Shown here piece by piece: positions 1 to 33,357 of a DNA stretch of 33,357 nucleotides; the first letter of the stretch is position 1, and each line of letters opens with the position of its first letter. The translations under genes and the position numbers were made by a program. This stretch comes from an uncultured Eubacteriales bacterium (GTDB lineage Bacteria > Bacillota > Clostridia > Christensenellales > Pumilibacteraceae): the NCBI GenBank assembly GCA_902783025.1, contig CACZPH010000043.1, positions 1-33,357 of the forward strand. Direction: 5' to 3'. Under the pieces are notes generated by a model that was not told the origin of the DNA, made no database searches, and worked only from the letters and a program-made list of their open reading frames with translations.

Positions 1-40
1 TACTTACCTACTAAGTTTTGGGGTAAATAGCGGGAGCGAA

Positions 41-730
41 ATGGAAGAACTTTCAAGACAAGAATTATTGCTGGGCACGGAAGCGAGCGAAAAGTTGGCG
101 CATAGCCGTGTGGCGGTGTTCGGCGTAGGCGGCGTAGGCGGCTACGTAGTCGAGGCTTTGGCGCGCGCGGGTGTGGGTAAGATCGATATTTTCGACGGCG
201 ACGACGTGGCGGCGAGCAACATAAACCGTCAGATCATAGCGCTCCGCTCCAGTGTAGGCAAGAGCAAAGTCGACGTGATGAAAGACAGGATTCTCGATAT
301 AAATCCGCATTGCGAAGTCAACGCCGTAAGGAAGTTCGTTTTAGAAGACAATATCGGCGAGATCGATTTTTCGCAATTCGATTACGTCGCGGACGCGGTG
401 GATACCGTCGCGGCGAAGCTCGCGATAATCTCGGCGGCAAAAAGCGCCGGGACAAAAGTAATAAGCGCGATGGGAGCGGGTAACAAGCTCGATCCTACGG
501 CGTTCGAGGTCGCGGACATTTATTCGACGTCTGTTTGTCCGCTCGCTAAAGTTATGCGCCGCGAACTGCGTAAGAGGAATATCGGCTCGCTCAAGGTGGT
601 ATACAGCCGCGAAGAGCCGCTTTCGTCGGGAGGCAGAACGCCCGGCAGCGTGTCGTTCGTGCCGCCGGTAATGGGTTTGATAATGGGCGGCGAAATAATC
701 AAGGATATCATAAAGGAAGTACGAAAATGA
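41..730 (+). CDS. tcdA: tRNA threonylcarbamoyladenosine dehydratase (TcdA/CsdL family, ThiF-like fold)
   Basis: This 229-residue protein is an E1-like (ThiF/MoeB superfamily) adenylating enzyme of the TcdA type. TcdA cyclises t6A at position 37 of ANN-decoding tRNAs to ct6A using ATP in the cytoplasm. The nucleotide-binding Gly-rich loop GVGGVGG lies at about residues 28-34. It is followed by an acidic strand end (DIFDGDDV) and the family-typical NINRQ stretch near residue 61. The late GSVSFVPPVMG motif near the C-terminus is typical of TcdA and absent from most ThiF proteins. The length is close to the compact Gram-positive form. The start is ATG 41, preceded by GGGAG. The gene overlaps the next one by 4 nt (ATGA), so it heads an operon whose promoter lies outside or at the window edge. 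ThiF/MoeB is the alternative, but the CxxC zinc pairs expected there are not seen. Confidence 0.9.
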   Translation: MEELSRQELLLGTEASEKLAHSRVAVFGVGGVGGYVVEALARAGVGKIDIFDGDDVAASNINRQIIALRSSVGKSKVDVMKDRILDINPHCEVNAVRKFVLEDNIGEIDFSQFDYVADAVDTVAAKLAIISAAKSAGTKVISAMGAGNKLDPTAFEVADIYSTSVCPLAKVMRRELRKRNIGSLKVVYSREEPLSSGGRTPGSVSFVPPVMGLIMGGEIIKDIIKEVRK

Positions 731-1152
731 AAATCACAACGCGTGGAAGATATGCGCTGCGGGTTATGGTCGAACTCGGTCTGAACTACGGCAAAGGCTA
801 CGTGCCGCTCAAGGACATAGCGGCGAGCCAGGAAATCTCGCAAAAGTACCTCGAAAGCATTACCGCGGACCTGTCCAAGGCGGGTCTTGTGGAAGGTATT
901 CACGGCAAGGGCGGCGGGTACAAACTCGTCAAATCCCCCGCGGACTATTCGGTCGGCGAGATTTTGCGCGCCTCGGAAGGTTCGCTCGCGCCGGTAGAGT
1001 GCTTGGAGAAGGGCGCGAAATGCGACAGAGCGGAAAAATGCGCGACTTTGCCGCTGTGGCAGGAACTCAATAAGGTAGTATCGGATTTTCTCGACGGCAA
1101 AACTCTCGCCTCGCTCTTGTCGTTCGACCCGTCGGACGATTATGTCATCTGA
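727..1152 (+). CDS. Rrf2/IscR-family transcriptional regulator
   Basis: This 141-residue protein is an Rrf2-family winged-helix regulator. The N-terminus (MKITTRGRYALRVMVEL) and the wing motif GKGGGYKL are characteristic of the family. Three cysteines, in VECLEKGAKC followed by EKC, have the spacing used by IscR-type members to bind an Fe-S cluster. It is therefore plausibly a sensor of Fe-S, cysteine or redox status; CymR-like members lack these cysteines. The start codon ATG 727 overlaps the tcdA stop, which implies translational coupling. Its 3' end overlaps the following deacylase gene. No iscS/iscU is adjacent, so the regulon cannot be read from context. Family assignment is secure; the cluster ligand and target genes are inference. 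Confidence 0.9.
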   Translation: MKITTRGRYALRVMVELGLNYGKGYVPLKDIAASQEISQKYLESITADLSKAGLVEGIHGKGGGYKLVKSPADYSVGEILRASEGSLAPVECLEKGAKCDRAEKCATLPLWQELNKVVSDFLDGKTLASLLSFDPSDDYVI

Positions 1153-1621
1153 TATGGATAAGACCAACGTAATGCGTCTTCTCGACGTGGCGGGGATAGA
1201 ATACGAAGGCTACGAGTACGACAAAACGCTTACCGACGGCGTAAGCATAGCGCACGTTCTTAAACGCGACGAAAACGAAGTTTTTAAGACGCTCGTAACG
1301 GTGGGCGCGGACAGGAATCATTACGTGTTCGTGGTGCCGGTAAATTGCACACTCGATCTCAAAAAAGCCGCACGCGCCGTAAAAGTCAAGGCTATCGAGA
1401 TGATCAAGCAGAAGGAACTTTTGCCGCTTACCGGCTATATCCACGGAGGATGTTCACCCGTGGGAATGAAAAAGCCCTTTACCACCGTGATAGACGAAAC
1501 CGCGATACTGTTTGACAAAATTTGCGTTTCGGCGGGAAGAGTGGGGTATCAGGTGCGCCTTGCTCCAGACGCGCTTAAGGACTACGTGGGCGCGACGTAC
1601 GCGGATATCGTTAAGGAATGA
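1142..1621 (+). CDS. ybaK: Cys-tRNA(Pro)/aminoacyl-tRNA deacylase, YbaK/EbsC family
   Basis: This 159-residue protein matches the YbaK/EbsC editing-domain family, which hydrolyses mischarged Cys-tRNA(Pro) in trans. Visible family features are the N-terminal segment with EVFKTLV, the central strand HYVFVVPV with DLKKAARA, and the glycine-rich GYIHGGCSPVGMKK motif at about residues 97-110. The lysine of VFKTLV (about residue 48) is the conserved active-site lysine of this fold. ATG 1142 overlaps the rrf2 stop region by 11 nt; a second in-frame ATG at 1154 is equally possible and would remove only four residues. It sits in the same operon as tcdA, giving two tRNA quality or modification functions side by side. 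Confidence 0.9.
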   Translation: MSSDMDKTNVMRLLDVAGIEYEGYEYDKTLTDGVSIAHVLKRDENEVFKTLVTVGADRNHYVFVVPVNCTLDLKKAARAVKVKAIEMIKQKELLPLTGYIHGGCSPVGMKKPFTTVIDETAILFDKICVSAGRVGYQVRLAPDALKDYVGATYADIVKE

Positions 1622-1655
1622 ATTTTGCGCTTTTGCGCGATATAAGGAGAAAAAT

Positions 1656-3272
1656 ATGAAAGTAAGAGTTATCCAACCGCCGTATTCCGGCGACTTTGCC
1701 GACCTTGACAAGAACTTCGACGCGCAACTTAAGCTTCTGCGCGAGTGCGACGAACCTCTCGATCTTATAGCGCTGCCCGAATCGACGGATATTCCGGCGT
1801 TTACTCCGGACGTCAAAGTGTGGGAAGAAACGACCCGCCGCTTGGGCGAAATAATATCGCGCGAAGCCAAAGCCGCGGCGATTCGCTGCAACAGCATGGT
1901 GTCGTACAACATCACGACTTTCGTAGAGCATAATATGTGCTACAATACGACGATATTGCTTTCCCGGAAAGGCAAGGAACTGGGCAGATACTACAAGGAA
2001 CACCCCACGCCCGGCGAAATTGTTTCGCACCGTCAGACGCGCGGGTACGTATACGAGAGCGTGGAGCCCACGATAATCGAATACGAGGGAATAAGATTCG
2101 CTTTCCTTACCTGCTACGACTTTTATTTTTACGAGTATTTTTCGCGGCTTGCCAAGTACTATCCCGACGTGATAATCGGCTGTTCGCATCAGCGCACCGA
2201 TACGGTAGACGCGCTGGAGACGATGACCAAATTCGCCGCCTACAACACTAACGCGTATATCGTGCGCTCGTCGGTCACTCTGGGGGAAGGCAGCAAGGTG
2301 GGCGGCTGCTCTATGGTGGTTACTCCCGAGGGTAAAATTCTCAAGAATATGCTCAGCCGTCAAGGCGCTTTTACCGTCGAATTCGATCCACACGCCAAGT
2401 ATCTCAAGCCCGCCGGCTACAAGGGCGCCGTAATGCCCCACCACGAGTACACCGAAAAGGGCAGACGGCCGTGGAAATACCGCCCGGCAGGTCCGGCGCT
2501 CACCGTCTACGACGACGTTATGCCGTATCCGAGAGTTTGCGCGCACAGGGGCTTTAATACCGTCGCGCCCGAAAATTCTCTCGCCTCGTACGGACTGGCG
2601 GTAGGCATGGGAGCCGAAGAGATAGAATTCGACTTGTGGACGACCAAGGACGGTCAGCTCGTTTCGTGCCACGACCTCAACTTGGAGCGCGTGTCCGACG
2701 GCACGGGCAAAATCTGGGATTATACGTTAGACGAGCTCAGGAAATTCGACTTCGGCGCGAAGGTCGATCCGCATTTTAAGGGAATGAGGATAGCGACCTT
2801 TGAAGATATTCTCAAGAAATTCGCCTGCCACTGCATAATGAATATCCACGTCAAGATCTGGGATTTTTCCGAACTCGATCCCAAACTTGAGGAGATAGTC
2901 AGACTGATACGCAAGTACGATTGCGCGCGTTACGTATACTTTATGTCGTCCACGCCCGCCCGGCTCAAAGCGGCGCTCGAGTACGCGCCTGATATCTGCT
3001 GCTGCATGGGCGCCGGACAAGACAGATGGAAGATAGTCGACAACGCCATCGCCACGGGCTGTAAGAAAGTTCAGCTTTTCAAGCCGTATTTTAACCAAGA
3101 AATGATCGACAAAGCGCACGCGCACGGCATCAAATGCAACGTGTTCTGGTCTGACGATCCCGAGGAGACGGTTAAGTTCCTCGATATGGGCATAGACACA
3201 ATTCTTACCAACGATTATCTCAGTATCAAAAATACCGTCGACGAATACAAAAAGTCGCACGGTCTCGATTGA
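1656..3272 (+). CDS. Two-domain hydrolase: nitrilase-superfamily domain fused to glycerophosphodiester phosphodiesterase
   Basis: ATG 1656 is chosen because it has AAGGAG at 1644-1649; the open frame extends upstream without a ribosome-binding site. The resulting 538-residue protein has two enzymatic domains. Residues 1-270 form a carbon-nitrogen hydrolase domain whose catalytic triad is visible as E42 (in LPES), K114 (in YYKEHPTPGE) and C153 (in FLTCYDF). Residues about 293-538 form a GDPD TIM barrel with AHRG (H297, R298), APENS (E306), EFD (E324, D326) and CHD (H339), plus the late LTND motif. GDPD enzymes release glycerol-3-phosphate from glycerophosphodiesters; nitrilase-family proteins cleave amides. 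There is no signal peptide, so it acts in the cytoplasm. Its joint substrate is unknown; an amide-bearing lipid head group is one guess. The next gene overlaps its stop codon. Confidence 0.85.
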   Translation: MKVRVIQPPYSGDFADLDKNFDAQLKLLRECDEPLDLIALPESTDIPAFTPDVKVWEETTRRLGEIISREAKAAAIRCNSMVSYNITTFVEHNMCYNTTILLSRKGKELGRYYKEHPTPGEIVSHRQTRGYVYESVEPTIIEYEGIRFAFLTCYDFYFYEYFSRLAKYYPDVIIGCSHQRTDTVDALETMTKFAAYNTNAYIVRSSVTLGEGSKVGGCSMVVTPEGKILKNMLSRQGAFTVEFDPHAKYLKPAGYKGAVMPHHEYTEKGRRPWKYRPAGPALTVYDDVMPYPRVCAHRGFNTVAPENSLASYGLAVGMGAEEIEFDLWTTKDGQLVSCHDLNLERVSDGTGKIWDYTLDELRKFDFGAKVDPHFKGMRIATFEDILKKFACHCIMNIHVKIWDFSELDPKLEEIVRLIRKYDCARYVYFMSSTPARLKAALEYAPDICCCMGAGQDRWKIVDNAIATGCKKVQLFKPYFNQEMIDKAHAHGIKCNVFWSDDPEETVKFLDMGIDTILTNDYLSIKNTVDEYKKSHGLD

Positions 3273-3946
3273 TGCGGCTTAGCGGCAAAAATATTTTGCG
3301 CGCGGTTTTCGTCGCTGTCGCCTCGGCGGTTTACTGCGCGTTTCTTATTCTCGATCTTTCCGGCTCCGTTAGCGCCGGTATCGTCGTAAAGTACGCGGGA
3401 ATGCTGTGGTGTTTTGCCTTTTCGTGCGCGTTTATGGTTTTGACGCGCGGCAAAACGGCGCTCGTTCCGCTCGCGTTGCTCTTTACTCTTATCGCCGACT
3501 TGTTTTTGCTCGTCATAGACGCGTATTACGAGATAGGAGTGGCGGCGTTTATAGCGGCGCAGAGCGCGTACTTTGCCCATATTTGCGTAGTAAGAAGCAA
3601 ATTTTTGCGCGTTTCGCTCGTTGTGAGAGCGTGCGTCGTAGCGGCTCTCGAGATCGGGCTTGCTATCGCGGGCGCGTTTTCGCTTCTCAACGCGCTTGCC
3701 GCGGCGTACTTTACCATGCTCGTATTTAACTGCGCGGACAGCGCCGTTATTTTCCGCTCGCGGATCGGGAAACTTCTTACGATAGGTTTCGCGCTGTTTA
3801 TTCTGTGCGATATCTGCGTGGGGCTTACCAACATTTTGCCTTCCGTTGCGGCGAGCGGAGTTATCGGCTTTACGACTTTCGGAATGTGGCTTTTTTACTA
3901 TCCGTCGCAAATTATGCTGACGCTATGTGCGGGAGAAGAAAAATAA
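3272..3946 (+). CDS. Multi-pass membrane protein resembling the YhhN/TMEM86 (lysoplasmalogenase) family
   Basis: This protein of about 224 residues consists of some seven to eight hydrophobic segments with short loops. The motifs LIADLFLLVID and, further on, IGFALFILCDICVGL resemble the two acidic intramembrane motifs of YhhN/TMEM86 proteins. In characterised members these hydrolyse the vinyl-ether bond of lysoplasmalogens. ATG 3272 overlaps the preceding TGA by one base (TGATG), favouring it over the TTG at 3269 and implying coupled translation with the nitrilase-GDPD gene. The pairing of a GDPD with a lysoplasmalogenase-like protein suggests phospholipid turnover. The family match is by motif only; an unrelated membrane protein remains possible. 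Confidence 0.55.
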   Translation: MRLSGKNILRAVFVAVASAVYCAFLILDLSGSVSAGIVVKYAGMLWCFAFSCAFMVLTRGKTALVPLALLFTLIADLFLLVIDAYYEIGVAAFIAAQSAYFAHICVVRSKFLRVSLVVRACVVAALEIGLAIAGAFSLLNALAAAYFTMLVFNCADSAVIFRSRIGKLLTIGFALFILCDICVGLTNILPSVAASGVIGFTTFGMWLFYYPSQIMLTLCAGEEK

Positions 3947-4717
3947 ATGGATTTTTGTTTTACCATCGACGACAATATAAGATTTTTGAGAAGTCTTACC
4001 GAAAATAAGCCCGCGAGTATTTTCGATAACGACTATCTGTCCATGCTCTTGCGACTTCGCCTTAAGTACGGTCTTAAAATACAACTCAATCTTTTTTTTG
4101 CCGACGGAGCGGGCTTTGACCTCAGCCGCATGACGGACCGTTATGCCGGCGAGTTTGCCGAAAGTTCCGACTGGCTGAAGTTTTCTTTTCACTCTTATAA
4201 GGAAAGTTTCCGCCCGTATGAGTTTTCGGCAGAAAAAGAAGTCTATGACGACATGATGAAAGTAAATAGTGAAATAACGCGGTTTTCGTGCGAAAAGTCG
4301 CTTGGCAAAACCACGACTATCCATTACTGTCTGCTTACCCAAGGCGGGATCGAGGCGACGAAAAAAGCCGGTTATCGCGGTCTTTTGGGACTGTTCGGCG
4401 ACGACGAAAAACCGCGCTTTTCGTACTTGCTCGGCATTGACGAATCGGCACGGGCGCGAAGAGGCGAGATAGTGGATTCCCGCTCGCTTAAAATAGGCTC
4501 GATAGACGCCGTGCTCAATACTTTTTCGCTTGCCGGCGCCGTGGAAAGAGTAAAAGAGCTTATAGGCAGAGAGCATATCAGAGTAATGATACACGAGCAA
4601 TACTTCTATCCCGATTACGAACGGTATCAGCCCGATTTCGAAACTAAACTCGACCGCGTTTTCGCCGTGCTCAAGCAAGCGGGATACGAGAGTAAATTTT
4701 TCGAAGAGACTATATAA
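3947..4717 (+). CDS. Polysaccharide deacetylase-like (CE4/NodB-type barrel) protein
   Basis: This 256-residue protein begins with FTIDDN, like the first motif of polysaccharide deacetylases (two consecutive acids after a beta strand). It later has FSFHSY, which matches the metal-binding HSxxH/HxxxY region only partly. Strand-helix alternation and the late IHEQYFYPDY segment suggest a distorted TIM barrel of the glycoside hydrolase/deacetylase superfamily. The canonical HxxxH is not complete, so catalytic activity is uncertain. No signal peptide is present, which is unusual for a cell-wall deacetylase and favours a cytoplasmic substrate. The ATG directly follows the previous TAA, with GGGAGAAG just upstream. 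It is the last gene of the operon, ahead of a strong hairpin. Confidence 0.5.
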   Translation: MDFCFTIDDNIRFLRSLTENKPASIFDNDYLSMLLRLRLKYGLKIQLNLFFADGAGFDLSRMTDRYAGEFAESSDWLKFSFHSYKESFRPYEFSAEKEVYDDMMKVNSEITRFSCEKSLGKTTTIHYCLLTQGGIEATKKAGYRGLLGLFGDDEKPRFSYLLGIDESARARRGEIVDSRSLKIGSIDAVLNTFSLAGAVERVKELIGREHIRVMIHEQYFYPDYERYQPDFETKLDRVFAVLKQAGYESKFFEETI

Positions 4718-4736
4718 CATACGAAATAAGGTACGC

Positions 4737-4764
4737 AAAAAGCCCCGTTTACAGGGGCTTTTCG
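4737..4764. terminator. Bidirectional intrinsic terminator between convergent genes
   Basis: AAAAGCCCC and GGGGCTTTT form a stem with a 7-nt loop and flanking A and T runs on both sides. It can therefore stop the tcdA operon from the left and the minus-strand AraC gene from the right. Confidence 0.85.
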
Positions 4765-4797
4765 TTTACGTAAATAGTTTTTTGAGATCGTTTTGCG

Positions 4798-5571
4798 CTA
4801 AACGGGACTGTTTTTTCCTTGGTTTTTGCGATACGCCGACGGAGAGCAACCGAGTTTTTTTTCGAAAGCGCGCCGAAAAAAAGTCTGCGACTCGAAGCCG
4901 CATTTTTGCGCTATCTCTTCCACGCTCATGTCCGTTTCGCGGAGCATATAGCCCGCCGAAGCGAGCCGCAGATCGTTACGGTAAACTATCGGCGAAACGC
5001 CGTTTTCAGCCTTGAATACGCGGTAAAACCCCGGTTCGCTCATAGCGCACGCCTTAGCCAGCGCGCCGACGGGAGCGTTTGCGGCGGGATCGGACGAGAT
5101 CAACTCGAGAGCGGGGAGCGTGCGTTTTATCCCGGCTTTTTCGGCGTGCGAGTTGTTTACGAAAGCGGAAATTATCGAGAGCGCCGCCGAACAAGCGAAG
5201 AGCGGATCTTGCGCGTTTTCCCCTTCCGCAAACATCCTCGCCGCGTCCGGTATCTCGCAGGCGCGGAACCTTAGCCGATAGTCGCGTATAAGATCGGCCG
5301 TAGGCGCGAAATCGAAATGCATAGAGTGCATTATCGTGTTTTCTTCGTAGTACTCGCCCTTATACAAGCCGCCTTTTATTACCGCGAAACAATTGCCCGC
5401 GTTTGCTAGAGTGATAGTATCGTCGTGATAGAGCCGCACGCTTCCCTTTTCGAGATACGCTATCGAATAGAACGGGCGCGGAAGCCTCGAAAAGTCCTCG
5501 ATTCGGCGTTTGTCGTAGGTATAACGCTTGAATTGAAGGTGACCGAAAAGTCCGTTGCGTATTACGTCCAT
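4798..5571 (-). CDS. AraC-family transcriptional regulator (cupin sensor + double HTH)
   Basis: This 257-residue protein has an N-terminal cupin-like sugar-sensing half (about residues 10-90, with FAVIKGG and MHFDF strands). Its C-terminal AraC/XylS domain (about 160-255) holds two helix-turn-helix units. The second unit carries the signature spanning VEEIAQKCGFES..FFRRAFEKKLGCSPSAYR. It is transcribed away from the SDR/dehydroquinase-like pair starting at 5667. The two promoters overlap, so it probably autoregulates and activates that pair in response to a sugar-like ligand. The start ATG at 5571 has an AAGGAG site just upstream on the minus strand. Ligand unknown. Confidence 0.9.
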   Translation of the reverse strand: MDVIRNGLFGHLQFKRYTYDKRRIEDFSRLPRPFYSIAYLEKGSVRLYHDDTITLANAGNCFAVIKGGLYKGEYYEENTIMHSMHFDFAPTADLIRDYRLRFRACEIPDAARMFAEGENAQDPLFACSAALSIISAFVNNSHAEKAGIKRTLPALELISSDPAANAPVGALAKACAMSEPGFYRVFKAENGVSPIVYRNDLRLASAGYMLRETDMSVEEIAQKCGFESQTFFRRAFEKKLGCSPSAYRKNQGKNSPV

Positions 5572-5606
5572 ACTTGCTCCTTGATAGAATAGTGTCGGTT
5601 TTATAC

Positions 5607-5635
5607 AGTATAATATATTGCGTTTTGCAAGTCAA
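5607..5635 (-). promoter_or_regulatory. Promoter of the minus-strand AraC gene
   Basis: Read on the minus strand, TTGACT is followed by a 17-nt spacer and TATACT. The predicted transcript starts about 30 nt upstream of the ATG at 5571. Confidence 0.7.
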
Positions 5636-5647
5636 GCGTTATATAAT
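5609..5647 (+). promoter_or_regulatory. Overlapping promoter region for the SDR operon
   Basis: Two TATAAT boxes are present on the plus strand, at 5609-5614 and 5642-5647. The first lacks a recognisable -35 at normal spacing. The second has TTGCGT 18 nt upstream but would start transcription right at the ribosome-binding site (AGGAGGT, 5654-5660). A poor -35 fits activation by the divergent AraC protein. Two GCGTT words (5620-5624 and 5636-5640) lie 16 bp apart and could be its contacts. Confidence 0.4.
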
Positions 5648-5666
5648 CGAAGCAGGAGGTAGAATT

Positions 5667-6428
5667 ATGAATTTTTCGGGGAAAAACGCCGTCGTCACGG
5701 GCGCGGCGTCGGGTATGGGTTTCGGCACCGCCTTAAGACTCGCGCAAAACGGCGTCAACGTCGTTATGTGCGATATCAACAAAGCGGCGCTTGAAGATAA
5801 GGTAAAGGAAGTAAACGCTGTCGGTAAGGCGATCGGCGTGGTTACGGACGTGCGTGATTACGCTCAGGTGGTGCGCGCTTGCGACGAGGCGGTAAGAAAG
5901 CTTGGCTCGATAGATTATCTCGTTTGCTGCGCGGGCGGAAGCGCGAAACGCATTCTCAATTCGCCCGAAAGGTTTGAAGACACGCCCATCGAAGTTTTCG
6001 ACTGGGGCATCGACGTAAACCTCAAAGGCGCGTTTTACTTTGCCCACAGAGCCATGAAAGAAATGTCCAAGACCAAGTTCGGCTCGATAGTCGTGATGGG
6101 TTCGGTAAGCGGCATAGAAGGCGGCGAAGACGCTTCGTACGCCGTAAGCAAAAGCGGACTTATGTACGGACTTACGCGCTCGCTCGCAAAAGTGGGCGCA
6201 AAGTACAACGTGCGCGCCAATTGCGTCGCTCCGGGACCCGTTCTTACGCGCGACAGTATGAAATATATGAAAACGCTCATGAAGCGCGCCGCGGAGCCCG
6301 ACGAAATAATCAACGTTATCACGTTCCTTCTCTCCGACGAGGCTTCCGCGATAACGGGTTCGACGATGCTTGCCGATTGCGGCAGAATGCTCGCCGACGA
6401 CAGAGGATGGGGAGAGTATAGCAAATGA
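5667..6428 (+). CDS. Short-chain dehydrogenase/reductase (SDR, classical)
   Basis: ATG 5667 is chosen because a near-perfect AGGAGGT lies at 5654-5660; the open frame extends upstream into the promoter. The 253-residue protein is a classical SDR. It has the cofactor loop TGAASGMG (residues 11-18), an acidic residue after the second strand (MCDI, favouring NAD(H)), CCAG replacing the usual NNAG, and the catalytic pair Y158/K162 in YAVSK. The C-terminal half has the usual APGPV turn. It presumably oxidises a polyol or sugar hydroxyl in the cytoplasm. It overlaps the next gene by 4 nt and is probably controlled by the divergent AraC regulator. The substrate cannot be deduced; the dehydroquinase-like partner hints at a carbocyclic or keto-sugar intermediate. 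Confidence 0.9.
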   Translation: MNFSGKNAVVTGAASGMGFGTALRLAQNGVNVVMCDINKAALEDKVKEVNAVGKAIGVVTDVRDYAQVVRACDEAVRKLGSIDYLVCCAGGSAKRILNSPERFEDTPIEVFDWGIDVNLKGAFYFAHRAMKEMSKTKFGSIVVMGSVSGIEGGEDASYAVSKSGLMYGLTRSLAKVGAKYNVRANCVAPGPVLTRDSMKYMKTLMKRAAEPDEIINVITFLLSDEASAITGSTMLADCGRMLADDRGWGEYSK

Positions 6429-7204
6429 AAAAGTTTTCGGATTTTACGGAGCCGGTAATCTGCACGTTCGCTCAAGGCTATACGTGCGGTTCCCTCGCGG
6501 CTAAGATAACGCGCGCGCTTTACGACGGCACGGACGCGGTGGGAGTGTACTTTCATCACGTAAAGCAAGAGGAGCGCACGGACGAGAAAATCAAATACGT
6601 GTTCTCTCTTTGCGCCGACAGACCTATTTACGCGCTCTCGTACAGGGGAAGAGAAAACGAAGGTAAAACCGACGACGAGATAGGCGAAGAACTCGTGCGT
6701 CTGGGCGCTTTGGGCGCGTCGACGGTCGACGTAATGGGCGATCTTTTCGCGCCGTGTTTCAGTCAGCTTACAGACGACAAAGCGGCGATAGACAAGCAAA
6801 AAGACCTGATAAAGCGCATTCACGACACGGGCGCGGAAGTGCTTATGTCGAGCCATATCCAGAAGTATCTTTCCGCAAAGGAAGTCGAAGAAATGATGGC
6901 GGAGCAATATTCGCGCGGCGCGGATTTTGCCAAGGTGGTATCGCGGTGCGACAGCGAAGAAGAGCAGCGCGCGAGCATAGAGACGGTACTGCACCTTAAG
7001 TCTGTTTTCAAAGACAAACCGTTCCTTTTCCTTACCATGGGACCGTACACCCGCCTTCTTCGCCTTATAGGACCGCTTTTGGGGTGCAGAGTATGGCTCG
7101 CGGTCGACGATCACACGGACGGCGACACGATAGCCCAGCCGGATCTTAAGACGATCAAGCGTATCAGGGACTCCGTGGATTTAAGGCCGTACAAAAGATA
7201 TTAA
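6425..7204 (+). CDS. Type I 3-dehydroquinate dehydratase-like (AroD-fold) enzyme
   Basis: This 259-residue TIM-barrel protein aligns by eye with class I dehydroquinases. YRGRENEG matches the T-x-R..EGG region. H144 (in MSSHI) and K170 (in FAKVV) correspond to the catalytic His and the Schiff-base Lys. LTMGPYTRLLRL matches the MG..G..SR segment, and QPDL the PGQ loop region. The early ELR(I/V)D strand is replaced by VGVYFHH, so an acidic substrate-binding residue is lost. It may therefore be a divergent dehydratase or aldolase using a Schiff base on a related keto compound rather than shikimate-pathway AroD. It is translationally coupled (ATGA) to the SDR gene, which supports a catabolic role. 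Confidence 0.65.
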   Translation: MKKFSDFTEPVICTFAQGYTCGSLAAKITRALYDGTDAVGVYFHHVKQEERTDEKIKYVFSLCADRPIYALSYRGRENEGKTDDEIGEELVRLGALGASTVDVMGDLFAPCFSQLTDDKAAIDKQKDLIKRIHDTGAEVLMSSHIQKYLSAKEVEEMMAEQYSRGADFAKVVSRCDSEEEQRASIETVLHLKSVFKDKPFLFLTMGPYTRLLRLIGPLLGCRVWLAVDDHTDGDTIAQPDLKTIKRIRDSVDLRPYKRY

Positions 7205-7220
7205 GACAACGAAAAACTCA

Positions 7221-7244
7221 ATACGTATCGCGCAAAACGAAAAA
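7221..7244. repeat. Short intergenic repeat, copy 1 (ATACGTAT...GCAAAACGAAAAA)
   Basis: This 24-nt element matches 9273-9296 at 21 of 24 positions; only three central bases differ. In both places it directly follows, on the minus strand, the T-run of a terminator belonging to a minus-strand gene. Confidence 0.5.
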
Positions 7245-7277
7245 AAAACTCCGTAGCCGTAAGGCCGCGGAGTTTTT
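7245..7277. terminator. Bidirectional intrinsic terminator
   Basis: CTCCG (7249-7253) pairs with CGGAG (7268-7272). The stem continues through GCC/GGC around a GTAA tetraloop, with an A-run on the left and a T-run on the right. It separates the convergent dehydroquinase-like and glycosidase genes. Confidence 0.8.
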
Positions 7278-7286
7278 TGAGCGGAT

Positions 7287-9143
7287 TTACTTTTCGGTAA
7301 CGCGCAGGAATACCGCCGAGCAAGCGGGAACGGTTTTGCCGCCCGATATATATTCCGCGCTACAACCGCTGTTGAGGGAGTAGTTAAGTTCGCGCTCTTT
7401 GTTCGAGTAGTTTATCGCGCAGGCAATATATTCTTTTTTGCCGAGCGGATGAAGCGTTATGCAAACTTGCGGATCGGAAGAAACTATCGGGCGCTTTGCC
7501 AATATTTTTTTCGCGGCAAGCGCGTAAATTTTGCAGTATAGAGTATCGTTGAACGCTCCGGCGAGCGTAAACAGATCGCGCTCGAGCGGAAAATTGAGAA
7601 AATATATTTCGCCTTTGCCGTATTTATTGCGGCTCATGACTATGTTGCCGCACTCGTTTTGAGCCAAAACTTCCGCGCCGACGGAAACGAGCGACAATTC
7701 CTGATTTACGCGGTATTTTACGTCGCCGAAGGCAAAACGCGCGGTGTGTTCGCAGTTCGATCTTACGTTGCCTTCGCTCTTTAAGCCTATCGCGGACTGA
7801 AGGTCTATAAGGCTGCCGCCGTCGTAAGTTATCAGCACCGTAGCGCCTCTTTTCGCCTCGCCAAGAAGCGTATCCCACGCGCTCTTGCGCACTACCGCCC
7901 ACTTCGTAACGCCCGGCAAAACGTAAAAATCCGCCTTAGGGACGGGCTTTTCCGCGTCACCGCGCGCAAACTTGACGTCAAAGCCCGCTTGCTTGGCCAG
8001 CGTAAAGCAAACCGAGCCGTTTTGCCACTTGTCGCACTCGCCCAGAACGCACACCGCGTCCGTAAGGTGCGGCGGCATCGAGTCGAAAGGCAAAGCGTTT
8101 ATATCGCTTATGGTCGAGCGGATAGCCTCGCCCACGGGTTTTGGCTTGCGCTCAATGTCGAGGGCGCCGAGCGAACGCTCCATCAGCGACCACGAATACG
8201 GCGGAAAATCGAGTTTTTTATGCTCGGCGGCGCACCACCAATAGTGGCCCTTTATGTCGTTGGCAAGGCACGAATAGATGTTTACGCGCGCAAATAACGC
8301 CGCGTCTTCAAGACTTGCCGTCGTCTCGGTAAAGCAGTTTTGCTCCTGCATTATCACGTCCTTGCCGCCCAGATCGCGGTAAAAGGCGCTCTGCGCGGTC
8401 GGGAAGATAGTCGAGCGCATACCGCTGGGCGGATCGTAATCGTTGTTTATCGTAGGCGAAACGTACGGATGCGTCGTCATATAGTCGGTAAGTTCGCCCT
8501 GATCCTCTATCAGCCATTCGCCCTCGTCGGCGCCGAGTCCGTGCATACCCGAGCAGATCGGCCGCGTAGGATCCTGCGCGCGTATAGCGTTTTTGACGAA
8601 AGCCGTCCACGCGTACGCCTGATCGCGCGACGGGCACGGCGAGAGGCAGTTGCACTCGTTGCCAAGGTCCCACGCCTCGATATTTTTGAGGTCCTTTATT
8701 CCGCCCACAAAGCCGCGGATAAACTTTTCCGCCCACACGTACGCGAGCGGATCGGTAAAGAGATTGCGCCCGTCGAGCAAAGGCGGTACGAACATCCTGC
8801 CGCTCATCCAGCCGGTAAGAACGGAAACCGTGAGCGAAACGCCGCGTTTTTCGCACCGCGCGGCAAAGTCGCGGAACTCGGCTATCATGCTTTTGTCCAC
8901 GCCGTCGTCGCAGGCAAGCGGCTCGTCGGTGAGCGCGTTTACGTACTCGACTCTCTTCATGCGCCACCCATACAGCGCCTTGACGGGCTGAAAATCCCGC
9001 CAGCACGGGAAAACGCGCAGATGTTTTACTCCGAGCGCGGCGATAGCGTCAAGGTCGGCGTCGATAACGGCGCGGTCGTAACGCTTCCACATTTCGGTCC
9101 CGTGCGCCGAATCCCAGTAATTAAGTCCGATACAAAAGTCCAT
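7287..9143 (-). CDS. Clan GH-A glycoside hydrolase with C-terminal amidotransferase-like domain
   Basis: This 618-residue protein has a (beta/alpha)8 glycosidase barrel at about residues 1-350. The acid/base E163 lies in WDLGNE, and the candidate nucleophile E267 in IMQEQN, the two-glutamate layout of retaining clan GH-A enzymes (GH5/GH42-like). Residues about 360-480 (FYVLPGV.., ATVLITYDGG) resemble the class I amidotransferase-like trimerisation domain of GH42-type beta-galactosidases. A small beta domain closes the protein. There is no signal peptide, so it likely cleaves imported oligosaccharides. ATG 9143 has GGAGAGG upstream and its own promoter. The exact GH family and sugar specificity cannot be fixed by eye; beta-mannosidase and beta-galactosidase are both possible. 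Confidence 0.75.
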   Translation of the reverse strand: MDFCIGLNYWDSAHGTEMWKRYDRAVIDADLDAIAALGVKHLRVFPCWRDFQPVKALYGWRMKRVEYVNALTDEPLACDDGVDKSMIAEFRDFAARCEKRGVSLTVSVLTGWMSGRMFVPPLLDGRNLFTDPLAYVWAEKFIRGFVGGIKDLKNIEAWDLGNECNCLSPCPSRDQAYAWTAFVKNAIRAQDPTRPICSGMHGLGADEGEWLIEDQGELTDYMTTHPYVSPTINNDYDPPSGMRSTIFPTAQSAFYRDLGGKDVIMQEQNCFTETTASLEDAALFARVNIYSCLANDIKGHYWWCAAEHKKLDFPPYSWSLMERSLGALDIERKPKPVGEAIRSTISDINALPFDSMPPHLTDAVCVLGECDKWQNGSVCFTLAKQAGFDVKFARGDAEKPVPKADFYVLPGVTKWAVVRKSAWDTLLGEAKRGATVLITYDGGSLIDLQSAIGLKSEGNVRSNCEHTARFAFGDVKYRVNQELSLVSVGAEVLAQNECGNIVMSRNKYGKGEIYFLNFPLERDLFTLAGAFNDTLYCKIYALAAKKILAKRPIVSSDPQVCITLHPLGKKEYIACAINYSNKERELNYSLNSGCSAEYISGGKTVPACSAVFLRVTEK

Positions 9144-9173
9144 TTTCCTCTCCCGAAAAACTGATTTGTAATT

Positions 9174-9202
9174 ATTTTAGCGTTTTTTCGCGCAATAGTC
9201 AA
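9174..9202 (-). promoter_or_regulatory. Promoter of the GH-A glycosidase gene
   Basis: On the minus strand TTGACT is followed by a 17-nt spacer and TAAAAT, giving a leader of about 25 nt that contains the GGAGAGG ribosome-binding site. The gene is therefore an independent unit downstream of the oxidoreductase/isomerase terminator. Confidence 0.7.
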
Positions 9203-9272
9203 CACTTTCGGCGTATTGTCGCGGCTTAAGTATATTTTTGTCCTCTACCGCGCAAAAAAGCGCGAAAACCCG

Positions 9273-9296
9273 ATACGTATGCGGCAAAACGAAAAA
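9273..9296. repeat. Short intergenic repeat, copy 2
   Basis: Second copy of the element at 7221-7244 (21/24 identical). It abuts the terminator stem at 9297, so its GAAAAA end supplies the U-run on the minus strand. A shorter relative (ATACGTATCGC) occurs at 12545-12555. Confidence 0.5.
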
Positions 9297-9320
9297 TCCC
9301 CGCAAAAAGCGGGGAAAATT
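9297..9320 (-). terminator. Intrinsic terminator of the oxidoreductase/sugar isomerase operon
   Basis: TCCCCGC, a five-A loop and GCGGGGA form a 7-bp stem. On the minus strand the stem is followed by TTTTTCG. It lies immediately after the stop of the sugar isomerase-like gene. Confidence 0.85.
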
Positions 9321-10163
9321 TTACAGATATTTTTTGATAAACTCGACCGCTTTGACGATATCCTTTTCGGGATCGTCGCCGCACTCGCGCTCGATGGTAA
9401 GGAATCCGTCGTAGCCGATCTCCTTGAGCGCTTTGACGTAGTTTTCGAAGTCGACGTCGCCTTCGCCGAGCGGGGTTTCGAGATACGTGCCGCGCACGCC
9501 CTTAGCCGGCGGCTGACCTTCGACGTACTCGCCGTAAACTTCCGCCGCGGGCACGGGAACGAGGTTTTTGCCGTCCTTAAGGTGCGTATGAACGATGTAG
9601 TCCTTGAGCATATACACCGCTTCGACCGCGTCCTGGCGCGTAACCATCGTAAAGTTGGCGGGATCGAGGTTTACGCCGACGCCGCCTTTTGTCGCGGACA
9701 CGAAGCCGAGCAGAGTTTTCGCGTCTTCGGGGCCCGTCTCGATAGCCAGAGTCACGCCCTTGCTCATAGCGTATTTGCCGCACTCGGTGAGCGCGCGGAG
9801 CATAACGCCGTAGCGCGGGTTGGCGGGATCGGACGGAATAACGCCTATATGCGTCGTCACAACCTTAGCGCCGAACTCCACCGCAAGGTCGACGATAGCT
9901 TTCGTTTTCTCGACTCTTTCGGCGTTGTCGGACTCCTTTTGGAAGCCGTACCCGCCCATATCTCCGCACAGCGCGCTGACAACCAACCCGCAATCGGAGA
10001 GAAGTTTTTTGTAAAAGTCCTTTTGTTCGCTCGTCAGCGTCCAGGGCGAAAAAGCGCCTTTGGTCGCGTAGATCTGAACGCCGCTGAGTCCGAGCGCCGC
10101 GGCCTTGCGGATCGCGGTTTCGGTATCGGTCTTAAAGCAATCTGTAATTACGCCTATTTTCAT
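9321..10163 (-). CDS. Sugar phosphate isomerase/epimerase (xylose isomerase-like TIM barrel)
   Basis: This 280-residue protein of the AP-endonuclease-2/xylose isomerase-like superfamily (IolE/Hyi/tagatose-epimerase relatives) shows the expected metal-ligand strands. These are AIETGPE (Glu), GVNLDPAN (Asp), HTHLKD (His) and the final TIERE (Glu). Such enzymes isomerise, epimerise or dehydrate sugars and inosose using Mn or a similar metal. It is cytoplasmic. The AGGAG site overlaps the stop of the upstream Gfo/Idh gene (10 nt gap), so the two are co-transcribed and terminate at 9297. The pair resembles inositol and 3-keto-sugar catabolic modules. The exact substrate is unknown. Confidence 0.85.
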   Translation of the reverse strand: MKIGVITDCFKTDTETAIRKAAALGLSGVQIYATKGAFSPWTLTSEQKDFYKKLLSDCGLVVSALCGDMGGYGFQKESDNAERVEKTKAIVDLAVEFGAKVVTTHIGVIPSDPANPRYGVMLRALTECGKYAMSKGVTLAIETGPEDAKTLLGFVSATKGGVGVNLDPANFTMVTRQDAVEAVYMLKDYIVHTHLKDGKNLVPVPAAEVYGEYVEGQPPAKGVRGTYLETPLGEGDVDFENYVKALKEIGYDGFLTIERECGDDPEKDIVKAVEFIKKYL

Positions 10164-10173
10164 GACAAAACTC

Positions 10174-11232
10174 CTATTTCAAGATTATTTCTTTTCTTAT
10201 CGCCGCCGACTGATACAATTCGTCGAGCAGACGGGCGGATTCGAGAACGTTGTCGATGTTGCTGCGGTTTTTCTCGCGCGAAGCGATCGAGTCGATAAAG
10301 GCGCGGTCTTCCTTGAGATACATATTGGGAATATCGTACTGCGGTTTTTCGGTTTTGCGGGTGGTGCCGTCGAAAAACTCGTAAAGAGCGCAGTAGTCGA
10401 GGCGCGCGCCGCCCTTGTCGCCGAGGAAATCGATATACATTTCGTCCTTGTCGAGGTTTTGCGCCCACGCGCCGTTAAACGAAATGCTCGCCTTATCGGT
10501 GCGCACGTACCCGGTAATGAAGTCGTCGACGTCGTTAACGCCGTGCTCGATATCCGCGGTGTCTTCCGCCCACATATAGTCGTACTTGTAGTCCTTCATG
10601 TTCTTCGCCATTTCGCAGTAGGCGTCCGCGGTAACGGTATTAAGCTTTGCGCCGCCCAACACGTACAGGATAAGGTCGAGGAAATGCACGCCCCAGTCGA
10701 TGAGCACGCCGCCGCCCGACTGGGATTTGTCGGTAAACGGTCCGCCGAGTCCGGGAATGCAGCGGCACTTGCGGAATGAGCAGTAAACGTGGTAAATATT
10801 GCCGAACTTGCCCTCGGCGTTGAGCCGCGCGAGTTCCTCAACGGACTTGTGGTAGCGGTTGCAAACGCCTATCTGGAGCATTCTGCCGTACTTGTCGGCG
10901 GTCTCCGCCATTTCCTTGGAGAGCGCGTAGTTGACGGTGATGGGCTTTTCGCAAAAAACGTCCTTGCCCGCCTTGAGCGCGTCCATAGTAACGGTGTAGT
11001 GCGCATAGTTGGGCGTAAGTACGAAGACAGCCTGAACTTCCTTGTCGTTTAGCGCGATACGGTAGTCGGTGATGGCGTTTTCGACGTTGCGGTATTTTTC
11101 TTTTGCCTTGAGGGCTTTTTCTTCGATGAGGTCGCAGGCGTACTTGATCCTTACGTCCTCGAGCTTTTCGAGCGCGGGAAAATGCGATCCGTTGGCGTTC
11201 CTTCCGCAACCTATTACGGCGATAGTAGTCAT
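10174..11232 (-). CDS. Gfo/Idh/MocA-family NAD(P)-dependent oxidoreductase
   Basis: This 352-residue protein has an N-terminal Rossmann fold with GCGRNANGSHFP (about residues 8-19). The family signature CEKPI (about residue 95) contains the conserved Lys, and the second domain is of the oxidoreductase C-terminal type. The DWGVHFLDL segment near residue 183 has the Asp...His arrangement typical of active members. It oxidises or reduces a hydroxyl of a sugar, cyclitol or glycoside in the cytoplasm. It is first in a two-gene operon with the isomerase-like gene and has a strong promoter at 11337-11365. About 100 nt of leader contains an 11-bp inverted repeat. AGGAG precedes the ATG. Confidence 0.9.
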   Translation of the reverse strand: MTTIAVIGCGRNANGSHFPALEKLEDVRIKYACDLIEEKALKAKEKYRNVENAITDYRIALNDKEVQAVFVLTPNYAHYTVTMDALKAGKDVFCEKPITVNYALSKEMAETADKYGRMLQIGVCNRYHKSVEELARLNAEGKFGNIYHVYCSFRKCRCIPGLGGPFTDKSQSGGGVLIDWGVHFLDLILYVLGGAKLNTVTADAYCEMAKNMKDYKYDYMWAEDTADIEHGVNDVDDFITGYVRTDKASISFNGAWAQNLDKDEMYIDFLGDKGGARLDYCALYEFFDGTTRKTEKPQYDIPNMYLKEDRAFIDSIASREKNRSNIDNVLESARLLDELYQSAAIRKEIILK

Positions 11233-11263
11233 GATTTTCTCCTTTTTGATTTTTGTTATTTAA

Positions 11264-11320
11264 GATAATGATACCACCGCGGGCGAAAAATTGCTTATCA
11301 CGCGTTGCCGTATCATTATC
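11264..11320 (-). promoter_or_regulatory. Long inverted repeat in the leader of the Gfo/Idh gene
   Basis: GATAATGATAC (11264-11274) and GTATCATTATC (11310-11320) are perfect inverted copies 35 nt apart. Both lie downstream of the predicted start site, so they sit in the transcript. They could form an 11-bp stem enclosing a GC-rich loop, or act as two operator sites about 46 bp apart for a looping repressor. No known riboswitch class is recognised. Confidence 0.55.
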
Positions 11321-11336
11321 AAATATTTACATTATG

Positions 11337-11365
11337 ATTATACCAAAATATATTTTGCGTTGCAA
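11337..11365 (-). promoter_or_regulatory. Promoter of the Gfo/Idh-isomerase operon
   Basis: On the minus strand TTGCAA, a 17-nt spacer and a perfect TATAAT. The start site would be near 11330, leaving a leader of about 98 nt. Confidence 0.75.
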
Positions 11366-11419
11366 GAGTTTACGCGCGGCTTTGGGAAATAAAAAACAAA
11401 AAAAATTTCCGAAAACCGC

Positions 11420-11448
11420 TTGACAAGCGCAAAGCGGACGTGTATAAT
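11420..11448 (+). promoter_or_regulatory. Consensus sigma-A promoter of the peroxidase/OhrR operon
   Basis: TTGACA, a 17-nt spacer and TATAAT: a perfect consensus promoter. Such strength usually implies repression, consistent with the palindromes immediately downstream. Confidence 0.9.
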
Positions 11449-11458
11449 GTAAATATAA

Positions 11459-11486
11459 ATTGCACGCAATCTAATTGTGTACAATT
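11459..11486 (+). promoter_or_regulatory. Two tandem palindromic operators, probable OhrR-type sites
   Basis: ATTGC-AC-GCAAT (11459-11470) and AATTGT-GT-ACAATT (11473-11486) are perfect inverted repeats with centres 15 bp apart. They cover the predicted transcription start. The second closely resembles the Bacillus OhrR box (a TACAATT/AATTGTA inverted repeat), and an OhrR-like gene is in the operon. Confidence 0.7.
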
Positions 11487-11553
11487 CAAAGCGACGGCGG
11501 CGAGAAAAGTTTTCCGCGCCGCGCAAAAAGCAAAATAAAGGAGAATACAAACA

Positions 11554-12096
11554 ATGAGCATTTACGATTATTCGGTAAAACGCGCAAACGGCGAAGATTT
11601 TTCGCTCAAGGAGTGGGAAGGCAAGGTGTTTTTGGTAGTCAACACGGCTACCGGATGCGGATTTACACCGCACTACAAGCCGCTCGAGGAGATGTACGAG
11701 AAGTACCACGACAAGGGCTTTGAGATATTGGACGTACCCTGCAACCAGTTCGGCAACCAGGCGCCCGGCTCGGACGAGGAGATCCGTCAGTTTTGCACGC
11801 TCAAGTACGACACCAAGTTCGAGCAAATGAAGAAGTCCGACGTCAACGGCGAAAACGCTTTGCCGCTTTACGGATTCCTGAAGGAGCAAAGGCCGTTCGA
11901 GGGCTTTGGCAAGGGCTTTACCGCCACGATGATGAAGGCGGTGGCCAAGGCTAAGGACAAGGACTACAAGAACAACCCGGATATCAAATGGAATTTTACC
12001 AAATTTTTGGTAGACAGACAAGGCAACGTCGTAGGCCGCTTCGAGCCGACCTTCGACATGAAGAAACTCGACGAAGAAGTCGCTAAACTCTTGTGA
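11554..12096 (+). CDS. Glutathione peroxidase-family thiol peroxidase
   Basis: This 180-residue protein has a thioredoxin fold of the GPx family in its bacterial Cys form. The peroxidatic C35 lies in NTATGCGFTP (TATG replacing the common VASK). The second signature VPCNQFGNQ contributes Q69, and IKWNFTKFLVD supplies the conserved Trp and Asn. C63 and C81 are candidates for the resolving cysteine, so it probably uses thioredoxin rather than glutathione to reduce peroxides. AAGGAG stands at a normal distance from the ATG. It is followed after 2 nt by an OhrR-like regulator, and the promoter carries matching operators. This indicates organic-peroxide inducibility. Confidence 0.9.
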   Translation: MSIYDYSVKRANGEDFSLKEWEGKVFLVVNTATGCGFTPHYKPLEEMYEKYHDKGFEILDVPCNQFGNQAPGSDEEIRQFCTLKYDTKFEQMKKSDVNGENALPLYGFLKEQRPFEGFGKGFTATMMKAVAKAKDKDYKNNPDIKWNFTKFLVDRQGNVVGRFEPTFDMKKLDEEVAKLL

Positions 12097-12098
12097 TC

Positions 12099-12539
12099 AT
12101 GGACGAATACGAAGGACTTAAACTCGAAAATCAACTGTGCTTTCCGCTTTACGCTTGCTCCAAGGAGCTGGTAAGGCGGTATCAGCCTTTTTTGGACGAA
12201 GTGGAGCTGACCTATACGCAGTATATCGCCATGATGGTGCTGTGGCAGCGCGAAAAGATAAACGTCAAGAGCCTGGGCGAACTTCTTTATCTCGACTCCG
12301 GCACCCTCACGCCGCTGCTCAAGAAGTTAGAGTCCAAGGGCTACGTCAGCCGCGTTCGCGCCTCGGAAGACGAGCGCGTCCTCAACGTCGCGCTCACCGA
12401 CAAGGGCAGAGAGCTCAAACAGCGCGCCAAGTCCATTCCCCCGCGCATAGCGGGCTGTCTGGGCCTTAGCGAAACGGAAGCGAAGACTATGTACGCGCTT
12501 CTTTACAAGGCTATCGGCAACCTTCGCGCGGAGCAATAA
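12099..12539 (+). CDS. ohrR: OhrR-like MarR-family organic-peroxide sensor
   Basis: Starting at ATG 12099 (a GTG at 12093 would add two residues) the protein has 146 residues, the usual OhrR length. The N-terminal motif LENQLCFPLYACS contains the single redox-sensing cysteine (C14) at the position of Bacillus OhrR C15. Downstream come LTYTQYIAMM, LYLDSGTLTPLLKKLE (recognition helix) and the wing RASEDERV. Tyrosines that position the cysteine in OhrR (in FPLY and YTQY) are kept. Oxidation of the cysteine would release the DNA and derepress the operon. It lies 2 nt after the peroxidase gene. OhrR usually controls ohr; here it appears to control a GPx homologue. Confidence 0.85.
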   Translation: MDEYEGLKLENQLCFPLYACSKELVRRYQPFLDEVELTYTQYIAMMVLWQREKINVKSLGELLYLDSGTLTPLLKKLESKGYVSRVRASEDERVLNVALTDKGRELKQRAKSIPPRIAGCLGLSETEAKTMYALLYKAIGNLRAEQ

Positions 12540-12597
12540 CGCAATACGTATCGCCTGATTTTAACCTAACCAATTTTCCTATCCTTTTATTCTATCC

Positions 12598-12629
12598 AAA
12601 AAAGACGACCTTCCCGGCCGTCTTTTTCG
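12598..12629. terminator. Bidirectional intrinsic terminator
   Basis: AAAGACG.CC and GG.CGTCTTT pair with one A/C mismatch around a TTCCC loop, with A-run and T-run flanks. It serves the OhrR gene on the plus strand and res on the minus strand. Confidence 0.75.
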
Positions 12630-12635
12630 GTGGTT

Positions 12636-14816
12636 TTACTTAAAGAAATCTTCGAGCAGCTTGTATTCGGTTTTGTCCTCGCTGAATTTGTGGAACATAC
12701 TTGTCGTAATATACAATTCTTTGTCGATGCCCGACTCGTCCAAAACGACGAATGCGCTATTGACTTTGTACTTTTCGGCGTATGCTTTGAGCGCGTTGAA
12801 TTTTTTCTCGGAAAACTCGTCGATATTTGCGTTTGTGCCTAAGCGGTTTTCGCCGCCTTTCGTTTCTATGATCCACAATTTACCCTTAACGCCCAAAATA
12901 TAATCCGGATAAAAAAGTTTTTGTTTACCGTAGTCGTTGGTGTACAGTATCGAGAAGTAATCGCTGCCTTTGTCGCCGTTTTTGTAAAACCAGTCGGAAT
13001 GCTTTTCGCACCATTTTTCAAATTCGAGTTCGACTTCGGACTTCCCTGCACGACTTAAAACGTATCCGTCGTACACGTTGCGTTTGCATTCTTTGAACGA
13101 TTCGGGCGCATAAATAATGACGTTTTCGCGCGGGAACACAAAAGAAGCGGTATTCTTTTGAGTTGTCGAAATCGTCGTCTGCACGGACGAGTACGAAGAC
13201 TCGCGGAAATCGTTTTTGAGCAGAGTGCGGTTGTTGATAACGAAAGGATAGACGTCGCGAGTAGATAGCGTAAGGAGTTTTCCGGTATATTTTTGCGTGC
13301 TGTCAAAAAGCCTGCGCAAAATTATTATCATACTGTCGTATTTTACGCCCGCCGCGTCGGCAATATCCGCAACGCATTGATGAAAAAGTCTTCCGTCGCT
13401 GTGCGTATTGAGTTCGCGGCTCAAATTGAGTTCGTGGACGTTTTCGGTATTGTCGGTGACCGTCATCACACCCTGTTGAGCGGAGTAGAGTATATCTTTG
13501 CTGAATTTATACCCGCCTTTTGCTTCAAGTGCGCTTTGGTTATGTTCCGCTTTTGCGCCCAAACCGTATTTTTTTACAAAGAACTTTGTCGCCGTTTCGA
13601 GAATCTGGACGGGATCGTTTTCGACAAACGAAACGGATTTTAATTCTTTCGTGAGTTTGAAATCGTAGAAATCCTTTTTTAAGAAAACTTTTTTTGCCTC
13701 AAATGCACCACTTTCGCGTTTAGCGTATTCGATAAACGCTCTGTCAAGCGTATATATGTAGCAATAGTCAAGAAATTGATTGCCGTAATGTTTCGCTTCG
13801 GGCATACGCCTTATGCGCCCTATCGTCTGTATCTCAAAGGTTTCGGACATATTGTCGCGCATTTTTACGAGGATTTGCGCGCGCGGGCAATCCCAACCGA
13901 GCGCGACGGCTTGCTTAATGATTATTGCAACGGGCAAAGCCGTAGGCGAATCAATTTGTTCGAGGTTTTCTTTTTGGTCGCTGAGCCATACCGCAAGGCG
14001 CTTGTTAAAGTATGTAATTCCTTTTTCTTCGAGAATCTTTTCGATTTTTGCTTGCTTGTCTTCCGACTTGTTCGGTATTTGAATTACGATAAGAGGGTTT
14101 ACTTTACTGCCGGCGTTTTTATATTCTTCGGCAAGCTTCTTTTGTTTGTCGAGCGCAAGAGAAAGTAAGTATTCTTCTTCGTTTTCGATCGTGGTATTTT
14201 GTGGGATTCCATCGTTGATATAAATCGCCTTTTTGATCAGCCCTTCGGCAATTACGTCTTCCTCTGGAATATCGATAAGCGTAGCGTTTCCGTAATTGAG
14301 CGGAGTAGCGGACGCGCGAATTATCTTGTCCGCCTTAAATAGCGCAATTATCTCGTTAGCTTTATACGTGTTGTTAAAGTGCTGTTCGTCAACGATAATA
14401 ATAAAGTGTAAGCCGTTTAGTTGCGCGGCTTTTATTCGATCAAGCAAGTTTTCGTGTTCGCTGTCCTGTATCGCGTTGTTTTTCTTGTTGGTAACCATTT
14501 CCCAGTTAATAAAAGCAACATCGTTTTCTTCAAAGCCCGCCGTCAAAACATCGGCGAGCAATTTTGTCTGCGCCGAGTGGATATACGTATCCATTTTTGC
14601 TTTCGACTGGTCTTCGAGATTGCCTTTTCCGGGCGTAAACCAAACGAAACAGGTCTGCGCATTTTCTTTGAGATACCTATCGATAAAGTGCGTAAGAATT
14701 ATCGTTTTGCCGCTGCCCGTGCAACTTTTCAAAACGATTTCTTTTTTGGGTTTTCTGCAAGCGGCATTTAAGTCCGCTATCGCTTGCATTTGAAAATTTT
14801 TAAGAGTCAGATTCAT
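12636..14816 (-). CDS. res: Type III restriction enzyme, Res (helicase-nuclease) subunit
   Basis: This 726-residue protein is an SF2 DEAD-like helicase joined to a C-terminal nuclease. It shows Walker A CTGSGKT (32-38), Walker B DEQH (143-146), SATP near 168-171 and motif VI QTIGRIRR. Near the C-terminus is a PD-(D/E)xK nuclease core with D638 (in FYPDY), E651 and K653 (in IETKGG). It is shorter than the EcoP15I-type Res (about 970 residues), so linker or accessory regions are reduced. With Mod it would cleave DNA after ATP-driven translocation. The ATG overlaps the end of the upstream membrane-protein gene by 17 nt and has GGAGAAA nearby. Codon style matches the host chromosome, unlike the two genes upstream. 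Confidence 0.88.
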   Translation of the reverse strand: MNLTLKNFQMQAIADLNAACRKPKKEIVLKSCTGSGKTIILTHFIDRYLKENAQTCFVWFTPGKGNLEDQSKAKMDTYIHSAQTKLLADVLTAGFEENDVAFINWEMVTNKKNNAIQDSEHENLLDRIKAAQLNGLHFIIIVDEQHFNNTYKANEIIALFKADKIIRASATPLNYGNATLIDIPEEDVIAEGLIKKAIYINDGIPQNTTIENEEEYLLSLALDKQKKLAEEYKNAGSKVNPLIVIQIPNKSEDKQAKIEKILEEKGITYFNKRLAVWLSDQKENLEQIDSPTALPVAIIIKQAVALGWDCPRAQILVKMRDNMSETFEIQTIGRIRRMPEAKHYGNQFLDYCYIYTLDRAFIEYAKRESGAFEAKKVFLKKDFYDFKLTKELKSVSFVENDPVQILETATKFFVKKYGLGAKAEHNQSALEAKGGYKFSKDILYSAQQGVMTVTDNTENVHELNLSRELNTHSDGRLFHQCVADIADAAGVKYDSMIIILRRLFDSTQKYTGKLLTLSTRDVYPFVINNRTLLKNDFRESSYSSVQTTISTTQKNTASFVFPRENVIIYAPESFKECKRNVYDGYVLSRAGKSEVELEFEKWCEKHSDWFYKNGDKGSDYFSILYTNDYGKQKLFYPDYILGVKGKLWIIETKGGENRLGTNANIDEFSEKKFNALKAYAEKYKVNSAFVVLDESGIDKELYITTSMFHKFSEDKTEYKLLEDFFK

Positions 14817-15684
14817 CGGTTTTCTCCATCATTTTTTCAATTTGGTTATATTTTTCTATTGCTTCTTCTCTTATTTGTTGGTTTGATTTTATTATATTTT
14901 TCTTTTTATTTTCACATATTATTTCTTGTTCAATCAGCGCAATTCTCATTGTTTGATTCAATTGCTCGTTATTCATTTTTATCTGTGAAGCAAAAAGTAT
15001 TTTCCTTAAGATAGGATCAACAACATCTTGGAAGATAGTAAATAGAATATGTGAAATTAGATAGATATTGAAAATCACAATAATTTTTAAAAATACTGAT
15101 ATATCATTACTAATTAAGCATAACGGAGTTGTGTAGACCAAGCATCCTAATGAGATGATAAAAAGAAAAATAATGATTCCAAAATTTATGTTATGCTTAT
15201 AGTAAGATAACGACTTTTCAATATCCATAATTCTATCAAAACCAATACCATCGGAATTGGGTTTATTGTCAATATATTTTGAAACAACAACATGCCATAT
15301 TACAAAAAGAGAGATAGCAACTGCAAATATTGTCCACTCAATTTCAATTAGTTTTATTGTTGAAGATATCGGCAATAAAGGAGCTTGTCCAATTGCGGCG
15401 GAAGCAGCAATGATAAGTAAAATAATTGTATAAGTTATTAGTTTTGCACCTGTAAATATTGAGTTGCGTTTAACTAGATAAATGATATAACTTATTAGAT
15501 TTACAACTCCAAAAAATACGCTGATTATTATTGATACTATGGAAGCATTAAGAGCATCAATAAGTCCTTGTTTGTAAAAACCGCTTAAAGCAAACACACC
15601 GAGAAGAAAGCCTAAAAATGACGAAATTAAGAACACAAAAATGTACTTTAATAAAGTTTTTATAATTTTTTTTCTTGTCTGCAT
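14800..15684 (-). CDS. Unrecognised six-TM membrane protein inside the type III R-M operon
   Basis: I do not recognise this 294-residue family. Hydrophobic segments lie at about residues 14-34, 47-71, 82-104, 117-137, 166-191 and 197-219. A polar, helical and probably coiled-coil tail follows at 229-294, rich in Gln, Glu, Asn and Lys (QIKMNNEQLNQTM.., NQIEKMMEK). The first residues (TRKKIIK) suggest a cytoplasmic N-terminus and, with six segments, a cytoplasmic tail. Composition is markedly AT-richer than mod ends and res. It is coupled to res by a 17-nt overlap and has GGAGAAG about 10 nt before the ATG. Position suggests an accessory or effector function of the R-M locus; no catalytic motif is visible. 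Confidence 0.75.
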   Translation of the reverse strand: MQTRKKIIKTLLKYIFVFLISSFLGFLLGVFALSGFYKQGLIDALNASIVSIIISVFFGVVNLISYIIYLVKRNSIFTGAKLITYTIILLIIAASAAIGQAPLLPISSTIKLIEIEWTIFAVAISLFVIWHVVVSKYIDNKPNSDGIGFDRIMDIEKSLSYYKHNINFGIIIFLFIISLGCLVYTTPLCLISNDISVFLKIIVIFNIYLISHILFTIFQDVVDPILRKILFASQIKMNNEQLNQTMRIALIEQEIICENKKKNIIKSNQQIREEAIEKYNQIEKMMEKTDESDS

Positions 15685-15713
15685 GTTTTATTTTACTTCT
15701 CCATGTCCTATTT

Positions 15714-16700
15714 TTAGTTGGATTCTTCTTCCATTTCTTCGAGCCTATTTTTTTCTAAGAGATCAACGTATGATTTTATTTTAGTTGCTTTATCTATCAT
15801 CTTTGCAGGATAAGTGTAATTTAATATGTTGGTTGGTTGCGAAAAGACTATTCTATCAGTCTTTTCTACAACGTGTACAAAAAATTTAAGTGTACCGCTC
15901 GTGTATATGCCATGGATATTAACTGCAATATAATTTAGGGAAATAAAGATAGTATCTTTATCTTTGCAGATATCGGATATAAATTTTTCTTTTTCTTGAC
16001 TATTACTTATACTTGGGCTTGGAAACATTAAGAATTTACCAACACTATAAGTGTCTTTTGCAATCAAACTTAATTCGCCGGATTCCCCACGAGCTTTGTT
16101 GTTTATAAAAACATAGTCTTTTTCGAATATTGTTTTTTCTTTATTAGGTTGAGTGTTTATGTTTATAGATGTGAAACACACATCTTTTAAACTCGCTGTT
16201 TCTGAACAATTAAACACAAATGTTAGGTATACACCGTTAGTAAACCGTGCCGTAAATTCTTTATCGGAATACTCTTTTATGCTTTCATTGTATGTCATAT
16301 AGTATCTTAGGCAGGCTGAAGAGTTTTCCGTAATACATACATTGTCAACACTGGTTATTATTGGATCAAGTTTCTTTAAAATTATATTTGGAGCAGTACG
16401 GATTATTAAATCTTGCTTTCTATACTCTTTTTCTTCTTCTTGATACAATCTAGTTTGGCTTTGATTCTCTTCAAGGATTCGTTTATTATCTTTAGCAAGT
16501 TTATCAGCGGTTTCCTTGTGCCTTTCGGCTTGTATATACACCATTACGCCCAAAAATATTGTTGCTGCAGAACTTGCTGTAGAAAGAGATAGTGTCAACC
16601 AATCTTCTTGGCTAAAACTTATACCGCAAATAATAGCAAAGAGTGTAAAAACAATTAGCGGTATTAAAAGAAGTAAAAACAAAAAGTAAGCTTTCTTCAT
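15714..16700 (-). CDS. Unrecognised membrane-anchored protein with coiled coil and soluble domain, inside the R-M operon
   Basis: This 328-residue protein has two N-terminal hydrophobic segments (about 5-27 and 34-56) forming a membrane hairpin. A charged, probably coiled-coil stretch follows (about 57-95), then a beta-rich soluble domain (about 96-300) with several cysteines. A short acidic helix (NRLEEMEEES) ends the protein. The TM hairpin plus linker plus cytoplasmic domain layout is common in uncharacterised proteins of mobile and defence loci. The ATG lies 1 nt after the mod stop with AGGGGG as ribosome-binding site, so it is translationally coupled to mod. It is AT-rich like its neighbour at 14800, suggesting both were gained as a cassette. 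No enzymatic motif was found. Confidence 0.75.
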   Translation of the reverse strand: MKKAYFLFLLLLIPLIVFTLFAIICGISFSQEDWLTLSLSTASSAATIFLGVMVYIQAERHKETADKLAKDNKRILEENQSQTRLYQEEEKEYRKQDLIIRTAPNIILKKLDPIITSVDNVCITENSSACLRYYMTYNESIKEYSDKEFTARFTNGVYLTFVFNCSETASLKDVCFTSININTQPNKEKTIFEKDYVFINNKARGESGELSLIAKDTYSVGKFLMFPSPSISNSQEKEKFISDICKDKDTIFISLNYIAVNIHGIYTSGTLKFFVHVVEKTDRIVFSQPTNILNYTYPAKMIDKATKIKSYVDLLEKNRLEEMEEESN

Positions 16701-16701
16701 A

Positions 16702-18351
16702 TTACCCCCTTAGTTCGCCGTAGTAGTAGTCGGGAATGACGTTGATATTTACGTTGTGCGAAGTAAGCTTGTCTTCGGTTTCGGGAGTCACGAAAACGTC
16801 GTGCCCTACGTAAACGGCTTTGTAAGCAGTTTCGCCGTTTATCGAATCGGCAAAGGTTTTTAGCTCGTCGTCCGTAAGACAAATAGCAACCTTATTATTA
16901 CCGGCAAAGTCAAGACCGTTTTCAAGTTCGACAAGTTCTTTGATATGTAAGAGAAGCTTGTCCGCATACTCGTAATATAATTGCTCCGAGATAGGAACAA
17001 AGTCAACCTTGTAGTATTTCAGGCTCGCCTTATAGTCTTCTTTGGCAATTACGCGCTTTATGCGCTCATACGTTACGTCACGGCAGATATTATTTTCATT
17101 ATTCGTGCAAAGAATAAATTTACGCTTACCGCCGTCTTCCGCGTTTAATTTCATAACAGCGTGTCCTGTTGTTCCACTACCAGCAAAAAAGTCTAGAACA
17201 ATAGAACAATTACAATGCTTTATCAAAAACTGTATTAGTTCTACAGGTTTAGGATTTTGAAACAAGTCTTTAGTCCCAAAAACTTCTGTTAATTGTTTTG
17301 TCGCATCGCCTGTTTCTGCCAAATCATATATAATACTGCGACTTTTTATAAGTTTTCCTTTTAACTCGTTGAAATACACTTTTTCATAAGGAATCCAAGA
17401 ATTTTTCTTTTTATCAAAGCTCCAATATATATTGTTTTGTTTTATTATTTCCGTCATTTTTTGTAAACCAACGCGCCAACGGCCATCTTTTCCATCAGGA
17501 GCTTTCGGAAAATAGTCGCTTTTGTCAGGAGCTTTGATTGAAAAATACATAGAAGGTCGATCTTCTTTATGTGCAGAGCTTCCCCATTTTTCTAGTTTAA
17601 CAAGAGTATAGTTTCCATAATTGTCTTTTAGCTTAAAATCTTCTATTTTAGCTTCTTCTTGGAAATTTAACCACTTAAAAGCAAAAGCTTTTCGGTAACA
17701 CAGTATATATTCATGTTCAGTAACAAAAAACTCGTCTGTTTGTCCACCGCCAGCTTTTTTACGCCATATCATTGTACCTATATAATTATTATCATTAAAA
17801 ACATTATCACAAAGTATTTTCAACTGTGCTTGCTCATTATTGTCAATGGAAATAAAAATTACCCCTTTATCAGAAAGCAATCTATGGGCAATTTTAAGTC
17901 GTTCTGACATAAACGATAACCATTTGCTATGCTTGAATTTATCTTCACTGTCGACAAAAGCATCGTCATATACAAAGTCTTTATTACCTGTATTATACGG
18001 AGGATCTATGTAAATAAGGTCAATTTTGCCTTTGTGTGTTTTTTCGAGGAGTTTTAGGCTCGCCAAATTATCCCCTTCGATAAGAAAGTTTTGCGTGCCG
18101 CCGTTGTCGATTTTAAGATCTTCGTTTTCGACCAAGACCGGAACGTTCTTTTCGAGTAACTCGTCGACTGCCTCACGGTGTTCTTCGAAAACAAGCCCGT
18201 ATTTTTTGCCGTTTATATCTTTTTCGATATCGGACAAATAGACGAGTAACCTATCCGTGTTATCGTCGTGTTTTTCGATTAGCGTTTTGCGTATCTCTTC
18301 GATTTCGCTAAGCAGTTTTTCTCTCTTTTCTTTGGATACGTTAGTCGACAT
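16702..18351 (-). CDS. mod: Type III DNA methyltransferase, Mod subunit
   Basis: This 549-residue adenine-N6 (beta-class) methyltransferase has the catalytic DPPY at 116-119 (in YIDPPYNTG) preceding the SAM-binding FAGSG at 389-393 (in LDFFAGSGTTGH). The region between them holds the target-recognition domain. NFLIEGDNLASL at about 88-99 is typical of type III Mod and related enzymes. It methylates the recognition site and supplies specificity to Res. DNA encoding the recognition domain (about 17160-17990) is AT-rich, while both ends of the gene match host codon style, a mosaic pattern. It has its own promoter and GAGGT ribosome-binding site and leads a four-gene operon ending with res. Confidence 0.92.
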   Translation of the reverse strand: MSTNVSKEKREKLLSEIEEIRKTLIEKHDDNTDRLLVYLSDIEKDINGKKYGLVFEEHREAVDELLEKNVPVLVENEDLKIDNGGTQNFLIEGDNLASLKLLEKTHKGKIDLIYIDPPYNTGNKDFVYDDAFVDSEDKFKHSKWLSFMSERLKIAHRLLSDKGVIFISIDNNEQAQLKILCDNVFNDNNYIGTMIWRKKAGGGQTDEFFVTEHEYILCYRKAFAFKWLNFQEEAKIEDFKLKDNYGNYTLVKLEKWGSSAHKEDRPSMYFSIKAPDKSDYFPKAPDGKDGRWRVGLQKMTEIIKQNNIYWSFDKKKNSWIPYEKVYFNELKGKLIKSRSIIYDLAETGDATKQLTEVFGTKDLFQNPKPVELIQFLIKHCNCSIVLDFFAGSGTTGHAVMKLNAEDGGKRKFILCTNNENNICRDVTYERIKRVIAKEDYKASLKYYKVDFVPISEQLYYEYADKLLLHIKELVELENGLDFAGNNKVAICLTDDELKTFADSINGETAYKAVYVGHDVFVTPETEDKLTSHNVNINVIPDYYYGELRG

Positions 18352-18379
18352 AAATACCTCTGATGTTTTAGTTTATTCT

Positions 18380-18408
18380 ATTATACATACTTTTGCCGGG
18401 AAAAGCAA
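18380..18408 (-). promoter_or_regulatory. Promoter of the type III R-M operon
   Basis: On the minus strand TTGCTT, a 17-nt spacer and TATAAT; the start site is about 20 nt upstream of the mod ATG. No terminator is evident between the end of the AraC gene (18453) and this promoter, so some read-through from araC is possible. Confidence 0.7.
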
Positions 18409-18452
18409 GGCAAAAGGCGGAATATTTGCCGGCGTGTACCGTTTATGGGCGG

Positions 18453-19295
18453 TCAGGATTTCCCGTTACGGTACTCGGTGGGGGAGACGCCGAGGGATTT
18501 TTTGAACAGGGCGGAGAAGTGGTGCGCGTCGGAGAAGTTAAGGCGGGCGGCGATAACGCTTATCGAGTCGGACGAGAAGCGGAGCATGATCATTGCGATG
18601 CGGATCTTGGATTGGATGATATACTGGTGCGGAGTTATGCCGTAGGTGGCGCGGAAAGTGCGGATCACGTGCTCTTGAGAGAAGAAAAACTGCCGCGCAA
18701 GGTCGGCGATCGAGATGTCGTCCATGATATGGCAGTCGATATACAGCCGGATCTGTTCGGGCGGGGTGGCGATCGGCGCGCCCGTCGCGGCGTAAGCGGT
18801 CAAAAACTGCACCGCCTCGAGAAAAGTGCGTGCGGTCAGGTTTTCGTACTCGGTTTTCGTTTTCGCGCCCGCAGCGGCAAACCACTCGTCAAAAAATTTC
18901 TCGGTATTCGCGCCGCGGAAAACGACGCAGTCGTCCACGCCGTACGCGCTCATTATATCCCGCGACAGCTTGCCCTTAAAGTTTATCCACACGCGGGCGA
19001 AATCGTTGTCGGGGTTGGAGTAGTAGATCTGGTTTGCGCCCTCGCGGACGAGGAAGGTGTCGCCTTTTTGGACCGTAAAAATTTTGCCGTCCGAAATGAT
19101 TACGCCGCCGCCCGAGCGCACGTACTGCATACACGAAAAAGGCGAGTTCATGCGCAGAATGTAGCAGGGCATATCCGTCTCGGTGTAGCCGTACAGCGTT
19201 ATCTCAAAGGGGTTGCCTTTTGTGTCGAAAGGCGGCTTGATGATCTTTGCGCCGACGGGCGTTTCGAGATTGATGACCTGGAATTTGTTGTCCAT
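18453..19295 (-). CDS. AraC-family transcriptional regulator
   Basis: This 280-residue protein has an N-terminal cupin-type ligand domain (about 40-110, with GDTFLVREG). The C-terminal AraC domain (about 180-278) contains two HTH units. The first reads ISIADLARQFFFSQEHVIRTF. The second reads ISVIAARLNFSDAHHFSALF, followed by GVSPTEYR. It is divergent from the mutarotase-lactonase-dehydratase-SDR operon beginning at 19454, about 160 bp away. It is the probable activator of that operon, responding to a sugar or sugar acid. Promoter at 19315-19343; AAAGGAG precedes the ATG. Confidence 0.9.
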   Translation of the reverse strand: MDNKFQVINLETPVGAKIIKPPFDTKGNPFEITLYGYTETDMPCYILRMNSPFSCMQYVRSGGGVIISDGKIFTVQKGDTFLVREGANQIYYSNPDNDFARVWINFKGKLSRDIMSAYGVDDCVVFRGANTEKFFDEWFAAAGAKTKTEYENLTARTFLEAVQFLTAYAATGAPIATPPEQIRLYIDCHIMDDISIADLARQFFFSQEHVIRTFRATYGITPHQYIIQSKIRIAMIMLRFSSDSISVIAARLNFSDAHHFSALFKKSLGVSPTEYRNGKS

Positions 19296-19314
19296 ACCGT
19301 TCTCCTTTGGCTAA

Positions 19315-19343
19315 ATTATACCAGTTATTTCGGGCTAAATCAA
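19315..19343 (-). promoter_or_regulatory. Promoter of the second AraC gene
   Basis: On the minus strand TTGATT, a 17-nt spacer and TATAAT, with the start site close to the AAAGGAG ribosome-binding site. Confidence 0.7.
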
Positions 19344-19406
19344 GGCAAAAAGCGGATAAATATCAATTTTTTACACTCAAATAGCTAAAGTTGTATGTTT
19401 TTGCGC

Positions 19407-19435
19407 TTGCCTTTGCGCCCGCAGAGTGGTAAGAT
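19407..19435 (+). promoter_or_regulatory. Candidate promoter of the mutarotase operon
   Basis: TTGCCT, a 17-nt spacer and TAAGAT. The predicted start site falls at about 19442, next to GAGG at 19442-19445, giving a very short leader. The -35 and -10 are weak, consistent with AraC activation. Confidence 0.4.
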
Positions 19436-19453
19436 AGTATCGAGGATAGAAAA

Positions 19454-20356
19454 ATGGCTTTTCTCGTGCTGACAAATTCCGATATGCGCGCGCTCGTGGA
19501 CGAAAAGGGCGCCAACTGCGTAAGCCTTACCGATTCGCGCTTGTCCGCGTCCGTTTTGCGCCCGCTCATAGAGGGCGAAACGCCCGAAAACCCGTTCCTT
19601 CACGGCTCGCCCGTCCTTATGCCGCAAAACCGTATCGAAGGCGGCGCGTTCGACTATGACGGCAGGCGTTATACCTTCCCGCTCAACGAGCCGACGACTA
19701 ACTGTCATATCCACGGCGAAGTGTACGACAAGACCTTCCGCGTAGTAGAAAAAGACGATACGTATTGCGTTTTGTCGTTGTTTTTGCCCGAGCGCGAAGG
19801 GTTTTTGCACGATCGGGAAGTGGTGATAAGATACGACCTTACGCCGTCTTCGCTGCGCCGCACCGCGACGGTAAAGAATTTGTCCGTCCTCGATATGCCG
19901 CTGTCGTTCGGCTACCACACGACCTTCAACGTGCCGTTTTGCGACGGCTCGGACAAAGAAAGCGTATTCCTGTCCGCAAGCGTGGGCGCGGAGATCAAGC
20001 GCGACTCAAGATTTTTGCCGACCGGCAAGCACGGCTTCGGCTCGGTCGAGAAGAGCATAAACGCCGGCACGTTCCCCGCGCTTAGTCGCAAGATAAGCAA
20101 GCATTACCGCGCCATAAACGATACCGTTACGCTTACGGATACCCGCCGTCGCGTAAAAGTCGAATACGTATGCGACGAAAAGCTCCCGTACAGGCTGTTT
20201 TACAACGGTAACGCCGACGAGTATATTTGTCTCGAACCCATCTCGTGCCGCGTAAACTGCTACGGCGAAAAAGGGCGCGACGAAGCGGGATTCCTTACCG
20301 TTCCCGCCCGCGGTGAAGTAAAATTTACCGACGAAATTATCGTCAAGGAGTATTGA
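19454..20356 (+). CDS. Aldose 1-epimerase (galactose mutarotase)-like protein
   Basis: This 300-residue beta-sandwich protein belongs to the mutarotase superfamily, which interconverts alpha and beta anomers of aldoses. Conserved features include an Arg-containing PQNRIEGG strand, H85 and H87 in CHIHGE, H155 in FGYHTTFN, and the general base E261 in CLEPISC. It is cytoplasmic with no signal peptide. It is first in a four-gene operon, 1 nt before the UlaG-like gene. In this setting it may supply the beta-anomer to a sugar dehydrogenase. Substrate specificity is not readable. Confidence 0.85.
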   Translation: MAFLVLTNSDMRALVDEKGANCVSLTDSRLSASVLRPLIEGETPENPFLHGSPVLMPQNRIEGGAFDYDGRRYTFPLNEPTTNCHIHGEVYDKTFRVVEKDDTYCVLSLFLPEREGFLHDREVVIRYDLTPSSLRRTATVKNLSVLDMPLSFGYHTTFNVPFCDGSDKESVFLSASVGAEIKRDSRFLPTGKHGFGSVEKSINAGTFPALSRKISKHYRAINDTVTLTDTRRRVKVEYVCDEKLPYRLFYNGNADEYICLEPISCRVNCYGEKGRDEAGFLTVPARGEVKFTDEIIVKEY

Positions 20357-20357
20357 T

Positions 20358-21044
20358 ATGAAAGTTACATGGCTGGGTCAGGCCGGACTTATGTTCGAGA
20401 CCTGCGGCAAGACGATTTTGGTCGATCCGTACCTTAGCGACAGCGTGCGCAAAATTGAGCCGCACAACGCGCGCAGAGTGGCTGTGGACGAGCGCTTTCT
20501 GGCGGTCAAGCCCGATATTATCGTGCTCACTCACGACCACCTCGACCACACCGATCCCGAAACGCTTTGCCATTATCTCGGCGCGGATTCGTCCGTGCTC
20601 GTGCTCGCGCCCTACAACGCGTATCAGCACGTGCGCAAGGAGTTCGGCGGGCTCAAAAACAACTACGTATTGTTTTCGCCGCTTACGCGCTGGACGGAAG
20701 GAAAGCTGACGTTTTACGCGATCACGGCGGCGCACTCCGACCTTACCGCGATAGGCTTTTGTCTGAAGGCGGAGGGCAAAACGTATTACGTTACCGGCGA
20801 CACGCTGTATAGCGAAACGCTTTTTGCGGACCTTAAGGCGCTTTCGCTCAAGCCCGATTACGTTTTCGTACCCGTCAACGGCAGGGGAAACAACATGAAT
20901 TTTGCCGACGGTGCGGCGCTCTGCGCACGTCTCGGCGCCAAGGCGATACCAATGCACTGCGGACTGTTCGACGACTTCGATATGCGGTCTTTCCCGTACG
21001 AAAACAAGGTAGTGCCCGAATTTTACAAGGAGATCAGGCTGTAA
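20358..21044 (+). CDS. UlaG-like metallo-beta-lactamase-fold hydrolase (possible lactonase)
   Basis: This 228-residue protein of the MBL fold carries the metal motif HDHLDH at 59-64. Further ligands are the His of AAHSD, the Asp of YVTGDT and the His of IPMHCG. It resembles UlaG (L-ascorbate-6-phosphate lactonase) and its YtkL-type relatives; the WLGQAGLMF start is typical. The RBS AAGGAG overlaps the end of the mutarotase gene and the ATG follows its stop by 1 nt. Next to an aldonate dehydratase, a lactonase role opening a sugar lactone is plausible. UlaG-like proteins are promiscuous, so this remains inference. Confidence 0.8.
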   Translation: MKVTWLGQAGLMFETCGKTILVDPYLSDSVRKIEPHNARRVAVDERFLAVKPDIIVLTHDHLDHTDPETLCHYLGADSSVLVLAPYNAYQHVRKEFGGLKNNYVLFSPLTRWTEGKLTFYAITAAHSDLTAIGFCLKAEGKTYYVTGDTLYSETLFADLKALSLKPDYVFVPVNGRGNNMNFADGAALCARLGAKAIPMHCGLFDDFDMRSFPYENKVVPEFYKEIRL

Positions 21045-21075
21045 GGCGTAGCCGAGCGGCAAAACGGAGATAATT

Positions 21076-22224
21076 ATGAAAATCACAAGACTCGAACTCA
21101 TCAAGGTAAAACCGCGCTGGATGTTTCTCAAGATGTACACGGATTCGGATATCGTCGGCTACGGCGAACCGATTCTGGAGGGACACACCAACGCGCTCGA
21201 GGCGGTAGTCAAAGAATTTGAGGACTACCTTATCGGCAAGGATCCCATGCGTATCGAACATCACGTTCAGGCGCTGTATCGCGGCGGATTTTACCGCGGC
21301 GGTCCGCTCATGCTCTCGGCTATCAGCGGCATAGAGCAGGCAATGTGGGACATCAAGGGCAAGTATTACAACTGCCCCGTTTACGAAATGCTCGGAGGCA
21401 AATGCCGCGACAAAGTGCGTATGTACACGCATATCAAGACGACCGGCGCGGTAGAGTTTTCGGTCGAAGATATGCTCGCCATGGCGCGCAAAAGGCTTCA
21501 ACAAGGCTACACGGCGCTCAAGTATTCGATAATCCCGCCTATTCACGCCACCGAGCCGCCGGCTAAAATAAACGAGCATATCGAGCGTTTCGCCGCCGTC
21601 CGCAAGACGATAGGCGACGACGTCGAACTTGCCATCGATTTTCACGGCAGAGTCGCGCCGTCGCTCGCGCCCGCGCTTATCGAAAAGCTAAAACCTTATT
21701 CGCCGATGTTTGTCGAAGAGCCCGTATTGCCCGAAAACGTCGACTGCATGGCCGATATTTCGCGCAAAACCACCGTGCCCATCGCGGCGGGCGAAAGACT
21801 GTTTGGCAAATTCCAATACCGCGAACTTATCGAAAAGCAAGCGGTCAGGATAGTTCAGCCCGACATTTGCCACGTAGGCGGCATTTTCGAAGGGCGCAAG
21901 ATAGCCGCCATGGCGGAAAATTACTTTATGACCGTCGCGCCGCACAACCCGCTCGGACCCGTGTCGCTCGCATCGTGTCTTCAGCTCGACGCTTGTATCC
22001 CCAACTTCCTCGTGCAGGAGCATCCCGGCAACGCCGACGGCTCGGATCTGGGCGTAGGGTATATCAAAAAGCCGTTTGTTTTAGAGGGCGGCTATATCGC
22101 CGTTCCGGACGGTCCGGGACTCGGCGTCGAACTCGACGAAGACAAGCTCAAAGACAAGATCTACGACGGCAAATGGACCACGCCGCGCGTTTACTTTGAG
22201 GACGGAAGCAACGCCGACTGGTAA
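21076..22224 (+). CDS. Enolase-superfamily sugar-acid dehydratase, D-galactonate dehydratase (DgoD)-like
   Basis: This 382-residue protein follows E. coli DgoD closely. It has PRWMFLK near the N-terminus, GYGEPILEG, RGGFYRGGP and GIEQAMWDIKGK. The catalytic and metal residues are visible: D188 and H190 in DFHGRV, E214 in FVEEPVL, E240 in AAGERLF, and H290 in VAPHNPLGP. DgoD dehydrates D-galactonate to 2-keto-3-deoxygalactonate. The strong conservation favours galactonate or another aldonate as substrate. It is in the cytoplasm, in an operon with mutarotase, lactonase-like and SDR genes. No KDG(al) kinase or aldolase is present in the window. Confidence 0.85.
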   Translation: MKITRLELIKVKPRWMFLKMYTDSDIVGYGEPILEGHTNALEAVVKEFEDYLIGKDPMRIEHHVQALYRGGFYRGGPLMLSAISGIEQAMWDIKGKYYNCPVYEMLGGKCRDKVRMYTHIKTTGAVEFSVEDMLAMARKRLQQGYTALKYSIIPPIHATEPPAKINEHIERFAAVRKTIGDDVELAIDFHGRVAPSLAPALIEKLKPYSPMFVEEPVLPENVDCMADISRKTTVPIAAGERLFGKFQYRELIEKQAVRIVQPDICHVGGIFEGRKIAAMAENYFMTVAPHNPLGPVSLASCLQLDACIPNFLVQEHPGNADGSDLGVGYIKKPFVLEGGYIAVPDGPGLGVELDEDKLKDKIYDGKWTTPRVYFEDGSNADW

Positions 22225-22306
22225 GGAAAGCGAAACTTTATTTGCGGTTTTCGCGTAAATAATTCTTAAAAACGAAACAACAAAAAACCCGATCAAGGAG
22301 AGAGAA

Positions 22307-23089
22307 ATGAATAAATGCGTATTCGTTACCGGCGCTACCGACGGCACCGGGCTCGCTATCGCAAGGCGCTTTGCTAAAGAGGGCTACGACGTTATGATAG
22401 GCTCCAGGAGCGGCGAACGCGCCGAAGCGGCGGCAAAGAAAATTGCCGATGAGTTCGGCGTTTTCAGTAAGGGCTACGAAACCAGAATTTTTGACGAAGA
22501 CAACGTCAAGGCTATCTTCGACGATATTTATAAGAGCGGCAGACGAGTGACCACGCTCGTGCTCAACGCCGCAAACCTGGGCATAGGACAAGAGAGCCTT
22601 ACCGTGAATATCGACGACTTTATGGCGGTGTATCAGACAAACGTAGGGTGGAACTTCATGATGGCGCGCGCCGCCGCGAAACATATGATAGAGAATAAGG
22701 GCGGCTCGATAGTCTTTATTACTTCCAATTCCGCTATCCGCGTGACAAAGGATCGTTGCGCGTACTGTTCGAGCAAGAGCGCGATACTCGGCATGAGCAA
22801 GTCTTTCGCGGTTGACTGGGGCAAGTACGGCATTCGCTCCAACTGCGTGCTTCCGGGCATGATCAAGACGGAGCGCTGGCGCACCAACCTTAACGGCACG
22901 AAGTACAGCCTTCCCAATTACACGCCCATCGAGGACATCGCCGAGTACGAAGACATCGCCGACGCGGCGTATTACTTCGGCTCCGATCAATCTCGCAACA
23001 CCACGGGCGCCGAACTCGTAGTCGACGGCGGTATGCTCGCCCAGCTCACCCCGGACATAACGAGAAAATTGTGGAAAGACGAAGAGTGA
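22307..23089 (+). CDS. Short-chain dehydrogenase/reductase (SDR)
   Basis: This 260-residue classical SDR has the cofactor loop TGATDGTG (residues 9-16) and SRSGER after the second strand, whose arginines suggest NADP(H). NAAN replaces NNAG, and the catalytic pair is Y153/K157 in YCSSK. It is the last gene of the operon, preceded by AAGGAGAG and followed by a hairpin terminator. It could oxidise an aldose to the lactone used by the neighbouring UlaG-like and DgoD-like enzymes, or reduce a keto-sugar. The order of steps is inference. Confidence 0.9.
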   Translation: MNKCVFVTGATDGTGLAIARRFAKEGYDVMIGSRSGERAEAAAKKIADEFGVFSKGYETRIFDEDNVKAIFDDIYKSGRRVTTLVLNAANLGIGQESLTVNIDDFMAVYQTNVGWNFMMARAAAKHMIENKGGSIVFITSNSAIRVTKDRCAYCSSKSAILGMSKSFAVDWGKYGIRSNCVLPGMIKTERWRTNLNGTKYSLPNYTPIEDIAEYEDIADAAYYFGSDQSRNTTGAELVVDGGMLAQLTPDITRKLWKDEE

Positions 23090-23102
23090 TCCATACGTAA
23101 AA

Positions 23103-23130
23103 GCACGCTGCAAATCGAGCGTGCCTTTTT
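23103..23130 (+). terminator. Intrinsic terminator of the mutarotase-SDR operon
   Basis: GCACGCT and AGCGTGC form a perfect 7-bp stem with an 8-nt loop, followed by CTTTTT. Confidence 0.85.
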
Positions 23131-23146
23131 CGTACAAAGCGGCAAA

Positions 23147-23231
23147 AATCCGGTCGGATTGAAAGCGTAAGAAAAAAATCGTTCGTTTTGTAATACGTTT
23201 TTGACAATTTTTTCCGTAAGCAATACGTTTT
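23147..23231 (+). promoter_or_regulatory. Candidate operator sequences upstream of the GH32 gene
   Basis: A perfect palindrome AATCCG-GT-CGGATT is at 23147-23160, and the word AATACGTTTT occurs twice (23192-23201 and 23222-23231, 30 bp apart). All lie upstream of the promoter at 23251, where an activator could bind. No specific regulator family is recognised. Confidence 0.3.
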
Positions 23232-23250
23232 CGCTTTTTTCGCCGTTTCG

Positions 23251-23280
23251 TTGACAAAGCGGCCGAGCGGGCGGTATAAT
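23251..23280 (+). promoter_or_regulatory. Promoter of the GH32 gene
   Basis: TTGACA, an 18-nt spacer and TATAAT, with the GGAAAGGGAGAGG ribosome-binding region just before the ATG at 23316. Confidence 0.8.
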
Positions 23281-23315
23281 TAAGAAAAATACAGAGGAAA
23301 GGGAGAGGAAAAAAC

Positions 23316-24716
23316 ATGAGCGAAAGAATAGAGCGCGCGGCAAGGTATCTCGACGAAACGCCCAAGCCCGCCGAGTACAAGAGCGCGTACCACTTCGACG
23401 TGCCTATCGGCTGGATGAACGATCCCAACGGTTGCGTCAGATTCAACGGCAAGTACCACGTTTTTTATCAGCACAATCCTTACTGGCCCGATCGCGCGCC
23501 GATGTACTGGGGACACGCGGTGACCGAAGACTTCGTGCATTGGACGAATTTGCCGCCCGCGCTCGCGCCCGACGAAGAATACGACAAGGACGGATGCTGG
23601 TCGGGCAGCGCTATCGAAAAGGACGGAAAACTGTATCTTATGTACAGCGGCGTGAGCAGAGGGATCCAGCAGCAGTGCATGGCGTACTCGAGCGACGGCG
23701 TAAACTTTACCAAGTGTCCGCTCAATCCCGTGATCCCCGAAAGTATGTTGCCCCCCTTCAGCGCGGGCAACGACTTCCGCGATCCGTATTTGGTCAAAAA
23801 ATCCGATACGTATTACGTAATCACCGGCGCAAAGGACGAAAGCAAGCGTTGCGGAAGGGCTTTGCTGTTTGAGAGCAAAGACCTCGAGCATTGGTCGTAC
23901 GCGGGCGAATTTTTCCGCGACGAGAATATAACCACAGACGGTATTTTCGAGTGTCCGTCGTATTTTTCGACGATCGGCGGCGACGCGCTTATCACGAGTC
24001 TTAATAATTACTACTCGGACGATCCGGTTTACCGTAACGCGCACGTTCCCGTGGCGTACGTCGGCAAAGCGGACTTTGACAAGCGCAAGTTTACCGCGCG
24101 CTCGCGGCAGATCCTCGACTACGGTTTCGACTTTTACGCGCCGCAAATAATGTATTGCGGCGACAGATTTACGGAAATTACCTGGATGCAGGCGTGGTCG
24201 CGCTCGTATCCCACGGGAAAATTCGGCTGGATAGGCTCTCTGACTTTCCCGCGCGAAATAAGCATAAAAGACGGGCTTATCGTGCACAAGCCCGCCCGCG
24301 AATTGGATAAATACTGCTTTTTGCAAAGTTGCGGCGAAGCCGAAAACGCGTTCTTTCCTCTCGTCCCCGCCCGCGTCAAGCTTACTCTCGGGCCGGGCGC
24401 AGGCTTTGCCGTCGAGTCCGAAAAAGCCTTTGCGAAATGCGAATACGACGTTTTGCGCGGCGCGCTCGTGATGACCCGCGGCGGCGACGTAGGCGTGACG
24501 GACTCAAGGTGCAGGAGCGAAAACAACTGGACGGAGCGCGTTTTGCCTCTGACTTCCGCTCCGGCGCTCGACGTGCTTGTCGACAACGCGAGCGTAGAAG
24601 TCTTCGCCGAAACGAAAACGGAAAACGGCGTAATGAGTACGACGGCGTTTTTCTCATCCGACGCCGGGATCAGGATAAGCAAGGCAAAGTACGAGTTTTA
24701 CGAAATCAAGGTATAG
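23316..24716 (+). CDS. Glycoside hydrolase family 32 (beta-fructofuranosidase / sucrose-6-phosphate hydrolase type)
   Basis: This 466-residue protein has a five-bladed propeller at about residues 25-330 and a C-terminal beta-sandwich. All three GH32 acidic motifs are present: WMNDPNG with nucleophile D36, FRDPY with the transition-state Asp, and ECPSYF with the acid/base Glu. It hydrolyses terminal fructosyl linkages of sucrose, sucrose-6-phosphate or fructo-oligosaccharides. No signal peptide is present, implying an intracellular substrate. It is a single-gene unit between two terminators. No PTS, sucrose permease or fructokinase is adjacent. Confidence 0.93.
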   Translation: MSERIERAARYLDETPKPAEYKSAYHFDVPIGWMNDPNGCVRFNGKYHVFYQHNPYWPDRAPMYWGHAVTEDFVHWTNLPPALAPDEEYDKDGCWSGSAIEKDGKLYLMYSGVSRGIQQQCMAYSSDGVNFTKCPLNPVIPESMLPPFSAGNDFRDPYLVKKSDTYYVITGAKDESKRCGRALLFESKDLEHWSYAGEFFRDENITTDGIFECPSYFSTIGGDALITSLNNYYSDDPVYRNAHVPVAYVGKADFDKRKFTARSRQILDYGFDFYAPQIMYCGDRFTEITWMQAWSRSYPTGKFGWIGSLTFPREISIKDGLIVHKPARELDKYCFLQSCGEAENAFFPLVPARVKLTLGPGAGFAVESEKAFAKCEYDVLRGALVMTRGGDVGVTDSRCRSENNWTERVLPLTSAPALDVLVDNASVEVFAETKTENGVMSTTAFFSSDAGIRISKAKYEFYEIKV

Positions 24717-24728
24717 CAAGACAAAACA

Positions 24729-24759
24729 AAACCTCCCGCCGAAACGACGGGAGGTTTTT
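24729..24759. terminator. Bidirectional intrinsic terminator
   Basis: AAACCTCCCG and CGGGAGGTTT form a 10-bp stem with a 9-nt loop and T-run. It lies between the convergent GH32 and YccF genes. Confidence 0.85.
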
Positions 24760-24765
24760 GTGTTC

Positions 24766-25131
24766 TTATTGTGCGTCTTCGATAGTCGAGCCGAAGGGCG
24801 CGAGGCAAAGGCGAGCGAGCTTGAAGCATTGTTTTCCGAAGGGGATACCGATGATCGTGACGCAAAAGATTACGCCTACGAGGAAGAATCCGAACGCCTC
24901 GCCGAGGCCGCCGAAGAGCAACCAGAAGAGGTTAGCAAACGGGTGCGCACCGAAGTCGGTATTGATCGTCTTGCCGAACGGCCAGAGCATAAGTTTGGCG
25001 AGCTTGAAGAGCTGTTTTCCGAAGGGGATACCGATGATCGTAATGCAAAAGATCACGCCTATGAGGAAGTATCCGATAGCGGACCAAAGACCGATAAGAA
25101 TAAACCAAATGATATTGCCGAGTGTTTTCAT
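24766..25131 (-). CDS. yccF: YccF-domain inner-membrane protein
   Basis: This 121-residue protein is built from two homologous halves. Each carries a hydrophobic helix pair and the signature I(F)C(I/V)TIIGIPFGKQ.FKLA followed by PFG, as in YccF (formerly DUF307). Four membrane segments are expected. The function of the family is unknown. The two halves are also unusually similar in DNA, with 28 identical bases at 24831-24858 and 25014-25041. GGATGGGGAA precedes the ATG and it has its own promoter. An uninterrupted plus-strand frame across the same bases is an antisense artefact. Confidence 0.85.
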   Translation of the reverse strand: MKTLGNIIWFILIGLWSAIGYFLIGVIFCITIIGIPFGKQLFKLAKLMLWPFGKTINTDFGAHPFANLFWLLFGGLGEAFGFFLVGVIFCVTIIGIPFGKQCFKLARLCLAPFGSTIEDAQ

Positions 25132-25164
25132 AATTTCCCCATCCTTTTTAAGTAACTTAAGTAT

Positions 25165-25194
25165 ATTTTAGCACGCCGCGATATATATATGCAA
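25165..25194 (-). promoter_or_regulatory. Promoter of yccF
   Basis: On the minus strand TTGCAT, an 18-nt spacer and TAAAAT with an extended TGC just before the -10. Confidence 0.55.
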
Positions 25195-25230
25195 CTATTT
25201 TTCGCATTTTGTCGAAAAAAACTGCTTTGC

Positions 25231-25250
25231 TTTGCGCCGCGCGGCGCAAA
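25231..25250. repeat. Perfect 20-bp palindrome
   Basis: TTTGCGCCGC followed by its exact reverse complement, without a spacer. It lies between the yccF promoter and the pckA terminator. It may be a protein-binding site or a second hairpin downstream of the pckA terminator. Confidence 0.6.
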
Positions 25251-25286
25251 AAAAAGTCCTCTTGCCGCTAAGCAAAAGGACTTTTT
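25251..25286 (-). terminator. Intrinsic terminator of pckA
   Basis: AAAAAGTCCT and AGGACTTTTT form a 10-bp stem around a 16-nt loop. On the minus strand it follows the pckA stop and ends in a T-run. Confidence 0.8.
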
Positions 25287-25298
25287 GTTATGTAAAAA

Positions 25299-26906
25299 TT
25301 ATTCGGCTTTGGGGCCCGCTTTTACGAGCGCTTTGCCCGCGTCGTTGGTGGTGTACTTGTTGAAGTTCTTGACGAATCTCGAAGCGAGGTCTTTAGCCTT
25401 TTCTTCCCATTGAGCCTTGTCGGCGTAGGTGTCGCGCGGATCGAGGATCTTAGGATCGACGCCGGGAAGAGAAGTGGGAACTTCGAAGTCGAAGTACGGG
25501 ATCTTTTTGGTCTCGGCCTTAAGGATGGAACCGTCGAGAATAGCGTCGATGATTCCGCGCGTATCCTTGATCGAAATACGCTTGCCGGTGCCGTTCCAGC
25601 CGGTGTTTACGAGGTACGCCTTCGCGCCGGACTTTTTCATTTTCTTAACGAGCTCTTCCGCGTACTTGGTGGGATGAAGCTCGAGGAACGCCTGACCGAA
25701 GCAAGCCGAGAAGGTCGGGGTGGGCTCGGTGATGCCGCGCTCGGTACCCGCGAGTTTTGCGGTGAAACCGGAAAGGAAATAATACTGAGTCTGCTCGGGC
25801 GTAAGGATAGAAACGGGCGGAAGCACGCCGAACGCGTCTGCCGAAAGGAAAATAACGTTCTTTGCGGCGGGCGCGGACGAAACCGGGCGAACTATCTTTT
25901 CGATATGGTTGATGGGGTACGAAACGCGGGTGTTTTCGGTTACGGACTTGTCGGCGAAGTCGATTTTACCGTCTTTATCGAGCGTAACGTTTTCGAGAAG
26001 GGCGTTGCGTTTGATGGCGTTGTAGATATCGGGTTCGCTGTCCTTGTCGAGGTTGATGACCTTAGCGTAGCAGCCGCCCTCGAAGTTGAATACGCCGTTG
26101 TCGTCCCAGCCGTGCTCGTCGTCGCCGATAAGCAATCTCTTGGGATCGGTCGAAAGCGTGGTTTTGCCTGTGCCGGAAAGACCGAAGAAAATCGCGGTGT
26201 TCTTGCCGTTCATATCGGTATTAGCCGAGCAGTGCATGGACGCCATGCCTTTGAGCGGGAGGTAGTAGTTCATCATGGAGAACATACCTTTTTTCATTTC
26301 GCCGCCGTACCAGGTGTTGATGATAACTTGTTCGCGGCTCGTGATATTGAAGACTACCGCGGTCTCGGAGTTAAGGCCGAGTTCCTTGTAGTTTTCTACC
26401 TTCGCTTTCGACGCGTTGTAAACGACGAAATCCGGCTCGAAAGATTTGAGTTCTTCCTCGGAAGGCCGAATAAACATATTCTTGATAAAGTGCGCCTGCC
26501 AAGCGACCTCGACGATAAATCTTACCGCCATTCTGGTATCCTTGTTAGCGCCGCAGAAAGCGTCAACGACGAACAAACGCTTGTTGGAAAGTTCCTTGAT
26601 AGCGATGTCCTTTACGGCTTTCCACGCCTCTTGCGAAGCGGGGTGGTTGTCGTTCTTGTACGCGTCGGACGTCCACCAAACGGTGTCCTTCGAGTTTTCG
26701 TCAACGACGATAAACTTGTCTTTGGGGGATCTTCCGGTATAAATACCCGTCATAACGTTTACCGCGCCGAGTTCGCTTACCTGACCTTTTTCGTAGCCGG
26801 TAAGTCCGGGTTTGGTTTCCTCGTCGAAGAGCATCTCGTAAGAGGGATTGTAAACGATCTCTTTTACGCCGGTAATGCCGTACTTGCTTAAATCGATTTT
26901 TGCCAT
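25299..26906 (-). CDS. pckA: ATP-dependent phosphoenolpyruvate carboxykinase
   Basis: This 535-residue protein uses the ATG at 26906, where [10 protein letters not shown] begins and GAGG lies about 11 nt upstream; the open frame continues 27 codons further without family similarity. It interconverts oxaloacetate + ATP and PEP + CO2 + ADP. Visible features are [12 protein letters not shown] near residue 60, the P-loop GLSGTGKT at 242-249, the metal/kinase-2 motif IGDDEHGW shortly after, and [11 protein letters not shown] in the C-terminal lobe. These define the ATP-type rather than the GTP-type enzyme. In anaerobes it often runs in the carboxylating direction for succinate or propionate production. 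It is a single gene with its own promoter and terminator. Confidence 0.97.
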
Positions 26907-26994
26907 AGTTCGTATAACCTCACTGTTATTTTTTGTCTCTGTCGGGGCAAAGCGAAGGGCGAATTTTACCAAATGCCCAATCTTCACCTATACT

Positions 26995-27023
26995 ATTCTA
27001 TCATAAATTTTGTAAATAGTAAA
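26995..27023 (-). promoter_or_regulatory. Promoter of pckA
   Basis: On the minus strand TTTACT, a 17-nt spacer and TAGAAT, giving a leader of about 80 nt. Confidence 0.5.
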
Positions 27024-27246
27024 CAGTTTTGAGCAAACAAAACTCCGCCGAAAAAAATTTTTTGACGCGTTTTGCCCGCTTTTGCGCCGCTTTTGAGCAG
27101 GTATAACAAAACTCAATAGACCCATAATATTTTGCTTTACTGTTTCTCGCCTTTCCGCCCGCCTTTTTCGCCCGCGCGTTCCGCCCGCCGCACTCTTGAC
27201 AAAGATGAAAAAAAATTTAAAAAATAATTTGCGCGTTTTTAAATAG
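27024..27246. other. Intergenic stretch without recognised gene
   Basis: The stretch alternates pyrimidine-rich and A-rich segments. A TTGACA at 27196-27201 has no -10 at normal spacing. Minus-strand open frames here have no family features. Nothing firm is seen. Confidence 0.4.
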
Positions 27247-27281
27247 TTGACATAAAGTTGGCAACGACTATGTGGTATAAT
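27247..27281 (+). promoter_or_regulatory. Extended -10 promoter of the leader/tail-fibre/RHS locus
   Basis: TGG-TATAAT at 27273-27281 is an extended -10. A TTGACA at 27247-27252 is 23 nt away, too far for a normal -35, so either the extended -10 suffices or an activator compensates. The predicted start is near 27288. Confidence 0.55.
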
Positions 27282-27287
27282 GCTTGT

Positions 27288-27390
27288 ACAAAAAGGCCCG
27301 ACGGAAAGGCGGGTATGGGCCCGTACGCGCCGTTCCGTAAAAAAAAACAAGTTAGTGGGATCTCACGCCCGCGAGCTTGTTTTTTTGTCC
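27288..27390 (+). ncRNA. Structured leader RNA or small RNA ahead of the tail-fibre/RHS genes
   Basis: About 100 nt between the promoter and a strong terminator contain no convincing reading frame but two hairpins. Hairpin 1 (27301-27338) pairs ACGGAA with TTCCGT and GGCG with CGCC. It encloses a further GTAT/GTAC stem with a GGGCCC tip. Hairpin 2 is the terminator at 27341-27386. Since no other promoter is seen before the ATG at 27427, expression of the downstream genes would need read-through, so this could be an attenuator. A free-standing small RNA is the alternative. I recognise no known riboswitch or RNA family. Confidence 0.45.
27341..27387 (+). terminator. Strong intrinsic terminator / attenuator hairpin
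   Basis: Thirteen bases from 27341 (A-run then CAAGTT) pair with 27374-27386 (AGCTTG then T-run). GTGGG/CCCGC extends the stem after one mismatch. The T-run of seven completes a textbook intrinsic terminator only 40 nt before the next gene. Confidence 0.7.
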
Positions 27391-27426
27391 CCTTTTTGAA
27401 ATAAATCTTTATCAGGAGCACAAAAA

Positions 27427-28569
27427 ATGCCAAACGAACAATTCAAAGACAGAATAAGCACGTATCCCAACCGTAGAAAAATCACGGTGGAAGGAGAAAC
27501 CATTGAAAACGGAAAGCGTGTATTGACCGCTTACGTCGAGATGGCGGACGAGCCGACGGAAGTAGGAACGCCCATCAGCGCGGCGACCTTTAACGGGTTT
27601 CAGAGTCAAATAGATACCGGACTCGCAAGTGTGTCCGCCGCCGTACAAAACGCCAATAACGCCGCGCAGAGTGCAAACGATGCAACAACCGCTGCCAATA
27701 CGGCTATTGCCAGCGTAAACGCCAAGATAGCGGAATTCGAAGACAGTCTCGAGCAGGTAAACAATGCCGCGGGCTATGCCGAAGAAGCCGGCGCGTATGC
27801 CGCGCAGATGAGTAGCGTTATTGACAGCGTAAACGACGAGGTAACCGCGGTAAGCGAAATACTCGAGCCGTTATTTGACGTAAACGTTACGGTAAACCAG
27901 TCCAACGACTACGTTATAGACCACGCGAAGAGGATAGCGCTCTCGAGACAAATGCAGGATCAGGAAGCTATCGTAAACGGCAGACAGTATATGCTTCGCA
28001 GTCCCTTTAACGGCAAGGGGAGTTTTCGTATCAGGTTTAAGGTAAGCGATTATACTACGTCTTCGGTAGACGCATATCCGAGTATATCCGTAATGTTTAT
28101 GGTTGACACAGCGGCATATATGGGATTATTCGTTTACCCGCTTTCTAATAGAGTACACGTAAGAAAGCAAGGTAACGGACATTCGTGGGAAAGCGTTGCT
28201 TCCGCCTCGTATACCGCCGGACTATTTGATCTTACCGGCGAAAACGTCATTGAGGCAAGCAGAAAAGTCGGCGAAAACGGGTACGTTTACGAACTCAGAA
28301 TAAACGGACAAACGGTTATCTCATACAGCGATACCGAAAGCTTTGTCGGCGAAAACTTTACATTCAAGTTCGGCTCTATCGGATCGTTTGCGACGTTTAA
28401 GGAGTGGACTTTCGTCAAGAATTTGTATCTCGATTCGGATATGACTTTCCTTAAGACGAGCGTAAACGCCCTTCTTACGCGGGTAAGCGCGCTCGAAGCC
28501 GAAAACGCAAGCCTTGCCGCGAGGGTGACCGCGCTTGAAACTTTGCATAACGAGGAAAACCTTGAGTAA
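27427..28569 (+). CDS. Phage tail-fibre-like protein with N-terminal adaptor, helical shaft, lectin-like domain and coiled-coil end
   Basis: This 380-residue protein has four parts. Residues 1-60 (FKDRISTYPNRRKI, then ADEPTEVGTPISAATFNGFQ) resemble the N-terminal attachment domain of Firmicutes phage tail and baseplate proteins. Residues about 60-145 are Ala/Asn-rich helices, probably a trimeric shaft. Residues about 150-335 form a beta-rich domain of concanavalin/LamG type (GSFRIRFKVSDY, YELRINGQTVISY). Residues about 345-375 are a heptad-repeat coiled coil (VSALEAENASLAARV). No other phage structural genes are in the window. It is 14 nt upstream of the RHS gene, suggesting joint function. 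CAGGAGC is the ribosome-binding site. Confidence 0.7.
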   Translation: MPNEQFKDRISTYPNRRKITVEGETIENGKRVLTAYVEMADEPTEVGTPISAATFNGFQSQIDTGLASVSAAVQNANNAAQSANDATTAANTAIASVNAKIAEFEDSLEQVNNAAGYAEEAGAYAAQMSSVIDSVNDEVTAVSEILEPLFDVNVTVNQSNDYVIDHAKRIALSRQMQDQEAIVNGRQYMLRSPFNGKGSFRIRFKVSDYTTSSVDAYPSISVMFMVDTAAYMGLFVYPLSNRVHVRKQGNGHSWESVASASYTAGLFDLTGENVIEASRKVGENGYVYELRINGQTVISYSDTESFVGENFTFKFGSIGSFATFKEWTFVKNLYLDSDMTFLKTSVNALLTRVSALEAENASLAARVTALETLHNEENLE

Positions 28570-28583
28570 AGGAGGAGAAAACT

Positions 28584-31500
28584 GTGGTTAGACAAATCGA
28601 AGAATTCGAATTAAAAGAAAACCACCCGATCAAGAACATAGAACTCGGCGATTACGTGACCGGAGCGGTAGATATTAAAACGGGCGACGCCCGTTTTAAT
28701 ATCCGCGTCGGCAAACCCTCATTGCTTACACCTATTGCACTAAACCTCATTTACAGCAAAAGGTGGAATGATTTTTACGATACGCTGAATTCTTTGGGGC
28801 TTCATATTAAGCTTTATGATTCGATGTTCGACCTAAACGTTGAAAACATAAGGTTCGGCAACGGGTGGAAAACCAATTACGAACAATATTTGATTTTGGA
28901 CGAAACGATGATTTCGGGCAAATACTATCGTTTGAGATATGTCAGAGCGGACGGTCAAATCGAATCATTTAAAATTGCGCTTTCGAACGAAAAGAACGGA
29001 ATAAAAACATATCATCAAATAGGCAGTGTATCTATCAAAACCGAAAACAATCAAACATATATCGTTGACTCCGACAAAAATCGTATTACGGTAGAATTGA
29101 TCGGCGCAAAGAGCATAAATAGCGTTGACATAGGCAATTATAATTCGTCGTGGGGGACTAAACCGATCGTTTTTAAGCTGACGACAAACGGCAATCAGGT
29201 CTTGTCTTTCGAGCCTGTTTCCGTGCGTACTTGCACAAACGGTCAAGACGGAACAGGTTGCGTGCTGTTTGTTTTGCGAAAGATATCGTTTCCGGGTAAT
29301 GAAATAACTGTTCGATACAGCGTAAATCTTAGTGCTGATTCGCAAAATAGCGCGAGGATGCTATCTTATGGAATTGCAAGAATTACGGATAAATATAATA
29401 ATTCAATGGTCTTTAACGCCGATTCGGTTACTTTACCGGGTAACGGAACGGATACGCCAACCGCATTGACTTTTGAGGACGGGCTATTGACCATAATCTC
29501 AAGCGGCTACCAGAAGGTAGGATTTAATTATCAGGACGGATTTTTAACTAAAGTTATCGACTATAATCTTAAAGCATTCGGCGCGCAATCCGGAGAAACC
29601 GATTTAACCTGGCAAGGAGAAAAGCTGGTACGAATTACAAGCGGCTCTTATCTGAAAAAAGTCGATAGTTCTTATCCGTTATACAGCTCGCCGAAAAAAA
29701 TTTTAAGCGATTGTAAGATCGATTATAACGACGTTACCACCGCCGTTTCGGAGACGGGTGAGCCCGATACGCTTTTGAGATTTGACGAAAGGGAAGAAAT
29801 TTCAGCGGTTTTTAAGAGATATAATAACGGCGACTATTATCCCGAGCAGTTTTTACGTATAACGTCACGTAACGATCCGACTTATCATGATGAGATCAAA
29901 ATCGTCGAAAACTTCAAGATATGCCGGCATCTCGGCGAAGGGCTGGTATTGGACGTTCCGCACAAGTACAAAACTCTTTCTTATTGCGGTGGCGGAGTAT
30001 ATTGCGGCGCGGCGGAGTGCGCAACCGAAGAGATCACGCGTACCGTTACTGTCAACGAAACCGCATTACCATGTGAGTTTGACGTTAACGCAATACGCTC
30101 CGCGACGGGTTTTGCCGCTTACGGCATAGTTCGCGGTCAGGCTTCGGCGGGAGCAAAGCTCAAACTTTCGGTTTGCGATAAGCGTTTAACCGACACGTGG
30201 AACGTGATCGACGAAAGCTATTACGATCTTCACCAAACGAGTGCGGGAGAAGAACAGCCATTCCTTCTGAGTCTTAATTCCCAAATGCTCGATGCGAATT
30301 ATTACGCAAAGTTCGAGATCGTCGGGAACGCGGACGTTATTCTTGTACGCCCGACGTTGAGAGCGGTACGCCCTGTTACCGAAATATATAATTCCAACAA
30401 TCTGCTTATCAGCAAAACAGATCCCGATCAAGGCACGCAAATAACCTACGAATACGATAAAATTTCAGGAAGAGCCGACGCTACGGAAATGGACGGACTC
30501 GAAGAATCGAGATTCGTGATTGTCGGAGAAACGGTTTCCGCGCTTACCAACGGTCTGAGATTCGATTTTCACAAATCTTACGCGTATAACGACAGACTCA
30601 ACAAAACGTCCGAGACTTATTACGTTTCAGGCACGCTTACCGAGGAAGAGACGGCGGTTACGCCCACGCAGACCAATCCGCTTATTACCGAATATACTTA
30701 TGACTCTGACGACAGGCTCATATATCAAAAGTCGTATTACTCGCATAATCTTACCAAAATCGTTACAAAGGAGTATTCGTACAACGCGGCGGGCAAACCG
30801 GCAAAGGAGAAAAACGAATTCGGCGAAGACGTCCTTACGTATAAATACACAGGCGACTATTCCGACGTATCTAACGTTACGTATTTTGACGGCGGAAAAG
30901 TGTTTTACGAATACAATGAAGACAAAGACGTTTCCGAAATATGGAGCCCCGATTGTTATTGCGAAAACTGCGACTGCGAAAATTGCGACAGGCAAAACAC
31001 AAACGGTTGCTCGCGTGTAGTAAATTCCAATTCCTTTGGTTATAGGTTCGATTATCCCGTTACCGTGGAGTCGGGAACGGCGCAAATCGATTACGAATAC
31101 GGTCCTTATGGTGTCAGAAAAGTTAAAATAAACGGCGCTACGGTATTCGAGCGACAAATAGCCGACTCAAGATCTTCCGGCGGGAATTTGGTTACCGAAA
31201 CTATCAAGCCCGCGCCGTCGTCCGGTTTGCAAGCGACGAAGGCGGTAACGACAGAAAACGGTTCCGGCGAAATTCTCGAAAACAAAGTTTTATACGGCGA
31301 CGAAGAGAAGAACAAAGAAAAATACAATTACGACAATATGGGCTTTGTCACAAGTAAGGAGTTATACGCAGACGGAGTACTCGTAGATACCGAAGAATAT
31401 ACTTATGACAACAAAGGCAGAACCAAGACGTTTTCGGAAGACGGCATAACGTATTCGTACGACTACGACAACAATGATAACGTAACCGCCTTTAAGGAAG

Positions 31501-33224
31501 AAGGGAACAGCATTTACGAGTATACGTATTCTAATCCCGACGGAAACAAATTAGCGCGGATAGACTATAACTCTGCGGTATTGCAAAGTATGAAGTACGA
31601 CGAATTCGGACGGCTCGTTCAGGTAGTCCATGACGGTGTGACGACGGATTATTATTACGAATCCAAACTCGACAGCTCGTCTCACTTTGTTAAGACGAGC
31701 AGTCGCGTTTCGCAGATCACGCATACCTTTGCGGCTAATCAGACCGTAACGTACGAATACCAATACGACGCTATGGGTAAAATAACGCAGGTCAAAGAAA
31801 ACGGTATCGTAAAGAGCAAGTACACTTATGACAAACTCAACAGGCTCGTTAAGGAAACGGGAGCTAACGAAAGCATAGGATACGCTTATTCGTACGACGA
31901 CTCCGGCAATATTACCAAGCGTACGGAATTGACGTCCTTTGGACCAAGAGACGAACTGCATTACGTATACGCGACCGAAGGCTGGAAAGACAGGCTTGTC
32001 GGAGTGTATACCGAACTCGGCAGGCCGCCTTACGGCAATACTCCTACCGAAGAGATCTCTTACGATAACTTAGGCAGACCTACCGTATACAGAGATAAAA
32101 CTACACGTTTTGATTATGCGGGAAGACTTGACAAAATAGGCGACGTAGAGTATACTTATGACTACAAGGGCAGAAGGGAAACCAAGACTTACGGTAATTC
32201 GCTCACGCAGTATTATTACATAGGAGACAAGCTCGACAGGATAGTAATAAACTCCGTAAATTACGAAGTAATATACGGCTTGAGCGGGGTAGTGGGCTTT
32301 GGCAACTACGACCTTGTCAAGAACGCTCTCGGAGACGTAACCGCGCTTGTGGATACGAGCGGACGTATTGTGGCGCGATACGTCTACAGCGCTTGGGGCG
32401 AAGTAAAGGTACTCAACCCCGACGGAACGGAGAATACCGATCCTACCTTTATAGGCAACGTAAACCCGTTCAGATACAGAACGTACCTGTATGACGAAGA
32501 AGCTAAGCTATACTATCTTACTACCAGGTATTATGATCCCGAACTAGGCAGGTTTATCTCTCCCGACGGCATAAGCTATCTTGATCCCAAGACCGTTAAC
32601 GGACTTAATCTTTACGCTTACTGTCTTAATAACCCCGTAATGGGCTACGATCCCGAAGGGACGTTTTTGATAGATGCTGCTATAACAGGATTTCTCGCTC
32701 AAGCCAATTTTTCCATAAGAGCATATGTATGTTTTGCTATTGCGGCAATTTGGGACGAAGATGTAAGAAAAGACATGAATGCTATACATTGGAATCCTTT
32801 TAATACGAACGAAGAAGAGGTCCTTAATTCGTCAAAGGTGTCTTTTTATAAAGGTGTCCCGGTAATAAGACAGGACGGAGATAGATCAGGAACATTCTTA
32901 GGGATTTTCTTATCAAGAAACGAAGGGGATAATAAGGATATTGTCAAGCACGAGTATGGTCATGCTGTGCATCAAATGATAATAGGTCCACTACCTTATC
33001 TTGTTCATGTTGGTATTCCTTCATATTATAAATGGGGACCATATAGAGATGAGGGTGATGATTACTATAATAATCCACAGGAAGCAATGGCGGATATCCT
33101 TGGAGGCTCTTCAAGAGCACATACAAAAACTGATACGGTAGCGGCTATAATATGGTTTATAGCCACAATAATATCACCGCTGCCATTGTCATATTTAATG
33201 TTTTTGATATTTCATACCAAATAA
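28584..33224 (+). CDS. RHS/YD-repeat polymorphic toxin with C-terminal HExxH metallopeptidase-like domain
   Basis: This 1546-residue protein starts at GTG 28584 behind GGAGGAG (28571-28577). The N-terminal third is a beta-rich RHS precursor region without a signal peptide. YD repeats run from about residue 620 to 1340 and end with RYYDPELGRFISPD, LYAYCLNNP and DPEG (1356-1359), the standard RHS core terminus. The 185-residue tip (about 1362-1546) is variable and DNA there becomes AT-rich. It holds HEYGH (1456-1460) and a downstream E1500 in QEAMAD, the ligand pattern of gluzincin metallopeptidases, plus hydrophobic segments at its start and end. Six cysteines cluster at 791-809. The core would encapsulate and release the tip as a toxin. 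The delivery route is not visible, although the tail-fibre-like partner suggests a phage-derived particle. Confidence 0.85.
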   Translation: MVRQIEEFELKENHPIKNIELGDYVTGAVDIKTGDARFNIRVGKPSLLTPIALNLIYSKRWNDFYDTLNSLGLHIKLYDSMFDLNVENIRFGNGWKTNYEQYLILDETMISGKYYRLRYVRADGQIESFKIALSNEKNGIKTYHQIGSVSIKTENNQTYIVDSDKNRITVELIGAKSINSVDIGNYNSSWGTKPIVFKLTTNGNQVLSFEPVSVRTCTNGQDGTGCVLFVLRKISFPGNEITVRYSVNLSADSQNSARMLSYGIARITDKYNNSMVFNADSVTLPGNGTDTPTALTFEDGLLTIISSGYQKVGFNYQDGFLTKVIDYNLKAFGAQSGETDLTWQGEKLVRITSGSYLKKVDSSYPLYSSPKKILSDCKIDYNDVTTAVSETGEPDTLLRFDEREEISAVFKRYNNGDYYPEQFLRITSRNDPTYHDEIKIVENFKICRHLGEGLVLDVPHKYKTLSYCGGGVYCGAAECATEEITRTVTVNETALPCEFDVNAIRSATGFAAYGIVRGQASAGAKLKLSVCDKRLTDTWNVIDESYYDLHQTSAGEEQPFLLSLNSQMLDANYYAKFEIVGNADVILVRPTLRAVRPVTEIYNSNNLLISKTDPDQGTQITYEYDKISGRADATEMDGLEESRFVIVGETVSALTNGLRFDFHKSYAYNDRLNKTSETYYVSGTLTEEETAVTPTQTNPLITEYTYDSDDRLIYQKSYYSHNLTKIVTKEYSYNAAGKPAKEKNEFGEDVLTYKYTGDYSDVSNVTYFDGGKVFYEYNEDKDVSEIWSPDCYCENCDCENCDRQNTNGCSRVVNSNSFGYRFDYPVTVESGTAQIDYEYGPYGVRKVKINGATVFERQIADSRSSGGNLVTETIKPAPSSGLQATKAVTTENGSGEILENKVLYGDEEKNKEKYNYDNMGFVTSKELYADGVLVDTEEYTYDNKGRTKTFSEDGITYSYDYDNNDNVTAFKEEGNSIYEYTYSNPDGNKLARIDYNSAVLQSMKYDEFGRLVQVVHDGVTTDYYYESKLDSSSHFVKTSSRVSQITHTFAANQTVTYEYQYDAMGKITQVKENGIVKSKYTYDKLNRLVKETGANESIGYAYSYDDSGNITKRTELTSFGPRDELHYVYATEGWKDRLVGVYTELGRPPYGNTPTEEISYDNLGRPTVYRDKTTRFDYAGRLDKIGDVEYTYDYKGRRETKTYGNSLTQYYYIGDKLDRIVINSVNYEVIYGLSGVVGFGNYDLVKNALGDVTALVDTSGRIVARYVYSAWGEVKVLNPDGTENTDPTFIGNVNPFRYRTYLYDEEAKLYYLTTRYYDPELGRFISPDGISYLDPKTVNGLNLYAYCLNNPVMGYDPEGTFLIDAAITGFLAQANFSIRAYVCFAIAAIWDEDVRKDMNAIHWNPFNTNEEEVLNSSKVSFYKGVPVIRQDGDRSGTFLGIFLSRNEGDNKDIVKHEYGHAVHQMIIGPLPYLVHVGIPSYYKWGPYRDEGDDYYNNPQEAMADILGGSSRAHTKTDTVAAIIWFIATIISPLPLSYLMFLIFHTK
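28671..28703 (+). repeat. Perfect 15-bp inverted repeat inside the RHS coding start
   Basis: GATATTAAAACGGGC, three bases (GAC), then its exact reverse complement, about 87 bases after the GTG start. The mRNA would form a very stable 15-bp hairpin with a triloop. It has no T-run, so it is not an ordinary terminator. Confidence 0.85.
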
Positions 33225-33255
33225 GTAAGTGGTCTATAAGGAGATGTTTTTGGAA

Positions 33256-33357
33256 ATGCCAAATGAAAGCAATCAAAATAAACGGGCAAATAAGTTAAAA
33301 TGGGTTATAATCGTTGGCTGTATAGTTCACATTTTGTTTTCCATAACAATCATAACA
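33256..33357 (+). CDS. Start of a small membrane protein, possible RHS immunity protein (runs off the window)
   Basis: A reading frame opens just after the RHS stop and stays open to the window end. The ATG at 33256 has AAGGAG (33238-33243) 12 nt upstream. ATG 33244 and TTG 33250 in the same frame are alternatives. The visible part is polar at first (MPNESNQNKRANKLK), then a hydrophobic membrane segment (WVIIVGCIVHILFSITIIT). Position directly behind a toxin tip and matching AT-rich composition suggest a cognate immunity protein, perhaps membrane-located to block a toxin with hydrophobic segments. Only 34 residues are visible, so this is tentative. Confidence 0.5.
   Translation, partial: MPNESNQNKRANKLKWVIIVGCIVHILFSITIIT

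Follow-up and report, generated by a model that had tools for sequence, protein, structure and literature searches.

Exchange of a low-GC recognition domain has already been published for type III DNA methyltransferases, and the locus described here is a further case. In the modA genes of Neisseria and Haemophilus influenzae, the recognition domain was acquired en bloc from other species, according to excerpts of Gawthorne et al. 2012 (PMC3311624), and the GC content of the modA12 domain is 28%, compared with 40% in either flank. Passages of a second paper (PMC3983042, citing Furuta and Kobayashi 2012) describe type III domains that move between non-orthologous genes by recombining at conserved motifs. 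Segmentally variable genes, in which a variable segment lies between conserved parts, have DNA methyltransferases as a lead example in the excerpts of a third (PMC387263). Our mod gene resembles modA, as portrayed in the same excerpts (PMC3311624), in that conserved 5' and 3' parts surround a variable recognition domain. However, modA is presented there as a set of alleles of a single gene, in pathogens that are naturally transformable, and repeat tracts and uptake sequences are part of the picture, whereas our comparison crosses phyla, many loci have their borders at two motifs, and we found no repeat tract. As for segmentally variable genes, the excerpts of PMC387263 report that variable and conserved segments do not in general differ in GC (codon usage is given as biased, data not shown), whereas the difference in composition is strong here and spans conserved residues too. 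In the open-licence literature, at the level of titles and abstract openings, we found no report of a segment that keeps both its borders and a composition of its own across phyla, which does not prove absence; what our analysis adds is the sharing of borders and a weak dependence on host composition.

The window, i.e. the whole stretch of 33,357 nucleotides that was analysed, is a contig of an uncultured Eubacteriales bacterium. It harbours on its minus strand a mod gene for a type III DNA methyltransferase of 549 residues (16702-18351), which matches the PADLOC model MTase_III PDLC03642 (E 1.1e-131) and Pfam PF01555 (E 2.5e-40). Mod is of the same class as the EcoP15I-type Mod (PDB 4zcf, E 1.4e-38) and the Mods 6k0w (E 2.6e-51) and 7dsu (E 1e-44), as compared by sequence only. 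DPPY occupies aa 116-119 (17995-18006) and FAGSG aa 389-393 (17173-17187); we take them to be motifs IV and I, respectively. Mod is a methyltransferase of the class in which DPPY precedes, and FxGxG follows, the recognition domain. Several relatives align to it only at aa 1-224/229 and 363/365-549, and because their matches split around the intervening stretch we place the variable recognition domain near aa 225-362 (17266-17679), where relatives are 10-61% identical to Mod. The operon continues on the same strand with two AT-rich genes that we call membrane-type from hydropathy, gene 1 (15714-16700; 328 aa, one TM-like stretch) and gene 2 (14800-15684; 294 aa, about six TM-like stretches), neither of which matched a Pfam or PADLOC family, and then with res, encoding the restriction subunit of 726 residues (12636-14816; Pfam ResIII, E 9.3e-16; PADLOC REase_III).

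The composition of mod breaks twice. Its N-terminal part (aa 1-119, 17995-18351, ending with DPPY) and C-terminal part (aa 389-549, 16705-17187, beginning with FAGSG) use near-host codons, and total GC runs 0.412, 0.317 and 0.433 over aa 1-119, 120-388 and 389-549. The observed/expected ratio of CpG is 2.11, 0.96 and 1.77 in the same order, to be compared with 0.97 and 0.83 in membrane-type genes 1 and 2 and 1.92 in res. We calculated the expected GC3 with the amino acids held fixed and the codon usage of 7,795 flanking codons as host baseline. The middle has a GC3 of 0.205 against 0.573 expected (z -12.3), the N-terminal part 0.492 against 0.558 (z -1.5), the C-terminal part 0.475 against 0.577 (z -2.7), and res, which is closer to the host, 0.506 against 0.577 (z -3.9). 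The membrane-type genes resemble the middle (z -12.4 and -12.2), with GC3 of about 0.249-0.26 for gene 1 and 0.21-0.23 for gene 2, against about 0.506-0.52 for res. A two-break fit places the AT-rich block at aa 103 (98-121) to aa 402 (395-426), i.e. 17146-18045 on the minus strand, with a gain of 28.9 compared with at most 12.5 across 100 synonymous shuffles. The preliminary description, which reported an AT-rich middle at 17160-17990 between CpG-rich, host-like ends and likened it to the membrane cassette, is thus borne out by these values. It had also equated the AT-rich segment with the recognition domain and considered the catalytic core as kept, and both statements hold in part. The block does contain the domain but is wider: aa 120-224 are better conserved than aa 225-362 yet as AT-rich (GC3 0.208 versus 0.206), so that part of the catalytic core lies within it.

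The same pattern recurs among relatives, which are the best 80 of 344 loci retrieved with peptide patterns and come mostly from MAG contigs whose labels are possibly wrong. In 78 of these 80 genome-contig loci (L061, which is split, and L103, which is truncated, being left out) the GC3 of the middle minus that of the ends averages -0.162, with 51 loci below -0.10 and none above +0.10. The corrected comparison took flanking genes as baseline and comprised 62 loci, 61 relatives and the window, each with at least 800 flanking codons; it left out L003, L004 and L007 (same ORFs as L033, L048 and L066), L103, L061, L069, L104, the remaining genome-search loci with short flanks, and any locus with fewer than 800 flanking codons. 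After correction, 59 of the 62 loci have a middle richer in AT than the ends (Wilcoxon p 1.6e-11), including all 42 with a host GC3 above 0.4; the three exceptions have a host GC3 of 0.18-0.24. The slope on host GC3 is 0.67 for the N end, 0.66 for the C end and 0.21 for the middle (bootstrap interval of the ends-minus-middle difference, 0.29-0.59). Two reduced sets show the well in 30/33 and 24/26 loci, with slopes of 0.78-0.91 for the ends versus 0.30-0.39 for the middle.

The walls of this well are shared as well. Over the 35 loci with host GC3 above 0.45, the mean GC3 deficit is -0.25 to -0.34 inside the block and +0.01 to -0.13 outside, apart from the first ten residues (-0.19), and the walls stand at aa 111-130 and 381-400, i.e. 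at DPPY and FAGSG. Taken singly, 23 of the 35 exceed the shuffle maximum of the window, a per-locus threshold of 12.5 derived from shuffles of the window's mod only, and their median breaks are at aa 120 and 388. The same dip (middle minus ends below -0.10) appeared in 0 of 52 res genes and in just 2 of 178 other ORFs of at least 400 residues, which rules out a compositional ramp common to long genes. To gauge generality, we turned to 53 further loci, of which L008 and L009 belong to the main alignment too; in 31 the motif pair and the ends were usable. Thirteen of these come from the order of the window and have a middle that is on average 0.145 below the ends (nine below -0.10). In the other 18, from the phylum of L106's genome, the average drop is 0.197 (16 below -0.10), and no value among the 31 exceeds +0.10.

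Selection might account for such a regular well if AT-ending codons between the motifs were favoured in any host, for reasons of translation pace, mRNA structure or low expression. The same-bordered well in most relatives, the 25 of 31 further Mod-like genes below -0.10 and a depth that, over the 35 loci, is similar across conserved and variable residues all speak for it. On the other hand, L110 and L072 have middles that are 73% identical, yet that of L110 is as GC-rich as its ends (GC3 0.62 and 0.61, respectively) and that of L072 is AT-rich (0.24); AT-ending codons are therefore not required. L102 and L005 have no clear well either. Three plasmid Mods from GC-rich hosts gave mixed GC3 values for the N, middle and C parts (L129, 0.62/0.47/0.56; L128, 0.74/0.67/0.67; L130, 0.62/0.79/0.68, the middle thus exceeding both ends), and one from an Enterococcus faecium plasmid gave 0.33/0.21/0.32. 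As selection does not predict the conflicting trees described below either, we regard this explanation as improbable.

Two further observations were made in passing. L157 and L158, Mod-like proteins of more than 1,000 residues, show a deep dip between the motifs (0.71/0.28/0.68 and 0.58/0.38/0.61). In the HsdS region (L161-L190), the mid-locus ORF, taken by position, has a GC3 below that of its neighbours in 20 of the 27 usable loci out of 30, with means of 0.31 versus 0.37, which is much weaker than the Mod pattern.

The ends and the middle of Mod have different closest relatives. The ends pair with those of L033, from the Clostridiales MAG RUG11243 (L003 is on the same contig). Identity to the L033 Mod is 78% over aa 1-64, 95% over aa 65-119 and 63% over aa 120-224, then 19% in the recognition domain (aa 225-362) and 35% over aa 363-388, and again 100% over aa 389-437 and 78% over aa 438-549; the Res proteins are 77% identical. 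In contrast, the recognition domain is 47-53% identical to those of six loci labelled Bacteroidota (L070, L082, L090), Nitrospirota (L091), Myxococcota (L106) and Spirochaetota (L032), which, except for L032, are only 16-36% identical to Mod at aa 1-64 and 438-549. In a 34-row tree of the ends, where the two are 93% identical, the window and L033 form a pair with support 100/100. The corresponding tree of the middle groups the window with the six middle-partners (93/99 for the seven); the position of the window inside this group is weak (inner fork 83/47), and no starred set contained it. A 78-row tree of the middle places it with the same six partners (SH-aLRT 100). For the ends, AU tests rejected the window grouped with the six middle-partners (p-AU 7.6e-54) or with L032 alone (3.6e-6), and for the middle the window with L033 (0.002), p-values that are descriptive since the groups were chosen once the identity table was known.

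Across the family, phylum labels change 12 times on a quick 78-row tree of the ends versus 24.9 times when shuffled, and 21 versus 24.6 times on that of the middle, where the labels retain some signal, a value as low as 21 occurring in 1 of 200 shuffles. Middles (aa 181-388) are more alike than ends in 34 of the 3,081 pairs formed by 79 rows, and of the 1,594 pairs whose ends share 70% identity or more, 1,525 have middles below 30%. We fitted breaks in DNA identity on seven chosen pairs. They fell at aa 103/436 for L006-L009 and at aa 104/428 for L035-L108, pairs whose middles are alike and whose ends are not. Three pairs had a left break near aa 38-46 and a right one at aa 428-438, and for the remaining two the fit gave no inner block; five of the seven thus show no break at the N-side motif, a point against the exchange reading.

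At the DNA level, the window aligns with L033 by blastn over 16702-17198 (77.9% identity), 17806-18345 (77.8%) and res (12679-14804), all aligned stretches being 74-78% identical, and nothing aligned over the membrane-type genes or over the tract on the minus strand at 17199-17805, whose flanks are both at 78%. Divergence from L033, the nearest relative by its ends, is thus not even along mod and, with the discordant ancestries of ends and middle, agrees with the proposal of the preliminary description that the recognition domain was exchanged by recombination. The breaks in similarity to L033 lie near aa 183 and 385, only the right one near a motif, unlike those in composition (aa 98-121 and 395-426), which are both at or near conserved motifs. 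On the C side the two kinds of breaks nearly coincide (17146 for composition, 17198 for similarity to L033), whereas on the N side they differ (18045 and 17806), and aa 120-180 are nearest to L033 (82%) though AT-rich. Because the L033 break at 17806 falls inside the composition block, more than one exchange has likely occurred in the history of mod, a single one being insufficient. The simplest reading would be an older import bordered at the motifs and common to the L033 lineage, followed by replacement of the inner part in the lineage of either the window or L033. As for the closest middle, it belongs to L103 (61% in the recognition domain), whose contig has 24% GC and is labelled Phocaeicola, probably through a binning error. 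In this stretch of L103 (1110-3407), the Mod lacks the N-terminal part and a putative transposase ORF comes directly before it.

The polarity of the exchange might also be reversed, the whole operon having been imported as AT-rich DNA and the mod ends and res replaced or ameliorated later. The ends and res are indeed slightly under host expectation, by the z-scores given above, and the membrane-type genes are AT-rich too. Nevertheless, amelioration alone cannot spare exactly the inter-motif stretch, replacement takes several events for both ends and res versus one for the middle, and the ends group with Clostridia, the middle with other phyla. We therefore consider this scenario somewhat less probable still than selection on codons. 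That no exchange took place at all, and that AT-richness is mimicked by amino-acid composition, by chance or by a fast-evolving recognition domain, is scarcely credible, for although recognition domains do evolve quickly and the amino acids of the middle are different, the expected GC3 is alike for all parts (0.56-0.58) and the synonymous shuffles never match the observed break, which rules out amino-acid composition and chance as causes, the conserved aa 120-224 are as AT-rich as the variable domain, and the dip is all but confined to mod in the comparison with res and other long ORFs.

It is thus very probable that the window holds a type III operon with a recombinant Mod, in which the ends and res belong to one lineage, shared with L033, and the block comes from another Mod. 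The donor would most likely have resided in an AT-rich bacterium, and the block may have entered by recombination at conserved DNA around the invariant motifs DPPY and FAGSG. It would have brought in a new recognition domain and, next to it, a matching portion of the catalytic core, while leaving the C-terminal part and Res in place. The strands of motif IV and motif I adjoin in the catalytic sheet of this enzyme class, so a block bounded by the two motifs would sit in the fold as a closed insert. Given the role of the domain in the family, the recombinant Mod should remain an active methylase with another target, and Res, whose target is read through Mod, should change with it; the change of methylation specificity suggested in the preliminary description would be of this kind. 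It is tempting to speculate further that the stretch from motif IV to motif I is a mobile unit, swapped as a block across phyla with the same borders out of a common AT-rich pool, with a GC3 of about 0.24 largely whatever the host while the ends follow the host. Such a pool would account for GC3 bottoming out near 0.24 and for AT-rich hosts having a weak well or none. We put this broader reading forward tentatively, at a little short of an even chance.

If it is true, one gene has two evolutionary careers, as a resident frame and as a roaming insert in which a portion of the catalytic core travels with the recognition domain. An AT-rich pool, if real, would mean that defence specificity is traded across phyla faster than the enzymes that carry it, and its home becomes testable, AT-rich Firmicutes, plasmids or phages being candidates. 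The sharp-walled footprint at synonymous sites would make exchanged recognition segments detectable from a single genome and would be usable in uncultured bacteria without close alleles.

Searches for the source of the block covered several compartments. Among the best 80 of 344 genome loci there was no near-identical donor, the best relatives being 59-62% identical, and all matches in 174 phage records and in 796 plasmid records were below 60% identity; eight relatives on viral contigs are outside the analysed set. A search of the window's own genome (assembly 88.7% complete, E up to 1) for a spare cassette or second mod retrieved only this mod and one match of 24% identity with E 0.02. Tandem Repeats Finder reported no phase-variation repeat tract over 12600-18500, its four rows having about two copies each.

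Finally, the organization of the loci deserves mention. In 64 of 75 relatives res lies less than 200 nt from mod, whereas two genes separate them in the window. Both are rare in the order: among its 396 genomes, gene 1 was found in its own genome and one other, and gene 2 in its own, with weak matches (23-28% identity) in two more. It seems that the junction between mod and res accommodates AT-rich accessory genes. It holds the two membrane-type genes in the window (14800-16700), in L033 (10612-12346) a DUF2971 protein along with a gene that resembles membrane-type gene 1 over a short stretch, and an FRG-domain protein in L067 (3142-4329) and L071 (7278-8435), of which L068 (4955-6103) has a near copy. 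In L061 the Mod is split, and the last part of its methylase domain (Pfam PF01555) stands at the start of the next ORF (10144-10686). In L091, an IS200-like transposase gene (2763-3233; Pfam Y1_Tnp, E 4e-9) sits between mod and res.

Follow-up and report, generated by a model that had tools for sequence, protein, structure and literature searches.

The window, which is the whole stretch of DNA analysed here, is a complete contig of 33,357 bp (G000:C43) from a 1.72-Mb draft genome of the host, G000, that is 88.7% complete. At its right end a gene for a phage tail-fibre-like protein lies 5' of a gene for an RHS/YD-repeat polymorphic toxin, on the same strand and with a spacing of 14 nt, in an operon-like arrangement. 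The ORF coordinates bear out both ORFs and their spacing as given in the initial annotation, which had overlooked two further features: a terminator-like helix in the leader of the fibre gene, and the start of a probable immunity ORF at 33250 or 33256. Because the window is the entire contig, the downstream flank of the pair is unreadable; the upstream neighbour of the fibre gene is pckA, which is divergently oriented. The features of the locus are as follows.

27273..27281, + strand: candidate promoter with an extended -10 element, TGGTATAAT (TATAAT at 27276-27281), by consensus only
27283..27386, + strand: structured leader from folding, a hairpin followed by a terminator-like helix with a T-run (27376-27386), 5' of the fibre ribosome-binding site
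27427..28569, + strand: phage tail-fibre-like gene, 380 aa, ATG start, from the ORF list
28570..28575, + strand: AGGAGG ribosome-binding site of the RHS gene in the sequence directly 3' of the fibre stop codon
28584..33224, + strand: RHS/YD-repeat polymorphic toxin gene, 1546 aa, GTG start, from the ORF and from Pfam, NCBIfam and PDB comparison
32649..33221, + strand: variable C-terminal tip of the RHS protein, a putative zinc metallopeptidase by its motif (HEYGH ... NPQEAMAD), with hydrophobic segments
33250..33357, + strand: start (33250 or 33256) of a small membrane-protein ORF (LEMPNESNQNKRANKLKWVIIVGCIVHILFSITIIT...), by position a probable immunity gene, truncated where the contig stops

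Elsewhere in the window, between 12636 and 18351, type III restriction-modification-like genes (Res and Mod) flank two ORFs (14800-16700) without Pfam matches. Contig C9 of the same genome holds an RHS-like scrap of about 43 residues (88% identity) beside a TrpB-like gene, which we take as a remnant.

Both genes had been assigned to a single promoter and leader. The leader and a TATAAT with an extended -10 are present, but the nearest TTGACA, at 27247, lies 23 bp from the TATAAT and thus outside normal spacing, so that transcription of the pair from one promoter can only be called plausible. The 144-nt leader has a minimum free energy of -51.9 kcal/mol, with a z-score of -4.8 against shuffled sequence, and a search of the region against Rfam gave no family, only two sub-threshold chance matches. 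As pckA is divergent, the terminator-like helix can act solely on the fibre-RHS transcript, and the leader probably holds expression of the pair off in the manner of an attenuator. Terminator-like hairpins also occur immediately 5' of RHS genes in genomes G277 and G257.

The downstream ORF matches TIGR03696 (E 6e-20) and RHS_repeat (E 2.6e-18), and comparison with the PDB finds solved RHS shells as its structural relatives. It has an RHS-associated core at about residues 1268-1359 and a DPxG-type junction between core and tip, DPKTVNGLNLYAYCLNNPVMGYDPEGT; by these sequence features the 1546-residue protein belongs to the RHS polymorphic toxins. A hydrophobic N-terminus is absent, in agreement with its earlier description as an RHS toxin that lacks a signal peptide. 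A Pfam scan of the whole protein returned only RHS_repeat and a weak DUF6531 match, with no PAAR, LXG/WXG or SpvB/TcdB leader domain. None of 50,697 phage records matched the first 600 residues, and the protein was not found in IMG/VR. The tip is 51% identical over 148 aa to that of a different RHS protein, which adjoins a holin gene in genome G040; the two proteins have this tip in common and differ at their N-termini.

The fibre protein, which likewise has no hydrophobic N-terminus, comprises a fibre-attachment-type domain (residues ~1-60), a long predicted helix (52-150), a middle region (165-335) and a C-terminus (325-379) predicted to be helical and to form a coiled coil. The shaft and coiled coil proposed for it thus reappear in the structure model, at low confidence. 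The N-terminal 60 or so residues gave weak matches to short phage sequences and aligned clearly once these had been collected. Fibre genes that begin with this domain occur in bajarodcaudo virus 3, two faecal phage contigs, five Clostridia prophage loci and contigs of IMG/VR; in these phages and prophages the gene has Tal or further tail genes on its 5' side and holin and endolysin genes on its 3' side, the canonical position in a tail operon. By this alignment the N-terminus is homologous to that of genuine phage tail fibres, and the assignment to a Firmicutes-phage tail-attachment domain was correct. Among the phage gene clusters examined, the domain was seen in siphophage-type or other long-tailed operons and in no podovirus-type cluster. 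The lectin-like nature given initially to the middle region finds no support: the region has no detectable relatives, comparison with Pfam, PHROG, NCBIfam and the PDB gave nothing worth naming, and model pLDDT there is about 25. An AlphaFold model of the fibre made without an alignment reached a pLDDT of 45 and was not used for fold searches; a model of the N-terminal 90 aa with seven sequences gave a hairpin and a helix, for which Foldseek found no significant match in BFVD or the PDB. Close relatives of the full-length protein are absent from the genomes, IMG/VR and phage records searched.

A profile of the N-terminal domain shows that it is rare in the host order, where it occurs in 10 of 396 genomes. 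Two of these (G332 and G361) carry it in ordinary prophages, and the other eight have tail-less fibre loci, nine of which were compared. At seven of the nine, namely the window, G031, G035, two loci in G277, G257 and G307, the fibre gene has an RHS gene on its own strand no more than 3 kb away; at the remaining two (G190 and G230) the contig stops within the locus. By contrast, RHS adjoins none of 16 phage or prophage fibre loci (Fisher p = 7.5e-5, a value that overstates independence because several of the phage comparison loci are close relatives of one another). RHS identity was assigned at each linked locus by HMM, except that in G031, where the core is cut off, it was assigned by YD repeats only. 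Two fibre loci were kept out of these counts: the G035 contig carries at its opposite end another copy, which is decayed, and L258 (G491) stands in an unclear context. The seven linked loci span six genomes and three families (f1, f20 and f29), and their fibre C-termini differ, being collagen-like in G277 and G257 and phage tail-protein-like in G307. Gene order also varies, with the fibre 5' of RHS in the window and G031 and elsewhere 3' of RHS and a putative immunity gene. The initial annotation's other option, a two-gene delivery unit of a new kind, is a possible reading of such loci. The initial annotation would have been undone by a failure of the two genes to co-occur in relatives; the pairing held.

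Two observations at these loci may be added. Judged by eye, LexA-like and sigma-like ORFs stand 5' of the fibre-RHS locus in G031 (L146, 7679-9374), and a radical-SAM-like ORF stands between fibre and RHS. Small genes with a start of the type IxIxGN...VxxNGxxVW follow the fibre on its 3' side at L010 (14845), L146 (10393), L251 (9480) and L254, and are possibly a second tail-derived partner.

We tentatively favor the explanation that the locus is an RHS polymorphic-toxin locus in which a stand-alone phage tail-fibre gene has been co-opted as a targeting or assembly partner. The canonical place of the domain beside Tal and tail genes in true phages and prophages, and the confinement of same-strand RHS linkage to tail-less loci, both argue for it. 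A route out of the cell for a toxin that has no signal peptide is suggested by holin-like genes upstream of RHS in G040 (phrog_19508) and in G041, G001 and G002 (phrog_297 and phrog_2429), and one YD-repeat toxin complex, YenTc, is known to be set free by lysis through a holin system (PMC10847048). Against it, RHS occurs in 40 of the 74 genomes of the family and the fibre was found in only three of these 40, so that RHS is able to do without the fibre; fibre position varies, the middle domain is without detectable relatives, and there is no holin gene near the window pair. RHS is next to holin-like ORFs at L054, L011 and L071, where a holin family match was obtained for L011 only and not for L071, and in G061 a holin-like N-terminus is apparently fused to RHS, with an integrase-like and an excisionase-like ORF close by.

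Under the co-opted partner model, the RHS protein would fold in the cytoplasm into a closed shell around its metallopeptidase-like tip, and the fibre would oligomerize through its helical parts, with the variable C-terminal regions providing surface binding. The attenuator-like leader would probably keep expression off. Fibre and RHS may leave together when a lysing subpopulation bursts, as the holin-type genes beside RHS in several relatives suggest; the released fibre would then aim RHS at competitors, and the small downstream membrane protein would confer immunity. A more specific version makes of the pair a two-part toxin system: the fibre, freed from phage tails, would dock on the RHS shell or assemble with it and direct it against other bacteria, perhaps on the domesticated podovirus-like particle that almost all members of the family encode. 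This version we consider rather doubtful.

It is somewhat unlikely that the pair is instead the relic of a prophage, in which RHS was cargo beside a tail fibre and only these two genes were left after decay, with no joint function. RHS genes of the family do occur in mobile or phage-like settings, with an integrase in G061 and a capsid element in G001 and G002, and one fibre copy in G035 is decayed. However, an intact prophage with both fibre and RHS was found at none of the 16 phage and prophage loci, the RHS N-terminus is unmatched among phage records, and no tail-less locus has kept a Tal-type gene. This type of gene survives beside RHS at seven loci, and in the window its frame is intact and the ribosome-binding site well placed.

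The initial annotation had stated that no other phage genes are present. This holds for the ORF list of the window but not for the genome, since contig C110 of G000 carries a phage-like capsid element (L092, ~899-9346). The element is a compact podovirus-like cluster between housekeeping genes, with no integrase, and encodes TerL, a portal, a scaffold-like protein, the major capsid protein, a structural protein, and UviB-like and other holins; TerL is seen in relatives and is cut by the contig start in G000. Its portal gene is present, nearly always in single copy, in 68 of 74 genomes of the family and 236 of 396 of the order, and all eight genomes in which fibre loci are tail-less carry the element once. 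Among the public genomes with matches are the isolate Anaerocaecibacter muris and MAGs labelled Christensenella sp., from which we infer that the host order is the Christensenellales of GTDB. The element resembles gene transfer agents of the FpGTA kind and is a candidate for one across the order. It shares the compact TerL-portal-MCP podovirus-like operon of FpGTA I/II in Faecalibacterium, where the head genes are unlinked from those for the fibre/RBP and lysis (PMC12946183); that paper does not mention RHS.

This parallel is the basis of a further explanation, that the window pair supplies a receptor-binding fibre and a toxin to the element on C110, and that a particle or gene transfer agent carries RHS. 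RHS genes lie directly 3' of the structural and holin genes of the element in G001 and G002 (same genus) and in G041, and just upstream of it and divergent in G016 (L067, L065, L055 and L046); the chance of at least three of about 31 RHS loci falling after the element's holin is ~5e-5. The co-presence of element and tail-less fibre is weak evidence, as the element is so common. Moreover, in the window's own genome RHS does not adjoin the element, and in flanks of up to 10 kb around 80 element loci there is no fibre of the window type and RHS at only two (plus one truncated). Its link to the window pair stays hypothetical given these counts. As the fibre domain was, among phage clusters, seen in long-tailed operons and not in podovirus-type ones, this too speaks against the explanation, which we regard as unlikely.

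As its first option the initial annotation had offered that RHS could be loaded onto a tailocin or prophage tail with genes elsewhere, a suggestion in keeping with the tail-attachment type of the N-terminal domain. A profile of Tal, the usual neighbour of this domain, had no match in G000 or in the seven further genomes where the fibre locus is tail-less, and the window has no tail operon around the fibre gene. The profile matched the positive controls G332, G706 and G590 and missed the G361 prophage, which has a different type of tail; the search covers Tal-type tails alone. A siphophage tail of the Tal type elsewhere in the genome is therefore unlikely, with the proviso that G000 is incomplete, and loading onto a tail encoded elsewhere, which this search does not support, appears highly improbable. 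That fibre and RHS are chance neighbors is refuted in practice by the linkage counts, small though the number of loci is, since RHS density in the family predicts an RHS core within 5 kb at only ~0.7% per locus and the neighbors observed are all on the same strand.

Consideration of known systems helps to place the locus. With RHS/YD-repeat toxins (PMC3482391; shells 8h8a, 7q97 and Tse5 8cp6) it shares YD repeats, the RHS core, the DPxG-type junction and a variable tip, and it may share the downstream immunity gene as well; it differs from them in having no PAAR, LXG, SpvB or signal-peptide leader and in being paired with a separate fibre gene. The review PMC3482391 counts tail-fibre repeats among the stalk modules of toxin proteins and does not give them as a gene of their own. 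Clostridia siphophage fibres such as that of bajarodcaudo virus 3 (PQ006094) share the N-terminal domain, with the pattern [FW]xxR..YPGRxxL...EGTPLNAxTFN, after which a helical or collagen-like shaft often comes, whereas the window fibre has no adjacent tape measure, Dit or Tal, and its operon partner is RHS. The Tc toxin YenTc of type 10 secretion (PMC10847048) is likewise a large YD-repeat toxin that has no signal peptide, and holin-type genes lie near some relatives of the window RHS; unlike YenTc, the latter lacks a TcB-type domain in the Pfam scan and has no adjoining holin. In the MuF toxins of temperate phages (PMC5576092), too, polymorphic toxins of Firmicutes are linked with structural genes of phages; MuF proteins, however, belong to a packaging module inside prophages, while the partner here is a tail fibre outside any prophage. 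RHS toxin loci are themselves already known, and what is new is such a locus with a separate phage-derived fibre, a pairing for which we found no description in the literature searched.

In the order-wide element, gut Clostridia have a candidate gene transfer agent, and RHS lies beside it in four genomes. The recurrent tail-less fibre partner suggests a borrowed targeting part for giant RHS toxins in these bacteria. This matters for how RHS toxins that have no signal peptide exit Gram-positive cells and find their targets, a question for which the fibre provides a concrete and testable part.
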